From: Anaerolinea thermolimosa
Lineage (GTDB): Bacteria; Chloroflexota; Anaerolineae; Anaerolineales; Anaerolineaceae
Direction of reading: 5' to 3'
NCBI RefSeq assembly: GCF_001050195.2
Contig: NZ_DF967965.1
Coordinates: forward strand, 3,174,726-3,238,033
Length of the DNA stretch: 63,308 bases
Under the pieces are notes generated by a model. The model searched no databases. It worked only from the letters and a program-made list of their open reading frames with translations, and had not been told where the DNA came from. Of the stretch, positions 1-63,308 are shown one piece after another (the first letter of the stretch is position 1; each line of letters opens with the position of its first letter). The translations under genes and the position numbers were made by a program.

Positions 1-595
1 GGGTGTATGTCGGCGTGGAGGTGGGAGTATGGGTGGGGGTCAGGCTGGGCTTGAAAAACAACCCGGCGGGTAACTCTGCCGAGGCACTGCGCGCCAGCAC
101 CACCCACTGGTTGCTGAACGCCACCGTGATCGAAAAGGCCATCACGAGGAAAAGCGCCGCAGCCAGCCAAACCAGAGCAGGCTGGCGCTGTGCCGTCCCC
201 TCTGCCCATACCCGCAGAGGACGAGTCTGCTCATGCCGCAGGAGTACGGGTTGGGTATCTCCAAGAGCCGGGAGGGGCAAATCGAGGCCGCGATGGAAGG
301 GAGCATTCAGCCCGCATTGCGCGGCCCTGCGGCGCAAACGTTGTGCCGCCCAGTGCATTCCCCGCCGCGCGCGCTCACTGGAAGGGTTGATCTGAAGCGC
401 CCTGCGCAGATAATAAAGGCTGGCCTGTGGCGAAGCAACCGCGGCCAGCACCAGCCAGGCGTCTTCCAGCTTTTCATCCAGAGCCACTGCCTGCTCGGCC
501 AGACGGCGCGCGGTGCGTCGGTCTTTTCTGTGCAGTGCCTGAAGCGCCTGCCCGACGGCCTGTTGTGCAGTTAGAAAGGCGGCCCCTTCGCTCAT
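1..595 (-). CDS. TPR-like membrane-anchored protein (C-terminus beyond window)
   Basis: The minus-strand frame opening at ATG 595-593 stays open to the left edge of the window, so the 3' end is missing. Residues 1-95 are Ala/Leu/Arg-rich helices that look like two or three TPR-type repeats (for example AEQAVALDEKLEDAWLVLAA). A hydrophobic segment at about 140-160 (LVWLAAALFLVMAFSITVAF) is followed by a Thr/Pro linker (SLTPTHTPTSTPT). The design suggests cytoplasmic repeats, one membrane span and an exported domain that is not visible. Its ATG overlaps the stop of the upstream amidase gene in an ATGA, so the two are probably co-translated. The exported activity is unknown; a cell-wall role is only inferred from the neighbour. 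Confidence 0.7.
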   Translation of the reverse strand, partial: MSEGAAFLTAQQAVGQALQALHRKDRRTARRLAEQAVALDEKLEDAWLVLAAVASPQASLYYLRRALQINPSSERARRGMHWAAQRLRRRAAQCGLNAPFHRGLDLPLPALGDTQPVLLRHEQTRPLRVWAEGTAQRQPALVWLAAALFLVMAFSITVAFSNQWVVLARSASAELPAGLFFKPSLTPTHTPTSTPTYT

Positions 596-1395
596 GGAGT
601 CACAGGTTTGAAATCTGGAATATCTTCGTTACGCACATAGCACAAAATGCCATCCGTCACGCCTTTGGCCACTTTATCCGTCTGGTTCACCAGAATATCG
701 CGGTCCAGGTTAAGGAAACCGGTTTCGATAATTGCCGCAGTGGTACTGCTGTTAATTTCACGAAAGGCATGGTAATCGGTCATGTCTGGGGTTACTGTAT
801 TGTAGTGAAAGGGCAATCCTGTGGCGGCCTGATAGCGCTGCGCCAGACATGCCGTAAGGCGGGTGGCTTTTTCAGGGAAGACACTCGAAACCGCCGCTGT
901 GACCTTGAACCCCGTGGCCTGGTCATTGATATATTCACAGGAATCGTTATGAATGGAAACCAGCGCCAGTGCCTGATACCCATTCAGGCGAGCATCAAAC
1001 TCCTGCAACAGGTCTACATCATAACCGGCATCCAGCAAATCTTTGCGCACCAGCTCGGCGATCTTTAAATTCACCGATTCCTCCGTCAGCCCATCCAGGC
1101 ACACCGAACCGGGGTCGTTCCCCCAGTGCCCGGCCACAATGCCAATGCGCGGTCGCGGCGAGGGCGTGGGGGTAGGCAGATCACCTGGCAGGTTGCCAGT
1201 CGTTTCCAGAGAGCGGAAGAGGTTTTCCATCAGGCTGCCCGATAATAGATTGGCCGGAGTCCAGAAAGTGAGCAGGGTGGCCACCAGCAAGGCCATCGAG
1301 AGCACCGTCTGCAGCACCCGCCAGAGGGTGAAAGACTCACCCCGAGAGGGCATTTTGGGGGCCGGATTCATTCCAGCATTCCTTGGTGTGGTCAT
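592..1395 (-). CDS. N-acetylmuramoyl-L-alanine amidase (Amidase_3), membrane-anchored
   Basis: 267 aa. An N-terminal membrane segment (about 25-48) is followed by a Pro/Thr linker (LPTPTPSPRPR) and a catalytic domain of the zinc amidase Amidase_3 type. Likely zinc or catalytic residues are His90 in GHWGNDPGS, Glu105/106 in LTEESVN, His149 in VSIHND and Glu224 in IIETGFLN. The family cleaves the bond between N-acetylmuramic acid and L-Ala in peptidoglycan, outside the membrane. A -10-like TATATT lies at 1408-1403, seven bases before the ATG, and no ribosome binding site is visible, so this may be a leaderless transcript. It overlaps the downstream TPR-like gene by 4 nt. Confidence 0.88.
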   Translation of the reverse strand: MTTPRNAGMNPAPKMPSRGESFTLWRVLQTVLSMALLVATLLTFWTPANLLSGSLMENLFRSLETTGNLPGDLPTPTPSPRPRIGIVAGHWGNDPGSVCLDGLTEESVNLKIAELVRKDLLDAGYDVDLLQEFDARLNGYQALALVSIHNDSCEYINDQATGFKVTAAVSSVFPEKATRLTACLAQRYQAATGLPFHYNTVTPDMTDYHAFREINSSTTAAIIETGFLNLDRDILVNQTDKVAKGVTDGILCYVRNEDIPDFKPVTP

Positions 1396-1512
1396 GTCTT
1401 GTAATATAGTACCTTATTTAGTCCAATTTGTGGCATCCATTTACACAGCCGTACGCATGAAGGCCTTAATGGATTATTATATAGGCAGATACTCATTACA
1501 GAAGGGTGCCTT

Positions 1513-2010
1513 ATGACAGAAGATGCAAGAAACCTGCCCGGAGAACAACTTCGCCGTGCCATGCGCCACTGGGTTACGGGTGTGGCCATTGTTGCCAGCG
1601 TTCATGAGGGCGTTCAACACGGCATGACCGTAAATTCCTTTACGTCGGTTTCTCTCGAACCACCCATGGTGACGGTGACACTGGCCAACGATACCCGCAC
1701 CCATCGCCTGGTGCGCGAGTCTGGCTGGTTCGGCGTGACCATTCTCAACGCCGGGCAACAGCACCTCGCCGAGGTCTTCGCCGGACGAATTCCCGACGGC
1801 GGCAACCGTTTTGCAGGCGTGCCTGCCTACACCCTGATCAGCGGCTCACCCCTGATCGAAGGCGGCCTGGCTGGCCTGGATTGTCGGGTGGTGTACCAGC
1901 ACGTCATGCCCCGCTCGACGCTGTTCCTTGCCCGGGTAGAGGACGTGCACCTCGGTGAAGGTGACCAGCCGCTGGTGTATCACAACCGCACCTGGTTCAC
2001 CCTGAAATAA
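1513..2010 (+). CDS. Flavin reductase family protein (FMN-binding split barrel)
   Basis: 165 aa, the usual length for flavin-reductase-like proteins. The segment GMTVNSFTSVSLEPPMVTVT is the hallmark phosphate/flavin-binding region, and later residues (FAGVPAYTLISGSPLIEGGLA and the C-terminal YHNRTWFTL) match the fold. Such proteins reduce FMN or FAD with NAD(P)H for partner monooxygenases, or act as stand-alone flavoproteins. No partner oxygenase is nearby, so the physiological role is open. The ATG at 1513 is preceded by GAAGGGTG at a suitable distance. It is divergent from the amidase gene, with an AT-rich shared promoter region at 1396-1512. Confidence 0.85.
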   Translation: MTEDARNLPGEQLRRAMRHWVTGVAIVASVHEGVQHGMTVNSFTSVSLEPPMVTVTLANDTRTHRLVRESGWFGVTILNAGQQHLAEVFAGRIPDGGNRFAGVPAYTLISGSPLIEGGLAGLDCRVVYQHVMPRSTLFLARVEDVHLGEGDQPLVYHNRTWFTLK

Positions 2011-2053
2011 AAACAACCCATACCTGAAAGATTGAAAGGAGAGAGGAGGGGGG

Positions 2054-2638
2054 ATGGAAGAGCAAAAACTGACAAAGGAAGAACGAGCCCAGTTATTGCG
2101 TCTGGCCAGGCAGGCCATTGAGGCCGCGGCCAATCGCCGCCCCCTGCCGCCTGTCAACCCGGCGGAGTTCTCTCCCCGCCTGTTTGAGCCGGGAGCCACG
2201 TTTGTCACCCTCTATGACGAGAACGGCGAGTTGCGCGGCTGTATTGGGGCGCTGGAAGCTTATCAGCCCCTGATCGAAGATGTGCGCGAACATGCTGCTG
2301 CCGCCGCCATGCTGGATTATCGCTTCCCTCCGGTGCGCCCAGAAGAAGTGCCCGGGTTGCGCATCGAAATTTCGCGCCTTACCCCGCCCCGGCCGCTGGA
2401 ATACCAGACCCCCGCCGAGTTGATCGAACGGCTCCGCCCCGGCATGGATGGCGTCATCCTCCGCGATGGCCCTCAGCGCGCCACATTTTTACCCCAGGTA
2501 TGGCAAAAATTGCCCGATCCATACGAATTTCTCTCGCACCTGTGCCTGAAAATGGGCGCTCCGGCCAATTTGTGGCAGAGAAAAAAGCTCCAGGTGTACA
2601 CCTATCAGGTCGAGGAATTTCAAGAAGGAGAGGATTAA
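2054..2638 (+). CDS. AMMECR1-domain protein (AmmeMemoRadiSam protein A type)
   Basis: 194 aa covering an AMMECR1 domain. The signature LRGCIG is at residues 60-65, followed by EAYQPLIEDVREHAAAAA and the C-terminal FLPQVWQ and LCLKMGAP blocks typical of the family. In many prokaryotes this protein is encoded with Memo and a radical-SAM protein, but neither partner is present here. Biochemical function is unresolved for the family. A purine-rich GGAGAGAGGAGGGGGG lies just before the ATG. The 43-nt gap after the flavin reductase suggests co-transcription. Confidence 0.85.
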   Translation: MEEQKLTKEERAQLLRLARQAIEAAANRRPLPPVNPAEFSPRLFEPGATFVTLYDENGELRGCIGALEAYQPLIEDVREHAAAAAMLDYRFPPVRPEEVPGLRIEISRLTPPRPLEYQTPAELIERLRPGMDGVILRDGPQRATFLPQVWQKLPDPYEFLSHLCLKMGAPANLWQRKKLQVYTYQVEEFQEGED

Positions 2639-2644
2639 ACAAAG

Positions 2645-2666
2645 CTGGCCGGCTTTCGCCGGCCAG
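2645..2666. terminator. Hairpin between convergent genes
   Basis: A perfect 9-bp stem, CTGGCCGGC / GCCGGCCAG, with a TTTC loop lies between the convergent AMMECR1 and DUF4013 genes. The minus-strand transcript continues CTTTGTTTAA and the plus strand continues AGCTGTTCTTC, so it is a plausible bidirectional terminator, without a classic T-tract. Confidence 0.6.
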
Positions 2667-2687
2667 AGCTGTTCTTCAGGACGATGA

Positions 2688-3344
2688 TTACATCAGCGCT
2701 TTATTGGCAATGGCCGCGTTGTACGCCTGCCCGTAAAGGTGGCCCATGAAAACCACCCCGTAGGTATAGGTCAGCACCACACCTATCCCGCAGGCGATTG
2801 TACCGAGGGGAGCAATGAACCCGGCGATCAGGGTTCCCACCAGCACCAGCAAATAAGCTCCCGGGGCGGCTTTGATCAGGGCAAACACTTCTCCCAGCCT
2901 GAAGGCCGCACCCAGCGAGCCGGTGGCCACCATGTTTCCAAAAGCCGCCGGTAACCAGATGGAAAGCGCCAGGGCATACACGATCAACAGACCCGAACAG
3001 CACACCAAAATAAGGTCGAAGATCGGCTTAGCGCCAGAATAATCACCGTTGGCCCCCATAGCCGTCGGTACGAGCGCAATGGGTAAAACGAACAGATACA
3101 CCGGAATGGAATACACCAGCCCGACGACCAGAGCCTTGAAGCCCTCCCCCAGTGACTCGCCAAAGGCCACGTCGGGCAGGGGGCGCGGGTCGCGCCGGAT
3201 GACCCGCCGCGCCACCTCAAGCCCATAACCGGTCAGATACAGTTGCCCCACGATCGGGATGAGCGAGATCAGCGCTGCCAGAACGATCTTTTTCAGCCAG
3301 TCGGGGTCTTCGAAGACAAACGAAAAAGCCTTGCCGAAATCCAT
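2688..3344 (-). CDS. DUF4013 family integral membrane protein
   Basis: 218 aa, strongly hydrophobic, with about five to six membrane helices (for example LAALISLIPIVGQLYLTGYG near 23-42, and paired helices at about 72-90, 108-130, 160-185 and 185-205). The N-terminal pattern DFGKAFSFVFEDPDWLKKI followed by a GQLYLTGYGLEVARRV stretch is typical of DUF4013 proteins, whose function is unknown. The start is supported by TCGGAGGG before the ATG. It is the gene immediately downstream of two c-di-AMP receptor-like genes on the same strand, but an 84-bp GC-rich gap separates them, so a shared transcript is uncertain. Confidence 0.8.
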   Translation of the reverse strand: MDFGKAFSFVFEDPDWLKKIVLAALISLIPIVGQLYLTGYGLEVARRVIRRDPRPLPDVAFGESLGEGFKALVVGLVYSIPVYLFVLPIALVPTAMGANGDYSGAKPIFDLILVCCSGLLIVYALALSIWLPAAFGNMVATGSLGAAFRLGEVFALIKAAPGAYLLVLVGTLIAGFIAPLGTIACGIGVVLTYTYGVVFMGHLYGQAYNAAIANKALM

Positions 3345-3428
3345 AAAAAACCCTCCGAGATATAAAAAGACAGAATGATTGGGCTCGCGCCAGAAAGCCA
3401 GGCCCTGCGCCGGGGCCCGGCTCAGGCT

Positions 3429-3695
3429 CTAGAAGTGAACGTACTGGTCCACTTTGATGACAAAGATCGTTGCATGCCGCGTGCCCGGTTCGGAGGCTGG
3501 CTGGCAATTCTTTCGGATAATCTCCAGGGCGGGCTCCACCTGCTCATCCTCACAGCCGATCATCAATGTGGTGTTGCCGCGCCGCCAGAATCCCCCCGTC
3601 GAGGCAATCATCGTCACCCGGAAACCGGACGTCGTGAGGGCCTGCGATACGGCGTCATGGTCAATATCGCGCAGAATGGCAATGATCAGTTTCAT
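3429..3695 (-). CDS. Cyclic-di-AMP receptor-like protein (PF06153), paralog B
   Basis: 88 aa, short for the family. It begins MKLIIAILRDIDHDAV and carries the signature GGFWRRGNTTLMIG, which in PII-like DarA/PstA proteins forms the loop and strand contacting c-di-AMP. The C-terminal ATIFVIKVDQYVHF is a strand typical of the fold. Family members sense c-di-AMP, but the target is generally unknown. It starts 2 nt after the stop of paralog A, so the two are almost certainly translated from one mRNA and may form homo- or hetero-oligomers. Ligand binding is an inference from the signature only. Confidence 0.82.
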   Translation of the reverse strand: MKLIIAILRDIDHDAVSQALTTSGFRVTMIASTGGFWRRGNTTLMIGCEDEQVEPALEIIRKNCQPASEPGTRHATIFVIKVDQYVHF

Positions 3696-3697
3696 GG

Positions 3698-4045
3698 TCA
3701 GATCTCCTCGTAATGTTCAACATCCAGGGCAAAGATGGTGGCACCGCCCACAGTGATAGGGGTAGGGGTGGGCAATGGCAGGGGGGCGCTTTCAAGGGGC
3801 ACGGCAATGAATTCCACACGTTGCCGGCAATTCTCGTGCAAAATCTCCTCGGCCTGATTGCGTCTTTCAGGCGGCACGCCAATTAACAGCATGGCATTCC
3901 GCCGACCAAGAAACCCGCCGACACTGGGCAGGCGCTCCACGTTGAATCCCGCCTTGGCAAGTGCCTCACGGGCGATTTCGGCGTCCTGAGACTGGACAAC
4001 GGCCATCAATAGATTCATGGGCTGAAGCGGTCGTTCTTTGTCCAT
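3698..4045 (-). CDS. Cyclic-di-AMP receptor-like protein (PF06153), paralog A
   Basis: 115 aa from ATG 4045, which has a strong GAAAGGAGG site. The same frame is open further upstream, but only this ATG has a ribosome binding site. The core PVGGFLGRRNAMLLIGV-like motif (SVGGFLGRRNAMLLIG) matches the family. Compared with paralog B it has an extra loop containing PLPLPTPTPI between the last two strands, the region that varies among PII-like proteins. It sits 43 nt after the stop of the large glycosidase gene and 2 nt before paralog B. Confidence 0.82.
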   Translation of the reverse strand: MDKERPLQPMNLLMAVVQSQDAEIAREALAKAGFNVERLPSVGGFLGRRNAMLLIGVPPERRNQAEEILHENCRQRVEFIAVPLESAPLPLPTPTPITVGGATIFALDVEHYEEI

Positions 4046-4088
4046 CGGGCCTCCTTTCACAGAAAATCGGGAATACTCTTCGCACCTT

Positions 4089-6449
4089 TCAGGGCAACGC
4101 AATACGCTGCGCATCCTGCCCTGTGATCACGAGTGGCGGCCTGCCTGCCAGGGTCAACGTCGTTCTGTCGCCTTCCCGGGTGATCTTTATTCTTTGATAT
4201 TTTACCGTAATTGGCCACGGAAAGGGATTAAAACCCCTCACCACAATTTCAGTCGGAGAGAGGAGCTCCAGGCCTATCACCTGAAGGAGATAACCCACCG
4301 GGGGCATTCCCCAGAGATGATTGCGCTCACCCACGCCCAGCCCGCTCGCCGCATGATAGAACTGGCGAAACCCATGTTCCCGCTTCAGATTGCCGACCAC
4401 GGCCTGCATGAGCCGTTCCAGCAAGTCGGCTGCTTCCTGTCGGAAACCCGCCTCCAGCAGACCTTCCCCGATCAGCACATTCCAAGGCAGAGCCATACAG
4501 GCCAGTTCCACCGGTTCTGCCGGACAGCGCGCCGGAGGGCACACCGGCAGTCCGAAGGGTTGAAGGTAATCCTTCAGAAGCCGCTTTTCCACCAGCAACC
4601 TGGCACGGGAGGGTTCAGGAATGCCCGCCCACAGCGGAAGAAACAGGCTGAGGTCCTCCAGAGTGAAATCGGGGCACACCAGCTTTATGCGATCTTCGGG
4701 CATCACGCCGTTCACTTCAATTTGAGTCACCCGACTGAAGACCTTCCGGGTAGTAGCACGCGCACGTCCCAGCGACCAGGTGAAATCTCGCGGAGCAAAA
4801 GACTCCTCAATACTTTGCCCGGACTCATCCACCCCGCTGATCAGGCCGACGACAGCCCGGGTGCTTTCGCTGGCCGCCTCCACCTGGATGATCAACCGTG
4901 TCAGAGCCCCCGGCTGACGCTGAACCGCAAACACCCCCGCCCCCCTGAAAGTCCCCAGCACCTTCCCCGCACGGCTGAGGTGCGTCTGCGAATCGCGGTA
5001 GCGGTAGATTCGCGCGCGCCTGTCCCAGGTCTCTTCTACGGCATGGCGAATGCGCTCCGCCTGGGTTCTCAACCAGGGGAGATCAGCGCTCCAGCCCAGG
5101 CGCCGGTTTACTTTCTCCAGGGCCAGGGCCTCGTGGTAAAGCATGGCCCCCAGAGCCGGGCTTTCTATCCAGGCTGTGTCCATTCCCTGCGCTGAAGCCG
5201 ACCAGCGATCGATCATTGGGCTGCTCTCCAGCCCCGATTGAAGGGGGTGTTCCCATTCCGGCAGGCCATCACCATCGGCATCGTGTTCGGCACTCAGCCA
5301 GGCCTTGAAATGCTGTATGAGGGCGGGGTAGGCTTCTTCCAGGAGAGCGGGCGGCGCCAGCCGCAGGGCCATCTCTGCCAGAAACGGCTGAGCCAGATGA
5401 CGGGTATGCTGGCCGCCCAGCCCGGGACGAAAATCCAGCCGCGCATCCCGCGCGCTGGCCAGAAAATTTCGCAACAGTTCCCCACCCAGCGAGGCCATCC
5501 CTGGCAACAACACACTCAGATACCAGCTGTCAAAGGCAGTCTGCCCGGCCCACAGGTAGGGATGATCACTGCCATCCCCGCGCGCCGAAGCCCCCTGATC
5601 AACACGGCGGGTGAGGACAAAAGAAGGGGCCGGAAGCTGAGCTGGGTTCGCCATGCGCAATCCCAGCGCCGCCCGTTGCCCCAGAGCCAGAGCCGCGTCC
5701 CATTCGGGTGCCCCGCTGGAAATTTCCACCACATCGGCGGCATTACAGAGTTCAATGCGTGCCAGTTCGGCTTCCCAGGCGCGGTTGGCAGCCTCCTGAG
5801 CCATTTGAAAAGCCTCCTCCGTGCCCGGCCTGGCCGCCACGGCCCAGGCGGTTTCGGCGTGACTGCCCGGGTATAGCTCGTAAAGAAGAGAAAGCGCCGG
5901 ATACGCACTTTTCCCCGCCTGGGCGCCGCCCGTCAGAAAGCACACCACAGCCAGCCCGTCGCTGCGCCCCTGCATGGCCAGGCCCAGCCCCGTGGGCAAC
6001 ACCGCCATCCCCTCCCCCGCGCCCAGCGGGTTGAGCACCCCCGCCCAGTCAAGACGAAGGTTGTGCGGTAGCACGCTCTGGTTGACCAGGTGCACTCGCC
6101 CGGCGACCACCTGAGAACCAACCACACAGTACTCTGCCCGAACTTCAATCCCCTCGAAGGGAGCAAAGTGAACTTCAAGATAATTGGGGTAAAACCGGGT
6201 GACTCTCGGAGCACGATGAAAGGCGGCGGGGTCGATCACCGATTGTCCGCCCCGAGAAAACACCGGGAAAAACTGCATCCTTCGGGCACGCAGGCCAAAG
6301 GTCGTGAACAGGGTCAGGGCGGGAGGATCCTCGCCTCTCAGGCTGAGCTCCCAGGTAATGTCATCCGCGTAATCGGTCGGCCCAAGGCGAGGGTCGGCAG
6401 AAAGAGTCAGGTGAAGCGGGTCTTCATCCGTAAGGTTCCAGGTCTGCAT
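4089..6449 (-). CDS. Large (alpha/alpha)6-barrel glycosidase-like protein (GH63/clan GH-G-like)
   Basis: 786 aa with no signal peptide, so probably cytoplasmic. The N-terminal 230 residues look like a beta-sandwich. The central region has barrel-type motifs: YLWAGQTAFDSWYLSVLLPG, then DADGDGLPEWEHPLQSGLES and SPMIDRW, resembling the substrate-binding blocks of GH63 and related glucosidases or mannosylglycerate hydrolases. C-terminal blocks (GLPVCPP, FRQFYHAASGLGVGERNHLW) complete the barrel. The exact substrate cannot be told; an alpha-glucosidase or alpha-mannosidase activity is plausible. The ATG lies only 6 nt after a TACAAT box, suggesting a leaderless transcript. Confidence 0.72.
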   Translation of the reverse strand: MQTWNLTDEDPLHLTLSADPRLGPTDYADDITWELSLRGEDPPALTLFTTFGLRARRMQFFPVFSRGGQSVIDPAAFHRAPRVTRFYPNYLEVHFAPFEGIEVRAEYCVVGSQVVAGRVHLVNQSVLPHNLRLDWAGVLNPLGAGEGMAVLPTGLGLAMQGRSDGLAVVCFLTGGAQAGKSAYPALSLLYELYPGSHAETAWAVAARPGTEEAFQMAQEAANRAWEAELARIELCNAADVVEISSGAPEWDAALALGQRAALGLRMANPAQLPAPSFVLTRRVDQGASARGDGSDHPYLWAGQTAFDSWYLSVLLPGMASLGGELLRNFLASARDARLDFRPGLGGQHTRHLAQPFLAEMALRLAPPALLEEAYPALIQHFKAWLSAEHDADGDGLPEWEHPLQSGLESSPMIDRWSASAQGMDTAWIESPALGAMLYHEALALEKVNRRLGWSADLPWLRTQAERIRHAVEETWDRRARIYRYRDSQTHLSRAGKVLGTFRGAGVFAVQRQPGALTRLIIQVEAASESTRAVVGLISGVDESGQSIEESFAPRDFTWSLGRARATTRKVFSRVTQIEVNGVMPEDRIKLVCPDFTLEDLSLFLPLWAGIPEPSRARLLVEKRLLKDYLQPFGLPVCPPARCPAEPVELACMALPWNVLIGEGLLEAGFRQEAADLLERLMQAVVGNLKREHGFRQFYHAASGLGVGERNHLWGMPPVGYLLQVIGLELLSPTEIVVRGFNPFPWPITVKYQRIKITREGDRTTLTLAGRPPLVITGQDAQRIALP

Positions 6450-6455
6450 GAAAAG

Positions 6456-6461
6456 ATTGTA
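6456..6461 (-). promoter_or_regulatory. -10 box directly before the glycosidase start
   Basis: TACAAT on the minus strand ends 6 nt before ATG 6449, so transcription would begin at or next to the start codon. There is no Shine-Dalgarno sequence and only a weak -35. Inferred leaderless promoter. Confidence 0.5.
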
Positions 6462-6548
6462 ACGCCATTTTTTATTTCTGAGGCGCGCGTCACAACCTGT
6501 TTCCCTCTCACCGCCGGGGTTTCAACCTGCCCATGCAGACCGGGGGAT

Positions 6549-6579
6549 AAAAAAACGGCGGGGAGGATTTCCCCGCCGT
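6549..6579 (-). terminator. Rho-independent terminator after the peroxiredoxin/winged-helix pair
   Basis: On the minus strand a 10-bp stem ACGGCGGGGA / TCCCCGCCGT with a 5-nt loop is followed by a run of T, just after the stop of the winged-helix gene. Confidence 0.9.
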
Positions 6580-6584
6580 CTCGA

Positions 6585-6806
6585 TCAGGCATTGATCTTT
6601 TCTCGGCCCTGAGGGGTGAGTGAATAGACGCCCTCATGCTCGTCCAGCAACCCCGCCTCGACCAGTTCGCGCAGACTGCCGCGCACCCGAAACAGCGGCA
6701 GGCCTGCTCTTTGGGCAATTTCAGCCGGGGTGGAGGGGGTCTCCAGCGCACGCAGCACCGCCAGGGCTGAGGGGGTCAGGCTTCCATCCGGGTTAATGCA
6801 GGCCAT
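6585..6806 (-). CDS. Small winged helix-turn-helix protein
   Basis: 73 aa from ATG 6806, 4 nt after the peroxiredoxin stop. The sequence LTPSALAVLRALETPSTPAEIAQRAGLPLFRVRGSLREL-type layout (helix, helix-turn-helix, then a wing ending GVYSLTPQGREKINA) fits a minimal winged-helix domain of the MarR/ArsR/IclR sort. No cysteine metal site is present apart from Cys3. It is most likely DNA-binding; co-transcription with a peroxiredoxin suggests a link to redox control, but that is inference. Confidence 0.72.
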   Translation of the reverse strand: MACINPDGSLTPSALAVLRALETPSTPAEIAQRAGLPLFRVRGSLRELVEAGLLDEHEGVYSLTPQGREKINA

Positions 6807-6810
6807 GGTT

Positions 6811-7467
6811 TTACTCCAGGCTTTTCTTGGCCAGATACCAGTCAACCATCTCAAAACCGGCCTTCATGCGTTCTTCAACCATTTCCATGGTCTGGGGTGC
6901 CGGGACAATGACCTTATCGCCGGGCTTCCAGTTGGCAGGCGTGGCCACGCCGTGCCTGTCACTGGTTTGCAGTGCATCAATGAGGCGGAGAATTTCGGCC
7001 ATGTTCCGGCCAGTGGTCAGCGGGTAATAGATCATGGCGCGCAGGATGCCTTTGGGATCAATGATGAACACCGCCCGCACGGCTTCGGTCTTGCTCGCAC
7101 CGGGTTGAATCATGCCATATTTGGTGGCCACCTCTTTGTTCAGGTCGGCAATCACCGGGAAGGGGATTTTAACCCCCGTTTTCTCTTCGATGTTGCGCAG
7201 CCAGGCAATGTGCGAATACACACTATCAATGCTCAGGCCGAGCAACTCCACGCCGCGTTTTTGAAGTTCCGGGTAAATTTCCGCAAAGGCGATGAACTCC
7301 GTGGTGCACACAGGGGTGAAATCAGCCGGGTGCGAGAAGAGAATCAGCCAGGAGTCACGAAAATCCGATAGGCGCACCACCCCGTGGGTGGTTACAGCCT
7401 CAAATTCAGGCGCCGGCTCGTTAAGCCGGGGAAAAGGTGCAGGGGTTTGAACAGACATTTCAGACAT
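6811..7467 (-). CDS. 1-Cys peroxiredoxin (Prx6/AhpC-TSA type)
   Basis: 218 aa, the length of the Prx6 class. The peroxidatic Cys54 lies in HPADFTPVCTTEF, and it is the only cysteine in the protein, so the enzyme should need an external thiol for recycling. The C-terminal extension (NWKPGDKVIVPAPQTMEM) is typical of the subfamily. It reduces hydrogen peroxide and alkyl hydroperoxides in the cytoplasm. ATG 7467 follows GAAAGGATGATGGAGCC. It is transcribed with the winged-helix gene and ends at a clear terminator. Confidence 0.93.
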   Translation of the reverse strand: MSEMSVQTPAPFPRLNEPAPEFEAVTTHGVVRLSDFRDSWLILFSHPADFTPVCTTEFIAFAEIYPELQKRGVELLGLSIDSVYSHIAWLRNIEEKTGVKIPFPVIADLNKEVATKYGMIQPGASKTEAVRAVFIIDPKGILRAMIYYPLTTGRNMAEILRLIDALQTSDRHGVATPANWKPGDKVIVPAPQTMEMVEERMKAGFEMVDWYLAKKSLE

Positions 7468-7627
7468 GGCTCCATCATCCTTTCTATTTACGAGTGTTAC
7501 TTTGTCCTTAATGGTACATCAATTGGATGATTTATGGAAGAAAAAGTTACATTCACTATCGAAAAGGGGTGATATTTCAGGCCTGGAATGGGTATTCTAG
7601 AAAGAACGAAAATCGAAGGGTAATTTG

Positions 7628-8188
7628 CTAAAATTTTTCCTGATCGTCTGCATCGATCAAAATGACCTTCACAGGAACAGCAGGGAAATGGCGTTTCAAC
7701 CGCTCAATGTCATATACTAATTGTTCACCATAAGATACTCCTGAGGACATCTTTCGGTGAAGGGTATGAGAAGGAACAATTTCGACCCCTACATCAGCTT
7801 TGTTTTCGTTGAAAAAGTACTGGAATTTAGCCATATCATAGAACATAAATGCATATTTGCCAAATTGAACTTCAATCAGAACTTTTTCTTTTACAAAATC
7901 AACCTGTTTAAAAGCATTGGGAATAGTGCACTGATGATGGGGAATTTGAATCGTGTAAGTATCTCGAATTTCAACGTATCCCCTGGCGTTGAAAAGTGCA
8001 TGGAATTGTGTATTCATTGATATAGGGGCAAAAAGGAATTTTCCTTGCTTGGTTTTTTCATGGCTCTCTTTGCTTCGTTCGGCTTTTACAGTAGAGATCA
8101 CCTCATTGATCTCGTTTTCTATGTGCGGATAACGAACTTTTAATATTTCGGCTCCACCCAGATGAGAATACTCGTACACAATCTTCAT
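7628..8188 (-). CDS. BglII/BstYI-like type II restriction endonuclease
   Basis: 186 aa. The central block has Asp97 in QVDFVKEK and Glu106-x-Gln108 in VLIEVQFGKY. The spacing D-x8-E-x-Q equals the unusual BglII active site (Asp84, Glu93, Gln95) as I know it from the family, and the following FMFYDMAKFQYFF also matches. The likely target is therefore AGATCT or RGATCY, cut as a homodimer. Its ATG overlaps the methyltransferase stop (ATGA), so the methyltransferase is translated first. Base composition is clearly AT-richer than the neighbours, suggesting horizontal acquisition. Confidence 0.82.
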   Translation of the reverse strand: MKIVYEYSHLGGAEILKVRYPHIENEINEVISTVKAERSKESHEKTKQGKFLFAPISMNTQFHALFNARGYVEIRDTYTIQIPHHQCTIPNAFKQVDFVKEKVLIEVQFGKYAFMFYDMAKFQYFFNENKADVGVEIVPSHTLHRKMSSGVSYGEQLVYDIERLKRHFPAVPVKVILIDADDQEKF

Positions 8189-9132
8189 GACTTTACTTCT
8201 CCGGTCTGATATTCTTCTTTGGCATCCAGCAAAACACCCTGATACATACTCAAACTAACGTATTTTGGAGGGACGAGCACCTCATTGCCATTAGGATCGT
8301 ATACGGGTCGGTCCATGGGGCGAACTCTTAGACGACCCGCTTCAGCCTGGGCAATCCGCTCCCTGGCAACCTGAATATATTCTGGCATGATCTCTGCTCC
8401 AGCTGCTTTGCGTTGATGCATCAAAGCCGCAATTGCTGTCGTCCCAACCCCCATAAACGGATCAATGACCCAGCCACCCGGATTCGTTAAAGCCAGTACC
8501 AGGCGCTCAATCAATTCAACAGGGAACTGACATGGGTGAATCGTTTTCTCAACATGGTTAGCCTTGACGTTGGGGATAATCCAAACATCCGAAGGGTTCT
8601 TACCAAGAGGATTTCCTGAAAGCTGACCTTTCTTTGGACCTTTAAAATGCTTTTTAGTCGGATATTTTTGAGGAATTCGTACTGCATCCAAATTAAATAT
8701 ATATTCGTCGGTTTTAGTAAACCAGAGAATAACTTCATACCGGCCAGAGAATCTTCTGGAGGTATGTAGACCATGTTCGAAATGCCAGATAATTCGGTTT
8801 CTTAATTTCAAACCGGCGCTGGCAAAAATGGGATACAGAAGAATATCCAGAGGAATGATTTCACCCTTATCAACATAATTCCCCACTTGCCAGCAAATGC
8901 TTCCGTTGGGTTTTAACTTCCGAATGCATAGTTCGATCACCTCTTGCTGTTGATGAAGGTAATCATCAATATGAATACGTTTTTCGTAGGGTTTCCCCAG
9001 ATTATAAGGAGGTGAAGTCACCACTAAATCAGCAGTTTCGTCTGGAATGGTTGGCAGGAACGATAATGTGTCACCATGGTAAAGGACACAATCGGCTTGT
9101 GCATCAAAATAATCGAGAATTTTCAAAGGCAT
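8185..9132 (-). CDS. Beta-class DNA methyltransferase (probable m4C), partner of the BglII-like nuclease
   Basis: 315 aa. Catalytic motif IV is TSPPYNLGK (Ser40-Pro-Pro-Tyr43) near the N-terminus, and the AdoMet motif I, DPFMGVGTT, is near 224-232 close to the C-terminus. That order defines the beta class. SPPY favours N4-cytosine methylation, as known for BglII-type systems. It protects host sites from the nuclease encoded immediately downstream with a 4-nt overlap. The start at 9132 is preceded by GTGGAGAT, with a TATAAT at 9157-9152. AT-rich like its partner. Confidence 0.87.
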   Translation of the reverse strand: MPLKILDYFDAQADCVLYHGDTLSFLPTIPDETADLVVTSPPYNLGKPYEKRIHIDDYLHQQQEVIELCIRKLKPNGSICWQVGNYVDKGEIIPLDILLYPIFASAGLKLRNRIIWHFEHGLHTSRRFSGRYEVILWFTKTDEYIFNLDAVRIPQKYPTKKHFKGPKKGQLSGNPLGKNPSDVWIIPNVKANHVEKTIHPCQFPVELIERLVLALTNPGGWVIDPFMGVGTTAIAALMHQRKAAGAEIMPEYIQVARERIAQAEAGRLRVRPMDRPVYDPNGNEVLVPPKYVSLSMYQGVLLDAKEEYQTGEVKS

Positions 9133-9239
9133 AACATTATCTCCACTGGTTATTATACACAGGATGAAGGGAGCTGACTCGCCCGCTGAATTCCCGGAGC
9201 AGGTGGGGCTTGCGGTTATAATTGGCGCGGAGGTAGCCC

Positions 9240-10151
9240 ATGAAGCCCCTTGCCCCGCTCACCCTGCGCGAAAACCTGATCCAAACCCTGCGAAGCATTG
9301 AGTTCTCGCGTGACTCGCTGGCCGATTATACCTACGTCCTGCTTGGTGCCCTGGTACAGGCGTTCGCCATGCGGCTGTTCCTTGTGCCCGCCCAGCTGGT
9401 CAGCGGTGGGATCAGTGGAGCCTCGCAATTGATCAACTTCTACACAGGCTGGCCCATCGGTCTGATGGTCTTCCTGGGCAATGTGCCGCTCTTCCTGCTC
9501 GGCTGGCAGCACCTGGGGGGGCCGCGCTTTGCTCTGCGCACTGCCCTTGCAGTGACGGGTTTTTCCTTCTTCACCGATATGCTGGGGGTCTTCCTTCCGC
9601 CTGAGGGCATCGTTCACGACCTCTTCCTGAACTGCCTCTACGGAGCGGTGGTGCTGGGGGTGGGGCTTGGGATGGTTTACCGCGGCAAGGGAACCAGCGG
9701 CGGGAGCGACATTCTCGGGCGCATTCTCAATGAGAAAATCGGCATTTCTATTTCAATGGCCTACCTGATCACCGATTCCATCGTCATTCTGGCTTCAGGG
9801 CTGGTCTTTGCCTGGGAAAATGCTCTCTACGCCCTGGCAGTCACCTACGTCAGCGGGCTGGTGGCCGAAATGGTGCTGGAAGGAACGAGCGTTTTCCGCA
9901 CCGCGCTGATCATCACCTCACGCCCGGAAGAAGTGGCTCAAAAGATCATGACCGACCTGGAGCGGGGGGTTACCATCCTCAACGCCACCGGCGCCTACAC
10001 TCATACCGAGCGCCCGGTGCTCTACTGTGTGGTTACCCGGCCCGAAGTCAGCCGCATCAAGGCCATCGTCAAAGAGGTAGACCCGCGTGCGTTCATGGTC
10101 ATCGGGCAGGCTCACGAAGCCCTGGGAGAGGGCTTCCGCCCACTCCAATAG
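9240..10151 (+). CDS. YitT family membrane protein (DUF161 + DUF2179)
   Basis: 303 aa. About five to six membrane helices fill residues 25-205 (ALVQAFAMRLFLVPAQLVSGG, GLMVFLGNVPLFLLGW, AVVLGVGLGMVYRGKGTSGG). A soluble C-terminal DUF2179 domain (about 215-300) has SRPEEVAQKIMTDLERGVT and VLYCVVTRPEVSRIKAIVKE. The GTSGGSDILG motif is a family hallmark. The transport role is not known for the family. The ATG follows GGAGG, and a TATAAT lies at 9217-9222. It is convergent with aroQ, with 19 bp between stops. Confidence 0.88.
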   Translation: MKPLAPLTLRENLIQTLRSIEFSRDSLADYTYVLLGALVQAFAMRLFLVPAQLVSGGISGASQLINFYTGWPIGLMVFLGNVPLFLLGWQHLGGPRFALRTALAVTGFSFFTDMLGVFLPPEGIVHDLFLNCLYGAVVLGVGLGMVYRGKGTSGGSDILGRILNEKIGISISMAYLITDSIVILASGLVFAWENALYALAVTYVSGLVAEMVLEGTSVFRTALIITSRPEEVAQKIMTDLERGVTILNATGAYTHTERPVLYCVVTRPEVSRIKAIVKEVDPRAFMVIGQAHEALGEGFRPLQ

Positions 10152-10170
10152 GGAAACCTGCACGGCTCTG

Positions 10171-10605
10171 TCAGTCGTCCAGTCCTGCCAGGGCACGCAG
10201 CCCCAACGCGTAAGACTGCCAGCCAAAACCAGCAATCGTGCCCCGGCAGACCGGGGCGATCAGCGAATGGCGCCGAAATTCATCCCGCGCATGAACATTG
10301 GAGAGATGCACTTCCACCACCGGAATGCCGATGGCCGCCACGGCGTCGCGCAACGCCACCGAAGTGTGCGTGTACCCGCCCGGGTTGAATACCACTCCCG
10401 CCGCCCAGGTGCGCGCCTCATGGAGCGCATCGATTAAAGCCCCCTCATGGTTCGATTGTACAAAGCGCACCTCCACTCCCAGTTCATCGGCCAGCAACCG
10501 CAAGCGATGATTGATGTCTTCCATCGAAAGCGCGCCGTAGACCGTCGGTTCGCGCACTCCCAACAGGTTTAAGTTAGGCCCATGAAGCACCAGATAAGCC
10601 TTCAT
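10171..10605 (-). CDS. aroQ: 3-dehydroquinate dehydratase, type II
   Basis: 144 aa, standard for the dodecameric type II enzyme that converts 3-dehydroquinate to 3-dehydroshikimate. Key blocks are LVLHGPNLNLLGVREPTVYG with the catalytic Tyr, FNPGGYTHTSVALRDAV with the substrate-binding Asn, and EVHLSNVHARDEFRRHS with the catalytic His region. It is the last gene of the eight-gene aroH operon, 16 nt after aroKB. No clear intrinsic terminator is visible in the 19 bp before the converging YitT gene end. Confidence 0.97.
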   Translation of the reverse strand: MKAYLVLHGPNLNLLGVREPTVYGALSMEDINHRLRLLADELGVEVRFVQSNHEGALIDALHEARTWAAGVVFNPGGYTHTSVALRDAVAAIGIPVVEVHLSNVHARDEFRRHSLIAPVCRGTIAGFGWQSYALGLRALAGLDD

Positions 10606-10621
10606 CGTTGCACCCCTATCC

Positions 10622-12199
10622 TTACATCGCCAACAATGCGCTGAAATCCATCTCTACAGCCACCCCCACCCGGTACGCTCCCACACGTTCTGGCAGAGCA
10701 AAGCGCACCTGCCCGGCGGCATTTTTCTTATCCACGCTGAGGGCGCGCAGGAACACCTCCCGGTCAATATTCTCAGGGATGCGTGTGGGCAGGCCAAGCC
10801 CGCGCAGGCATGCCTCGATGCGCCCGGCCAGGCCAGCCTCTGCCACCCCAAGGTTTTCCGCCAGGTGTGCCTCCACCCGCAGGCCAATCGCCACCGCTTC
10901 GCCGTGGCGCAAGCGGTAACCCAAAGCCAGCTCCACCGCGTGTCCCACCGTATGGCCCAGGTTAAGCGCCGCCCGAATGTTCTTCTCATAGGGATCTGCC
11001 TGAATAAAGGCGATCTTCACCGCCATGGCGCGGCGCACCGTTTCATCCAGATCTGCGCACATCGCCTCCCAGCCCCCTTCGGCCCGGGCAAAAAGCACCG
11101 CGTCAGCCAGCAGACCATGCTTCACCACCTCAGCCATCCCGCTGCGCAACTCCGCCTCGGGCAGGGTAGAAAGGGTAGCCGGGTCCGAAAGCACCAGCGC
11201 CGGGGGATGAAAAGCCCCGATTAAATTTTTACCCTGCGGAAGGTCAGCGCCGGTTTTCCCCCCCAGGCTGGCATCGGCCATCGCCAGCAGGGTGGTGGGT
11301 AAAGCCACCCAGCGTACCCCCCGCAAGTACACTGCCGCGGCGAAACCGGCCAGGTCACCCACCACACCCCCTCCCAGCGCAAGCACCGTACTGCGCCGGT
11401 CGAGACGAGCGGCGAGAAAGGCCTCCCACAGGTGAGACACAGTCTCCAGCGTTTTATGCTCTTCCCCCGCCGGGATCACCACCCGTTGCACTGCATAACC
11501 GGCCCCCCTCAAAGCCGCTTCTACCCTCTCCGCGTAGAGCGGGGCCACCTGCGAATCGCTCACCAGCGCCAGCGGGCCTTCCAGACCACGTGCGCGCAGC
11601 ATCGCTCCCAGATCATCGAGGCCACCCTGCACCACGCGCACATCATACGCGGTCCCCATGCCGCTCACCCGCCAGGCACCAAACTTCAACTGCGCCTGAC
11701 GGGCGGCCTCTTCGGGGTTCAATGATGAGGTATCCAGGTACAGAGGAAAGGAATGATAATGCGCCGCCCGCACGGTCAGCAAAGCATCCAGACGCTCGCG
11801 CCATCCGGCATCCTCGCCCAGAAGAGGGCGCGTACCAGCTTCCTGCCCCAGGCGCTCGAACAGCACCCCGCGCTCGGCTCGCAGACAAAGCACCCGCCCG
11901 GCTGATTCGACCAGTGAGCGGCTGGCAGGATCGAGTAAAGCCCCTCCACCCAGAGAAACCACACCCCGCCCGCTTTGTACGGCGGCTTCCAGGGCGGTGC
12001 GCTCACGCTGTCTGAAGCCGCGCTCGCCCTCGCGGTCAAAAATGGCCGGGATGGGCATCCCCGCAGAGGCCTGAATCTGCTCATCCAGATCCACAAAAGG
12101 CAGATCGAGCAGTCCGGCCAGGCGCCGCCCCAGGGTCGACTTGCCCGACCCCGGCGGACCGTAAACAAAATACAGAGTTTCACCCTTGGAAGCAGTCAT
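10622..12199 (-). CDS. aroKB: Bifunctional shikimate kinase / 3-dehydroquinate synthase
   Basis: 525 aa, a fusion. The N-terminal ~175 residues are shikimate kinase: Walker A GPPGSGKSTLGRRL, the DLDEQI substrate motif, and GGGALLD. The C-terminal ~345 residues are 3-dehydroquinate synthase: LALGGGVVGDLAGFAAAVYL, the zinc-site EVVKHGLL, and NLGHTVGHAVEL. The two steps are not consecutive in the pathway (steps 5 and 2), so the fusion probably serves co-expression rather than channelling. It starts 4 nt after the aroC stop. Confidence 0.96.
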   Translation of the reverse strand: MTASKGETLYFVYGPPGSGKSTLGRRLAGLLDLPFVDLDEQIQASAGMPIPAIFDREGERGFRQRERTALEAAVQSGRGVVSLGGGALLDPASRSLVESAGRVLCLRAERGVLFERLGQEAGTRPLLGEDAGWRERLDALLTVRAAHYHSFPLYLDTSSLNPEEAARQAQLKFGAWRVSGMGTAYDVRVVQGGLDDLGAMLRARGLEGPLALVSDSQVAPLYAERVEAALRGAGYAVQRVVIPAGEEHKTLETVSHLWEAFLAARLDRRSTVLALGGGVVGDLAGFAAAVYLRGVRWVALPTTLLAMADASLGGKTGADLPQGKNLIGAFHPPALVLSDPATLSTLPEAELRSGMAEVVKHGLLADAVLFARAEGGWEAMCADLDETVRRAMAVKIAFIQADPYEKNIRAALNLGHTVGHAVELALGYRLRHGEAVAIGLRVEAHLAENLGVAEAGLAGRIEACLRGLGLPTRIPENIDREVFLRALSVDKKNAAGQVRFALPERVGAYRVGVAVEMDFSALLAM

Positions 12200-12203
12200 G
12201 GTT

Positions 12204-13382
12204 TCACTCAGGCCAGAAAATATGGGGTTGATTATCTACATGCAGATCATCCAGGCGTGCCCGGCGCAGAGCATCCAAACGGGGGCGCATTTCATCCAGA
12301 GAATCGCCGCCCAGTTTTTCAAGCAAGGCATCGGCCAGCACGAAGGCCATCATGGCCTCCAGAATCACCACCGCCCGCGGGACGGGGCAAAAATCCGAGC
12401 GTTCATAACGGGTTTCCGTTTCCTCGCCGGTGGACAGGTCAACGGTCGGCTGAGGCGTGAGGGTGGTAGCAATGGGTTTCATGGCCGCGCGCACCACCAG
12501 CGGCTGGCCGGTAGTGATGCCGCCTTCCAGTCCGCCGGAACGGTCGCTCGGACGCGTCAACCAGCCGCCTTCGGCCTCCAGCCGGATGGCATCGTGCACC
12601 TGCGTGCCGGGCAAACGTGCATTTTGAAAGGCAGGGCCGAACTCTACCCCCTTAATCGCCTGGATACTGAGGATCGCCGCTCCCAGGCGCGCTTCCAGGC
12701 GGCGATCCCACTGAGCGTAAGACCCCAGCCCCGGCGGAAGCCCCAGAGCCACCACCTCGATCACCCCGCCCAGCGTATCGCGCTCCTGCATCACCTGACG
12801 GATGGCTTCCTGCATCTGCCGGGCGGCATGTACATCCGGGCAGGAAACTTCGCTTTCCAGGGCACGCTCTATCCGGTCAGCGTAGGAAAGACCGGCCAGA
12901 TCCGCCTCTACCGGCCCGATAGACACCACATACCCTCCCACCCGAATGCCGAACTCGGCCAGCAGGGCGCGGCAGACCGCCCCCACCGCCACCCGTGCGG
13001 CGGTCTCACGTGCCGAAGCACGCTCGAGGGCGGGGCGCAAATCATGGAGCCCATATTTCAACGCACCGGCCAGGTCGGCATGTCCCGGGCGCGGGGTAGT
13101 GAAAGGGGCCACCGCCCGCCCTTTCCAGCGGGCATGGTCGCTGTTTTCAATATAAAGGACCAACGGCGCTCCGGTAGTCCGGCCTTCCATCACACCCCCC
13201 AGAATGCGGGCGGTATCTGTCTCCAGCTTCATACGCGGACCGGCGCCGTATCCATGCTGACGACGGGCCAGGTCGCGCCGGAGAAGCGCTTCATCCAGAG
13301 GCAGGCCTGCGGGCAGGCCGTCGAGAATGGCCAGCAGGGCAGGCCCGTGCGATTCACCAGCGGTTAGAAAACGTAAGGGCAT
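12204..13382 (-). CDS. aroC: Chorismate synthase
   Basis: 392 aa, full length. Conserved blocks are LTAGESHGPALLAILDGLPA at the N-terminus, the FMN-site RPGHADLAGALKYG, and DRSGGLEGGITTGQPLVVRA. It converts 5-enolpyruvylshikimate 3-phosphate to chorismate using reduced FMN. The flavin reductase at 1.5 kb is far away and should not be assumed to be its partner. It lies between aroE (15-nt gap) and aroKB (4-nt gap), all on the minus strand. Confidence 0.97.
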   Translation of the reverse strand: MPLRFLTAGESHGPALLAILDGLPAGLPLDEALLRRDLARRQHGYGAGPRMKLETDTARILGGVMEGRTTGAPLVLYIENSDHARWKGRAVAPFTTPRPGHADLAGALKYGLHDLRPALERASARETAARVAVGAVCRALLAEFGIRVGGYVVSIGPVEADLAGLSYADRIERALESEVSCPDVHAARQMQEAIRQVMQERDTLGGVIEVVALGLPPGLGSYAQWDRRLEARLGAAILSIQAIKGVEFGPAFQNARLPGTQVHDAIRLEAEGGWLTRPSDRSGGLEGGITTGQPLVVRAAMKPIATTLTPQPTVDLSTGEETETRYERSDFCPVPRAVVILEAMMAFVLADALLEKLGGDSLDEMRPRLDALRRARLDDLHVDNQPHIFWPE

Positions 13383-13397
13383 AAGCTCCTCTTTACC

Positions 13398-14276
13398 TCA
13401 TTCAGGGTTCTTTCGGTCGCGCTCAACCGCACGGAACATCGCCTCACGGGGAACCGGTAAACCGGTCCACTTTTCCAGCGCCAGCGCGGCCTGCTCCACG
13501 AGCATCCCCAGGCCAGTCACAGCCTCCAGTCCGGCGCGGCGCGCCTCGCGCACCAGGCGCGTCTCCGGGGGATTATATACCAGGTCATAAACACATGCCC
13601 CTGAGGGAAAGGCCAGCCCCTCCGGCCAGGGGCTCGTCTCAACCTGGGGGGTCATGCCGAGCGGAGTGGCATTGATGATCAACTGCGGGTGCGGAACCCC
13701 TCCCTCAGGGAGAGCGGCGAGTGAAAGCGGAATAAACTGTTCCGCTTTCAACCAGTATCCCAGTGAAAGTGCCAGCGCTTCGGCCTGCTCCAGGCGGCGT
13801 GCCGCAATCACCACCCGCCAGCCCTCACTTGCCAGTGCAAAAGCCACTGCCCGGGCCGAGCCCCCTGCTCCAAGCAACCAGGCACACCGCTCCCGTGCCT
13901 TATCTGCAAGGTGATCTCCCAGGCGGGCGTACAGGTCGGCTAAAAAACCGGGGGCATCGGTGTTTTCTCCCACCAGGCGCCCTTCTCTCATCCAGAGGGT
14001 GTTCACCGCACCGATGGCGCGCGCCGTCGGAGAAAGCTCGTCCAGCAGGGGTAGCACGGCCTGCTTATGTGGAATGGTGACGTTAAGCCCCTGCAGCTGG
14101 CCATTCCGCACCTGTTGAAGCAACGCCGCCAGAGCTGTGGAATCAGCCGGTGGAACCGGCATAAGGCGGTATTCTCCCTTCAGCCCCAGCGCGGCCAGAG
14201 CCGCCTGGTGCAGGACGGGCGAAAGGCTGTGGCCGAGCGGCCAGCCAGTCAGGGCAAAAACCAGAGTATCTGTCAT
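13398..14276 (-). CDS. aroE: Shikimate dehydrogenase (NADP+)
   Basis: 292 aa. The substrate site is GWPLGHSLSPVLHQAAL, the catalytic Lys is in NVTIPHKQAVLPL, the Asp of the catalytic pair is in NTDAPGFLADL, and the nucleotide loop is LLGAGGSARAVAFAL. Arg residues after the second strand of the Rossmann fold (IAARRLEQAE) favour NADP. It reduces 3-dehydroshikimate to shikimate. It is located 18 nt after aroA. Confidence 0.96.
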   Translation of the reverse strand: MTDTLVFALTGWPLGHSLSPVLHQAALAALGLKGEYRLMPVPPADSTALAALLQQVRNGQLQGLNVTIPHKQAVLPLLDELSPTARAIGAVNTLWMREGRLVGENTDAPGFLADLYARLGDHLADKARERCAWLLGAGGSARAVAFALASEGWRVVIAARRLEQAEALALSLGYWLKAEQFIPLSLAALPEGGVPHPQLIINATPLGMTPQVETSPWPEGLAFPSGACVYDLVYNPPETRLVREARRAGLEAVTGLGMLVEQAALALEKWTGLPVPREAMFRAVERDRKNPE

Positions 14277-14294
14277 GAGAAACAGGAAGGGTTC

Positions 14295-15620
14295 TTACTC
14301 ATACGCTTCGGTCATCTGCGCCCCCAGCGAACGCAGTACATCCGGAAACCCCGGGAAGGACTCGCGGGTAATTTCAGCCCCCAGCACCTTCACCGGCTCA
14401 CGCGAAGCCAGCCCCACCACCGCCAGCGACATCGCCAGGCGGTGGTCTCCGTGCGGGTTGACCACACCCCCCCGCACCCCGCCGCCCTGCAGAATAAAGC
14501 CATCGGGGGTTTCCTCAACCTGCGCACCCACCGCACGCAGTTCACTGCACAGTGCGCCAATTCGATCAGACTCTTTGTAGCGCAATTCCTGCGCGTCGCG
14601 CACCACACTGGGGCCTTCGGCAAAAACCGCGGCGGCGGCAAAGGCGGGGAATTCATCGATCATCCGCACCACCCATTCCCCCGCAATCTCAACCCCCCGC
14701 AACGGGCTGAAGCGCACCTTCAAATCACCCACCGGCTCGCCGAGGTATTCCCTCAGGTTGCTCACCTCAATGTCACCGCCCATCGCCCGGAAGGCATCCA
14801 GCAGACCGGTACGGGTGGGATTAAGCCCCACCCCGGGCAGGGTGAGCTCTGAGCCAGGTGTGATCAGCGCCGCCGCCATGAGGAACGCCGCGGCGGAAAA
14901 ATCACCCGGGAGCATCCCCCTCAGGGGGCACAGCGGGGTTTTCGGCGGGGTGAGGGTCACCCGGTAACCGGCCAATTCGGGGCTGGTTTCGACCTCAACC
15001 CCCATGCCGCGCAACATACGCTCGGTGTGGTCGCGCGAGAGCGCCGGTTCGTGGAGGGTGGTGGGTGCATCGGCAGCCAGTGCGGCCAGTAACAGACAGG
15101 TTTTCACCTGGGCACTGGCCACCGGCAGAGAATAGTCGAGTGCCGAAAGCCGCCGTGACGGCGGGCGTGAACCCAGGGTCAGGGGTGCCCCTCCGCCCTC
15201 CGCGGTGGTAATATCCACTCCCATCTGGCGCAGGGGTTCGGCAATGCGCTCCATCGGACGGCGGCGCAAACCTGCCGAGCCATCCAGCACCGCAGCAATC
15301 CCCGCCGCGGCCACTGCCCCGGTCAGCAGACGCATGGTGGTGGCTGAATTTCCGCAATCCAGCACGCTCTCTGGTGCACGCAGACCGTGCAGGCCGCGTC
15401 CGTACACCCGCAGGGTGTCATCTGAGAGTTCCCATGCCACCCCCAGTGCCTTCAGAGAACGCAGCATAGCCTCAGTCACCCCCGAAACGAGAAAATGCTC
15501 CACACAACTTTCACCTTCCGCCAGCGCCGCAAAGAGCGCCACCCGATGAGAAAGAGACTTGTCTCCCGGAGATTCCACGCACCCCCGGAGCGGACCGCCA
15601 GGGAAAATGGTGAGGTTCAT
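14295..15620 (-). CDS. aroA: 3-phosphoshikimate 1-carboxyvinyltransferase (EPSP synthase)
   Basis: 441 aa, typical two-domain length. It begins with a GDKSLSHRVALFAALAEGES block carrying the PEP-binding Lys. LDCGNSATTMRLLTG is the shikimate-3-phosphate loop, and the C-terminal GDHRLAMSLAVVGL contains the conserved His-Arg. The Gly and Ala of the GNSATTMRL segment are unchanged, so it looks like an ordinary class I enzyme. Its start overlaps the tyrA stop by 4 nt. Confidence 0.97.
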   Translation of the reverse strand: MNLTIFPGGPLRGCVESPGDKSLSHRVALFAALAEGESCVEHFLVSGVTEAMLRSLKALGVAWELSDDTLRVYGRGLHGLRAPESVLDCGNSATTMRLLTGAVAAAGIAAVLDGSAGLRRRPMERIAEPLRQMGVDITTAEGGGAPLTLGSRPPSRRLSALDYSLPVASAQVKTCLLLAALAADAPTTLHEPALSRDHTERMLRGMGVEVETSPELAGYRVTLTPPKTPLCPLRGMLPGDFSAAAFLMAAALITPGSELTLPGVGLNPTRTGLLDAFRAMGGDIEVSNLREYLGEPVGDLKVRFSPLRGVEIAGEWVVRMIDEFPAFAAAAVFAEGPSVVRDAQELRYKESDRIGALCSELRAVGAQVEETPDGFILQGGGVRGGVVNPHGDHRLAMSLAVVGLASREPVKVLGAEITRESFPGFPDVLRSLGAQMTEAYE

Positions 15621-16501
15621 CGTGTTTCTCCCGGTGAGATCGAAAGGAAATTTTCCCGCCGCAGTGCGCCTTCTTCCAGCAAACCTTGCAACGCGGCATA
15701 GTCTTCCGCCTCGAGCAACTGCTCAAACAGGTCAAGGCGGGCATGTACACGGCGCAGGGCACAGAGCACATTCTTACGATTGGTCATCAAAATATCCATC
15801 ATTAATTCAGCAGGCTGAGAGGCCAGCCGCGTGGTGCTGCGAAACCCCGGCCCGGCCAGAGGTGCGGCTTCTGGAGGGGTGCAGGCCGCCAGTGCAGAGG
15901 CCAACAGGTAGGGCAGGTGGCTGGTAGCGGCCACCCACCGATCGTGCACCCACTCATCCAACCAGAGCGGTCTGGCGCCAATGGCCCCGGCCAGCGCCTC
16001 AGCCGCCGCCCGGGCGCGCAGGGTGGTTCGCGGTAGCGGCACAAAGGCAAATGGCGCCCCCCGGTACAGGTTCGCCTCGGCCTCTGCCAGCGAAGAGCGT
16101 TCCTTACCGCACATCGGGTGCCCACCGAGGGGATCAAAGCGTCCCGGCAGGCGTGCCATGCGCTGAAGGATGTCCTGCTTGGTCGAACCCAGGTCGATCA
16201 CCACCGGTGCGCCGGGGTGCAGGCCGGGTAAAGCCTCGATCAATTGAAGAATCACCCGCACCGGAGCCGCCAGAATCACCAAATCGGCCTGAGGGAGAGC
16301 GCCCTCAGGTGTTGCTGACAGGTCATCGGCAAGCCGCAGGCGGGCGGCCAGCTCAAGGGTGGGTGGGTGGGGGTCAATTCCAATCAGCCGAGATACCTTT
16401 CCGCGCAATGCCAGTGCCAGTGATCCACCCATGAGCCCCAGCCCCAGAATGGCCACACAGGCGCGCTCCAGAAAAAAGCCAGGCTCCTCATCACCACTCA
16501 T
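15617..16501 (-). CDS. tyrA: Prephenate (or arogenate) dehydrogenase
   Basis: 294 aa. The Rossmann loop is [17 protein letters not shown] at about 18-34, followed by [12 protein letters not shown] and the catalytic-site [15 protein letters not shown]. There is no C-terminal ACT domain, so direct tyrosine feedback through such a domain is not expected. It produces the tyrosine precursor from prephenate. Whether prephenate or arogenate is the substrate cannot be read from the sequence. It overlaps both neighbours (aroF and aroA) by 4 nt, implying tight translational coupling. Confidence 0.93.
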
Positions 16502-17556
16502 GGGGCAGCTCCCTGCAGAACCGGCTGGGTATGCTGAGACCTGGCCACATCTCGCCCGATCGCCCGGGCAATGGCGCGCACCTGGCGCACCATTTCGGCG
16601 AAGCGCTCTGGCTTAAGGCTCTGCCCGCCATCCGAAAGTGCCTGGTCGGGGTGCGTATGCACCTCTACCATCAACCCATCTGCCCCGGCGGCCACCGCCG
16701 CGCGGGCAATGGCCGTAACATACTCCCAGTTGCCGGTGCTGTGAGAGGGATCAAGCACCACCGGCAGATGGCTGAGGGCCTTAAGCACCGGCACGGCATT
16801 GATATCCGTAGTGTTGCGCGTTGAGGTTTCGAAAGTGCGAATACCGCGTTCACACAGGATAACCCGCCGATTTCCGTGTGAAAGCACGTATTCAGCCGCC
16901 ATGAGCAATTCTTCCACCGTGGCGCTCATCCCGCGCTTGACCACCACCGGGCGCATGCTCTCCCCGGCGGCATGGAGCAGGGCATAATTTTGCATGTTCC
17001 GTGCCCCGATCTGCAATACATCGGCATAGCGAGCCACCAGCGGCACCAGCTCAGGCGACATCACCTCGGTCACAATGGGCAAACCGGTCACCTCACGCGC
17101 CTCCGCAAGGATTTCCAGCCCTTTTTCTCCCAGCCCCTGGAAGGAATAGGGCGAAGTACGTGGTTTGTAAGCCCCGCCGCGCAGAGCATGGGCACCGGCT
17201 TCTTTCACCGCCTGGGCGATCTCCAGGGTTTGCTCGCGGCTTTCTACCGAGCATGGTCCGGCAATGATCACCACACCTTCACCACCAATCTCCACCCCAT
17301 CCAGGGGGAACACCGTGTTGTGAGGGCTGAATTCACGAGAGGCAATCTTGTACGGGCGAGAAATGGGGACGATCCGGTCTACCCCGGGCAGGATCAGAAA
17401 CTGGTCACGATTAATGGGGCGACCATCTCCAATCGCCCCGATAATGGTGCGCTCTTCTCCGCGTGAGAGGTGGGCCCTCAGACCGTTGGCCTCCACACGC
17501 TCCACCACCGCACTGATTTCTTCCTGGGTCGCGTCGGCTCGCATGATAATCATCAT
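16498..17556 (-). CDS. aroF: 3-deoxy-7-phosphoheptulonate synthase, type I-beta
   Basis: 352 aa. Residues 1-70 form a ferredoxin-like regulatory domain ([19 protein letters not shown]), the hallmark of Thermotoga-type enzymes that are inhibited by Tyr or Phe. The catalytic barrel follows: [40 protein letters not shown] and [12 protein letters not shown]. It condenses PEP and erythrose 4-phosphate, the committed step of the pathway. It begins 46 nt after aroH. ATG 17556 is preceded by GAGGAGAGACAGAA. Confidence 0.96.
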
Positions 17557-17602
17557 TTCTGTCTCTCCTCTGGCAATAAGAGTAAAAAGGGTAAGTTAAC
17601 TT

Positions 17603-17983
17603 TCAGGCATCTGACTTGAGCGGGGTCCAATCCGGGCGCAGGATGGCCGCCTCGCCCAGATAAACATGCCGGATTTCAGATTGAGGTAAATCGGTGTTCC
17701 AGTGCACCAGCACACGAATACAACGTGCCAGCGAGCCGGGCACAGGGATCTCCCGGGCACACATCAGGGGAACCTCAGTCCAGCCCAGCTGGCGTGCACC
17801 CAGCGCCGGGTGAACAGCCGTCAGGTCATCGGTGACGGTAAAGAAGACACTGGCAATGTCCGCCGGTAACAGGCCGGGATTGGCTTCCATCATGGCGGAG
17901 AGCAGTTCACGGGTGGCCGAAAGAATGGCTTCTGCCTCGTTTTCCCGGGCAACTGTCGCACCGCGAACACCTCGTATACTCAT
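17603..17983 (-). CDS. aroH: Chorismate mutase, AroH class
   Basis: 126 aa from ATG 17983, which follows TGAGGAGGAAGAAACC. The frame is open further upstream, but that part overlaps the attenuator. The sequence follows the trimeric Bacillus-type enzyme: [20 protein letters not shown] with catalytic Arg7, a [20 protein letters not shown] block with Glu and Arg, and [16 protein letters not shown] with the Tyr. It converts chorismate to prephenate. As first gene of the aro/tyr operon it lies directly behind the Tyr/Phe attenuator. It commits carbon to Tyr/Phe and away from Trp, fitting control by those two amino acids. Confidence 0.95.
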
Positions 17984-18011
17984 GGTTTCTTCCTCCTCAG
18001 GCTTTTTAAGC

Positions 18012-18041
18012 AAAAACTGCGGAGCCGTTGGCTCCGCAGTT
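18012..18041 (-). terminator. Attenuator terminator in the aroH operon leader
   Basis: On the minus strand a perfect 12-bp stem AACTGCGGAGCC / GGCTCCGCAGTT with a 3-nt loop runs straight into TTTTT. It sits between the leader ORF stop and the aroH ribosome binding site, so it would end transcription before aroH unless the stem is prevented from forming. Confidence 0.9.
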
Positions 18042-18105
18042 GCGTTTGAGATAGGGATTCTCGCCCGCTTAAGCTCCGCCGCCGGCAACCGGGGTGCGTT
18101 TGCCG
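18037..18105 (-). promoter_or_regulatory. Antiterminator and pause-hairpin segments of the attenuator
   Basis: Three segments precede the terminator's 3' arm on the minus strand. Segment 1 (CGGCAA, 18105-18100) pairs with TTGCCG (18088-18083). Overlapping segment 2 (CGGTTGC, 18091-18085) can instead pair with GCAACTG (18043-18037), with one G-U pair, taking over the first five bases of the terminator 5' arm. This is the 1:2 / 2:3 / 3:4 arrangement of classical amino-acid attenuators. Ribosomes stalled on the Tyr/Phe codons would cover segment 1 and favour 2:3. Confidence 0.7.
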
Positions 18106-18152
18106 TAAAAATAAAAGTAATAGTAGCGGGGAGAAAGCGGTCGGGTCTGCAT
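18069..18152 (-). CDS. Tyr/Phe leader peptide of the aroH-aroQ operon
   Basis: A 27-codon ORF, ATG 18152 to TAA 18069, encodes [20 protein letters not shown] followed by PVAGGGA. Residues 10-16 are seven consecutive aromatic codons, five Tyr and two Phe; there is no Trp. It begins 11 nt after the -10 box, so the mRNA has only about 5 nt before the ATG and no Shine-Dalgarno site. The stop codon lies 28 nt before the terminator stem, and the ribosome at the stop would mask the antiterminator segment. Role inferred: ribosome stalling at low Tyr/Phe-tRNA allows read-through into aroH. Confidence 0.85.
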
Positions 18153-18163
18153 GATTGTGTTCA

Positions 18164-18192
18164 AGTTTAGCGCGACTGACCGGGAAAGTCAA
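18164..18192 (-). promoter_or_regulatory. Promoter of the aroH operon
   Basis: TTGACT (18192-18187), 17-bp spacer, TAAACT (18169-18164) on the minus strand: a good sigma-70-type promoter. Transcription should start near 18157, just before the leader peptide ATG. Confidence 0.85.
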
Positions 18193-18225
18193 GAGGGTAT
18201 TTTGCATTGACAGAGGGTATTTTGC
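18192..18225 (-). repeat. Two 14-bp direct repeats abutting the aroH operon -35 box
   Basis: AGAGGGTATTTTGC (plus strand) occurs at 18192-18205 and again at 18212-18225, identical and 20 bp apart, about two helical turns. The first copy touches the -35 hexamer. This is the geometry of a protein binding site for an activator or repressor; the protein is unknown. Confidence 0.6.
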
Positions 18226-18241
18226 CGGTTTTTTAAATCTC

Positions 18242-19081
18242 TCATCCGCCCGAATGCAACGCCTGTTTCAATGCACGGATAAAATCAGCCGCGGCCTGTG
18301 CCGGGTGCCCGTCCCTGCCAGCCGCCTCAATCAGCGCCGAGCCGACGATCACCCCGTCGGCCAGTTGCCCCACCAGGCGCGCCTGTTCTGGGGTCGAAAT
18401 ACCAAACCCCACCGCCAGGGGAGTGCAGGCCACCTGACGTACCCGGGCGATAAAATCGGCCAGCCCGGGGGGCAATTCACTGCGGGCGCCGGTCACCCCG
18501 GTCAGCGAGACCAGGTATAAAAAGCCCCCGGTGCGCCCGGCCACCAGCGCAACCCGTTCTGGCGGTGACGTGGGAGAAACCAGATACACCAGCGCCAGCC
18601 CGTGGTCACGGCAGGCCGCCTCCAGTGTTTCCGCTTCTTCAGGAGGTAGATCCGGGACGATCAACCCATCAGCCCCGCTCCTGGCGGCATCGGCTACGTA
18701 GCGTTCCACACCATAAGCCAGGATTGGGTTGACGTACCCCATTAACAGGAACGGCTGACGCACCCCCCGACGGCGTAATTCAGCCGTAAGCTCCAGGCAG
18801 GCACGTACACTCATACCTTTCTCAAGGGCCATGTGGGTGGAATGCTGTATGGTGGGGCCATCCGCCAGTGGATCTGAAAATGGCACCCCCAGTTCGATCA
18901 GGTCTGCTCCGGCTTCAGCCATGGCTTCAATCACTTCCAGTGAAGTGGGGGCATCCGGGTAGCCAAGCGTGAAGTAAGGCATCAAAGCCGCATATCCGGC
19001 CTCCCTGGCCTGCTGGAAGGCCCGCGAAATCCGCTGTATACCGGAGCCGGTGAGTACCGTAGAAGCTTCAGAGATTGTCAC
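18242..19081 (-). CDS. trpA: Tryptophan synthase alpha subunit
   Basis: 279 aa. Catalytic Glu is in [20 protein letters not shown] and the catalytic Asp is in [28 protein letters not shown] and [12 protein letters not shown] form the phosphate site. It cleaves indole-3-glycerol phosphate to indole for the beta subunit. It is the last gene of the trp operon and overlaps trpB by 4 nt. No intrinsic terminator is visible before the aroH promoter 50 bp downstream, so read-through into the aro operon is possible. Confidence 0.97.
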
Positions 19082-20295
19082 ATCTCCTCCTTTCCAAGAG
19101 CCTTCAGAATGGTCTCCAGGTCTTTGTCACCCCGCCCGGAAAGATTCACCAGCAAAATATCATCGGCTGAAAGTTGCGGCGCCAGGCGGATGGCCTCAGC
19201 CACCGCGTGAGACGACTCAAGCGCCGCCAGAATGCCCTCACTGCGCGCCAGGTACTGAAAGGCCCTCAGCGCACTGCGGTCGTCAGCCGTGGTGTATTCG
19301 GCCCGCCCCTGATCGCGCAAAAAGGCATGTTCTGGCCCCACCGCGGCATAATCCAGCCCGGCAGAAATAGAATGGGTCTCGGCCACCTGGCCGTCTTCGT
19401 CCTGAAGAACCCAGGTGTAGGTACCGTGCAGCACGCCGGGACGCCCGCGTTTGGGATCGCTGAAGCGCGAGGCATGGCGCCCGCTTTCCAGGCCTTCGCC
19501 GCCGGCTTCTACGCCAATCAGGCGCACACCGGGGTCATCGCGGAAGGCATGGAACAGGCCAATGGCATTGGACCCGCCTCCCACGCAGGCAATGCAGGCA
19601 TCGGGCAGGCGGCCAGCCTGTTCGAGAATTTGTGCACGGGCTTCCAGACCAATCACCGCCTGAAAATCGCGCACCATGGTAGGGTACGGGTGCGGCCCCA
19701 GGGCAGAACCCAGCAGGTAATGGGTATGGCTCACATTGGTTACCCAGTCGCGAATGGCTTCATTGACCGCATCTTTGAGCGTGCGGCTTCCACTCTCCAC
19801 CGGGCGCACCTCGGCCCCAAGCAGGTGCATCCGCTGTACATTGGGCTGCTGACGCGCCATATCCACCGACCCCATATAGACCACACACTCCAGGCCGAGC
19901 AGCGCTGCCACCGTGGCGGTGGCCACCCCGTGCTGGCCGGCGCCAGTTTCAGCTACCACCCGGCGCTTCCCCATGCGCTTCGCCAGCAAAGCCTGCCCCA
20001 GAGCATTGTTGATTTTATGTGCCCCCGTGTGCGCCAGGTCTTCCCGTTTCAGATAAATTCGCGCCCCACCCAGCTCGTCACTGAGGTGGGCGGCAAAGGT
20101 CAGCGGGGTCGGGCGCCCCACATATTCTCGCAGCAGGCGGGCAAACTCAGCCTGAAAGGACGCATCAGCCTGCGCTTCAAGATAAGCCTGCTCCAGCTCG
20201 GCGACCGCCGGCATGAGCACTTCGGGGATAAACTGCCCCCCGTAAGGGCCAAACTTGGTCGAAAGTTGGGTAAGAGATTGGGTTGAGGTAATCAT
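19078..20295 (-). CDS. trpB: Tryptophan synthase beta subunit
   Basis: 405 aa, class TrpB1 by length and by its pairing with trpA. PLP-binding Lys is in [15 protein letters not shown], the phosphate loop is [15 protein letters not shown], and [19 protein letters not shown] is conserved. It joins indole to serine-derived aminoacrylate. Start and stop overlap trpF and trpA by 4 nt each, consistent with translational coupling and equimolar subunits. Confidence 0.98.
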
Positions 20296-20945
20296 GGAAG
20301 ATCTCCTTTTCCTTCGGCGGCTGCCATTCTGGCGGCCTGAACAAATTGTTTCATCCGCAGCACATCTTTATGCGGGGGAGAACTTTCTACCCCCGAAGCC
20401 ACATCCACCCCCCAGGGGCGCACCTGGCGCACAGCCCCGGCGACATTCTCAGGCCGCAACCCGCCAGCCAGTAAAACAGGCGCCCGTCTGGCAAGTTCGC
20501 TGGCCAGCTCCCAGCTGGCCGGGGTGCCTGTACCACCGTACTCTCCGGGGCGATAAGCGTCCAGCAGCCAGGCGGGAGCCTCACCCCGCGGCGGGTAAAG
20601 CCTTGAAAGCGCCTCCAGGTCTGATGAATTGGCCGGGCGCAGAGCTTTGAAAGCCCGCTTTCCAAGCGCGTTCACAACCTCGGGTGGCTCATCTCCCGAA
20701 AGCTGGGCCAGATCCAACCCGCAGGCATCCAGAATGGCCTGAATCTCGTCCAGGGGGGCGTTTACAAACACCCCTACACAGGTCACCCCCGTGCCGCGCA
20801 AACCGGCCACAATCTCTGCGCAAACCCCCGGCGACACAAAGCGCGGACTGGGCGGATAAAAGTTAAAGCCCAGCAGATCAGCCCCGGCCCCCACAGCTGC
20901 CAGGGCGTCTTCCAGCGAGGTAATCCCGCAAATTTTGACCTTCAT
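20292..20945 (-). CDS. trpF: Phosphoribosylanthranilate isomerase
   Basis: 217 aa. It begins [20 protein letters not shown], with the catalytic Cys in KICG, and continues with [14 protein letters not shown]. The catalytic Asp lies in [14 protein letters not shown], and [15 protein letters not shown] plus [11 protein letters not shown] form the phosphate site. Monofunctional, not fused to trpC as in enterobacteria. 4-nt overlaps on both sides. Confidence 0.97.
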
Positions 20946-21730
20946 CCCACCAGCTCCCTCACTTTAGCCGCGGTATCCTGTGCCGCCACCAGCGCCTCGC
21001 CCACCAGCAGTGCATCTACCCCGGCCTCGGCGAGCACGTCTACGTCGGCTCGCGTGTGAATGCCGCTCTCGGCCACCACCACCACTCCCGGCGGAATATG
21101 CGGACGCAGGCGCAGAGTGGTCTCAAGGCGCACCTCAAAAGTACGCAAATCACGGTTATTAATCCCGATGATCTGTGCCCCGGCCTTCATGGCTACCTCA
21201 AGCTCAGGAAGGTTATGCACCTCTACCAGGGCGGCCATACCCAGCTCCTCTGCCAGTCTGGAAAAATCGCCGAGCTGTGCGAACTCCAGGCAGGCCACGA
21301 TGAGCAAGATCGCACTGGCACCTGCCGCACGCGCCTCATAAATCTGACTTTCCTCCAGAATAAAATCCTTCCGCAACACGGGGCGTCGGGGTTGCAGTGC
21401 CGCCACCTGACGAAGGTGCTCCAGGCTCCCCCCGAAAAAACGTTCATCGGTAAGCACACTGAAGGCTGAAGCCCCGTTATCACGGTAAGCCTGTGCCAGG
21501 CGGAGGGGGTCGAAGTCAGCCCCGGCCAGAAGCCCGCGCGAGGGAGAGGCGCGCTTGATCTCAGCGATGAGACGTGGCCGGGCATGGAGCGGGCGGCGGA
21601 TGGCGGCCTTAAAATCCAGGGAGGGCAGGGCGTTCCCGGCCGCCGCTCGCACGTCTGCCAGCGAGGTTAACGCTTTTCGCGCGGCCAATTCGGCGCGTTT
21701 GTGGGCAAGAATCTCGTCCAATCGGCTCAT
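20942..21730 (-). CDS. trpC: Indole-3-glycerol phosphate synthase
   Basis: 262 aa. It starts with the helical DEILAHKRAELAARKA extension. The barrel has IAEIKRASPSRGLL with the catalytic Lys, VLRKDFILEESQIYEARAAG, IIGINNRDLRTFEV and VAESGIHTRADVD. It closes the indole ring from CdRP. Its ATG overlaps the trpD stop by 4 nt. Confidence 0.97.
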   Translation of the reverse strand: MSRLDEILAHKRAELAARKALTSLADVRAAAGNALPSLDFKAAIRRPLHARPRLIAEIKRASPSRGLLAGADFDPLRLAQAYRDNGASAFSVLTDERFFGGSLEHLRQVAALQPRRPVLRKDFILEESQIYEARAAGASAILLIVACLEFAQLGDFSRLAEELGMAALVEVHNLPELEVAMKAGAQIIGINNRDLRTFEVRLETTLRLRPHIPPGVVVVAESGIHTRADVDVLAEAGVDALLVGEALVAAQDTAAKVRELVG

Positions 21731-22749
21731 TGCACAAAGCTCCCGGAGAAGGCAACCAGTTCTTCCAGTTTGGCCAGCGCTGCCCCGCTGGAAAGGGAGT
21801 GTTCGGCTTCGGCCAGCGCCATACGGAAATCACCACTATCAGCCGCCAGCGCCGCCGCACTGTTGAGCAAAACCACATCGCGGCGCGGAGAGTCATCCTC
21901 CCCGGCAAGCAGGTCACGCAGCATGGCCGCGTTCCGGGCAGGTTCTCCGCCGCGCAACAATTCAGGGTCGGCCCGGCGCAGCCCCAGTTCTACAGCATCG
22001 AGGGTGAAGGTATCCACCCGCCCATCATGCAGATGACTGATGCGGTTCGGCCCACCCGTTGAGAGTTCATCCAAACCGCCGTGCCCGTGCACCACAAAGG
22101 CCGCCTGCCCGCCCAGTTCACCGAGCACCTCGGCAATCGGATCGGTGAGGGTGGCATCGTACACCCCGATCAATTGATGCGTGGCCCCTGCCGGGTTGGT
22201 CAGCGGTCCGAGCAGGTTGAAAATGGTGCGCTGCCCCAGTTCACGGCGTGGGCCAATGGCATGTTTCATGGCAGGATGAAAGCGGGGAGCAAACATAAAG
22301 CCAATCCCTACCTGCTCAATACAGGCGGCTACCTGCTCAGGGGTGAGCTCAATATTGACTCCCAGAGCGGCCAGCACATCGGCACTTCCACACTGCGAAG
22401 AAGCCGCCCGGTTGCCATGTTTGGCCACCCGGCGACCCGCCCCGGCGATGACAAACGCGGCGGCAGTGGAAATGTTAAAGGTATGGGCTCCATCTCCCCC
22501 TGTGCCAGCCGTATCCAGCAGAGGGGTGCCGTCGGGACGGTAGGGCACCCGGCTGGCCTGGGCGCGCATGGCACGCGCCGAACCCACAATCTCATCCACC
22601 GTCTCGCCCTTCATGCGCAGGGCCACCAGATACCCGCCGATTTGTGCGGGGGTAGCCTGCCCGGTCATGATGATGGTCATGGCCTCTTCGGCTTCCGCAG
22701 CAGTCAGGTTTTCGTGACGAATGATTTTATTGAGGAATGGTTTCAACAT
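21727..22749 (-). CDS. trpD: Anthranilate phosphoribosyltransferase
   Basis: 340 aa from ATG 22749, chosen because AAAGGAGAATTGCG precedes it; the open frame begins nine codons earlier. The motifs LDTAGTGGDGAHTFNIST (PRPP loop), VAKHGNRAASSQCGSADVL and GPLTNPAGA are intact. It transfers phosphoribose from PRPP to anthranilate. Not fused to trpG. Confidence 0.97.
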   Translation of the reverse strand: MLKPFLNKIIRHENLTAAEAEEAMTIIMTGQATPAQIGGYLVALRMKGETVDEIVGSARAMRAQASRVPYRPDGTPLLDTAGTGGDGAHTFNISTAAAFVIAGAGRRVAKHGNRAASSQCGSADVLAALGVNIELTPEQVAACIEQVGIGFMFAPRFHPAMKHAIGPRRELGQRTIFNLLGPLTNPAGATHQLIGVYDATLTDPIAEVLGELGGQAAFVVHGHGGLDELSTGGPNRISHLHDGRVDTFTLDAVELGLRRADPELLRGGEPARNAAMLRDLLAGEDDSPRRDVVLLNSAAALAADSGDFRMALAEAEHSLSSGAALAKLEELVAFSGSFVQ

Positions 22750-22776
22750 CGCAATTCTCCTTTTCTGGCAAACCAC

Positions 22777-23349
22777 TTACCCGAGTGGCTTCAGTTGTAA
22801 GAAATTCGAAAGGATCATCCGCCCGGCCTCCGTGAGGATCGACTCCGGGTGGAACTGCACCCCAAAAATGGGATATTCCCGATGGCGCAGGCCCATCAAT
22901 TCACCGGTACGGGTAAAAGCCGTCGCCACCAGGGGTTCTGGCAGGGGCTCGGCGACCACCAGCGAATGGTAACGGGTAGCCTCAAAGGGACTGGGCAACC
23001 CCGCAAAGAGATCCTCTCCATAATGGTAAATGGGAGACGTCTTGCCGTGCATCAGGTGCGGGGCGCGCACCACCTGCCCACCAAAGACCGCACCAATGCA
23101 CTGATGCCCCAGGCATACCCCCAGCAATGGTCGGCGCACTCCCAGACGGCGAATCACAGCATTGGAAATCCCCGCATCCTCTGGTTCGCCCGGCCCCGGT
23201 GAAATAACCACACGGTCGGGGTTAAGCTCCTCCAGTTCATCGACGGTAATGGCATCATTGCGGAAAACACGCACATCTTCTCCCAGCTCACCCAGCAGCT
23301 GGGCCAGGTTATAGGTAAACGAGTCGTAATTATCGATCAGAACCAGCAT
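22777..23349 (-). CDS. trpG: Anthranilate synthase, glutamine amidotransferase subunit
   Basis: 190 aa class I glutaminase. Nucleophile Cys is in [17 protein letters not shown], His-x-Glu in [14 protein letters not shown], and the N-terminus is [20 protein letters not shown]. It supplies ammonia to TrpE. It might also serve 4-amino-4-deoxychorismate synthase, as in Bacillus, but no second component-I gene is seen here. A gap of 27 nt separates it from trpD. Confidence 0.96.
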
Positions 23350-23373
23350 ATCGCGCCTCCTTTTCTTCCTCCG

Positions 23374-24858
23374 TCAGGCCAGCGATGATTTTTCAGCCAT
23401 TTCCACCGCCACCGCCAGCGCACGCGCTTTATTAAGCGATTCCTGATATTCCAGTGCAGGGTCTGAATCGGCCACCACCCCTCCTCCGGCCTGTACAGAA
23501 ACGGTTTTCCCGCGCATTACCATGGTGCGAATGGCAATACAGGTATCCATAGAACCATCGGCGGCGAAGTAACCCACCGCCCCGGCGTAAGGGCCCCGCG
23601 GGGTCGACTCAAGCTCATCGATGATCTGCATGGCGCGAATCTTGGGGGCCCCGGTAACCGTGCCCGCCGGGAAGGTGGCGCGCATCAGGTCAAACGCATC
23701 TAACTCCGGGCGTAAACGCCCTTCTACATGCGAGACGATGTGCATCACATGTGAATACCGCTCCACCTGCATCAGTTCCGAGACTCGCACCGTGCCATAT
23801 TCACACACCCTCCCCAGGTCATTTCGCGCCAGATCCACCAGCATCACATGCTCCGCCCGCTCTTTGGGATCACCCAGCAGGTCTTGCTCCAGAGCAAGGT
23901 CTTCAGCGGGGGTTTTCCCCCGCGGGCGGGTACCGGCAATGGGGCGAATGGCCGCCGTACGACCCTCCAGGCGCACATGCATCTCTGGCGATGCACCGAT
24001 CAGCCGCAAAGGTTCACCTCCTGCCAGGCTGGCAAAATCGAAAAAGAACATATAGGGCGATGGGTTAAGCCGCCGTAAAGCACGGTAGATATCGAAAGGT
24101 GCGGCTTCGGTTTCACGGCTGAGTCGCTGTGACGGCACCACCTGAAAGATATCCCCCGCGGCAATATATTCTTTGGCTTTCAAAACATTGGCCATATACC
24201 GCTCACGAGGCACATTGGAGCGCATCTCGGTAGAAACAGCCGCTACACCCCCCGCAGGTACTGCACGCGGCGGCAACGGCGAGGCCAGGCGGGCTTCCAG
24301 TTCATCCAGGCGAGCCTCAGCCGCGGCGCGGGCCACAGATTCTGGCCCATGGGGGGCGGGGTTGGCAATCAGCAGGAGCCGCCCGAAGGCATGGTCAAAG
24401 GCCACCAGGGTATCGGCCAGCAGGAAGATTGCATCGGGTAAATCGGGGTGCGGGCGCAGGGACACGCTCGGTTCAAAGAAACGCATCATTTCATAACCAA
24501 GGTAACCCACCAGACCGCCCGTGAAGCGCGGCAGTCCGTGCAATGGTTCACGGCGCAGAGGTTCAAGCTCGGCCTTTAAGGCGCCTAACGGGTCAGAAAC
24601 AATGCGCTTCTCCACCTCATCGGCAGAATGAATCTCCAGGGTGTTCCCGCGTACCACACAGGCGCGGGCCAGCCCCGCCCCGATAAAGGAATAGCGCGCC
24701 ACGCGTTCACCGCCGGTCACCGATTCCAGTAAAAACGAAGGCCCCGTTCCGGCCAGCTTAAGATAGGTGGAAACCGGCGTTTCTAAATCTGCAGGCAATT
24801 CACGCACCAGAGGGGCGCTTGCCTGGATCGTGGTTGGTGAAGAAATTGGTTGGTTCAT
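23374..24858 (-). CDS. trpE: Anthranilate synthase component I
   Basis: 494 aa from ATG 24858 after GATGAGGTGAAAAGG. The frame stays open through the leader terminator, but that part is regulatory RNA. The tryptophan feedback site LLES is present (FLLESVTGG). Catalytic blocks are NPSPYMFFFDF, IRPIAGTRPRGKT, EHVMLVDLARNDLGRV and GTVTGAPKIRAMQI. It converts chorismate to anthranilate. First gene of trpEGDCFBA, preceded by a T-box leader, so control is expected both at the enzyme and at transcription. Confidence 0.97.
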   Translation of the reverse strand: MNQPISSPTTIQASAPLVRELPADLETPVSTYLKLAGTGPSFLLESVTGGERVARYSFIGAGLARACVVRGNTLEIHSADEVEKRIVSDPLGALKAELEPLRREPLHGLPRFTGGLVGYLGYEMMRFFEPSVSLRPHPDLPDAIFLLADTLVAFDHAFGRLLLIANPAPHGPESVARAAAEARLDELEARLASPLPPRAVPAGGVAAVSTEMRSNVPRERYMANVLKAKEYIAAGDIFQVVPSQRLSRETEAAPFDIYRALRRLNPSPYMFFFDFASLAGGEPLRLIGASPEMHVRLEGRTAAIRPIAGTRPRGKTPAEDLALEQDLLGDPKERAEHVMLVDLARNDLGRVCEYGTVRVSELMQVERYSHVMHIVSHVEGRLRPELDAFDLMRATFPAGTVTGAPKIRAMQIIDELESTPRGPYAGAVGYFAADGSMDTCIAIRTMVMRGKTVSVQAGGGVVADSDPALEYQESLNKARALAVAVEMAEKSSLA

Positions 24859-24889
24859 CCTTTTCACCTCATCATCGTTCAGATAAAAC

Positions 24890-24922
24890 AAAAACCTCTC
24901 CCGTCGTATGGGACGAGAGAGG
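24890..24922 (-). terminator. T-box regulated terminator before trpE
   Basis: The minus strand carries CCTCTC-T-CGTC, a short loop, then GACG-G-GAGAGG, followed by TTTTT, ending about 30 nt before the trpE start. It begins right after the T-box sequence, so it is the terminator half of the switch. Confidence 0.9.
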
Positions 24923-25219
24923 TTTCCCGTGGTGCCACCCAATTTAGGCCGCTGTTCTTATAAAAAAACCCGTCGTGACGACGACGGGTAAGAAAAGCCA
25001 GCCTCACTCTGGGGTACGCCGGACAGGTCCGGTTATACCCTTTGCCCGGATAACGGCGGCAACTCCGGCGCGGGCTACTCGGCCAGGCCTTTCACCCTGC
25101 AGCTCTGAGAACCATTCCGCGCCACCGTGCGGGCAGCCCTTTCACCGTCTGACTGCTCTCTGTGCCGCCTGTGCGGCGCGTACTCTTTCTCTTCACAGCT
25201 TTTCTTCGTTCAATTGTTG
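24895..25219 (-). ncRNA. Tryptophan-type T-box leader of the trp operon
   Basis: The T-box sequence GGGTGGCACCACGG is at 24940-24927 (minus strand). Within it, TGGC would pair with the NCCA end of the tRNA; the C demands discriminator G, as in tRNA-Trp. Upstream, the stem I region carries AGAGAG (in CACAGAGAGCAG), GGTGAAAG, and a candidate specifier TGG at 25114-25112 in GGAATGGTTCTC. T-box RNAs bind uncharged tRNA and switch the antiterminator on. Both the specifier and the discriminator point to Trp, fitting the downstream genes. Stem boundaries were not folded computationally. Confidence 0.88.
24962..24989 (-). terminator. Extra terminator-like hairpin inside the T-box leader
   Basis: ACCCGTCG / CGACGGGT (8 bp, 6-nt loop) is followed by a T-run on the minus strand, just before the T-box sequence. 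It occupies the stem III position but has the form of an intrinsic terminator. Confidence 0.6.
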
Positions 25220-25225
25220 CTGCTG

Positions 25226-25254
25226 TTTATAGCAAGGTTAACTGCATTTGTCAA
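25226..25254 (-). promoter_or_regulatory. Promoter of the trp operon
   Basis: TTGACA (25254-25249), 17-bp spacer, TATAAA (25231-25226) on the minus strand, close to the sigma-70 consensus. The predicted transcript begins near 25219, at the 5' edge of the T-box leader. Confidence 0.9.
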
Positions 25255-25276
25255 GGATGATTTTCTCCCATTTTTT

Positions 25277-26089
25277 TCAACTGCTGGCACTGCTGTAATT
25301 GCGCAGTCCGCGCTTCCAGGCCAGTCGCACCAACCCCAGCAAGAGGAAAGGCAGCAACAATGCCCAGCCCAGGTAAACGGAGGGCATTTTCTTCAACACA
25401 AACATCGGCGGAAAATTGGTGACCACAAAAATCGGCAGAATGAAAACCCCGATCTGCTGGATCCAGCGATTGTAAATATCCATCGGCATGTTGTTGAAGT
25501 CCCAAAACGAGTCGGTGATCTCGGCAATGGCGCTGGTGTTCATCAACCAGAAAGAGAGAATCTGCGGCAACAGGAAAAGGCAATAGCTGACCACCGAACT
25601 GATCCCCAGAAAACCCAAATAGCCCCCCACCGTCACCAGGTTTACCGGGATGCTCAACCGTGCCCAGGCGATACAGACCATCACCGCCCCCGCCAGAGCA
25701 TCCACACTGAAAATGGTCAGGTCAGCCTGGCGCAGGGTAGCCATGAACTGCAGGGATACCGGCTTGGTGAGGATCAGATCAAGATCGCCGTCTTTGATCT
25801 TCCCGCGCAGGCCAAAGTTGTTGATCATGTACAACCCGGCATAAACCGCCGTGAGGAACACGAAGGTGCCGATAAAAAGCAAAATTTCATCCGGTGAGAG
25901 GCCATGAATGCTCACCCCCGAACGGTACACCACCACCACATACGAAAGCTTCACCAGCAAATACCCCGATTCCATTGCCAGATTGCCGATGAAATTGAAC
26001 CGGTATTCCATCTGCGCCATCAGGCTATTCTTGAGGAAAAGCCGGTAAATGAGCCAGTGTTTTTTAATCTCACGCCAGAGTTCGTTCAT
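25277..26089 (-). CDS. ABC-2 type permease (PF06182-like), subunit 2
   Basis: 270 aa from ATG 26089, preceded by GGGGGGATAG; the open frame starts seven codons earlier. It has six hydrophobic segments and the pattern NSLMAQMEYRFNFIGNLAME near the N-terminus, typical of the paired ABC-2 proteins with the ATPase upstream. LRGKIKDGDLDLILTKPVSLQFM is the cytoplasmic coupling-helix region of this family. With the next two genes it forms an exporter of unknown substrate. It follows the other permease stop by 1 nt. Confidence 0.88.
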   Translation of the reverse strand: MNELWREIKKHWLIYRLFLKNSLMAQMEYRFNFIGNLAMESGYLLVKLSYVVVVYRSGVSIHGLSPDEILLFIGTFVFLTAVYAGLYMINNFGLRGKIKDGDLDLILTKPVSLQFMATLRQADLTIFSVDALAGAVMVCIAWARLSIPVNLVTVGGYLGFLGISSVVSYCLFLLPQILSFWLMNTSAIAEITDSFWDFNNMPMDIYNRWIQQIGVFILPIFVVTNFPPMFVLKKMPSVYLGWALLLPFLLLGLVRLAWKRGLRNYSSASS

Positions 26090-26090
26090 C

Positions 26091-26900
26091 CTATCCCCCC
26101 ACCGCCACATACCGTCGTCCGCCCACCCGCCAGAGCAGGTTGGCCGCCAGCAAGATCACGCCGATCCAGATCATCTGTAACAGCATTCCCTGCAGGGCTT
26201 CGCTTCCGGTCAGTTTTCCATTGAGGACATTAATGGGGTAGTTAACAGTGTATTTAAAGGGCAGCAGGCCAGCCGCCCGCGCAAAGCGATCACCAAAAAC
26301 CTCCAGCGGGAAAATACCCCCGCTGAGCAACACGGTGACAATGCGAATTCCCTCGAAAAGAAACCCCACCTCGATAATCCAGAAGGAAATCGCGCTGAAG
26401 CAGTAGAAAAGAAGGAAGTTAAGCACCGTGGCCAGCACCAGGGTAACCAGAAAAGCCAGCACCCGCAGCGGCTCGATCTGCATCCCCCAGAATACGTTTA
26501 ACCCCACCAGCACCAGGCCGAGCAGCCCAAGGATCATCCCCTGCCCCGGCACCTTTTGCCCCAGAAAACTCGCCAGCCGGTACGGGAAATACCCCATGGG
26601 TTGCACTAAAAACTTGCTGAACTTTCCATTCTTCACATCGTCCATGATCTCATATTCAAACCCCGTCCGGACGAGCCTTGCCACCAGGCCAGCCATGAAC
26701 GTGTATGCGATCATTTGCCGAAAGGTATACCCGTATACCGATGAACCCGCCGAGGCAGCATAAATGGCCGACCACAGGAACGACTGAATGATAATGGGAT
26801 AGGCCGCGCTGATCAGAGAGATCATAAAGTTAAAGCGGTATTCGAGAGCCGTCTCAAACCCCAGCTCAAATGCCTTGAGGTATTTCTTAAGCCAGGGCAT
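26091..26900 (-). CDS. ABC-2 type permease (PF06182-like), subunit 1
   Basis: 269 aa with about six membrane helices. ALEYRFNFMISLISAAYPII and EIMDDVKNGKFSKFLVQPMGY are paralogous to segments in subunit 2, showing the two permeases are related and probably form a heterodimer. It overlaps the ATPase gene end by 14 nt. Substrate unknown. Confidence 0.88.
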   Translation of the reverse strand: MPWLKKYLKAFELGFETALEYRFNFMISLISAAYPIIIQSFLWSAIYAASAGSSVYGYTFRQMIAYTFMAGLVARLVRTGFEYEIMDDVKNGKFSKFLVQPMGYFPYRLASFLGQKVPGQGMILGLLGLVLVGLNVFWGMQIEPLRVLAFLVTLVLATVLNFLLFYCFSAISFWIIEVGFLFEGIRIVTVLLSGGIFPLEVFGDRFARAAGLLPFKYTVNYPINVLNGKLTGSEALQGMLLQMIWIGVILLAANLLWRVGGRRYVAVGG

Positions 26901-27879
26901 GGTTCACCTCCCGCCGCCGGTAAAGCTGGGCAATCCCTTCTTCTACCGGAATATCCTCAATGTTGAAATCGGAAACGGGAAGGTGGTCAAGGATGGCTTT
27001 AGAACGTTCTTTCACCTCGGCGCGGGGCACTTCCAGGGTTACAGTGAACGCATCGTGGCTCTTTACCCGGCCAAAGGCTTCCAGTTCATCCACCCGCACC
27101 GGAACAGCCAGCTGTAATTTGATCAGCTTGGTGTGTGCGAAGGCGTCATTGACGCGATGCAAATCTCCATCATAGACCAACTGCCCCTCGTTGATAATGA
27201 TCACCCGTTTACACAGGCCCTCGATATCCTGCATGTAATGGCTGGTAAGAACCACAGTGGCCTTCTTCTCCAGGTTGTAATACCGGAAGAACTCGCGGAT
27301 TTTCATCTGCGAGAGGATATCCAGCCCGATAGTGGGTTCATCCAGAAAAATCAACCGCGGCCGGTGGATCAGCGCCGCGATTAGCTCCATTTTCATCCGC
27401 TCTCCCAGCGAAAGACGCCGCACCTGTACGTTCAACAGGTCTTTCACGTCCAGCAATTCGGTTAATTCTCCCAGTGTTTCCTGGTACTGGCGGTCATCCA
27501 GCTCATAGATGCACTTGTTGAGGTAAAGTGATTCGTTGGCGGGCAAATCCCACCACAGCTGGTTCTTTTGCCCCATGACGATGGCAAATTGCATCTTGAA
27601 CGCTTTCTTTCGTTCCCAGGGTGTAAAACCGAGCACCTGGGCCTGTCCCGAGGTGGGGTGCAAAATTCCTGAAAGCATTTTCAGCGTGGTGGTTTTTCCG
27701 GCGCCGTTCGGGCCGAGAAAGCCTACCATCTCACCTTCCTCGATTTCGAACGAAATTTCCCTCACCGCCTCTTTGATCAGCTTTTCGCGGTAAAACAGAT
27801 TGCGAATCGAATTCCGCAGACCGAGCTCTTTCTTGTAATACTCAAACGATTTGGATAGACGATTGACCTTGATGACCAC
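26887..27879 (-). CDS. ABC transporter ATP-binding protein
   Basis: 330 aa. Walker A is LGPNGAGKTTTLKMLSGIL, the Q-loop is in IVMGQKNQLWWDLPAN, the signature is RRLSLGERMKMELIAAL, and Walker B is PRLIFLDEPTIGLD, followed by the LTSHYMQDIE switch His. The C-terminal 90 residues form an extension with KLIKLQLAVPVRVDELEAFG. The start codon is GTG at 27879 after GGGAGAG. First gene of a three-gene exporter operon and preceded by a structured 150-nt leader. Confidence 0.93.
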   Translation of the reverse strand: MVIKVNRLSKSFEYYKKELGLRNSIRNLFYREKLIKEAVREISFEIEEGEMVGFLGPNGAGKTTTLKMLSGILHPTSGQAQVLGFTPWERKKAFKMQFAIVMGQKNQLWWDLPANESLYLNKCIYELDDRQYQETLGELTELLDVKDLLNVQVRRLSLGERMKMELIAALIHRPRLIFLDEPTIGLDILSQMKIREFFRYYNLEKKATVVLTSHYMQDIEGLCKRVIIINEGQLVYDGDLHRVNDAFAHTKLIKLQLAVPVRVDELEAFGRVKSHDAFTVTLEVPRAEVKERSKAILDHLPVSDFNIEDIPVEEGIAQLYRRREVNHALA

Positions 27880-28044
27880 TTGATTTGCTCTCCCATAGAT
27901 TTAATCGGATGACCCATGCCCGTCTGTGAACCCGGGCATGGGTATAGCTGCTTCGCGGGGGTGAATCGATTCGTTTCCTTCAGGGGGTGAAAGGGAAATC
28001 CGGTGAATTCTTCCGTGCTGGCAGGTTTTACCGCCTCAATTATA
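27880..28044 (-). promoter_or_regulatory. Promoter and structured leader of the ABC exporter operon
   Basis: A TATAAT box at 28044-28039 (minus strand, no good -35) implies a leader of about 150 nt. It holds a perfect 11-bp hairpin, ACCCATGCCCG (27912-27922) with CGGGCATGGGT (27933-27943), 10-nt loop, not followed by T residues. Further upstream are two near-copies of a plus-strand motif, CTTCGCGGGGGTGAA (27951-27965) and CTTCAGGGGGTGAA (27978-27991). It does not match a riboswitch class I recognise. Confidence 0.5.
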
Positions 28045-28075
28045 TCCAGACTCACCCCAAGGCAGGACAATTCAT

Positions 28076-28114
28076 AAAAAAAACACCCTCTCAGGCAAAC
28101 CTGAGAGGGTGTTT
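28076..28114 (-). terminator. Strong terminator after the cold-shock gene
   Basis: A 15-bp perfect stem AAACACCCTCTCAGG / CCTGAGAGGGTGTTT with a 4-nt loop leads into eight T residues on the minus strand, 45 nt after the csp stop. It separates csp from the ABC operon. Confidence 0.95.
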
Positions 28115-28158
28115 GCGTTGCCCCGCTTCTGACGGGGCGGAGGTTCAGTTAAACCGGA

Positions 28159-28368
28159 TTAGCGGGCAACCACTTTGGCGGCCTGCAGGCCTTTGGGGCC
28201 GCGCTCGACCGTGAACTCGACCTGCTGGCCTTCGTTCAGGCTGCGATACCCCGAACCTTCAATCGCCGAATAGTGTACAAACACATCCGGGCCGTTCTCC
28301 TGGCTGAGGAACCCGTAGCCTTTTTCGCCATTGAACCATTTAACCGTACCGATGATACGCTCTGACAT
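28159..28368 (-). CDS. Cold-shock protein (CspA family)
   Basis: 69 aa, one cold-shock domain. RNA-binding motifs are GYGFLSQ (RNP1-like, in [12 protein letters not shown]) and DVFVHYSAI (RNP2). The start ATG 28368 was chosen over a longer frame because the domain begins here ([13 protein letters not shown]) and AAGGAGGCAAATTCA precedes it. It binds single-stranded RNA and acts as an RNA chaperone. The predicted 5' leader is about 150 nt, as is common for cold-shock mRNAs. Confidence 0.95.
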
Positions 28369-28523
28369 TGAATTTGCCTCCTTCTGGCAAGAAAAAAAAT
28401 TGATTTTGATGCCTTCTTCGTTCCATCGGTTTTCGTTAAAAAAAACCGGTTCGAGGACGAATGCCTGCGAACCGAGTTGCTTTGCTACAACCAACCAGAA
28501 CTGTACAGCATCCTACGCGCAAG

Positions 28524-28529
28524 AGTATA
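28524..28529 (-). promoter_or_regulatory. Extended -10 promoter of csp
   Basis: TGG-TATACT on the minus strand (TATACT 28529-28524) is an extended -10 element with a poor -35. Predicted transcript start is near 28517, giving a leader of about 149 nt before the csp ATG. Confidence 0.55.
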
Positions 28530-28543
28530 CCACAGAATGCAAG

Positions 28544-28584
28544 GATTTTCGAGGCAATTTTCAACCAATTTTCGACCAATTTCC
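28544..28584. repeat. Four helically phased AATTTTC repeats upstream of csp
   Basis: GATTTTC (28544), AATTTTC (28556), AATTTTC (28567) and AATTTCC (28578) are spaced 12, 11 and 11 bp apart, about one turn each, directly upstream of the csp -10. A-tract phasing like this gives intrinsic DNA bending, or a protein array site. Confidence 0.5.
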
Positions 28585-28675
28585 GGGCCACATTCATCCT
28601 GTGCCCTTTGGACGGAAAAGCTCAGACCATTTTTACGCTACAATCAATACAGCCTGTGTTTTAGGGAGGAAGCGC

Positions 28676-29086
28676 ATGCCACTGTTCAAAGATTGGCTGG
28701 CACAAAAGTTCAACGACTGGGAAAAGACCCAGGGGCGCAAGCAATCTTACTACGCATTTGCCCGTTATCTGGGAGTCAGCCAGGCCAACCTGGCACAATG
28801 GATGGAAGGAGCAGCTCTTCCGTCAGGGGACGATCTGCGCACCCTGGCCGAGCTCCTCGGCGCCGAGGTGTATGACCTGCTCCAGATGGATCGCCCCGAC
28901 CCTCAGCTGGAGCGCCTGCTCGGGGGCTTCCCTGCCCTGCCGTCAAGCCTGCGCGAACGTCTTTCGGTAGCAATCTGGGAAGCAAGCCAGTACCTCAAAA
29001 AGCACGGGTTGTCTGCCGAGTCGGTGGAAGCCAAAAAAGCCATTCTCGAAATTTTCGCCCGCTTTGGCATTCGCCTGACCAATTAA
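28676..29086 (+). CDS. XRE-type helix-turn-helix protein
   Basis: 136 aa from ATG 28676 with AGGGAGGAAGCGC before it. Residues 5-70 hold an XRE-like domain with a long first helix: FNDWEKTQGRKQSYYAFARY, then LGVSQANLAQWMEGAALPSG and LRTLAELLGAEVYDLL. The C-terminal part is helical (RERLSVAIWEASQYLKKHGL) and may dimerise. Divergent from csp, sharing a 307-bp region with phased repeats, which it might bind; that is inference. A -10-like TACAAT is at 28639-28644. Target unknown. Confidence 0.82.
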   Translation: MPLFKDWLAQKFNDWEKTQGRKQSYYAFARYLGVSQANLAQWMEGAALPSGDDLRTLAELLGAEVYDLLQMDRPDPQLERLLGGFPALPSSLRERLSVAIWEASQYLKKHGLSAESVEAKKAILEIFARFGIRLTN

Positions 29087-29128
29087 AAACCAGAGAGGCG
29101 CGGCTCACCTCGCCGCGCCCCAGGCTTT

Positions 29129-29170
29129 CTGGCGGTTTCACACCCTCCGGAAGGTGTGAAATGCCGCCAG
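29129..29170. repeat. Long two-part hairpin between convergent genes
   Basis: CTGGCGG, TTTCACACC, an 8-nt loop, GGTGTGAAA, a 2-nt bulge, and CCGCCAG form a 16-bp stem. An additional GGCGCGGC / GCCGCGCC hairpin lies just upstream. Neither is followed by a T-run; probably a terminator or transcript-end structure between the XRE gene and the secreted-protein gene. Confidence 0.5.
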
Positions 29171-29194
29171 ACGAGCTGGTCTCTGACTCACTTT

Positions 29195-29707
29195 TTACCA
29201 GTTGAAACCGGGCGCACCCGCACCTTGATCGGGAACGAAGCCCATCCCGCCGGGCCCGCGGAAGTGCCCCCGCCCGCCAAAGCCAGACCAGTACCCCTTA
29301 TCGAGGCCTTCCAGCAGCCAGTTCGCTTTATCCTGCGTCATGGTGCCGTCTTTCACTGCCTGAGCAATGGCATCACGCGTGGCCTGAAGTTGCGCCTGTT
29401 CTACCGCATTGCGCAGATCCGATAGGCTCACGCCCGCTTTCTCCGCCAGGTCGGCCAGGGTCCGGCCCGCCCAGAGCTCGTTAGAAAGCTCATCCGTGGT
29501 CATCCCCAGGGCTTTGGCGGCAGCTTCCAGGGTCACGCTATCATAACGCAGCCCTCGATGCCACCCCTTGCCCGGAGTCTGAGGCGCCGTGGAACCGGCC
29601 TCGGGTGTAGGGGTCGCCTCCTGAGCAAATACGGTGTTTCGGGCAGTTACCGCTAAAACCGCCACAACAACCAGACCTGCCAGTCCAATAATCAGCGATT
29701 TCTTCAT
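29195..29707 (-). CDS. Small secreted helical protein with Gly-rich tail
   Basis: 170 aa from ATG 29707, preceded by AAAGGAGTATATTG. A signal peptide is visible (MKKSLIIGLAGLVVVAVLAV, cleavage likely after VFA). After a Pro/Thr segment, two helical modules follow: LEAAAKALGMTTDELSNELW with GRTLADLAEKAGVSLSDLRN, then AIAQAVKDGTMTQDKANWLL. The last 30 residues are Gly/Phe-rich. Similar proteins occur in Chloroflexota and Actinobacteria without known function. The GMTTDEL and AGVSLSDL motifs resemble surface-attachment or DUF2680-like repeats; assignment is not certain. Confidence 0.72.
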   Translation of the reverse strand: MKKSLIIGLAGLVVVAVLAVTARNTVFAQEATPTPEAGSTAPQTPGKGWHRGLRYDSVTLEAAAKALGMTTDELSNELWAGRTLADLAEKAGVSLSDLRNAVEQAQLQATRDAIAQAVKDGTMTQDKANWLLEGLDKGYWSGFGGRGHFRGPGGMGFVPDQGAGAPGFNW

Positions 29708-29844
29708 ACACAATATACTCCTTTCCTTGAGAGGTTTTTCCCCGCTTGTTCTCCGGGGAAGCGCCTTCATCATAGCAAAGGAGTATTTAGAAATAAGGTA
29801 GATTCCCTGAAAAATTGGGGTATCCCCGACCGCACCCGAACCGA

Positions 29845-30546
29845 TCAATCCAGCGGATAGATGACCACCCCTCCCAGGTGCCCTTCTTCCACACGGCAAC
29901 GCACCCCCCGAATATAACATTCCTGTGCAGGATAGGCTTCATCGTTTTCGCGGTATTTTCCCTGAAGACCACTGCTCAAGCCTTCCTGGAAAAAGACCAC
30001 CGGCTTTCCGGCTTCATCGGTGGCCTGAGCCGCACAGTCTTCACATACCGCGCGCGGGTAACGGGCACTCACCGGCACAGGGTTTTTACAGATCGGGCAA
30101 TATTGCGAGGTCACTTCCAGGCGAACATCTCCCGCCCGCCGGATGCGCCGGAGGCGATCGGTGCGGGCGCCAATAGCTGTGGCCAGCGTCCCACAGATCA
30201 ACATTCCCAGAATGAGCACCACTCCCCCCATCGTGCTGGCAATTTCACTTTCCGGCAATCCGGGTTTTAACACCAGCGCTTTAATGAGCAGGAATGTTGC
30301 TCCCTGAAAAAACCCGAGCAATATCCCGGCAGTTCCGGCTTCCAGCAGACGCAACCACAGGCGCTCACTGCGAGAGCGAATCACCACACTCCGCCCAACG
30401 GGTAATGCCAGCAACCATGCCGCCGGTGTGGCAAAGATGATATCCGGGTAGCCAAGAGAACTCACCAGCCAGGATACTCCCAGCCAGAGTAGCGCTGGAG
30501 CGATGATCACCCGCAACACCACCCCCAGGTCGAAATTGCGATTCAT
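29845..30546 (-). CDS. Membrane protein with C-terminal zinc ribbon
   Basis: 233 aa. Four hydrophobic segments lie at about 8-30, 36-52, 66-90 and 105-125. A cytoplasmic tail carries two CxxC knuckles, CPICKNPVPVSARYPRAVC and CEDC, forming a zinc ribbon. I do not recognise the family. Its start overlaps the stop of the UroD-like gene by 4 nt, so the two are translationally coupled although their functions seem unrelated. Confidence 0.72.
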   Translation of the reverse strand: MNRNFDLGVVLRVIIAPALLWLGVSWLVSSLGYPDIIFATPAAWLLALPVGRSVVIRSRSERLWLRLLEAGTAGILLGFFQGATFLLIKALVLKPGLPESEIASTMGGVVLILGMLICGTLATAIGARTDRLRRIRRAGDVRLEVTSQYCPICKNPVPVSARYPRAVCEDCAAQATDEAGKPVVFFQEGLSSGLQGKYRENDEAYPAQECYIRGVRCRVEEGHLGGVVIYPLD

Positions 30547-31802
30547 GCCGCCTCCCTGACGGTTTCATACAACGCAAGAAGGTTTTCGAGCGGTACTCCC
30601 GCCTGCACATTATGCACCGTGGTAAACACGTACCCCCCGCCTTCACCAAAAATCCGCAGGTGCTTCCGTACCTCGGCACGCACTTCATCGGGTGAGCCAA
30701 ACGGCAACGTGTGCTGGGTATCTACCCCGCCGCCCCAGAAGACCAGGTCTTTGCCGAACTCCCGTTTTAACCAGGCAGGGTCCATGCCAGAGGCAGAAAC
30801 CTGCACCGGGTTGAGCACATCAAACCCGGCTTCAATAAAATCCGGAATCAACGCCGCCACCGAACCGCAGGAATGGATGAAAGATTTCCAGCCGGTGTTC
30901 CGGTGAATCCAGTCATTGACCTGTTTGTGAAAAGGCTGATAAAGCGTGCGGTAGGTCTTTCGTGAAATAAACGGCCCCGTCTGAGTACCGAAATCCGTGC
31001 CGCTGATGAACACCACCGACACTTTCTCACCTACCACCGCATATAACCTTGCCAGGTTGGCCAGCCCAATCTCACATTGTTTTTCAAACACCTTCCAGAC
31101 GTATTCACGGCGGGTGACGGTTGAGATATACCATTCTTCAATGTCACGAATGCCTTTGGGATATTTCAGCCAGGGCGCCGGCACCAGGGCAATATCTCCG
31201 AAGGCCGTGCCGCCAAAGCTGGCCAGAATGGCCCGGTCGCTCTGGTGCCAGAGCTCATCGGCTTTGCGGGCAAAATACGCCAGGTCTTCCTCAGAGATGG
31301 GGGTAAATTCCTCCAGGTTGTCGGCGGGGTCGAGCTTTTCTTCATGGATGGGAGGCTGGCGCACAATGGCATCGAAGTAAAAGCCCCCCTGCGGCATCCG
31401 TCCGCTGGGAGGAGCCGAGCGGTCTCCCTCTGGGTACATCAACAAATCACCATTTTCTTCCACCTGGGTATTGAACCCCTCAGGTACCAGCACCGGTGTA
31501 CCATCAAAGGTTGTCCAGGGCTTCCAGCCCTCATTGCGGAACCCGAACATGGTGCGCGGGGCAAACAGCCCCACCACATCCACACCCAGGGCATCCATCA
31601 GGTCGGGCTGGATTTCACCGAGCATCTGGTACGGCTCAACCACCTTCACCGGTGTACCGGGGGGGTCGAGATGCAAGGCCTGACGCAGGCGGTACACCGA
31701 GCTGACGTGCATCCCCGTCACGGCACTGCCCCCCAGGTCAAGCGGCACCCGGTCGGACTGGCGATGATTCAATGCGGCCAGAACTCTTTCACGTGCGTTC
31801 AT
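30543..31802 (-). CDS. Uroporphyrinogen decarboxylase family protein, paralog 1
   Basis: 419 aa, longer than true HemE (about 350). It has the UroD fold pattern (NARERVLAALNHRQSDRVPL at the N-terminus, then HSCGSVAALIPDFIEAGFDVLNPVQ). HSCGS provides a zinc-type Cys as in methyltransferases of the MtaA/CmuA branch, unlike heme-pathway enzymes. This branch transfers methyl groups from corrinoid proteins or acts on unknown substrates. The neighbour is a divergent GH2 glycosidase, so a link to sugar catabolism, perhaps methylated sugars, is possible but inferred. Upstream GGAGAATACGGG supports the start. Confidence 0.82.
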   Translation of the reverse strand: MNARERVLAALNHRQSDRVPLDLGGSAVTGMHVSSVYRLRQALHLDPPGTPVKVVEPYQMLGEIQPDLMDALGVDVVGLFAPRTMFGFRNEGWKPWTTFDGTPVLVPEGFNTQVEENGDLLMYPEGDRSAPPSGRMPQGGFYFDAIVRQPPIHEEKLDPADNLEEFTPISEEDLAYFARKADELWHQSDRAILASFGGTAFGDIALVPAPWLKYPKGIRDIEEWYISTVTRREYVWKVFEKQCEIGLANLARLYAVVGEKVSVVFISGTDFGTQTGPFISRKTYRTLYQPFHKQVNDWIHRNTGWKSFIHSCGSVAALIPDFIEAGFDVLNPVQVSASGMDPAWLKREFGKDLVFWGGGVDTQHTLPFGSPDEVRAEVRKHLRIFGEGGGYVFTTVHNVQAGVPLENLLALYETVREAA

Positions 31803-31927
31803 CCCGTATTCTCCAATCCATCCCCGCAGGGAATTACCCGGTCACCATAATCTTATATAATTACCCTGCCTTTTATTGTACTCATCTTTTCCATCCTTTA
31901 CTTTACAACCCACCGAAAGGAAATGTT

Positions 31928-33721
31928 ATGTCTTCACCGATTCCTCGCCCCGAATACCCCCGTCCTCAATGTCAGCGTGATGAATGGCTCTGCCTTAATG
32001 GCGAATGGGAATTCGAGATCGACCCTGGCAACAGCGGTCTGGAACGCGGCCTGACCGAACGCCCCCTCTCAGGGCGCATCCTTGTGCCGTTTTGTCCCGA
32101 GTCAACCCTTTCAGGCATTGGCAACACCGACTTCTTGAATGCCGTGTGGTATCGACGCGAAGTGACCATTCCCCCCGCATGGCAGGGGAAGCGAGTTCTG
32201 CTACACTTTCAGGCCATCGATTACGACGCCACCGTCTGGGTTAACGGGCAGGAGGTAGCCCGCCATCGCGGAGGGTTCACCCCCATCACCTGCGACCTCA
32301 CAGGGGTAGCCGCTCCCGGAGAAAAGGCTGTCATTGTGGTGCGGGCGCGCGATGATCATCGTGAGTTCAAACCACGCGGCAAGCAGGAACGCCAGTATGC
32401 CAACCACGCCTGTGAATACACCCGCACTACGGGCATCTGGCAGACGGTCTGGATGGAACCGGTAGGGCAGGTGTATTTCCTGCGCCCACGCATCACCCCC
32501 GATGTGACGCGTGGATTGTTCCATCTGGAATTGCCGCTCAGCGCCAGTATTCCGGGCGCAACCCTGACGGCAGTATTGCGGGATGACCGGGGCGAGGTAT
32601 CACGGGTGCGCCTCGAAACCGGGCTGGAGCGCGCCCCTCGTTTTGAAGTCCCCGTGCCCGCAGAACGCCGCCGCCTTTGGCAGCCTGGCCAGCCCCACCT
32701 CTATTCCCTGGAGTTAACCCTCAGCGGTGCAGATGGCCGGGTGATCGATACCATCCAGACGTACGCGGGTTTACGCTCGGTCACCATTGATGGGCTCAAA
32801 GTGTTGATCAATGGTAAACCCATTTTCCAGCGGCTGGTGCTTGACCAGGGTTACTACCCTGATGGCATTCTCACCGCCCCCAGTGAAGAGGCCCTGGTGA
32901 AAGACATTGAGCTTTCCATGCAGGCCGGGTTCAACGGGGCACGGCTGCACCAGAAAGTCTTTGAAGAACGTTTCCTGTACCACGCCGACCGAATGGGTTA
33001 CCTGGTCTGGGGAGAATTCCCCGACTGGGGCGTGAGCATGGCCGGCCCCATGCCCGAACACCAGCGCCCAACCGCCACCTTCATCACCCAGTGGCTCGAA
33101 GTGCTGGAACGCGATTATTCTCATCCGTCCATCATCGGCTGGTGCCCGCTCAACGAAACCTGGCAGGCCCTCACCGATTCCATTAGCGCGCTGGATGAAG
33201 TGACCTGGGGAATGTTCCTGGCGACCAAAGCCATGGATCAGAACCGCCCTGTGCTGGATGCCTCAGGCTACTCGCACCGCGTTCCCCAGTCCGACATTTA
33301 TGACTGCCACGATTACGAGCAGGACCCCGCAAAATTCGCCGCCAACCATGCCGGCACGCGTCACGGGAAGCCGTTTGTGAATAAGGCCTGGTACGACCAG
33401 TCCGAAATTTCTATTCCCTATCGCGGCCAGCCGTTCTTCGTTTCGGAATTCGGGGGCATCTGGTGGAACCCGCGTGCCGCCGCCGATGAATATTCCTGGG
33501 GCTACGGTGAACGTGTGCGTAACCTGGATGAATGGTATGCGCGCTTCGAGGGGCTTTGCAGTGCCCTGCTGGATGACCCTTCCATGTTCGGTTATTGCTA
33601 CACCCAGCTGACGGATGTCTTCCAGGAGCAAAACGGCATTTATTTCTTCAACCGCGAACCCAAGTTCGACCTGGCTCGCCTCCGCGCCATTCAAACGCGA
33701 AAAGCGGCCATTGAGGAATAA
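31928..33721 (+). CDS. Glycoside hydrolase family 2 protein (beta-galactosidase/glucuronidase-like)
   Basis: 597 aa from ATG 31928, with CGAAAGGAAATGTT before it. It has the GH2 order: jelly-roll sugar-binding domain (WLCLNGEWEFEIDPG ... WYRREVTIP), immunoglobulin-like middle, and barrel. The acid/base Glu is in GWCPLNETWQAL and the nucleophile is in FFVSEFGGIWW. No signal peptide, so it acts on imported oligosaccharides. It lacks the C-terminal domains of LacZ. Which beta-glycoside it cleaves is unknown. Divergent from the UroD-like gene. Confidence 0.92.
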   Translation: MSSPIPRPEYPRPQCQRDEWLCLNGEWEFEIDPGNSGLERGLTERPLSGRILVPFCPESTLSGIGNTDFLNAVWYRREVTIPPAWQGKRVLLHFQAIDYDATVWVNGQEVARHRGGFTPITCDLTGVAAPGEKAVIVVRARDDHREFKPRGKQERQYANHACEYTRTTGIWQTVWMEPVGQVYFLRPRITPDVTRGLFHLELPLSASIPGATLTAVLRDDRGEVSRVRLETGLERAPRFEVPVPAERRRLWQPGQPHLYSLELTLSGADGRVIDTIQTYAGLRSVTIDGLKVLINGKPIFQRLVLDQGYYPDGILTAPSEEALVKDIELSMQAGFNGARLHQKVFEERFLYHADRMGYLVWGEFPDWGVSMAGPMPEHQRPTATFITQWLEVLERDYSHPSIIGWCPLNETWQALTDSISALDEVTWGMFLATKAMDQNRPVLDASGYSHRVPQSDIYDCHDYEQDPAKFAANHAGTRHGKPFVNKAWYDQSEISIPYRGQPFFVSEFGGIWWNPRAAADEYSWGYGERVRNLDEWYARFEGLCSALLDDPSMFGYCYTQLTDVFQEQNGIYFFNREPKFDLARLRAIQTRKAAIEE

Positions 33722-33725
33722 AACC

Positions 33726-33766
33726 AACCGCCTCAGAAGGTTTTCCATCTGAGGCGGTTTTCTTTT
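33726..33766 (+). terminator. Terminator after the GH2 gene
   Basis: AACCGCCTCAGA / TCTGAGGCGGTT, 12 bp with a 10-nt loop, followed by TTCTTTT on the plus strand, just after the GH2 stop. Confidence 0.92.
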
Positions 33767-33792
33767 AACAGGCAAACTTCAGCGCCCGCTTC

Positions 33793-34281
33793 TTACTCGC
33801 GGCGCGCCAGCAGACCGTTGATCTGGAACAGGGCATTGACCGAATCACCGGCCATCTTCAACCATTCCAGCACCTGGGTGGCGTTTTTCTCTTCCTCCAC
33901 CTGCTCGTTGACGAACCAGTCGAGGAAGTGCTGGCTGGCGTAATCATTATCCTTCACAGCAATGCTGTAGAGCAAGTGAATGCGGGCCGTCACCTTCTGT
34001 TCGTGCTGGAGCACCTGCTCAAAAATTTCCACCGGTTTACCGAAAGACGCGGGCGGTTGCGCAATGGCCTGCAGGGTCACCTTGCCACCGCGATCATGGA
34101 TGTAAGAGAAGAACTTCATGGCGTGTTCTTGCTCTTCTGCGGCCTGTTTGGTCATCCATGAGGCAAACCCCGGCCAGTTGGCCTCTTCAAAATGAGCCGC
34201 CATGGCCAGATAAAGATACGCTGAATACAACTCTTCGCGAATCTGGTTGTTCATTTCATCCAGCAAAGTTTTACTGAGCAT
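33793..34281 (-). CDS. Ferritin (bacterial Ftn type)
   Basis: 162 aa from ATG 34281 after AAAAGGAGTGTGCG. Ferroxidase ligands are visible: Glu in REELYSAYLYLAMAAHFEE, EQEHA (Glu and His) in AAEEQEHAMKFFSYI, and Glu residues in NEQVEEEKNATQVLEWL. Forms 24-mer cages that oxidise and store iron. Its gene stands alone between two glycosidase genes, with its own ribosome site, convergent with GH2. Confidence 0.96.
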   Translation of the reverse strand: MLSKTLLDEMNNQIREELYSAYLYLAMAAHFEEANWPGFASWMTKQAAEEQEHAMKFFSYIHDRGGKVTLQAIAQPPASFGKPVEIFEQVLQHEQKVTARIHLLYSIAVKDNDYASQHFLDWFVNEQVEEEKNATQVLEWLKMAGDSVNALFQINGLLARRE

Positions 34282-34411
34282 ACGCACACTCCTTTTCTCA
34301 ATCAAACAGCTTCAGAGAATACAGCCAGTCGGCCTTACCTGGCCCAGCTCTAATTATAGATTGTTTCTCGAAATAGACAAGATTATGCCCAATCTCCTTA
34401 ACCGGGCTGGC

Positions 34412-36799
34412 TCACCCCTCACGGTAAAGCTCGTTGACCGCCAGCACCGTGAAGATATAAGTAGCCGCCCCGCCGATGACGTATTCCTTCTGCTGCCAGA
34501 GCCACGGGAAGGGATCGAGCAGTTCGGGGTAATTCGGACGGATGAGCGCCGGCCCCGAAACCACGCCCCCCGGCTGGTACGTCCAATCCGCACGGTTAAT
34601 CCCATACGCCACCGTGAGCGACTTTGCCCCAACCCCCGAAGCCAGAGAAGCATTCGAAACCGGGTGACACCCCAGCACATACCCCAGCACCGCGGCTACC
34701 CATTCGGCCTTAACCAGGCCGGGGAAAGCCCGGTGCAGGTAATAAAACTGGACGGCACGGTCAAGGAATGACCACGCCACTCCCCAGATCGGCCCCTGCT
34801 TCCGCCACGTCTCGGCGGAGTACGGTACGCCGAAGGGGTTGCGCTCGGCTTCACTGGCTACCCGGGCCGCCCAGGCTTCAACAGCCGCGCGCACTCTGGT
34901 TGTAAAGGTATCATCCTTCAGCGAAGGTAAGGCGCGGGCCACCGCCCAGCCCACACTTTCCACATGCTCCACCACTCGCTCTGCCAGTGAGAGCAAATGT
35001 GTGCGGAATTGCTCTTCCCCGGTTGACAGGAACAGCTCCACGGTGGCCAGCACTTCGGCCAGCTCATACCGCGGCCCAACATAACAATTGGGTGCCACCA
35101 CCGGAGAGTGACTCTGTTCATATTCCCAGGCAAGGCGGGCAGTTTGCAGGCACTCGGCGGCCAGGGCTTCATTCCAGCCCTTCAGCACCCGGCTCGATGC
35201 CGCCAGTGCCGCCGCCACCTGATATTCCAGCGTGGTATGCCGGTGAGTGAAAGCCCAGCGGTCATCCGAACCCTCGCCGGGGGTTACACGGTTATCGGTG
35301 AGCAGAGAAATCTCGCCCAGCTGTTTATACTGTTCAAGGCTGTTTTCAATAATGCCAATAAAACTGTGCCCCGCCGCTCGATACCCCGAAAGCAAATTCA
35401 ACACCCCATGTTCCACCTGCTGGACAAAATCGGGGACGCCATCCGGCACATGCATGATCACCAGGCGCCGCGCCTGATCAACCGTGGTCTGATCGCTCTG
35501 CACCCCGAAGGTCTCATACGCCAGTGCCAGCACATGCGTGGTGTGCGCCTGAGAACCCGCCGCCAGGTCAAAATCGCCGGCATCGTGCCAGCCGCCCACA
35601 TTAAGGCCAGGGATGGGTTCGTACGGTTGAAAGGGCGTCTCGGTGGAATCACGCTGAACGTAGCTATCGAAGTGCTGATGATGGAGCGGTGCCTGCAGGG
35701 CATCATCGAGGTGGCAGGCCCCATGCCAGACACGCGCCACCTCGCGTACTTCCATGTGGCACATCTGCGCTGGCAGGTACTGCTCCAGGGTAGGCTGCCA
35801 CACATCCTGTTCGTACACCTGCTCATCAATGCGGAAAGGCTCACTGTGCTGGTCTTCGTATTCCAGGCAGTAAAGCCCCGGCTGGCGCACATCACTGAAA
35901 TCAAAGCGGGCGTAATGGAAGCAAAGGTACTTCCCCCACAGAGCGAGTCGTTCACGCCTGACCACCTCCTGCTCTCCATTCGGAAGGATGCGTACCAGCC
36001 TTGCCTCTCCCGGTTGTGACACCCGTGCATCCAGTTCAATCACCGCGATTTTGGGCTGCCGGGGGTGGTATCCTACCTGCGAAAAACCAATCACGGGTGT
36101 CCGCATCCAGGTGGTATCCACGGTAGGGGTGATCCGCCATTCGAGGACCGTACCTTTCTCCCCGCCAGGTAACACCCCGCGCACCACAAACCAGCCATTC
36201 TGAGCATACGCCCGGCCATCGAGCAGGACGAGCTCTCCGCGCAAAGCACGGATCACGATCCGGGTAGCGGGGTCATCCGGGGTGAGGATGAGCTCCTGCC
36301 CTCTGGCGAGGGGAAGAGGCTCAAGTTTTTCGCCTGCCCCGCTAACCATCGCCGCATTGAACTGACGGGGAAACACACCCGCCTTTCCATCCATGAAAAA
36401 GGCCTTTCCCATGTAGGCGCCGGGCATCAACTCCAGGTTGAAGCCCACCTGCCCCACCCGGTCTTCGGGAATGGGATCTACCAGTGCCACAGTGAGCAAA
36501 AGGTCATCCTCTTCGGGAGCCAGGCGTACCGTGTAGCGAATGGAAGGCTCATGATACTGGCACTCGATACGCAGCGCCCGCCCGCCTTCTTCCACCTGCC
36601 GTTCCCCGTTTTGCGGTAGGACATCCCACTGTTCGGCGGCTGGAACCAGGCGCAGGTTACCGTTCCCGGCAATTCGCTGATTGCGCTGAAGAATTTCAAG
36701 CCCGCCCTGTTTGCCTTCTTCGTATACATTATGGTAGAAGAGCACTGCCGCAGCCGGCGCTTCGAAGACTTCATCGGTGTTCAATTTCCAGATCGTCAT
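34412..36799 (-). CDS. Glycoside hydrolase family 9 protein, cytoplasmic
   Basis: 795 aa. Start ATG 36799 is preferred over an in-frame GTG four codons earlier because GTGAGGG precedes it. An N-terminal beta-rich domain (about 1-240) is followed by an Ig-like CelD_N domain starting GFSQVGYHPRQPKIAV, and then the GH9 barrel with the catalytic Asp pair in VGGWHDAGDFDLAAG. The C-terminal block KEYVIGGAATYIF carries the putative proton-donor Glu. No signal peptide, so it is not a secreted cellulase; intracellular GH9 enzymes are typically exo-acting glucosidases or glucosaminidases. Substrate not determined. Confidence 0.85.
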   Translation of the reverse strand: MTIWKLNTDEVFEAPAAAVLFYHNVYEEGKQGGLEILQRNQRIAGNGNLRLVPAAEQWDVLPQNGERQVEEGGRALRIECQYHEPSIRYTVRLAPEEDDLLLTVALVDPIPEDRVGQVGFNLELMPGAYMGKAFFMDGKAGVFPRQFNAAMVSGAGEKLEPLPLARGQELILTPDDPATRIVIRALRGELVLLDGRAYAQNGWFVVRGVLPGGEKGTVLEWRITPTVDTTWMRTPVIGFSQVGYHPRQPKIAVIELDARVSQPGEARLVRILPNGEQEVVRRERLALWGKYLCFHYARFDFSDVRQPGLYCLEYEDQHSEPFRIDEQVYEQDVWQPTLEQYLPAQMCHMEVREVARVWHGACHLDDALQAPLHHQHFDSYVQRDSTETPFQPYEPIPGLNVGGWHDAGDFDLAAGSQAHTTHVLALAYETFGVQSDQTTVDQARRLVIMHVPDGVPDFVQQVEHGVLNLLSGYRAAGHSFIGIIENSLEQYKQLGEISLLTDNRVTPGEGSDDRWAFTHRHTTLEYQVAAALAASSRVLKGWNEALAAECLQTARLAWEYEQSHSPVVAPNCYVGPRYELAEVLATVELFLSTGEEQFRTHLLSLAERVVEHVESVGWAVARALPSLKDDTFTTRVRAAVEAWAARVASEAERNPFGVPYSAETWRKQGPIWGVAWSFLDRAVQFYYLHRAFPGLVKAEWVAAVLGYVLGCHPVSNASLASGVGAKSLTVAYGINRADWTYQPGGVVSGPALIRPNYPELLDPFPWLWQQKEYVIGGAATYIFTVLAVNELYREG

Positions 36800-36868
36800 G
36801 GTTACCCTCACTCTGTTGAAAATGCGCTGAAATGATTATACAGGCGAACCGGTGAAGAAAGACCTCGA

Positions 36869-37297
36869 TCAACCGGGGAGCATCACGGCCCGAATCTGCC
36901 CGGCCAGATCATCCAGTTCACTGCGGAGCGGCGCCTGCCCGTAACCGGGGCCAAAACGTAGCCTGAATCCATCCCCGGCATACCTCGGAATCACATGGAG
37001 ATGAACATGGAAGACTTCCTGCCCCGCCGCTTCCCCGTCGGCCAGATAGAAGTTAACCCCCTCACAGCGCAACCCGCTGACACGCAGAGCAAGTGCCAGC
37101 CTTCGGGCAGTTTGAAACATAGCCGCCCCATCCAGGGGGTCAAGCTCTGCCAGGTTCGCAGCGTGTCGGCGCGGGATGACCAGCGTATGCCCCGGATTAA
37201 CCGGCCGGATATCCAGAAAGGCCACACAACGTTCCTCTTCAACTACCACGCTTGCCGGAGCACGCTGGCTCAGGATATCGCAAAAAACACACCTCAT
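36869..37297 (-). CDS. HIT family nucleotide hydrolase
   Basis: 142 aa from ATG 37297 with GGAGGTGGTTGTC before it. The histidine triad is HVHLHVIPR, preceded by FYLADGEAAGQEVF. The N-terminal CVFCDI and the conserved RPVNPGHTLVIPRRH fit the HINT/Fhit class that hydrolyses nucleoside phosphoramidates or dinucleoside polyphosphates. The C-terminal region is shorter than in GalT relatives. Divergent from the SIS-domain gene. Confidence 0.93.
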   Translation of the reverse strand: MRCVFCDILSQRAPASVVVEEERCVAFLDIRPVNPGHTLVIPRRHAANLAELDPLDGAAMFQTARRLALALRVSGLRCEGVNFYLADGEAAGQEVFHVHLHVIPRYAGDGFRLRFGPGYGQAPLRSELDDLAGQIRAVMLPG

Positions 37298-37413
37298 GAC
37301 AACCACCTCCGTCATTTCAGACAGGTCTCTCCTTCTCAGGACGCGAAACCAGGGACGAGTTTTTTCGACCTGCCTTCTCCAGACTGAACCGCTCTGAAAA
37401 CCACTCTCACTGA

Positions 37414-37422
37414 TGTTACAAT
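37414..37422 (+). promoter_or_regulatory. Extended -10 promoter of the SIS gene
   Basis: TGT-TACAAT (TACAAT 37417-37422) on the plus strand is an extended -10 element about 45 nt before the SIS-gene ATG. Confidence 0.55.
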
Positions 37423-37466
37423 TGTACCTGCCTGTCAACTGATCCTTGCTTTTCAGGGAGGTGCGT

Positions 37467-38504
37467 ATGGGCCTTTACTCAGAAATCCTCGAACAGCCCG
37501 AAGTCCTCAGCAACCTGCTTGCCCGGCAAATGAAAGAGGTGGAGCGCATCGCCTCTGCCCTGCGCCAGCATGAAATCCGTTACGTCTTCCTCGCCGCACG
37601 CGGCACCTCTGACAATGCCGGGCGCTACGCCAATTACCTGTGGGGGGCTTACAACCGTTTACCCCTCGCCCTGGCCACTCCCTCGCTGTTCACCTATTAT
37701 CATCGCCCTCCGGCCCTGAGCCAGGCTCTGGTGGTGGGAGTGTCGCAATCGGGACAATCACCCGATATTGTCAGCGTGCTCGCCGAAGGCCGCCGGAACG
37801 GCTGCCCCACCCTGGCTATCACCAACAACCCGCATTCCCCGCTGGCCGAAGAAGCCGATTACGTCCTCGACATCTGCGCCGGACAGGAAAAGGCCGTGGC
37901 CGCCACCAAAACCTACACTGCCGAGTTGATGGCCATTGCCATGCTTTCGGTGGCACTCGCTGGTGACCGCGAAAGACTGAAGGAATTAGAGAGTGTGCCC
38001 CTCTGGGCACAACAGGCGTTGAAACTGGATGAGCACTTACAGCGCATCTCCGAGCGCTACCGCTTCCTGCGGCAGTGCGTGGTGCTGGGGAGAGGGTTCA
38101 ATTATTCCACTGCTTTTGAATTCTCGCTCAAACTCAAGGAACTTACCTACACCCTGGCCGAACCCTATTCCTCCGCCGATTTCATGCACGGCCCCATTGC
38201 CATGGTGGAACAGGGCTTCCCTGTGATGGCGGTGGCCCCGGGCGGCGCGGTTTTCGATGGCCTGCTTGAAGTGTTACGTAAAGTGCGGGTAGAAGAAAAC
38301 GCCGATCTGCTCGTCATTTCCGACCGGCCAGAAGCCCTTGAGCTGGCTCAATCGCGCGTGCCCCTGCCAGGCGGAATTCCCGAATGGCTGACGCCCATCA
38401 TCAGCATCATTCCGGCACAGTTGTTCTGCTACCACCTGACGGTGACCAAAGGCTTTGATCCCGAAGCTCCGCGCGTCATCCGCAAAGTGACCGAAACGAC
38501 CTGA
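37467..38504 (+). CDS. SIS-domain sugar-phosphate isomerase/deaminase (GlmS-C/AgaS-like)
   Basis: 345 aa from ATG 37467, preceded by AGGGAGGTGCGT. Two SIS domains are visible: FLAARGTSDNAGRYANYLW with VGVSQSGQSPDIVSVLAEG, and VVLGRGFNYSTAFEFSLKLKE with YSSADFMHGPIAMVEQG. It matches the isomerase half of GlmS without the glutaminase domain, as in NagB-II/AgaS proteins that deaminate or isomerise amino-sugar phosphates. The nearby GH9 protein may supply such sugars. The stop abuts the glycosyltransferase stop in the sequence TGATCA, with no spacing. Confidence 0.88.
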   Translation: MGLYSEILEQPEVLSNLLARQMKEVERIASALRQHEIRYVFLAARGTSDNAGRYANYLWGAYNRLPLALATPSLFTYYHRPPALSQALVVGVSQSGQSPDIVSVLAEGRRNGCPTLAITNNPHSPLAEEADYVLDICAGQEKAVAATKTYTAELMAIAMLSVALAGDRERLKELESVPLWAQQALKLDEHLQRISERYRFLRQCVVLGRGFNYSTAFEFSLKLKELTYTLAEPYSSADFMHGPIAMVEQGFPVMAVAPGGAVFDGLLEVLRKVRVEENADLLVISDRPEALELAQSRVPLPGGIPEWLTPIISIIPAQLFCYHLTVTKGFDPEAPRVIRKVTETT

Positions 38505-39830
38505 TCATCTCCCCCGGTGTTCCGGGGAACGGACAAGGATCTTTTGGTAAACCTCGATCAGCTCGTCCACCTCCTGAGAGGTTGATCTAACCGGCTGAAT
38601 GCCATCCTGCAGCCGTCGGAGAAGGCCGCGGTCTTGATTCAATCGGCCAATACACGCTGCCAGGCTTTTCGCATTCCCATGCTCAAAATGCAATCCATCC
38701 ACACCATCCTGCACCATCTCGGCCATGCCGCCCTGATTGGAGGTAATCACGGGCGTTCGATGAGCAAAGGCTTCCAGAATAACGTTAGGGCTGTTTTCAT
38801 ACCACAGGGAAGGCACAATTTGCACATCCATTTCCTGGTAAATTTTCCAGAGAGGGGTTCCTTCGGGGAATGCACCCATCAGGTGAATGCGCGAGTCCCG
38901 GGTACTTGCCTTTTCCAGACAGTGTGCATATTGGGGATAACGACTCATGTCCCCGTAAATAACAACCGAGAGCGGTAAACCGGGGAGCATTTGCAGGGCC
39001 TTGATCAGTAAATGCACACCCTTATGCGGGGCAATCTGGCCGGTGTAACCCAGGCGTAATTTCTCAGAAGGCGTTTTAACCAGATTTTCAGGTGTCAATC
39101 CCGGAAAATCTCTCCCCTGACGGCAGAAAACAATGCGCTCCGCCGGAATTCCCGCCCGAATATACACCGAGCGTAGAAATTGAGAAGGGCTGATCATTAA
39201 ATCCACCTGGGCAAGTACCCTCTGAAGAAAAGCCTCACGCCGGATAATTTGCTCCTTCTCGGCGAAATGCAATTGCCAGTACAGGGTCATCAGGGGTGGG
39301 AACACCTGATCCAACACCCGGTACCGGCGCCTGTGTTCGGCCTCACAACGCACACAATCGACCCGGGAAACAGACAGCGGGCAAAGCCTGCCGAGAGGGG
39401 TTAATTTATTAATTTCTCTGCACAGAAACCAGAAGTCGGTGAGCGAAAGACACACCGGAAGGCCCGCTCTCTTTGCCTCTACAATGACACTTCCCGAAAG
39501 GAGATACCCGCTGAACAAATGGAACAGCTGCGGAGCCAACCGGTGGATGAGCTCTCGCGCCGTTTCTTCAATCCATAAATTTTCGTATTCAAAACGGTGA
39601 GGGTCAGGATACAAATGAGCATTGAGGAATAAACGCGTGAGAGGGAGGCCTTCGTAGACCTCCTCTGTCACAAAGCACCCGGGGCTGGAACCAAACTCGA
39701 TATCTTCCACGCAGAAAACATGCACATCCATGCCTCTGGATTGTAACTGCTGCGCCGTCCGCAGAGCACGCAACTCAGCCCCTCCCTGATGAACAGGCGG
39801 GAAATGGTGAACCCCAAGAAGAATACGCAT
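38505..39830 (-). CDS. Family 4-type glycosyltransferase
   Basis: 441 aa. The N-terminal Rossmann begins ILLGVHHFPPVHQGGAELRA, with the Gly-rich acceptor-side loop. A second domain has LGYTGQIAPHKGVHLLIKAL and the nucleotide-sugar motif SLWYENSPNVILEAFAHRTP. Retaining, GT-B fold; transfers sugar to a lipid-linked or surface glycan. It begins 4 nt after the flippase gene, so both belong to one polysaccharide unit. The acceptor is unknown. Four Cys around 110-130 (CREINKLTPLGRLC, CVRCEAEHRRRY) form an insertion that may bind metal. Confidence 0.9.
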   Translation of the reverse strand: MRILLGVHHFPPVHQGGAELRALRTAQQLQSRGMDVHVFCVEDIEFGSSPGCFVTEEVYEGLPLTRLFLNAHLYPDPHRFEYENLWIEETARELIHRLAPQLFHLFSGYLLSGSVIVEAKRAGLPVCLSLTDFWFLCREINKLTPLGRLCPLSVSRVDCVRCEAEHRRRYRVLDQVFPPLMTLYWQLHFAEKEQIIRREAFLQRVLAQVDLMISPSQFLRSVYIRAGIPAERIVFCRQGRDFPGLTPENLVKTPSEKLRLGYTGQIAPHKGVHLLIKALQMLPGLPLSVVIYGDMSRYPQYAHCLEKASTRDSRIHLMGAFPEGTPLWKIYQEMDVQIVPSLWYENSPNVILEAFAHRTPVITSNQGGMAEMVQDGVDGLHFEHGNAKSLAACIGRLNQDRGLLRRLQDGIQPVRSTSQEVDELIEVYQKILVRSPEHRGR

Positions 39831-39834
39831 GAGA

Positions 39835-41319
39835 TTATTCCTTCACAACAGACGCTCTCTTGATCAATAGCTGGCGCGCCGAAACCTCCATGCGTTGAAG
39901 ATCGTCTTTATCCAACACTCTAAACCAGAGAGCCAGAAGCAAATAGACTGCTGCTCCAGCCAAAACCACAAAAATAAGCGGCATTTGCCGAATTGGCCAG
40001 ATAACCGCCCCCATCAGGAAAGCCGCCATGACCGTTCCTGAAAACTGGCGGAATGAAAGAAAGGGCTCCCCAAGTTTTCTTCGAAACAGAAGCACAAATT
40101 GTAGCGCGCTGACCACATCGGTTAAAACAGTGACCAGCGAAGCTCCTATCAGACCAAAACGAGGAATCAGGATCAGGTTCAAGACCACATTCAAGAAGGT
40201 ATTCACCGAATAAATCCGTGCCGCAGAGCGTTCCTCATTGGTAATCGTGGTCATATTCCCGGCAAAGGCCGCAAGCACGACAAACGGAAAATCCCACGCC
40301 AGAATTTGAAACGCTAAACCAGAAGGCAAAAACTCCGTTGTATATAACCAGGTAATCAACTGATAAGAAAGAATAGACCCGCCCACAGCGACAGGCAGCG
40401 AGAATAACCAGAGGAATCGCATCGACCATCGATACCAGCGCTTCACCTGATCGATATCTTCCCTGTACACCCGCGACAAAGTAGGCACAATGGCGGCCTT
40501 AAACCCATTCATGAAAAGCATCAACGAAAACACAAGGTTGTAAGCCACACCATACCAGCCCACTTCGGCAGAGGATACAAATTTAGAGAGGATAACTGTA
40601 TCAATAGAATACGCCAGCGACAGCATCAGAGAAATAATGCCAAAAGGTAAACCGGCACGGATCAAAGGCGGCCAGGTGAACGGCTCGATGTGAAAGCGGA
40701 ATCCAGAAATCCCCAGCCTGCGGATAAAAAGACTCGCCAGTAAAATAGATACCATCAGGCTGATCAGATTTCCCACAATAAGCCAGAGAAACCCCAGACC
40801 ACTGAAGAGAAAGGCTGTTCCAAGCAAAATGACCACACCCTGAGTGATCACATCCAGAAGGGTGACATAACCCAGCTTTTCGTATGCGGTGAGCACAGTG
40901 GAAAGCGGCACTCCAACCGCAGACAACAAAAAGCTGGTGGTGTAAATCCCAATCCCCAGCAAAACATCCCCCGAATATCCAAAGCGAGCGCCCAGGAACG
41001 GGATCACCAGCAGATTGACCAAAGCCAGAACGAATCGGATCGCCACCAGATTCCAGAAATAAACGCTCATTTTTGCACGGTCGCGGGCAATTTCCCGCAT
41101 GACGTGCTGGGTTACCCCCAGTTCGGCAAAAATCTGGAAAATCCCCACAAAAGCCAGTACCGTGGCATACTGCCCCATCCGGTCATCGCCCAGCCGCCGT
41201 ACTACAAACACGTTATACAGAAAACCAACCAGCTTCAACGCCACAAGGCCAAGCGTGACAAACCCGGCATTTTTGAGGATTGTGGTTGTCTCTGAGAGAG
41301 GTGTTGAATCTTGACTCAT
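39835..41319 (-). CDS. Polysaccharide flippase (Wzx/MurJ-like)
   Basis: 494 aa with 12-14 membrane helices. The N-terminal TILKNAGFVTLGLVALKLVG and FLYNVFVVRRLGDDRMGQYA fit the polysaccharide_synt family, which moves lipid-linked glycans across the membrane. Start: ATG 41319 is preferred over the GTG at 41331 because the first four codons look unconserved; there is no clear ribosome site for either. Partner glycosyltransferase follows. Its promoter must lie in the 100-bp divergent region shared with the helicase gene. Confidence 0.9.
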   Translation of the reverse strand: MSQDSTPLSETTTILKNAGFVTLGLVALKLVGFLYNVFVVRRLGDDRMGQYATVLAFVGIFQIFAELGVTQHVMREIARDRAKMSVYFWNLVAIRFVLALVNLLVIPFLGARFGYSGDVLLGIGIYTTSFLLSAVGVPLSTVLTAYEKLGYVTLLDVITQGVVILLGTAFLFSGLGFLWLIVGNLISLMVSILLASLFIRRLGISGFRFHIEPFTWPPLIRAGLPFGIISLMLSLAYSIDTVILSKFVSSAEVGWYGVAYNLVFSLMLFMNGFKAAIVPTLSRVYREDIDQVKRWYRWSMRFLWLFSLPVAVGGSILSYQLITWLYTTEFLPSGLAFQILAWDFPFVVLAAFAGNMTTITNEERSAARIYSVNTFLNVVLNLILIPRFGLIGASLVTVLTDVVSALQFVLLFRRKLGEPFLSFRQFSGTVMAAFLMGAVIWPIRQMPLIFVVLAGAAVYLLLALWFRVLDKDDLQRMEVSARQLLIKRASVVKE

Positions 41320-41409
41320 AGATGCATCCACGGTCTTAACCGCCCTCTCTACTATAGAAAAAAACGGAACGTTTGTCTATGCCCATTCGAGCCGGGGAAA
41401 GGGAAAGTT

Positions 41410-41418
41410 TGTTATAAT
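41410..41418 (+). promoter_or_regulatory. Extended -10 promoter of the helicase gene
   Basis: TGT-TATAAT (TATAAT 41413-41418) ends 6 nt before the GTG start at 41425. Transcription would start at or beside the start codon, giving a leaderless mRNA. Confidence 0.65.
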
Positions 41419-41424
41419 CCCCGC

Positions 41425-43638
41425 GTGAACATTCTCCAGGACCTCAACCCCCAGCAACAGGCCGCTGTGGCCGCCGAAGGAGGACCGGTGCTGGTTCTGG
41501 CCGGCCCCGGCTCTGGCAAAACGCGCGTTCTCACCCGCCGCATCGCTTATCTGATCAACCAGGTGGGTGTATCTCCCTATCACATTCTCTCGGTCACATT
41601 CACCAACAAAGCCGCCCGCGAGATGCAAACCCGCGTGGAACAATTACTCGGCCAGCGTGTACAGGGGCTCTGGCTGGGCACTTTTCACGCCGTCTGTGCG
41701 CGCATCCTGCGCCGGGAACAGAAATACTTACCATTTACTTCCTCCTTCGTCATCTTCGATGACGATGACCAGCAATCGCTGATCAAACGCGCGATTAAAG
41801 AGTTGAATCTGGATGAAAAGCTGTACCGCCCAACCAGTGTGCACGCAGCGATTTCCACTGCCAAGAACAATCTCCTTTTCCCGAAAGATTACCCCACTTC
41901 CACCTACCGTGATGAGGTCATCGCCCGCATCTATCAGCGGTACCAGGAACTCCTTCTGGCAAGCAATGCCCTCGATTTCGACGATCTACTCCTTTATGCC
42001 TGGCACCTGTTCGAGGAAAACCCTGCCGTGCGCGAAGATTACAGCCGTCGCTTTGAACACGTGCTGGTGGATGAATTTCAAGACACCAATACCGTCCAGT
42101 ACGAGTTACTGCGTCAGCTGGCTTCCTTCCACAATAACATTTTCGTCGTGGGTGATGAAGATCAGTCCATCTACCGCTGGCGCGGCGCCGATTACCGCAA
42201 CGTTCTGCGCTTTGAACAGGACTACCCGGCATGTAAAAAAATCCTGCTGGAACAGAACTACCGCTCCACCCAGGTGGTGCTGGACGCCGCCCAGGCGGTA
42301 ATCAACCGCAACCGAAACCGCACACCCAAAAGGCTGCGTTCTCTCCCCGAGAAAAGCACCGGAGAAAAAATCACCCTTTACGAAGCTGTCGATGATTACG
42401 GCGAAGCGGCCTACGTGGTAGATACCATTCAACAACTGGTGGCTTCGGGGCGCGCGCGGCTGGGTGATTTTGCCGTGATGTACCGCACCAATGCCCAGTC
42501 ACGCCTGCTGGAAGAAGCCTTTCTGCGCGCCGGGTTGCCCTATCGCCTGGTAGGGGCCATGCGCTTCTACGGACGGCGTGAGGTGAAGGATATGATCGCC
42601 TACCTGCGCCTGGTGCAAAACCCCGCCGACGAAGTAAGCCTGGGGCGCGTCATCAACGTGCCGCCGCGTGGTATCGGAGATAAAGCGCAAATGGCCCTGC
42701 AGATGGCCGCGCGCCAGGCAGGGGTCAGCACCGGGCAAGTATTGTTGGAATTGGCCGAGCAGGGCAAAGATTCACCTCACTGGGAAGCCATCGGGCGCCC
42801 GGCGGCGTTGCTGGCCGATTTCGGCGCCCTTCTCGCCGGGTGGCGTCAGCAGGCCCAGACCCTGCCGTTACCGGTGCTCTTCGGGCGCATCCTCGAAGAC
42901 CTCAATTACCGTGAGTATATTGATGACGGCACCGAAGAAGGCCAGAGCCGCTGGGAAAACGTGGAAGAACTGCGCCGCCTCACCTATGAGTATGAAGACC
43001 GCGATCTCACCGCCTTCCTGGAAAGCCTGGCCCTGGTTTCTGATCAGGACACCCTGCCTGAACAGGCCGAAGCCCCCACCCTGCTCACCCTGCACGCCGC
43101 CAAAGGGCTGGAATTCCCCATCGTCTTCATCGTTGGGCTGGATGACGGTCTCCTGCCGCATAATCGCTCCCTCGACGACCCTGAAGAAATGGCCGAAGAG
43201 CGCCGTCTGTTCTACGTGGGGTTAACGCGCACACGGAATCGCGTCTTCCTGGTACGGGCGGCCCAGCGCAGCACCTTCGGTTCCTTCCAGGATTCCATCC
43301 CCTCGCGCTTCCTGGAAGACCTGCCCGACGAGCTCATTGAACAGAATGGCAGTAGGCGGCGCAGTGCCTCATCGCGCCGCGGGGGAGCATCGCTCTGGGA
43401 ATCGCGGAATTTACGCCAGTCGGCCTATGCAGGAACGCCGCAAAGGGTTCAACCCGCTTCTGCACCCATTCTCCAGCCCCGTTACCGGGCTGGTATGCGC
43501 GTCCGCCATCCCTCCTGGGGAGAGGGGCTGGTGGTTGACAGCCGCATTCAGGACGACGACGAAACCGTGGATATTTTCTTCGAGAGCGTCGGGTTTAAAC
43601 GGGTTGCCGCTTCGCTGGCCAACCTCGAAGTACTTTGA
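41425..43638 (+). CDS. UvrD/PcrA-type ATP-dependent DNA helicase
   Basis: 737 aa from GTG 41425, chosen because the conserved domain begins here (NILQDLNPQQQAAVAAEGG); an open frame extends 38 codons upstream but holds no conserved sequence. Helicase motifs are AGPGSGKTRVLTRRI (I), the TFTNKAAREM region (Ia), VDEFQDTNTVQYELL (II), GDEDQSIYRWRGADYRN (III), LEQNYRSTQ (IV) and VGLTRTRNRVF (VI). The C-terminal tail resembles the RNA-polymerase/UvrB-interaction (Tudor-like) region of PcrA (GMRVRHPSWGEGLVVD). It works in nucleotide-excision repair and removes recombinases. Confidence 0.96.
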   Translation: MNILQDLNPQQQAAVAAEGGPVLVLAGPGSGKTRVLTRRIAYLINQVGVSPYHILSVTFTNKAAREMQTRVEQLLGQRVQGLWLGTFHAVCARILRREQKYLPFTSSFVIFDDDDQQSLIKRAIKELNLDEKLYRPTSVHAAISTAKNNLLFPKDYPTSTYRDEVIARIYQRYQELLLASNALDFDDLLLYAWHLFEENPAVREDYSRRFEHVLVDEFQDTNTVQYELLRQLASFHNNIFVVGDEDQSIYRWRGADYRNVLRFEQDYPACKKILLEQNYRSTQVVLDAAQAVINRNRNRTPKRLRSLPEKSTGEKITLYEAVDDYGEAAYVVDTIQQLVASGRARLGDFAVMYRTNAQSRLLEEAFLRAGLPYRLVGAMRFYGRREVKDMIAYLRLVQNPADEVSLGRVINVPPRGIGDKAQMALQMAARQAGVSTGQVLLELAEQGKDSPHWEAIGRPAALLADFGALLAGWRQQAQTLPLPVLFGRILEDLNYREYIDDGTEEGQSRWENVEELRRLTYEYEDRDLTAFLESLALVSDQDTLPEQAEAPTLLTLHAAKGLEFPIVFIVGLDDGLLPHNRSLDDPEEMAEERRLFYVGLTRTRNRVFLVRAAQRSTFGSFQDSIPSRFLEDLPDELIEQNGSRRRSASSRRGGASLWESRNLRQSAYAGTPQRVQPASAPILQPRYRAGMRVRHPSWGEGLVVDSRIQDDDETVDIFFESVGFKRVAASLANLEVL

Positions 43639-43718
43639 TGTGTGTTCACCGAACTGTCGGCTGTCTCATTTCAGCAAACTGGCTTGTGGTGCAGTAAAAT
43701 TATAATTAGGAGTACAGT

Positions 43719-44599
43719 ATGGCCCAGCAACCCCTAACAGAGGTTTTTGGCTTTCCAATAAATAATTTTTCTCAAGAGGCTAACCGCCATAGGACGAAAC
43801 GATTGTGCCCTTATAACAATAAAGTTCCCAATTGCACAAAGGATAAAGCAAAAGATCCTCTGGGAGTTTGTAGCATTTACGATAACTCAAATATTGCTAT
43901 AACTTGTCCCGTTCGGTTTAGGCAAGATTGGTTAATTGCCGATGATGCAGCTACTTTTTTCTTTGATAAGGACATTGCATGGACATCTTTAACGGAAGTA
44001 CGCCTGCCTGACAAACATGGCCGTTCGGCAGGAAATGTTGACGTGGTTTTAGTGGCGTACAACGAACAAGGGCATGTAATTGATTTTGGAGCATTAGAAA
44101 TACAGGCAGTTTATATCTCTGGAAATATTCGTAATGCTTTTGAGTATTACATGAAAGACCCTGAAAAGCGACATGGCATGAAATGGGAAGGACCATATTA
44201 TCCTCGTCCTGATTACTTGTCGTCATCGCGGAAACGTTTGGCACCTCAACTTATATACAAGGGTGGCATTCTCAATAAGTGGGGAAAGAAAATAGCGGTT
44301 GCTGTAGATAAGAGTTTTTTTTTACAACCCTTCCTGAATTACCGCAAACGCAACCCGATAAAGCGGATATAGCATGGTTAGTATATGACCTCGTTTTTGA
44401 CCAGTCTATAAATCGATACAACTTAACCAAATATCAAACTGTATTTACAGAATTCCTACCAGCGCTTGAAACAATCACAGTCGCTGAACCTGGACCTGTG
44501 GAAGATTTTATCGAACACTTACAACAAAAACTTGGTGAAAAACTTGAAAACGGTTATTCTCCAGATGCTCCTACCCTGACAGAATTCGTTGAGCAGTGA
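43719..44599 (+). pseudogene. NotI-family restriction endonuclease with a -1 frameshift at a T9 tract
   Basis: The first frame (43719-44372) codes for a NotI-like N-terminus: four cysteines at 30, 39, 51 and 63, as in the iron-binding Cys4 site of NotI, and a PD-(D/E)XK-like site with Asp108 in GNVDVVLVAY and Glu127-x-Gln129 in GALEIQAV. The reading frame breaks at nine T residues (44315-44323). In the -1 frame from 44321 the protein continues as TTLPELPQTQPDKAD and stays open to TGA 44599, giving a 293-aa product if one T is added. Either a real mutation, a sequencing error, or transcriptional slippage. AT-rich, acquired. Confidence 0.75.
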
Positions 44600-44606
44600 G
44601 AAGATA

Positions 44607-45500
44607 ATGGAAATTCGCGATTTTCAGCTAAGGTTGTTTGGCAGCCTAGATACCAAGAGAGTGGTAAATGTAGCATCAGTAAATCAATATAGCCCATTCC
44701 GCTATCCAGGCGGAAAAACCTGGCTGGTTCCTTTTGTTATTCAGTGGTTAATCAGCCAACCAAAACGCCCAATGGAGTTCATCGAACCGTTTGCTGGCGG
44801 GGCGATTATAGGTTTAACTGTTGCCATCGAGGGACTGGCCCAGCATGTGACTCTTGTGGAAATAGACGAGCAAGTGGCAGCGGTATGGAAGGCTATTATT
44901 TATGGTGATTATCGTTGGTTGGCAGAGCGAATTGCGAATTTTGAGGTAACGCAAGACAATATAGAAGTTGTATTATCCAACACATATACATCCATCGAAG
45001 AGAAGGCTTTCCAAACAATACTACGAAATCGTGTCAATCGTGGAGGAATATTAGCGCCTGGTGCTGGGAAAATAAAAACCGGTGAAAATGGCAAAGGGCT
45101 AAAATCTCGTTGGTATCCTCAAACGCTACGCAATCGAATATTGAAAATTGGTGAGGTGCGTGAACGAATAACTTTCATCGAAGGTGATGGATTACAAATC
45201 CTAGAACAAAACGCCACCCGTCCGGATGTTGTTTATTTTATTGACCCTCCTTATACTGTTGCGGGGAAAAAAGCAGGAACTCGTCTCTATACTTATTTTG
45301 AAATTGACCACGAAAAGTTATTCGCAATTGCTAAAACATTGCAAGGCGAATTTCTAATGACGTACGACAATGTGACTGCTGTTAAAGAGATAGCCGAGCA
45401 ACACGGATTTGTCATGGAAGTAATATCCATGAAAAACACACATAATAGAGAAATGACTGAATTGTTAATTGGTCGCAGCTTGGAATGGTTATCAGGTTAA
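44607..45500 (+). CDS. D12-class N6-adenine DNA methyltransferase
   Basis: 297 aa from ATG 44607 (GTGAGAAG upstream). Motifs: AdoMet site SPFRYPGGKTWLVPFVIQWL and FIEPFAGGAIIGL at the N-terminus, catalytic VYFIDPPYTVAG near 215. This is the Dam/M.DpnII (alpha) order, m6A. It lies 7 nt after the NotI-like gene and should protect that enzyme's sites. If so, the cognate site must contain adenine, unlike NotI itself (GCGGCCGC). Base composition is AT-rich like the nuclease gene. Confidence 0.88.
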   Translation: MEIRDFQLRLFGSLDTKRVVNVASVNQYSPFRYPGGKTWLVPFVIQWLISQPKRPMEFIEPFAGGAIIGLTVAIEGLAQHVTLVEIDEQVAAVWKAIIYGDYRWLAERIANFEVTQDNIEVVLSNTYTSIEEKAFQTILRNRVNRGGILAPGAGKIKTGENGKGLKSRWYPQTLRNRILKIGEVRERITFIEGDGLQILEQNATRPDVVYFIDPPYTVAGKKAGTRLYTYFEIDHEKLFAIAKTLQGEFLMTYDNVTAVKEIAEQHGFVMEVISMKNTHNREMTELLIGRSLEWLSG

Positions 45501-45760
45501 CAAAGAGCCAGTCAAGACGCGCTTCTACCTGACGCACCTCTGCTGTTCTTCGCAACGCAGGTGAAGCATAAACCAATTACTAGCTCTCCTCTACGGCATG
45601 ACCGTGGAAGAATTCTTCGCCCGGCAGGCCAGCTGAAAGGTTACCCCCGTAAACCCGCGCCCCACCTGCCAGATTTCTACCCCAACCTCTCACAGGGAAC
45701 AGCCCTATCTCTTCCTCCTGCCAGTACATTCCTCCCAGAAAGTCATGGTAAGATCAAAAC
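45501..45760. other. Intergenic stretch between methyltransferase and MATE gene
   Basis: 260 bp with no convincing gene. A short frame ending LLALLYGMTVEEFFARQAS stop (about 45575-45635) resembles the C-terminal end of a helix-turn-helix or toxin-like protein but has no start or body, so it may be a decayed fragment. Composition returns to the GC-rich background here, marking the right edge of the restriction-modification island. Confidence 0.3.
45746..45754 (+). promoter_or_regulatory. Extended -10 promoter of the MATE gene
   Basis: TGG-TAAGAT (TAAGAT 45749-45754) ends 6 nt before GTG 45761, the same arrangement as at the helicase gene; predicted leaderless transcript. Confidence 0.5.
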
Positions 45761-47155
45761 GTGACCAACCAACCCTCTTCACAGTCATTCACTCGTTCGT
45801 TCCTACGGATTTTCCTGCCCTCCGCTCTGCAAATTCTCTTCTTCAACCTCATCAGCATTCTGGACGTGCTGATGCTGGGGCAGCTGGGAGATGTACCCGT
45901 GGCCGCAGTGGGGCTGGCAGGGCAATTTTATTTCCTCCTCAGCCTCACCCTTTTTGGCACCACCGGCGGGGCTTCGGTGTTTGCCGCTCAATACTGGGGC
46001 GCCGGTGACCGGGCGAACCTGCAACGGGTGCTTGGGCTTTGTCTGGTGATTTGCCTGGCGGCGGGCGCCGGGTTCGCCGTCACGGCGGTGGCTTTCCCGG
46101 GGCAGGTGATGGGGCTCTTCACCCGTGATCAGGATGTGATCGAGCGGGGGATGTCTTACCTGCGCATCATTGGCTGGAGCTATGTCTTCTCAGCGGTGAC
46201 TGTGGCCTTCTCTTCCATCGTCCGTTCCACCGGCAACACGCGCCTGCCTATGCTGGTTTCGGTGGGCATGATGAGCCTGAATACCGTGCTTAATTACACC
46301 CTCATCTTCGGCAAACTGGGGTTGCCTGCGCTGGGAGTGCGCGGGGCGGCCCTCGGTACAGCCACCTGCCGGATTCTGGAATGTATTCTCCTGCTGGCCA
46401 TTCTCTACATCCGGCGCTCACCGGTGGCCGCCGGCCCGCGTCAGCTGTTCCAGCTGGATTTACCTTTCCTCTCCCATCATCTCCGGTTGATCCTGGTGGT
46501 ATTCTTGAATGAGTTCCTCTGGGCGCTTGGGGTCAATCTTTACAATGCCATGTTCGCCCGCCTGGGAACCTCGGCTTATGCGGCCTACAACATCACCAAC
46601 ACCCTCCAGGGGCTGGGGCTGTTCTTTTCGATGGGTTGTGCCACAGCGTGCGGCATCCTGGTGGGGCATCTCATCGGCGCCGGCAAGGGCGATGAAGCCT
46701 TCCAGACAGCCCGCCGGATTTTGATCATCAGCGTTTCGGGCTCCCTCATCCTCGGAAGCCTTCTGATCGCAGGGCGCTTTACCCTCATGGATTTCTACCG
46801 TGTGTCAGATACCGCCCGCGCCGATGCCTCTGCCATGCTCTTCATTGCCGGCCTGCTCCTCTGGCTGCGCAGCCTCGATGCCATGTTCATCGTTGGCATT
46901 TTACGTAGCGGCGGTGACACCCGCTACTCGGCCCTGCTCGACGTGGGAGCCATCTGGCTGGCAGGCATCCCGGCGGTGGCGCTGGCAGCCTTTGTCTTCC
47001 ATCTGCCAGTGCCGTGGGTTTACCTGGCGGTCTTCGCGGAAAACCTGGTAAAAAACATCCTCGGCATTCGCCGGTTTCTCTCGCGAAACTGGATCCACAA
47101 CCTGACTCAACCGCCCCCCCTGGCCGGTGAACCACTGGTCAGCGGTGTGCAGTAA
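45761..47155 (+). CDS. MATE family efflux transporter
   Basis: 464 aa with twelve predicted helices in two homologous halves. First-helix motif FLPSALQILFFNLISILDVL, followed by MLGQLGDVPVAAVGLAGQF, is the family's substrate-path segment. The second half shows EFLWALGVNLYNAMFARLGT. It exports drugs or metabolites in exchange for sodium or protons. The start is GTG with no Shine-Dalgarno site, 6 nt after an extended -10. Convergent with the diguanylate cyclase gene, 4 bp between stops. Confidence 0.93.
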   Translation: MTNQPSSQSFTRSFLRIFLPSALQILFFNLISILDVLMLGQLGDVPVAAVGLAGQFYFLLSLTLFGTTGGASVFAAQYWGAGDRANLQRVLGLCLVICLAAGAGFAVTAVAFPGQVMGLFTRDQDVIERGMSYLRIIGWSYVFSAVTVAFSSIVRSTGNTRLPMLVSVGMMSLNTVLNYTLIFGKLGLPALGVRGAALGTATCRILECILLLAILYIRRSPVAAGPRQLFQLDLPFLSHHLRLILVVFLNEFLWALGVNLYNAMFARLGTSAYAAYNITNTLQGLGLFFSMGCATACGILVGHLIGAGKGDEAFQTARRILIISVSGSLILGSLLIAGRFTLMDFYRVSDTARADASAMLFIAGLLLWLRSLDAMFIVGILRSGGDTRYSALLDVGAIWLAGIPAVALAAFVFHLPVPWVYLAVFAENLVKNILGIRRFLSRNWIHNLTQPPPLAGEPLVSGVQ

Positions 47156-47159
47156 CCGC

Positions 47160-48698
47160 CTACGCCGAAACCACCCGGTTGCGCCCCTCCTGTTTCGCCC
47201 GGTAAAGCGCCTGGTCAGCGATGCTCAACAACTGGTCAATGGTCAGGTCACTATTCGCCGCATACACGCCAAAACTGGCGGTGATTCGTAAATTCTCATC
47301 CTGCTTCAGAACCGACCAGCTGGCCAGTGACTCGCGCAACCGTTCAGCGACTCTCACCGTGGCTTCCAGGTCTGCCCCAGGCAGGAAGACCGCAAATTCC
47401 TCACCTCCGTACCGCCCCAGGAGATCAACACTCCTCACCCCTCTGCGAAAGCACTCGGCCACACTTCTCAACACTTCGTCTCCCGCTGCATGCCCGCAGG
47501 TGTCATTGACGGATTTGAAATGGTCCAGATCAATGAGGATGACTCCCAGAGGCAACCCGCTGCGGTGAGAAGCCTCCAACTCGCGGGCACCCATTTTCAT
47601 CAGGTGGCGGCGGTTCAACAGACCAGTCAATTCATCCACATTCGCCTGATAACTGAGCTGGTGCAGCAAACCGACGGTCTCGGTTACATCGCTGATCAAA
47701 ACGGCCTGCCCATTGTACTGTGAACGCTTCCCATAAATGGGATAAGCCTTCGCCCGGTAATACCGCTCCTCCCCGCTCGATTGCTCGATAAAAAATTCAA
47801 GTTCATCCTGGCCTTCATGAAGCAATGGCCACAGTTTCTTCACCAGCGGGTTATCCATAGGCAGAGGCTCGCCAATTTTTAAAGCTTCGGCTCCGGGCAA
47901 TGCCGTAATTGCCCGGTTGAAATCCTGCACCTGGCCAAAAGCATCTACCACCAGAAACGCATCCCGCACAGCATCGATAGCCAGCTCACGCGCCGCCGGA
48001 ACCAGTTCAAAGAGCTTCAACTTAAACAGCGCAAACGCGAACAGGACTCCCGCCAGAGAGAGTGCGAACGGGATCGGATCAATGTGGAAAGGGATGAAAT
48101 CCAGAAAATAAAATACAGAACTCGCTACCGGAAAAAGCGCCCCCAGCGCAATGGTCTGAGCCTGAAGCCTGTACCTTGGTGAAACACGGAAAGCATGGAC
48201 AATCAACAGCACCAGACCCGAAAACTCACATACCAGCGCGTAAAACATGGTAAGTACATACCCAATGCCGCGTTCAAAAGAGAGCGCCGGGTAGAACCCC
48301 GTCATGGTTACACGCGGATGGATGTAATAGAGCTGGTGATGTTCCTGAGTAAACACCAGCACCACCGTGATCACCGGCATGGCCAGCAAGCCCGCAATCA
48401 GCCCCGGCGGGGTGGGGGTGTTTCGGGTGAAGCGAATGGCAAAGAGCAGAAAGAAAGCCGGGACGAACGCCAGGCCCATGTATTCCAGCCGAATGGCCTC
48501 AAGTACCCCCCGTAGATCGGCCCGCGACAGTTCAACAGCGTATCCGAGAGAGTAGAGCGCCGCACTCAGGAGTAAAAAAGAAAATTCGCGCGCCGACCCC
48601 ACCCCGCTGTGGAACTGAGCCCACGCCGAAAGATACACCAGAAGCATGGCAGACAATCCCAGCAATATGACCAGTGTGGTAGGGGCCTGAGGCAACAT
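47160..48698 (-). CDS. Membrane diguanylate cyclase (7TM + PAS-like + GGDEF)
   Basis: 512 aa. Seven membrane helices in residues 1-215 resemble the HisKA_7TM sensor region. A PAS-like segment (about 220-340) follows, then the GGDEF domain. The active-site motif is RYGGEEFAVF at 431-435 and the inhibitory RxxD site is RSVD, five residues upstream, so product inhibition is expected. DVTETVGLLHQLSYQANVDELTGLLNRRHL is the standard linker. It synthesises c-di-GMP; the matching phosphodiesterase type is the HD-GYP protein at 54.6 kb. Ligand of the sensor unknown. Confidence 0.93.
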   Translation of the reverse strand: MLPQAPTTLVILLGLSAMLLVYLSAWAQFHSGVGSAREFSFLLLSAALYSLGYAVELSRADLRGVLEAIRLEYMGLAFVPAFFLLFAIRFTRNTPTPPGLIAGLLAMPVITVVLVFTQEHHQLYYIHPRVTMTGFYPALSFERGIGYVLTMFYALVCEFSGLVLLIVHAFRVSPRYRLQAQTIALGALFPVASSVFYFLDFIPFHIDPIPFALSLAGVLFAFALFKLKLFELVPAARELAIDAVRDAFLVVDAFGQVQDFNRAITALPGAEALKIGEPLPMDNPLVKKLWPLLHEGQDELEFFIEQSSGEERYYRAKAYPIYGKRSQYNGQAVLISDVTETVGLLHQLSYQANVDELTGLLNRRHLMKMGARELEASHRSGLPLGVILIDLDHFKSVNDTCGHAAGDEVLRSVAECFRRGVRSVDLLGRYGGEEFAVFLPGADLEATVRVAERLRESLASWSVLKQDENLRITASFGVYAANSDLTIDQLLSIADQALYRAKQEGRNRVVSA

Positions 48699-49125
48699 CC
48701 ATAACCCCCTTCAAGACCATCGCGCAAACGCAGGTCGGATCGAGAACCGGAGGGCTTAACATTCCATTGAAAAACCGATTGATCATGAGTATACCTGAGA
48801 ATGGCAAACCATGGTCAGCCTCCCTGTTACCAGAACGCGGCCAGGCCCGAAGGAGGGGTATTTTTCTCTTGTCCCCCACCCAATCTCCCCTATAATTGAA
48901 ACATCATCACACTGGAGGGGAAAACTGCGGGGAGTCAGAACCATTCCAACATCATCGTAACCCGGGTTTCCCGTTAACCGGCGCCGGAGGGGATGGAGGG
49001 GAAACGGGAGACCGACCAGGAAACAGCACACGGGGGGAAAGAAGCTTTTTCTCTGCATCAAGAGCGGGTCTATCCGGCCAGAACATCGCGCTTCCTAAAC
49101 ACCACTCCTACCAGGGATTCAACCG
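48699..49125. other. 427-bp divergent intergenic region
   Basis: No gene is supported. It must hold promoters for the diguanylate cyclase (minus; TATACT near 48791-48796) and the secreted propeller protein (plus; TATAAT at 48891-48896 with TTGTCC 16 bp upstream). The 230-nt plus-strand leader contains several self-complementary stretches (AACCCGGGTT, GTTAAC, CCGGCGCCGG) in purine-rich surroundings. I could not match it to a known riboswitch. Confidence 0.4.
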
Positions 49126-51435
49126 ATGGACCCCAGACGTTCGATGATCCGCAGATTTCTCGCGTTCCTTGCCGCCGTATTGATCTCAGCCACGGGTAGC
49201 ACGGCGCAGGCCGCCGCCGGTCAGATGACCCTCATTTCTCTCACACCGGGGGGCCAACCGGGCAACCTTTATTCAACCGCTCCCTCCATCTCCGCTGACG
49301 GGCAATGGGTGGCCTTCGAATCAGAAGCCACCGACCTGGTGAGCGGCGATACCAACGGCGAGAATGATATCTTCGTTCGTAACCTCGCCGCAGGCACCAC
49401 CACCCGCGTTTCGGTCACCAGTGCCGGGGCGCAGGCCACCGGGGGCGGCTCTTTTGCTCCGGTGATCTCTGCCGACGGGCGCTTTGTGGCCTTTCAGTCT
49501 TTTGCCACCAATCTGGTGAGTGGCGATACCAACGCCAGAGCTGACATCTTCCTCCACGACCTTCAAGCCCACACGACCATCCTGATCTCCTCCGCCGAGG
49601 ACGGATCGCCAGCCAATGGCGACTCCTACGCCCCGGCCATCTCCACCGACGGGCGTTTTGTGGCTTTTCAGTCTCAGGCCAGCAACCTGGTAAAAGATGA
49701 TACCAACAATAAAGCTGATGTTTTCGTCCGCGACCTTCAAACGCACACCACCGTCCTCGTCTCCGTTGCCACAGATGGATCACCCGCCAACGGCAACTCC
49801 GATGCCCCCTCTATCTCCGCCGACGGGCGCTATGTGACGTTCCAGTCAGACGCTTCCAACCTGGTAGCCGGTGATAATAACGGTAAAACCGATATCTTCA
49901 TTCGCGACCTGCTTACCCGCACCACCACGCGCATCTCGGTTTCCACCGCTGGAGAAGAGGCCGACGGCAATTCCTTCATTCCCGTCCTTTCGCCCAACGC
50001 TCGCCTGGTTACCTTTCAGTCCGATGCCAGCAACCTGGTGAACGATGACACGAACAGCAAAGCTGATGTTTTCGTCCGTGACCGGCAGGCAGGCACCACC
50101 CACCGTATTTCAGTTGCCTCAGATGGCTCGCAAGGCAACGCCCCTTCTTTTGCCCCGGCCTCGATCAATGACAGCGGCATCGTGGTTTTTGCATCTGACG
50201 CCAGCAACCTGGTGAATGGAGACACCAATGCCCAGCCCGACATCTTTGTCCATCATCTTGCCGACGGCAGTACCCACCTCATCTCCACAGGTATCGGGGG
50301 AAGCCCCGCCAACGGTTATTCTTATATGCCGGTCATTTCAGCCGATTCGCAGTGGGTCGCCTTTTACTCCAACGCCAGCAACCTGGTGAATGGCGATACC
50401 AACGGCTGGAGTGATATCTTCCTCTACGAAACCGGCTTCGACACCACCCCTCCCACTGTAGTCTCCATTATTCGCGCTGATGCCAGCCCCAGCAATGCCG
50501 GAAGTGTATCCTTCACCCTCACTTTTTCAGAAGCCGTGACCGGTGTCGATACCGGTGATTTTTCCCTCGCCGCTTCTGAAGGTCTTTCGGGCGCCAGCAT
50601 CCTCGAGGTAAGCGGATCGGGCACGTCCTATACCATCGCCGTCAGCACTGGCAGCGGTGATGGTACCCTCCGGCTGGATGTAAACGCCAGCGGCACGGGC
50701 ATTCAAGACGCCGCGGGCAACCCTTTGAATGGCGGCTTCACCACCGGTGAGGTATACACCATTGATAAAACTCCACCTGCGGTTGTCTCGGTCACCCGTT
50801 CCGATGCCAGCCCCACACATGCCGACAGCGTGGGCTTTGCCGTCACCTTCAGCGAGCCCGTCAGCGGGGTAGACGAAGCCGATTTCACCCCCTCCGGGGA
50901 ATTAAGCGGCGCCTCGGTTACAGGGGTAAGCGGTTCAGGCGCCCTGTACAGCGTTACTGTAAACACCGGGACAGGTGACGGCACCCTGCGCCTGGACGTA
51001 AACGCCAGCGGCACGGGCATTCAAGACCTCGCCGGGAACGCCTTCAGTGCGGGCTTCAACGGGGGTGAAGCCTATACCCTTGACCGAACCGCTCCCGTCG
51101 TTCTCTCCATCACCCACCAGGGCCCCGGCCTGTCTGGAGAGGTGATCTTCACCGTCACCTTCAGCGAGCCAGTCAGCGGGGTAGACCCGACTGCCTTCAC
51201 TCTTTCGGTGCTTGCAGGTGCATTCCCCGGCGCGGAGATCCACCAGATCACCGGTTCGGGTGCCACACGCAGCGTAACCGTCCTACCGGGCTGGGGCAGC
51301 GGCAGGTTTCGGCTGGATGTCAATGCAAGCGGCACCCAAATTCAAGATGCGGCGGGCAACCCGCTAAACGGGGGCTTCTCGGACGGCGAGGAATGCGTGA
51401 TCTACCACCTCTTCCTCCCTCTGATTCGCCGGTAA
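49126..51435 (+). CDS. Secreted beta-propeller and Ig-like repeat protein
   Basis: 769 aa. Signal peptide MIRRFLAFLAAVLISATGS with cleavage after TAQAAA; the start may be M1 (49126) or M7 (49144). Residues 35-435 carry about seven PD40-type repeats of roughly 60 aa with the core SADGRFVAFQSxATNLVxGD and DTN-xx-DIFVRDL. Residues 440-755 hold three tandem Ig-like domains, each opening TPPxVVSxxRxDASP and ending RLDVNASGTxIQDxAGNP. The C-terminus FLPLIRR after a hydrophobic stretch may be a sorting tail. Function unknown; likely an exported or surface scaffold. Confidence 0.85.
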   Translation: MDPRRSMIRRFLAFLAAVLISATGSTAQAAAGQMTLISLTPGGQPGNLYSTAPSISADGQWVAFESEATDLVSGDTNGENDIFVRNLAAGTTTRVSVTSAGAQATGGGSFAPVISADGRFVAFQSFATNLVSGDTNARADIFLHDLQAHTTILISSAEDGSPANGDSYAPAISTDGRFVAFQSQASNLVKDDTNNKADVFVRDLQTHTTVLVSVATDGSPANGNSDAPSISADGRYVTFQSDASNLVAGDNNGKTDIFIRDLLTRTTTRISVSTAGEEADGNSFIPVLSPNARLVTFQSDASNLVNDDTNSKADVFVRDRQAGTTHRISVASDGSQGNAPSFAPASINDSGIVVFASDASNLVNGDTNAQPDIFVHHLADGSTHLISTGIGGSPANGYSYMPVISADSQWVAFYSNASNLVNGDTNGWSDIFLYETGFDTTPPTVVSIIRADASPSNAGSVSFTLTFSEAVTGVDTGDFSLAASEGLSGASILEVSGSGTSYTIAVSTGSGDGTLRLDVNASGTGIQDAAGNPLNGGFTTGEVYTIDKTPPAVVSVTRSDASPTHADSVGFAVTFSEPVSGVDEADFTPSGELSGASVTGVSGSGALYSVTVNTGTGDGTLRLDVNASGTGIQDLAGNAFSAGFNGGEAYTLDRTAPVVLSITHQGPGLSGEVIFTVTFSEPVSGVDPTAFTLSVLAGAFPGAEIHQITGSGATRSVTVLPGWGSGRFRLDVNASGTQIQDAAGNPLNGGFSDGEECVIYHLFLPLIRR

Positions 51436-51451
51436 TGAAAGGAACCAGCCT

Positions 51452-52405
51452 TCAGGAACGCTCTAAAGAAGAAGCAGAAGGGGTTTTGCGTTTTCCCAGG
51501 GGGCGGGTAAAGGTAATCAGCGCCACCGCCCCCACAATGATCGCAGTCGAGAGCCCCACGCGCAACGTCAGCGGCTCATCGGCCAGCAGGTTGCCGATCA
51601 CCACCGCCACCACCGGGTTCACATAAGCATAGGTTGAAACCAGCGTAGTCGGAGCCACCCGTAAAAGCCAGGTGTAGGCCGTGAACCCCACCAGTGAACC
51701 GAACACCACCAGGTAACCCAGCCCCAGCCACGAAGGCCAGGTAATGGCGGCCAGGTTCAGACGTGCCCACTCGCCGCTCAGCGTACCCAGCACGGTCAAC
51801 GCCAGCCCGCCGGTCAACATTTCCATACCCGTGGCCAGGAGAGGCGATGATGGCAGGGAAGCATTGCGGCTGTAGAGAGAACCTGCCGCCCACAGGAAAG
51901 AAGCCAGCACCAGCACCGCCGCCCCCAGCGGATCAATGGCGCCGTGCAGGCCGATGATTTCTGCCGGGCCAATCAGCAGGGCAATTCCCACGAACCCCAC
52001 CAGCACCCCGGCCAGGGTGGGAAAAGCCGGGCGGTAAATTCCCCGCACCCAGTCGATGAGCACCATCCACAGGGGGGTTGCCCCAACCAGCAACGCCGCC
52101 ACCCCCGAAACCACGCGTTGTTCGGCCCACACCACGCCCCCGTTGCCCCCCAGCAACAGAAAAAGCCCGATGATCGCCGCGGAACGCCAGTGAACCAGCC
52201 GCGGGCGTTCATCCCCCTGCATTCGCCGCCAGAAGTAAAGGATGAAACCGGCAAGCAAGAAGCGAAACCCTGCCATAAGGAAAGGTGGCATCGTTTGCAC
52301 GGCAAATCGAATGGCCAGGTAGGTTGAGCCCCAGGTGATGTACACGCTGATCATCGCCACCCAGATGGCAGTGGCACTTGCGGACCGGTTCTCAAAGGAA
52401 TTCAT
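51452..52405 (-). CDS. EamA/DMT family transporter
   Basis: 317 aa from ATG 52405, selected because GAAAGGCC precedes it and the protein then starts normally (MNSFENRSASATAIWVAMIS). Ten hydrophobic helices in two EamA repeats; YITWGSTYLAIRFAVQTMPP and the second repeat's SLVGFTAYTWLLRVAPTTLVSTYAYVNPVVAV are typical of YedA/RhaT-type exporters of amino acids or metabolites. The substrate cannot be deduced. Convergent with the secreted propeller gene, 16 bp apart. Confidence 0.92.
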   Translation of the reverse strand: MNSFENRSASATAIWVAMISVYITWGSTYLAIRFAVQTMPPFLMAGFRFLLAGFILYFWRRMQGDERPRLVHWRSAAIIGLFLLLGGNGGVVWAEQRVVSGVAALLVGATPLWMVLIDWVRGIYRPAFPTLAGVLVGFVGIALLIGPAEIIGLHGAIDPLGAAVLVLASFLWAAGSLYSRNASLPSSPLLATGMEMLTGGLALTVLGTLSGEWARLNLAAITWPSWLGLGYLVVFGSLVGFTAYTWLLRVAPTTLVSTYAYVNPVVAVVIGNLLADEPLTLRVGLSTAIIVGAVALITFTRPLGKRKTPSASSLERS

Positions 52406-52582
52406 GGAAAAAGGCCTTTCAAAAAGAATAAGCCGCATTATACGCGGGGGAGAAACCATGCGTCAATGCGCGCCAGGTGAGATCAAGGTTTCGTCAATGG
52501 CGCTCCCGATTCTGAAAAATTCGTTACAATGAACATGAGATTACCGCCCCCGCAGGCAGGATGAGAAAAATTGAGGTGGACG

Positions 52583-53908
52583 ATGGAAGACCCGCTGGCA
52601 AAATTAAACGCTGAACAGCTTGCCGCCCTGAATGAGGAGCAAAAAGCCATTTTCTGCGCCCTCAGTCCTGCCGACCAGGATTTTTTCGCCAGCGCTTTTA
52701 AACCCACCGAGCTTGCCGGTGCGTTGATGCGTAAGCGCGAAATCATGCAGCGCAACCAGGCCGAACGCGAACGCCTGGCCAAAATGATGGAAGCCCTGCG
52801 CAAAGGGGCCGAGGCCCACGCCCCTGATGAGGACTCCGCAGAAGATGCGCTGGCGGCTACCGCCCTGGGCGCGCTCGGCCTTGGCGCGGCCGCTGTAATC
52901 GCCACCGATAATACCGCCTTCTACCACGGGGTTCAACCTGAGGCGCTGATCTCACCCCTGCGCGCCGAATTCGAAGGCAAAGCCACCACCATGACTGTCG
53001 GCGGTCAGGCGGGGGCTCTGCTGGCCACAGTGGTCATCCTCAGCGGAAGCGAAGCCATCCCTGCCCTGACCATTCATCTCACCGCGGTAAATGACGGGGT
53101 AGAGGTGAAGGTCAACGATCTGACCACCCGCGGCGTGCTGGAAACGGTCAAAGAAAGCGGAAAAAGATTGCTCGACGTGGCCGGGAAAGGCCTCGATCTG
53201 CTCAGCGGCAGGGCACGCTCACCCCTCGAACTGGCCGACAAAGCCGGGCGGGTGCTCTCCAGCGGCATCAGCCTGGCTGAAGCCGCCAGCAACCTCAACC
53301 TGAAGCAGCGTGCCTGGAAGACCATCAAGCAGGCCGCCGAGGCCATTGAAAAGAAATACCTCAGCGAACTCGACGAAGCCCGTCAACAGCGCTACGCGCT
53401 GGAAAAAGCCTGGGATAATTTCAACAACTGCCCCGGCTGTGGGGTCTCTTTTGCGCCTGAAGACACCCTCTGCCGCGTCTGCGGCACAGCCCGTCCACCC
53501 CACCACACCAGACCCGCGCCTCCCCTGAAGCGCTCAGCGGATGCGAATGGCGATGCTTTGCTCGGCCAGCCAGGTGCGGATTTTACGGTCAATTTCATCC
53601 CGCACAGTGCGAAAGCGCGCCAGCTTTTCAGCATCGCTTCCCTCAAAAGCCGCCGGGTCTTCGAACGACCAGTGCAGGCGCTGATGGACTCCCGGCCAGA
53701 CGGTGGGGCAATTCTTCTCCGCCTTATCGCACACGGTGATGAGAACCTGCACCAGCGTTTTCCCCAGGTAACGCTCTACCCCTTTCGAAGTATGCTCCGA
53801 GAGATCGAAGCCCACCTCTTCCATGACCTTTATTGTGAAAGGGTGAATGCCCCTGGGTTCAAAACCGGCGCTGTGCACCTCAAAGAAATCTCCGGCATAC
53901 TGGCGTAA
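52583..53908 (+). CDS. Unknown protein with zinc ribbon; C-terminus read antisense to arsC-like gene
   Basis: 441 aa from ATG 52583 (TTGAGGTGGACG upstream). Residues 1-95 are helical with Leu/Ala/Glu periodicity, then a short hydrophobic stretch (LAATALGALGLGAAAVIA, about 92-110), a possible Vcx-like beta part, and a CPGC-x11-CRVC zinc ribbon at 283-303. After residue 317 the frame runs for 124 codons opposite the well-supported ArsC-type gene. That tail is probably not conserved: the real protein may have ended near 310 before a stop was lost. Family not recognised. Confidence 0.6.
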   Translation: MEDPLAKLNAEQLAALNEEQKAIFCALSPADQDFFASAFKPTELAGALMRKREIMQRNQAERERLAKMMEALRKGAEAHAPDEDSAEDALAATALGALGLGAAAVIATDNTAFYHGVQPEALISPLRAEFEGKATTMTVGGQAGALLATVVILSGSEAIPALTIHLTAVNDGVEVKVNDLTTRGVLETVKESGKRLLDVAGKGLDLLSGRARSPLELADKAGRVLSSGISLAEAASNLNLKQRAWKTIKQAAEAIEKKYLSELDEARQQRYALEKAWDNFNNCPGCGVSFAPEDTLCRVCGTARPPHHTRPAPPLKRSADANGDALLGQPGADFTVNFIPHSAKARQLFSIASLKSRRVFERPVQALMDSRPDGGAILLRLIAHGDENLHQRFPQVTLYPFRSMLREIEAHLFHDLYCERVNAPGFKTGAVHLKEISGILA

Positions 53909-53980
53909 AAAGGCTTCAGCCATCTGGCTGCGCGCCGAATTACCCGTGCAGAGAAACAAAACACGCTTTTTCGTATTCAT
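53534..53980 (-). CDS. Arsenate reductase-like low-molecular-weight phosphatase (ArsC, thioredoxin type), copy 1
   Basis: 148 aa from ATG 53980. The P-loop is LFLCTGNSARSQMAEAFL with the nucleophilic Cys, and a second pair is CDKAEKNC in ITVCDKAEKNCPTV, the C-x6-C of the thioredoxin-linked ArsC class. The order fits S. aureus-type ArsC with Cys10, Cys82, Cys89. It reduces arsenate to arsenite; some relatives are plain protein-tyrosine phosphatases. No arsenite pump or ArsR is nearby. It lies on the strand opposite the tail of the zinc-ribbon gene. Confidence 0.85.
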   Translation of the reverse strand: MNTKKRVLFLCTGNSARSQMAEAFLRQYAGDFFEVHSAGFEPRGIHPFTIKVMEEVGFDLSEHTSKGVERYLGKTLVQVLITVCDKAEKNCPTVWPGVHQRLHWSFEDPAAFEGSDAEKLARFRTVRDEIDRKIRTWLAEQSIAIRIR

Positions 53981-54021
53981 TGCTTCACCATCCAATCTAC
54001 CGCTAACCCTCATGCAACCCA

Positions 54022-54465
54022 TCAGCCCACCCCGGGCGGCACCCCCACCCCAACCCGTTCGAGAAAAGGAAGCACCCGGCGGCGGATATCGTCCCGCACC
54101 TGCCGGAAAACCGCCAGCCGCTCCTCCTCAGTGCCCCTGGCTTTGGCCGGGTCCGGGAAACCAATGTGCACGCGCTTCCCCTTACCCAGCCAGACCGGGC
54201 AATTCGCCTCAGCATCACCGCATACGGTGATCACCACATCGAAATCAGTCTGGCGAAATACATCCACCGATTTGGATTCACCCGCATGTTGAATGCCAAG
54301 CTCAGCCAGCACCTGCAAAGCCATCGGGTGCACATACCCTGCCGGTTCGGTACCGGCACTGAAGGCCACCCACCGCCCCTTAAGGAAATGATTGACCAGA
54401 GCCTCAGCCATCTGAGAGCGGCAGGAATTCCCCGTGCACAGAAATAAAACACGTAAAACGCTCAT
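54022..54465 (-). CDS. Arsenate reductase-like protein (ArsC, thioredoxin type), copy 2
   Basis: 147 aa. P-loop LFLCTGNSCRSQMAEALV and the pair CGDAEANC in VITVCGDAEANCPVW. It is related to the downstream copy but clearly diverged. The ATG at 54465 follows GTGGGTGAACA. A TATAAT is at 54541-54536, and a small hairpin AGGCCC / GGGCCT lies in the leader. The pair is a small operon with a 41-nt gap. Both having all three Cys argues for reductase rather than phosphatase activity. Confidence 0.85.
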   Translation of the reverse strand: MSVLRVLFLCTGNSCRSQMAEALVNHFLKGRWVAFSAGTEPAGYVHPMALQVLAELGIQHAGESKSVDVFRQTDFDVVITVCGDAEANCPVWLGKGKRVHIGFPDPAKARGTEEERLAVFRQVRDDIRRRVLPFLERVGVGVPPGVG

Positions 54466-54574
54466 TGTTCACCCACTTTTCTCCTGGCCTCATCAACCTG
54501 CGGAAGGCCCATAAAGGGCCTGCTGTGCACCTTTGATTATAGGCTCCAGAGATTGACAACAGTTTAAGGCGGGG

Positions 54575-56359
54575 TTAAGAATGAGGTTCCCGGGTTAAGA
54601 TTTCCAGAATTTTAGACCGTTCTCTGAGAAATACCTCTACCACCTGAGGATCGAAGAGCCGACCCGCGTTGGCGCGGAGATACTCCGCCACCTGCTCTTC
54701 AGGCCAGCGCGGGCGATAGGGACGATCAGAATGCAGGGCGTCCCACACATCGGCCACCGCAAAGATACGCGCCGCGAGCGGAATTTCTTCCCCTTTCAAA
54801 CCTTTGGGGTAACCAGAGCCATCCCAGCGTTCGTGATGATAGCATGGAATATCCAGTGCTTCCTGCAGGAAGGCTACATGCGAAAGGAAGTTTTCGGCAT
54901 ATACCGGATGCATGCGCATCACCTGCCACTCGGCTTCATTCAGGGGGCCGGGCTTGAACAGAATTTCATCCGGTACACCCACTTTGCCAATATCATGCAA
55001 CAACGCTCCCCGGTAGAGGTGGGTAAGGCGCTCTTCAGGCATTCCCATCTCACGGGCTATGGCCACTGCGATGGTCGCCACCCGCTGAGAATGTCCCTGC
55101 GTCTCGCGGTCGCGCAGATCGAGAGCACGCGACCACCCCAGAATCGTTTCATCGTAAGCATTAATCAAATCCTGATTGGCGCGGATAAGCCCCGTAAGCA
55201 CCGCATGATAATCAATGGCAATGGCCGCCTGGTTGGCCAGAGTCTCCAGGTGATCCATCCATTCCTGATCGGCCACGAACCCCCGTGCCATAAAGACTTC
55301 CAGCGCCCCTTTGACCTGTCCTTTGGTCACCAGAGGAGCGGCGAAACCGACCAGGCCCAAAGGCTGAGAATCCTCCCCATCCTCTTCCACGGCAGAAAGG
55401 ATACGCCGTTCCAACGCACAGCGCTCCACCAGGCTTTCACCAGCAGCCATCGGCGGCAGGGAACCCTCCACCCCGCCATCTCCTGCCCCCTGAAAGAGAA
55501 CGAGATGCTCTCCCTGCATCAGAAAAAGGCGCACCGCCCGCGCCTGCAGTTCTTCCAGAACATGCTTCAACAGCTGGCTGACGACCTCCTGAAATTCACT
55601 GCTCGAGGTAATCGCCAGGTCAATCTGATGCAGGGCCTGAACAAAGCGCAGGCGCATCTCCGTCTGCCGGAAGAGACGAGCGTGTTCTACGGCACTCGCC
55701 GCCTGATGCGCCAGGGCCTGAACCAGGCGAATTTCTTCCGCCTGAAATTCTTGAGGCTGTGGTCTGAAGATCACCAGGAAACCCACCAGGTGGCCATGCG
55801 CCTGCATGGCCGTTATCAGACAGGCATCGCGCTCCCCGTTAAGGCAAATCTCTTCCGGGCAGGGCTCGGCCAGGGGCGCCTCCGAAACCCAGCGCGCCGT
55901 AATTGGCAGGTGTCCCAGCTGCCTGAAAGCCGCCATCCAGGCAGGCTCGCCTCGCACTGCGGCGGGATGCATCCATCCCCCCTCACCCAAAAAAACCGCC
56001 GCCCGGCGGTAGGAGATGGCCCGCGCGAGAGAATCGAGCAGGCTTGAGAGCACCGTATCCAGATCGAGAGAAGAAACCAGCGCTGAGGCCGCCTCTCTGA
56101 GCATCTCCGCCTCGCGGGTGCGGCGTTCCAGGGCCTCCTGCGAACGTTGAATGGAGAGGTAATCGCGGCGGAGCAATTGATGAAGCAGCAGGGCGGTCAT
56201 GAGCACATAAAACCACCCTTTATACGTCTGCGCCACAGCAAACTGATGCGGGGTTGTGATCACCTCAAGGAGACGATCCGAAAAGAGAATCCACGCCCCA
56301 CCAAAAAGGATGTACAATCCAATCGTACGAATTAAGGATTTGCGCATCAGGCCATTCAT
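54575..56359 (-). CDS. HD-GYP cyclic-di-GMP phosphodiesterase with two GAF domains
   Basis: 594 aa from ATG 56359. The upstream ATG at 56386 overlaps the -10 box and cannot be in the transcript. The N-terminus has two membrane helices ([20 protein letters not shown] and [16 protein letters not shown]), then GAF-like domains at about 100-230 and 240-390. The HD-GYP domain carries [35 protein letters not shown] and VADVWDAL; it is complete. It degrades c-di-GMP to GMP/pGpG. Opposite in function to the GGDEF protein at 47 kb. Confidence 0.92.
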
Positions 56360-56384
56360 ACGACCCCGCTGTTCACGTACTGCC

Positions 56385-56414
56385 ATTGTACACGAAATTA
56401 CTCCACTTCATCAA
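56385..56414 (-). promoter_or_regulatory. Promoter of the HD-GYP gene
   Basis: TTGATG (56414-56409), 18-bp spacer, TACAAT (56390-56385) on the minus strand. Start of transcription about 20 nt before ATG 56359, which supports the start choice. Confidence 0.7.
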
Positions 56415-56466
56415 CCTTTGAAAATCTTCGTGTCTGTCCTAAAAATGGTGGGCGACTTTTGAAACC

Positions 56467-56547
56467 CCACATATGGGGGCAAATCTGCCTGATTTACAAC
56501 TTTTTATCACCATATGTGGCAAGCAATCAAAAACCAACCAGATATGG
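56467..56547. repeat. Three CCAnATATGG elements before the UroD-like gene
   Basis: CCACATATGG (56467-56476), its exact reverse complement CCATATGTGG (56510-56519), and CCAGATATGG (56538-56547) lie 53-133 bp before the UroD-like start. Spacing between centres is 43 and 28 bp. They look like binding sites of one regulator that may loop or block transcription. Confidence 0.5.
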
Positions 56548-56599
56548 GACAAACACAAATCTTCCGCCTCATCCGCACCACATCCTTTTGGAGTCCGCG

Positions 56600-57646
56600 A
56601 TGAACAAACGAGAAATCATTCATCAGGTGATGGAAGGCAAGCGACCCCCGTATACCCCCTGGTCGCTCAGCTTCACCCTCGAAGCAGAAGAAAAACTCCG
56701 CAAACATTATGGCGTTGACGATCTTGAACCCGTCCTTCACAACCACCTGCTCAACCTGGGCAACGCCATCGGATTCTTTGATGAGGTTGGTGAAAATCGC
56801 GTCCGCGATGTATTCGGCGTGGTGTGGGATCGCAGTGTGGACAAAGACATCGGCATTGTCGTCGAAACGCCCCTCAAAGCTCCTTCTCTGCAGGGATACA
56901 CCTTCCCCGATCCGCTGGATGAACGCTTCTTCGCCGATATTCCAGAGAAAATCGCCCGCTACGGTGACCGCTTCCGCGTGTTTCAAATCGGTTTCTCGCT
57001 CTACGAACGCGCCTGGACGCTGCGCGGTATGGAAAACCTGATGATGGACTTCCTCGATCATCCCCGGTTTGTCCATGATCTGCTCGGTCACATCGTGGAG
57101 TACAACCTGGCTCAGGTACAGGAAGCCCTTCGGTACGACATCGACGCGGTTTACTTTGGCGACGACTGGGGCGCCCAGCGTGGATTGCAGATGGGCCCGC
57201 GCCTGTGGAAAGAATTTATCTATCCGGCGCTTAAACGCATGTACGCTGCCGTGCGTCAGGCGGGAAGGTATGTCTTCATTCACTCCTGCGGCGATGTGGA
57301 TGAACTTTTCCCCGACCTGATCGAGCTGGGGTTGAATTGCTTCAACCCCTTCCAGCCTGAAGTGATGGACGTGTTCGCCCTGCTGGAACAATACCGCGGC
57401 AAACTGGTATTCCATGGCGGGCTTTCAACCCAGCGCACCCTGCCTTACGGCAGTGTGGACGACGTGCGCCGAGAGATGTTGAAGCTGATTGAAGTCGGCC
57501 GCAAAGGGGGCTACATCTTTTCACCGGCTCACGCCGTGGAAGGAGATGTGCCGCTGGAAAACATGCTGGCCTTCATCGACCTGCTTCTTACCCAGCCGGG
57601 TTTCACCTCCTTCAAGGTCTCACCCTCGGCTCCCTCTCCGCGGTAA
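56600..57646 (+). CDS. Uroporphyrinogen decarboxylase family protein, paralog 2
   Basis: 348 aa from ATG 56600 (TTTTGGAGTCCGCG before it); an open frame upstream is not conserved. The pattern [20 protein letters not shown] and WSLSF, then [15 protein letters not shown] and [19 protein letters not shown], matches the methyltransferase-like UroD branch; HSCGD provides the putative zinc Cys. It is distinct from, but similar in style to, the protein at 30.5 kb. It precedes the LacI-fucosidase operon. Both paralogs lie next to glycosidase genes. A TTGAAA-N16-TAAAAA at 56418-56445 could be its promoter. Confidence 0.82.
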
Positions 57647-57663
57647 AAAAGCGTACCTCCTCC

Positions 57664-57692
57664 TTGACAGGAAATGCGTTTGGATTTATGAT
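57664..57692 (+). promoter_or_regulatory. Promoter of the LacI-fucosidase operon
   Basis: TTGACA (57664-57669), 17-bp spacer, TATGAT (57687-57692). Near-consensus and overlapped by the operator at its -10. Confidence 0.9.
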
Positions 57693-57722
57693 GGTAACGA
57701 TACCACATGGTATCGTTACCAT
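57691..57722. promoter_or_regulatory. Double LacI-family operator
   Basis: A 32-bp perfect inverted repeat, ATGGTAACGATACC / GGTATCGTTACCAT around ACAT. Each arm is itself a near-palindrome of LacI type with a central CG: TGGTAACGATACCA (57692-57705) and TGGTATCGTTACCA (57708-57721). It covers the -10 and start site, so the regulator encoded next should repress its own operon. Confidence 0.85.
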
Positions 57723-57738
57723 ACAGGAAAAACCGCTC

Positions 57739-58761
57739 ATGCCCACCATTCAGGATGTTGCCCGCCGCGCCGGGGTGGCCCCCATCACCGCTTCGCGCGT
57801 GATCAACAACAACGGTTACGCCAGCCAGGACGTTCGCCAGCGCGTGCTCCGCGCCGTAGAAGAACTGGGATACGTCCCCAACACCCTGGCGCGCAGTCTG
57901 CGCTCGCGGCGCACCAACACCCTCGCCCTCATCCTCACCGATATCACCAATCCCTTCTTTACCACCGTGGCCCGCGGCGTAGAAGATGCCGCCAGTGACG
58001 CCGGTTATACGGTGATCTTCTGCAACACCGACGAAAACGAAGATGAGGAACAAAAATACCTTAACCTGCTGTTGCAGAAACGTGTGGATGGCATCCTCCT
58101 CGTCCCGGCGCGCTCCGGCCACGGCGCCATTCAGAGTGCCCTGGCTCAGGGCGTGCCGCTGGTGGTGATTGACCGGCGCGTTGCAAATGAGCCGGTGGAT
58201 GTGGTGCGGTGCGACTCAGAAGGCGGCGCTTACGCGCTTACCCGCCGGCTTATTCGCTCTGGCTACCAGCGCATCGCTTTGCTCAACGGCCCGAAGGGGG
58301 TCTCCACCGCTGAAGACCGCGCCGCAGGATACCTCCGTGCCCTGGCCGAGGCCGGTCTGCAAGAGCACGCCCTCGTGTTTTATGGCCACTTCACCCAGGC
58401 CAGCGGTGCCGAAATGACCACGCGCGCCCTGCTCCACCAGCCTCCCCCTCAGGCGCTTTTCGCCGCCAACAACTTCATCGCCATTGGCGCCCTGCAAAAA
58501 ATCCGCGAGTTGGATGTACGTATTCCTGAAGACCTGGCCCTGGTGGGCTTCGATGACCTGCCCCCTGCCCTGGTAACCTTCCCCTTCCTCACCGTGGTGG
58601 CACAACCTGCGTATGAAATGGGCCAGCGCGCCGCCCGTATGCTCATCGACCGTCTGGAAGGCCGCCTTTCGGGAGAATGCCGCGAGATCATCCTGCCTGC
58701 CGAGATCATCATCCGCCAATCCAGCGGACCCATTCATCTTGAGGAGGAAACCACCCCATGA
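57739..58761 (+). CDS. LacI family transcriptional regulator
   Basis: 340 aa from ATG 57739. The helix-turn-helix is PTIQDVARRAGVAPITASRV with the hinge helix LGYVPNTLARSLRSRRT, followed by a periplasmic-binding-like sensor (LALILTDITNPFFTTVARGV, VALVGFDDLPPALV-type block). It autoregulates through the operator 17-48 bp upstream. The fucosidase ATG overlaps its stop (ATGA), so it likely responds to L-fucose or a related sugar or fucoside; the ligand is inferred from context. Confidence 0.95.
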   Translation: MPTIQDVARRAGVAPITASRVINNNGYASQDVRQRVLRAVEELGYVPNTLARSLRSRRTNTLALILTDITNPFFTTVARGVEDAASDAGYTVIFCNTDENEDEEQKYLNLLLQKRVDGILLVPARSGHGAIQSALAQGVPLVVIDRRVANEPVDVVRCDSEGGAYALTRRLIRSGYQRIALLNGPKGVSTAEDRAAGYLRALAEAGLQEHALVFYGHFTQASGAEMTTRALLHQPPPQALFAANNFIAIGALQKIRELDVRIPEDLALVGFDDLPPALVTFPFLTVVAQPAYEMGQRAARMLIDRLEGRLSGECREIILPAEIIIRQSSGPIHLEEETTP

Positions 58762-60203
58762 CTCAGCCGTTCCAACCCACCTGGGAATCACTTTCCACCT
58801 ATACCGTCCCCGACTGGTACCAGGATGCCAAATTTGGCATCTTCCTGCACTGGGGGCCCTACTGCGTTCCGGCTTTCGGCAACGAATGGTACCCGCGCAA
58901 TATGTACCTGCCGGGCACACCCGAATTTGAGCACCACGTCCAGACCTATGGCCCGCAGAGCCGCTTCGGGTACAAGGATTTCATTCCCCTGTTCAAAGCG
59001 GAGCATTTCGATGCTGAAGCCTGGGCCAGCCTTTTTGAAGAGGCCGGGGCAAAGTACGTGGTGCCGGTGGCCGAACACCACGATGGCTTTGCCATGTACG
59101 ACACCTCTCTCTCCCGCTGGTGTGCCGCGCGGATGGGCCCGCGCCGCGACGTGCTGGGTGAACTGGCCGGTGCAGTACGCCGCCGCGGGCTGGTGCTGGG
59201 TGTCTCCAGTCACCGGGCCGAGCACTGGTGGTTCATGAATGGCGGGCGCACGTTCGATTCTGACGTGAACGACCCTGCCTTCGCCGATTTCTACGGCCCT
59301 GCTTCCCCCATCGATGGACTTGCTCCCCAGCCGGGCTCTGGCGTCTGGAAAAGCCGCGACTGGACCCCCCGCCCTCACGCCCTGTTCCTGGAAGACTGGC
59401 TGGCACGCTGTTGCGAACTGGTCGACCGTTACCAGCCGCAGGTCTTCTGGTTCGACTGGTGGATCGAGCAGATCGTCTTCCAGCCCTATGTACAGCGCTT
59501 CGCCGCCTATTATTACAACCGCGCCCTCGAGTGGGGCAAGGGGGTGGCCATCAATTTCAAGAACGAGACCTTCCCCCGCGAAGCCGCCGTCTGGGATATC
59601 GAACGCGGACAGTTAAGCGACCTTCGCCCTTACTTCTGGCAGACCGATACCTCTGTTTCGAAAAATTCCTGGGGGTATGTAGAGCCGCAGGATTACAAAA
59701 AATCCTCCGACATCCTGCAAGACCTGGTCGATATCGTCAGCAAGAACGGCTGCATGTTGCTGAACCTGGGCCCCCGCGCCGATGGCACCATCCCCGAACC
59801 CGAACAGCGCATCCTCCGCGAGATCGGCGCCTGGTTGAAGCCCCACGGCGAGGCCATCTACGGCACCCGTCCCTGGCGTCTCTTCGGTGAAGGCCCCACC
59901 CGCCTGGAAGAAGGCCACTTCACCGATACCAAACGCCCTCCCTACACCGGCGCAGACCTGCGCTTCACCCGCCGAGGGAATGTTCTGTATGTCATCGCAC
60001 TGGTCTGGCCGGGTGAAGAACTGCTCGCCCGCTCTCTGACCCCCGACCGCTTCGACGCCTCATCCATCCAGTCCCTCACCTTCCTTCCCGGGGGCGAGCC
60101 CCTCACCTGGCGGCAGGATGCTGACGGCCTGCACGTGGCTTTACCCCAGCGGAACGAATCGCTCATGCCGGTTGTGCGGATTGAGTGCAACCGAGATTTG
60201 TAA
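58758..60203 (+). CDS. Alpha-L-fucosidase (GH29)
   Basis: 481 aa without a signal peptide. The N-terminal barrel shows KFGIFLHWGPYCVPAFGNEWYP, then VAEHHDGFAMYDTSLSRW, and VFWFDWWIEQIVFQPYVQRF with the nucleophilic Asp in WFDWW. VSKNGCMLLNLGPRADGTIP precedes a C-terminal beta-sandwich. GH29 enzymes release L-fucose with retention. Being cytoplasmic, it should act on imported fucosides. Translationally coupled to the regulator gene. Confidence 0.93.
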   Translation: MTQPFQPTWESLSTYTVPDWYQDAKFGIFLHWGPYCVPAFGNEWYPRNMYLPGTPEFEHHVQTYGPQSRFGYKDFIPLFKAEHFDAEAWASLFEEAGAKYVVPVAEHHDGFAMYDTSLSRWCAARMGPRRDVLGELAGAVRRRGLVLGVSSHRAEHWWFMNGGRTFDSDVNDPAFADFYGPASPIDGLAPQPGSGVWKSRDWTPRPHALFLEDWLARCCELVDRYQPQVFWFDWWIEQIVFQPYVQRFAAYYYNRALEWGKGVAINFKNETFPREAAVWDIERGQLSDLRPYFWQTDTSVSKNSWGYVEPQDYKKSSDILQDLVDIVSKNGCMLLNLGPRADGTIPEPEQRILREIGAWLKPHGEAIYGTRPWRLFGEGPTRLEEGHFTDTKRPPYTGADLRFTRRGNVLYVIALVWPGEELLARSLTPDRFDASSIQSLTFLPGGEPLTWRQDADGLHVALPQRNESLMPVVRIECNRDL

Positions 60204-60223
60204 CCTTTTGATCTGGAGAACGT

Positions 60224-61267
60224 ATGTTTCAACAAAATAAGACAGCTACCGATGTATTGCGTAAAGACGATCTGATCGTCATCACCGGGGCGGGCGGCTT
60301 CATTGCCGGCGCGCTCACCCGCTATTTTCATGATCAGGGCTTCACCCGCATCCGCGCCATCGACCGCAAGCCTCTGCCGGAGTGGTATCAGCGCGTTGAC
60401 GGTGTGGAAAGCCTGTGCATGGACCTCAGCGAGTATTCAAACTGCGTCCGGGCCGTTGAAGGCGCCGCCGAGGTTTACAACCTGGCCGCTGATATGGGCG
60501 GCATGGGGTTCATCGAGACTCACCGCGTGGAATGCCTGCGGTCCATCCTCATCAACACCCACATGATCGAAGCCTCCTACCGCGCGGGTGTTCAGCGTTA
60601 CTTCTTTTCTTCCTCAGCCTGCGCCTACAACACCCTGCTTCAGCAAGATCCTAACGTGACCGCGCTCAAAGAGTCCGACGCCTACCCTGCCATGGCCGAA
60701 CGCGGTTATGGCTGGGAGAAATTGATGTCTGAAATGTTCTGCCAGGAATACTGGGCCGAACGCGGCCTTGAAACTCACATCGCCCGCTTCCATAACATCT
60801 ACGGCCCCTTTGGCACCTGGTTTGGCGGGCGCGAGAAGGCCCCCGCGGCCATTTGCCGCAAGGTCATCGAAGCCAAAGATACCGGCAACCTGGAGATCGA
60901 AATCTGGGGCGATGGCAACCAGACGCGCTCGTTCTGCTACATCGACGACTGCCTGGTGGGCATCGATATGATCATGCACTGCGATCAGCTCATCGCCACC
61001 CCCATCAACCTGGGCTCCAGCGAACTGGTCTCCATCAATCAACTGGTCAGCCTGGCTGAAGAAATTGGTGGGGTAAAACTGGCCCGCCGCTACGATCCAA
61101 ACGCCCCCAAGGGGGTGGCCGGGCGTAATTCCGATAACACCTTCATCCGCTCGGTGCTCAACTGGGAACCCAATACCCCCCTGCGGGTAGGCCTGGAAAA
61201 AACCTACCGCTGGATTGAAGAACAATACCAGCGCCGCAAGGCCGGAAAACAGGTAGTCCATGATTGA
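60224..61267 (+). CDS. GDP-mannose 3,5-epimerase-like NAD-dependent epimerase
   Basis: 347 aa SDR-fold protein with GAGGFIAGALTRYFHDQG near the N-terminus. Plant GME markers are conserved: ADMGGMGFI, SSSACAYNT (catalytic Cys position), YGWEKL (Tyr-x3-Lys), HNIYGPFGTWFGGREKAPAA and GRNSDNTFI. The best-known activity is GDP-D-mannose to GDP-L-galactose or L-gulose. It could act on another NDP-sugar here. SD CTGGAGAACGT precedes the ATG, 20 nt after the fucosidase. Confidence 0.88.
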   Translation: MFQQNKTATDVLRKDDLIVITGAGGFIAGALTRYFHDQGFTRIRAIDRKPLPEWYQRVDGVESLCMDLSEYSNCVRAVEGAAEVYNLAADMGGMGFIETHRVECLRSILINTHMIEASYRAGVQRYFFSSSACAYNTLLQQDPNVTALKESDAYPAMAERGYGWEKLMSEMFCQEYWAERGLETHIARFHNIYGPFGTWFGGREKAPAAICRKVIEAKDTGNLEIEIWGDGNQTRSFCYIDDCLVGIDMIMHCDQLIATPINLGSSELVSINQLVSLAEEIGGVKLARRYDPNAPKGVAGRNSDNTFIRSVLNWEPNTPLRVGLEKTYRWIEEQYQRRKAGKQVVHD

Positions 61268-62057
61268 GTCGCGTCCCCATCCCGCCATTCAGGACGTCAT
61301 CGGGCACATCCCCTACCGCATGGCCCTGGCAGGCGGCTGGATTGACCAGCCTTACATATCACGGCATAACCCCTCGCCGCCCGGTTCGATGGTGGTAGTG
61401 GGGCTGGAACCCGACTTTCATTTTATGGAGCGAAGCGGGATGGCCTCAGGCACGCGCAACGTCGCCCGCCGCCTCTGGGGAGACCGCCTCCCCCCGGGCG
61501 ACCCGGCCACCCTGGTGCGCCAGCTTTACGCCGCCGAAAATGAAGGCAAAGCCGATCCATCTGGCTCTCAGGACATGATCGGCCTGATCTACCCCGGCAT
61601 CAACCGCCTGGATTACGATTACGCCGTGGAGGGTGGGGTCTTCCCCGCTCACATTGAGACCTGCCGCGACGAAACGGTGATCGCCTGGCTGGAAAAAGTG
61701 ATCCATTTTCTTCCCGTAATGCAGCGCCCCCCCGGCTACAATCCGCTGGAAATTATGAACCTTGAACCCGCCTGGGTGGAACGCCTCGGTCAAACCGGCC
61801 AGCAGTGCTTCGCCGCCATTCTGGCGCGCGACCTCAATGCCCTGGGAGCCTCACTCAATGCGTGCATGCGCTGCTGGGAAGCCCTGCTTCCCGCCACCGT
61901 GCGGCACCCGACCATCTCCATGGACCTGTCAGCCCTGCTGGCCTGTTACCAGGCGCGCTACCCGGGCGCCATGTATTCCGGATGCGGCGGCGGGTACCTG
62001 CTGGTAGTCTCCGAAGACCCCGTGCCGGGCGCCTTCCAGGTGCGCATCCGCCGGTGA
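61260..62057 (+). CDS. GHMP kinase-like sugar kinase, short and divergent
   Basis: 265 aa, shorter than usual GHMP sugar kinases (about 320-350). RMALAGGWIDQPYISRHNPS is the N-terminal substrate motif, GSQDMIGLIYPGINRLDYDY the substrate loop seen in sugar-1-kinases such as HddA, and SGCGGGYLLVVSED the C-terminal GGGG motif. The ATP loop is degenerate (SGMASGTRNVARRL where PxxGLGSS is expected), so activity is uncertain. It overlaps the epimerase end by 8 nt. A role as L-fucose or heptose 1-kinase is inferred from context. Confidence 0.72.
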   Translation: MIESRPHPAIQDVIGHIPYRMALAGGWIDQPYISRHNPSPPGSMVVVGLEPDFHFMERSGMASGTRNVARRLWGDRLPPGDPATLVRQLYAAENEGKADPSGSQDMIGLIYPGINRLDYDYAVEGGVFPAHIETCRDETVIAWLEKVIHFLPVMQRPPGYNPLEIMNLEPAWVERLGQTGQQCFAAILARDLNALGASLNACMRCWEALLPATVRHPTISMDLSALLACYQARYPGAMYSGCGGGYLLVVSEDPVPGAFQVRIRR

Positions 62058-62094
62058 GGCCAGGAAGAGAGGCCCTGCGCAGCCTCCTTTGGTT

Positions 62095-62100
62095 TATAAT
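62095..62100 (+). promoter_or_regulatory. -10 box before the nucleotidyltransferase gene
   Basis: TATAAT at 62095-62100, 60 nt before ATG 62160, with a weak -35. It suggests the gene can be transcribed apart from the LacI operon. Confidence 0.5.
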
Positions 62101-62159
62101 GCACCCCGGCACGGTAAGGCCTTCGCCACCGGCCTGATTTCACTTTCGGGGATAGAGTT

Positions 62160-62975
62160 ATGATCTGTGTGACTGGCAGTTTCGATAATTTACATGCACG
62201 CGAGGTGCGGTTCCTCGAAGAAGCCTCTCATCTCGGGCCGATTCAGGTATGGCTCTATTCCGATGCGCTCGTTGAATCATTCACCGGCCGGCCTCCGCTC
62301 TTCCCGCAGGCCGAACGCCTGTATTACCTGCGGGCCATCCGCTATGTAGATCAGGTCATCCTGCTCGAACAGGCGGCTTCACCTCACACCCCGCCCTGGC
62401 CTGAGGGTGAACGCCCTCTGGCCTGGGCCATCACCGAGAAAGAAGATCACCCCGAAAAACGCGCCTGGAGCGCCCGGCACGGTGTGCCCCTCCACGTCCT
62501 TCCTGAAAGCCAGCTGGAGGGCTTTCCTCCCGCGCCCGAAATGGATACCACCCGCCGCCCTGGCCGCAAGAAAGTGATCGTCACGGGCTGTTACGACTGG
62601 TTGCACTCCGGCCATGTGCGCTTCTTTGAAGAGGCTTCGGCCTACGGCGAACTGTATGTGGCCGTCGGCAACGATGCCAACGTGCGCAATCTGAAAGGCG
62701 AAGGACATCCCCTCTTCCCGCAGGAATTGCGCCGCTACATGGTTGGTTCCATCCGCTACGTCCATCAGGCCCTGATCACCTCAGGCTGGGGCTGGCTAGA
62801 TGCCGAGCCGGAGATCGAACGTCTGAAGCCCGATATCTACCTGGTTAATGAGGACGGCGACAAGCCCGAAAAGCGCGCCTACTGTGAAGCCCACGGGCTG
62901 GAATATGTGGTGCTCCGCCGCCTCCCGGCGCCCGGTCTGCAACCCCGCTCAAGCACCGAATTGCGCGGTTTTTAA
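62160..62975 (+). CDS. Tandem cytidylyltransferase-like nucleotidyltransferase
   Basis: 271 aa made of two homologous ~130-residue nucleotidyltransferase domains. The second is canonical: IVTGCYDWLHSGHVRFFEEA (HxGH), then QPRSSTELRG, the ISSTxLR-like motif. The first has CVTGSFDNLHAREVRFLEEA with HARE in place of HxGH and lacks the C-terminal motif; it is probably catalytically dead. KRAWSARHGVPL and KRAYCEAHGLEY show the duplication. The family (HldE-C/TagD-like) joins a nucleotide to a sugar-1-phosphate or polyol-phosphate. The substrate is unknown; context suggests a sugar from the preceding operon. Confidence 0.8.
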   Translation: MICVTGSFDNLHAREVRFLEEASHLGPIQVWLYSDALVESFTGRPPLFPQAERLYYLRAIRYVDQVILLEQAASPHTPPWPEGERPLAWAITEKEDHPEKRAWSARHGVPLHVLPESQLEGFPPAPEMDTTRRPGRKKVIVTGCYDWLHSGHVRFFEEASAYGELYVAVGNDANVRNLKGEGHPLFPQELRRYMVGSIRYVHQALITSGWGWLDAEPEIERLKPDIYLVNEDGDKPEKRAYCEAHGLEYVVLRRLPAPGLQPRSSTELRGF

Positions 62976-63000
62976 CCCCCGGGTCTTTTTCATAGCCTTT

Positions 63001-63061
63001 CAACCACCCATGCGAGGGAGACGCCATCTAAAAGATGGGTGATTCCTCGCATGAGTGGTTG
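63001..63061. repeat. Long inverted repeat with internal loop after the nucleotidyltransferase gene
   Basis: CAACCACCCATGCGAGG (63001-63017) pairs with CCTCGCATGAGTGGTTG (63045-63061), one mismatch in 17. Inside is a 6 x 6 internal loop (GAGACG / GTGATT) and a CCATC / GATGG hairpin. No T-run follows. Either a transcript-end structure or a structured element or miniature mobile repeat. Confidence 0.6.
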
Positions 63062-63102
63062 GATTTATATCCAAAATAAAGTATACTTATAAGATATAAA
63101 AA

Positions 63103-63158
63103 ATCTAATAATCCAGACATCTTCCAGGAATCCCCATTCCCTGGTTTGGCTATTAGAT
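63103..63158 (+). other. Folded leader element before the last gene
   Basis: ATCTAATA (63103-63110) and TATTAGAT (63151-63158) close a domain that encloses CCAGGAAT / ATTCCCTGG (63124-63144) with one bulge. It ends 26 nt before the last ATG. Resembles a small structured 5' leader; no known class recognised. Confidence 0.45.
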
Positions 63159-63184
63159 CATCTTGCCCTCCCAAAGAAGGAACC

Positions 63185-63308
63185 ATGTCATACACAACAC
63201 ATAAAACCGGGAATGCTTCGCAAGCAAAGGAACCTCATCGAGGATCGTCCGAGCCTCAAGAGGAAAAGCGTACAGAGGAGGAATCAACCCTCCCCATAAC
63301 CCCAAACC
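63185..63308 (+). CDS. Unknown protein, N-terminus only
   Basis: ATG 63185 with AAAGAAGGAACC before it opens a frame that stays open to the window edge. The 41 visible residues are hydrophilic and charged (MSYTTHKTGNASQAKEPHRG, then Glu/Lys-rich). They show no domain or signal peptide and look disordered. The upstream AT-rich region (63060-63100) may hold its promoter. Function cannot be said. Confidence 0.5.
   Translation, partial: MSYTTHKTGNASQAKEPHRGSSEPQEEKRTEEESTLPITPN

Follow-up and report, generated by a model that had tools for sequence, protein, structure and literature searches.

A putative tyrosine/phenylalanine transcription attenuator before the aroH operon of Anaerolinea thermolimosa and its relatives

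The pheA and pheST attenuators of Gammaproteobacteria combine a leader ORF rich in cognate codons, mutually exclusive 2:3 and 3:4 stems and a terminator with a U tract. In Actinobacteria, attenuators of trp, ilv, leuS and trpS were predicted by comparative genomics, and the portion of that survey drawn on here reports no conserved RNA regulatory structures for Phe or Tyr operons (PMC1262725). The Corynebacterium glutamicum ilvBNC leader peptide is described, in the passages cited, as lacking a ribosome-binding site, with transcription starting one nucleotide before the start codon (PMC11857589), and the cited part of a study on Sinorhizobium meliloti places the start of the trpL leader RNA at the ATG of the leader ORF (PMC7298713). 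A survey of 2010 stated, in the section cited, that to its authors' knowledge leader-peptide attenuation had not been shown outside Proteobacteria and Actinobacteria before its own Firmicutes case (PMC2965389). For Chloroflexota, no aromatic attenuator is described in the literature covered, which was mostly open-access, in agreement with an earlier note on this DNA that held such a device to be undescribed in this type of bacterium; the 2010 Lopatovskaya survey may contain Chloroflexi predictions.

Here we analysed a leader located directly 5' of aroH in a window of Anaerolinea thermolimosa DNA, the window being the whole stretch of 63,308 nucleotides under study. At 17950-18220 none of the Rfam leader families reached its gathering score (Phe_leader was unlisted and Leu_leader scored 16 bits against 50), and the T-box model gave no match up to E 10. 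Matches obtained in this region at relaxed E values (CcsR1, eeev_FSE, Leu_leader and two others) were far below gathering and were taken as chance.

The aro operon and its leader ORF

The genes following the leader on the minus strand were assigned by family models in the order aroH-aroF-tyrA-aroA-aroE-aroC. The aroH gene (17603..17983) encodes a monofunctional chorismate mutase (TIGR01796, 139 bits against a cut-off of 82), and aroF (16498..17556) a DAHP synthase above the cut-offs of both TIGR01361 and NF006421. For tyrA (15617..16501), prephenate/arogenate dehydrogenase was the best family, with scores below the equivalog cut-offs. The remaining genes encode EPSP synthase (aroA, 14295..15620, TIGR01356), shikimate dehydrogenase (aroE, 13398..14276, TIGR00507) and chorismate synthase (aroC, 12204..13382, TIGR00033). 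The three activities that the earlier note had placed under the control of the leader, i.e. chorismate mutase, DAHP synthase and prephenate dehydrogenase, were thus recovered together with aroA, aroE and aroC, and according to the family models the operon makes the amino acids that the leader would sense.

On the 5' side of the leader lie trpD, trpC, trpF, trpB and trpA, the last ending at 18242. The only T-box leader of the window (24906-25205, minus strand, Rfam RF00230, 100.7 bits) lies 5' of these trp genes and its specifier was read from the alignment as UGG (Trp). Two ORFs sit between the T-box and trpD. The trp and aro genes are adjacent with different RNA switches, one of them predicted here, so that two RNA logics would share the aromatic pathway at a single locus.

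The leader ORF (18069..18152, minus strand) starts with an ATG at 18152, comprises 27 codons and ends with a TAA stop codon at 18071-18069; it is the 27-residue aromatic ORF described by the earlier note. Codons 10-16 (18105..18125, minus strand) read YYYFYFY, so that the short ORF carries seven consecutive codons for the putative regulating amino acids. Short aromatic ORFs were then searched in the 300 nt 5' of aroH, using 49 of 55 distinct upstream regions; six regions had been excluded beforehand (three from Ktedonobacter, one from another member of the Chloroflexi, one from a cyanobacterium and one from Pseudogracilibacillus). A short ORF with at least five aromatic residues in nine occurred in 38 of the 49 regions and one with at least seven in 27, compared with 1/49 and 0/49 in the reverse complements and 19/490 and 0/490 in dinucleotide shuffles; shuffle controls, here and below, leave relatedness among the leaders in place. 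The aromatic codons were frame-specific, with a mean of 5.9 out of 7 in frame vs 1.8 and 1.5 in the other two frames, and the in-frame count was the highest in all 33 leaders compared. Among the leaders of the relatives, Y, F and W come in freely varying numbers and arrangements.

The leader ORF has no Shine-Dalgarno motif in the window, and a similar motif was detected before the leader ORF in only 1 of 33 leaders vs 31 of 33 before aroH, where the window carries AGGAGG (17992..17997, minus strand). A sequence match to a sigma-70-type promoter (TTGACT - 17 nt - TAAACT, 18164..18192, minus strand) has its -10 box 11 nt ahead of the leader ATG, from which a 5' UTR of some 5 nt would follow. In a raw count, promoter-like sites scoring at least 10/13 were found in 32 of 33 leaders, the -10 box ending 8-20 nt before the ATG in 26 of the 32, although as a class such sites did not exceed chance in 10500-26500 (5 found vs 4.1 expected). 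These data suggest that the leader ORF is probably translated from a leaderless or near-leaderless RNA. Transcripts that read through from the trp genes would have no such start for the leader and would run into a terminator already in place.

Alternative structures and the predicted switch

A conserved intrinsic terminator (segments 3:4, 18012..18041, minus strand) lies between the leader ORF and the first gene. It consists of a perfect 12-bp stem, AACTGCGGAGCC-AAC-GGCTCCGCAGTT, with a 3-nt loop at 18041-18015, followed by TTT; this is the 12-bp terminator of the earlier note, and it appears in the minimum free energy (MFE) fold. Among the 21 terminator-like sites found in 10500-26500 (16.6 expected from shuffles), it ranks first and has the most G-C pairs (8). 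The leader stem, pairing segments 1 and 2 as an anti-antiterminator (18062..18143, minus strand), is predicted by the MFE fold, with an outer helix formed by 18143-18126 and 18082-18062. Its inner hairpin, CGGCA/TGCCG (18105-18101 with 18087-18083, minus strand), corresponds to the pause hairpin that the note had drawn at 18105-18083 and is supported by both the MFE fold and covariation. The fold of the whole leader returned -60.4 kcal/mol (z -3.59), and 1 of 200 shuffles was equally good.

Covariation was assessed on two alignments. The smaller, A1, contains 33 of 39 candidate leaders and omits a Ktedonobacter locus with no real leader (L028), a locus where the scan picked the wrong start and a YYYY leader lies downstream (L063) and four of longer or different architecture (L017, L023, L025 and L064); the larger, A2, contains 83 leaders, 78 of them distinct, with 81 loci supplied. 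In the 78 distinct leaders the inner hairpin and the terminator showed 96.2% standard pairs and 147 cells changed on both sides, compared with 39.9 in shuffles.

Segment 2 (18059..18086, minus strand), where the ORF ends, is the conserved element GCCGGCGGCGGAGCTTAAGCGGGCGAGA; it spans the stop codon and can pair with segment 3 (18024..18051, minus strand), which overlaps the terminator in its 5' arm, its loop and the first part of its 3' arm. The resulting antiterminator, 18086-18059 with 18051-18024 in the window, is a long interrupted hairpin whose consensus at the ORF 3' end reads GCCGUUGG, three nucleotides, CGCU. On A2 this pairing gave 86.6% standard pairs, and sliding the partner lowered the value to 20-47%; 8 of 12 pairs were changed on both sides vs 4.0 in shuffles (0/500). 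Against this, a control slid by -3, with 20% paired, equalled the antiterminator at 22 cells changed on both sides, and pair 96-143 was unpaired in 36 of 77 sequences. On A1, two of the five antiterminator measures were not above shuffles (pairs changed on both sides, 143/500; pair types, 279/500).

Further evidence was provided by exchanging terminator partners among leaders. The ORF halves paired with their own terminators at -23.99 kcal/mol vs -20.96 kcal/mol (sd 0.29) with permuted ones, a value reached in 0 of 20,000 permutations, and the outcome was the same for 29 leaders below 65% identity. An independent set of 20 leaders, each sharing less than 80% identity with any sequence of the model and with the others, returned -23.98 vs -20.85 kcal/mol (0/20,000). 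When the ORF half was shuffled, only 18 of the 33 leaders had at most 10 of 200 equally good shuffles, and for the conserved antiterminator of the window itself 56 of 200 were equally good, which is not significant alone. The support for the pairing is thus comparative.

Two antiterminator pairings are possible in the window. The one proposed by the earlier note, CGGTTGC:GCAACTG (18091-18085 with 18043-18037), exists and reaches -12.6 kcal/mol with its flanks, but the conserved antiterminator is the pairing of 18086-18059 with 18051-18024. When the nascent RNA was folded past the loop, as far as the fifth base of the 3' arm, the conserved pairing came out in 7 of 7 leaders, that of the window included, and the alternative was rejected as the conserved antiterminator.

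The conserved RNA element does not keep a fixed register with the ORF, being read in frame 0 in 24 of 33 leaders, in frame 2 in seven and in frame 1 in one, and lying outside the ORF in one. The peptides end accordingly, e.g. with AVGGA in frame 0 and with PPLV or ALKR in frame 2. Retention of the element across different reading frames indicates selection on the RNA pairing and the aromatic codons and not on the peptide tail. In one leader (L020, 2836-2984) the ORF stops early and the RNA element, GGCGGAGCTTAAGCGGGC, is retained beyond the reading frame. As frame shifts preserve the RNA, control codons and RNA pairing are separable, which makes these leaders a good system for studying how attenuators arise and change specificity.

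The effect of ribosome position was computed on RNA that extended by four bases into the 3' arm of the terminator. Six or more expected pairs were taken as formation of the antiterminator, and 33 of 33 leaders reached this level when the ribosome was stalled on the first, on the middle or on the last codon of the aromatic run. Folding without a ribosome left fewer than six expected antiterminator pairs in 27 of 33, since segment 2 is then held in the leader stem; a ribosome placed at the stop codon masks segment 2, so that by construction no antiterminator forms. By computation and comparison, antiterminator and terminator would exclude each other, the position of the ribosome deciding between them. 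The earlier note had proposed to compare the energies of the two states: the antiterminator does form in the nascent RNA, whereas the complete terminator is favoured in the window (-38.4 vs -25.5 kcal/mol for the antiterminator state). Once the hairpin is complete, the terminator prevails at equilibrium, and it does so in 33, 32 and 31 of 33 leaders even with a ribosome stalled on the aromatic codons; hence the switch must be kinetic, with timing deciding the outcome. In classical attenuators the complete terminator is likewise the favoured state and timing decides.

What the analysis shows is the ORF together with predicted structures that are conserved and covary; on this basis we hold with high confidence that the device is a classical ribosome-mediated transcription attenuator sensing charged tRNA-Tyr and tRNA-Phe. 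The steps that we infer concern the start site, coupling, stalling, the efficiency of termination and the response to Tyr and Phe. Transcription would start a few nucleotides 5' of the leader ATG, and a ribosome would load on the near-leaderless RNA. When Tyr and Phe are ample, the ribosome would cross the seven aromatic codons to the stop and cover segment 2, the 12-bp terminator would form and RNA polymerase would halt before aroH. A shortage of Tyr or Phe would stall the ribosome in the aromatic run, where it would cover the 5' strands of the leader stem; the free segment 2 (18086-18059) would pair with the emerging segment 3 (18051-18024) and block the terminator, and aroH-aroF-tyrA-aroA-aroE-aroC would be transcribed. 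In a leader that is not translated, the leader stem would sequester segment 2 and the terminator would form. The aromatic genes would thus very probably be switched on only when Tyr or Phe is short. The Tyr/Phe attenuation put forward in the earlier note is supported by the retention of the leader, the covariation of its stems and the antiterminator that all 33 leaders fold behind a stalled ribosome; in the relatives, where the note had proposed to look for retention and covariation, the Tyr/Phe-rich ORF and the terminator are kept and the stems covary.

Other readings of the locus were weighed against this one. Arrest of the nascent peptide, as in TnaC or ErmL, would have the aromatic peptide stall in the ribosomal tunnel on a ligand and so alter termination; a short conserved ORF before a terminator would suit it, tryptophanase operons are known to use arrest peptides, and genes of the tryptophanase/tyrosine phenol-lyase subfamily are among those with a related leader in front. 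Arrest peptides are known to require specific residues, however, while here the C-terminus is read in different frames and the aromatic residues are free in order and number, so that we consider this reading very unlikely. Still less probable is control of translation, by reinitiation or by masking of the aroH ribosome-binding site, either in place of attenuation or in addition to it. In the MFE fold of the window the aroH Shine-Dalgarno (17997-17992) is indeed paired with 18055-18053 and 18051-18049, part of which the antiterminator would use, but such a pairing occurs in only 2 of 31 leaders, a T tract belongs to the terminator, the leader start lies anywhere from 145 to 266 nt from the gene and DAHP synthase can replace aroH behind the leader. 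An extra translational layer is possible in the window and would not be general.

The lowest probability was given to the stem being the terminator of the upstream trp operon with an incidental aromatic ORF, or a terminator answering another signal. The end of trpA lies just 5', with no other terminator-like site detected between it and the leader, yet retention of the aromatic ORF goes far beyond chance, the interval from trpA to the ORF holds a promoter-like site, and the antiterminator linking ORF and terminator covaries.

Distribution and similar leaders before other genes

A leader, recognised as an aromatic ORF with a terminator or as a match to R1, a covariance model built from the 33 leaders, precedes aroH or DAHP synthase in 31 of the 35 aroH-bearing genomes of the family. 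The other four are G034, with no leader within 450 nt before aroH, G112 and G113, where R1 gave nothing up to E 1, and G135, counted without the region before its DAHP synthase gene. When DAHP synthase stands ahead of aroH, the leader is found before DAHP synthase (L210-L216 and L224). One contig (C143 of G122) carries two attenuators, L210 and L224, at a distance of about 1.4 kb, and a DAHP synthase gene stands behind each of them. The genome of the window has a single R1 copy.

Within the order, R1 matched 206 of 400 sampled genomes at E<=0.1. At E<=0.01 it matched 49 of 396 genomes of the class and 29 of 400 of the phylum, 27 belonging to the order in each case. Matches outside the order were weak (E at least 5e-5), with the exception of G773 (1.9e-12). 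The leader of this genome from another order (L110) encodes a peptide identical to that of L007. As judged from these sequences, the same predicted switch is widespread across the bacterial order. Outside it, an aromatic short ORF was present at 24 of 73 aroH loci (73 of the 109 aroH genomes found) and 19 of the 24 had a terminator-like stem, these being raw counts; such ORFs may or may not share common descent with the device of the order.

Further R1 matches before other genes were searched in 17 chosen genomes. Three preceded genes for beta-eliminating lyases, namely L218 (E 5.7e-8, from position 1501), L221 (5.0e-7, from 1322) and, weakly, L230 (0.06, from 1501). For the L218 product, the broad tryptophanase subfamily model was the only one passed (589 bits against a cut-off of 285); of the equivalog models, tyrosine phenol-lyase scored 475 (cut-off 720.7), above tryptophanase at 424 (cut-off 750), and the best solved structures were tyrosine phenol-lyases. 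Among close lyase homologues in the family, leaving aside one at a contig edge (L259), 11 of 23 had an aromatic leader, 8 of the 11 with a terminator by scan, compared with 2 of 23 reverse complements and 7 of 230 shuffles. With Tyr-rich lyase leaders, a Tyr shortage would induce the lyase, which is odd for a degrading enzyme. Weak aromatic matches at two of six tryptophanase-type genes of about 40% identity (L261 and L263) were rejected as chance ORFs.

Other matches lay before genes of aromatic and aspartate metabolism or transport. L220 (E 2.9e-7, from position 1501, minus strand) carries the leader FYFFSYFYFW before a bifunctional chorismate mutase-DAHP synthase. A gene for a TrpX-like ABC transporter substrate-binding protein follows each of two weak matches from 1501, L228 (E 0.005) and L229 (0.02); the L228 leader reads FFFFGYYFYH and its TrpX-like product scored 355 bits against a cut-off of 390. 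R1 also matched before aspartokinase (L122, L225 and L227, E 7e-6 to 9e-5). Including L266-L295, a Thr-rich (Thr/Met) short ORF was found at 18 of 30 aspartokinase loci, one later rejected, compared with 0 of 30 reverse complements and 3 of 300 shuffles. A terminator-like stem accompanied 15 of the 18, and 13 of these 15 carry CGGAGC, as does the terminator of the window. The rejected candidate, L285, precedes aspartokinase in the genome of the window and has a non-ATG start and no terminator found by the search.

The similar leaders at aspartokinase, lyase and TrpX-like genes in some relatives suggest a wider network. More tentatively, and at rather less than even chances, a single Chloroflexota scaffold might have been re-coded by swapping control codons, with Tyr/Phe at aroH, DAHP synthase, chorismate mutase-DAHP synthase and TrpX-like genes, Tyr at the lyase and Thr/Met at aspartokinase. 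The lyase, then induced by Tyr shortage, might run in the synthetic direction. The leader peptides of the scaffold would start without a Shine-Dalgarno at the RNA 5' end, so that only transcripts from its own promoter would be inducible and trp read-through would always be terminated.

Comparison with known attenuators

The leader shares with the C. glutamicum ilvBNC system, as described in the passages cited, the lack of a ribosome-binding site and a terminator/antiterminator switch; the codons of ilvBNC are those of branched-chain amino acids and its host belongs to the Actinobacteria, and the likeness is one of features (PMC11857589). Like S. meliloti trpL, in the account cited, the leader RNA would start at or near the leader ATG, but trpL belongs to a Trp operon, has 14 residues and releases an RNA that also acts in trans (PMC7298713). 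With the actinobacterial trp, ilv, leuS and trpS attenuators it has in common prediction by comparative analysis and alternative hairpins, and to these it would add Tyr, an amino acid that the part of the survey considered here ties to T-boxes (PMC1262725).

Leader-peptide attenuation is a textbook RNA switch, and a predicted Tyr/Phe device spread across an order of the Chloroflexota, with similar ORFs elsewhere in the phylum, widens its range. The closest resemblance is to pheA and pheST (Rfam Phe_leader), which likewise have an ORF rich in cognate codons, exclusive stems and a terminator before aromatic amino acid genes. Unlike them, the leader studied here mixes Tyr and Phe codons, precedes genes of the common pathway together with the Tyr branch, lacks a Shine-Dalgarno motif and scores below gathering with every Rfam leader family. 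The device would work like pheA-type attenuation and shows every computable defining feature of classical attenuation; what sets it apart is its Tyr/Phe specificity, the phylum in which it is found and its apparent re-use with other control codons.
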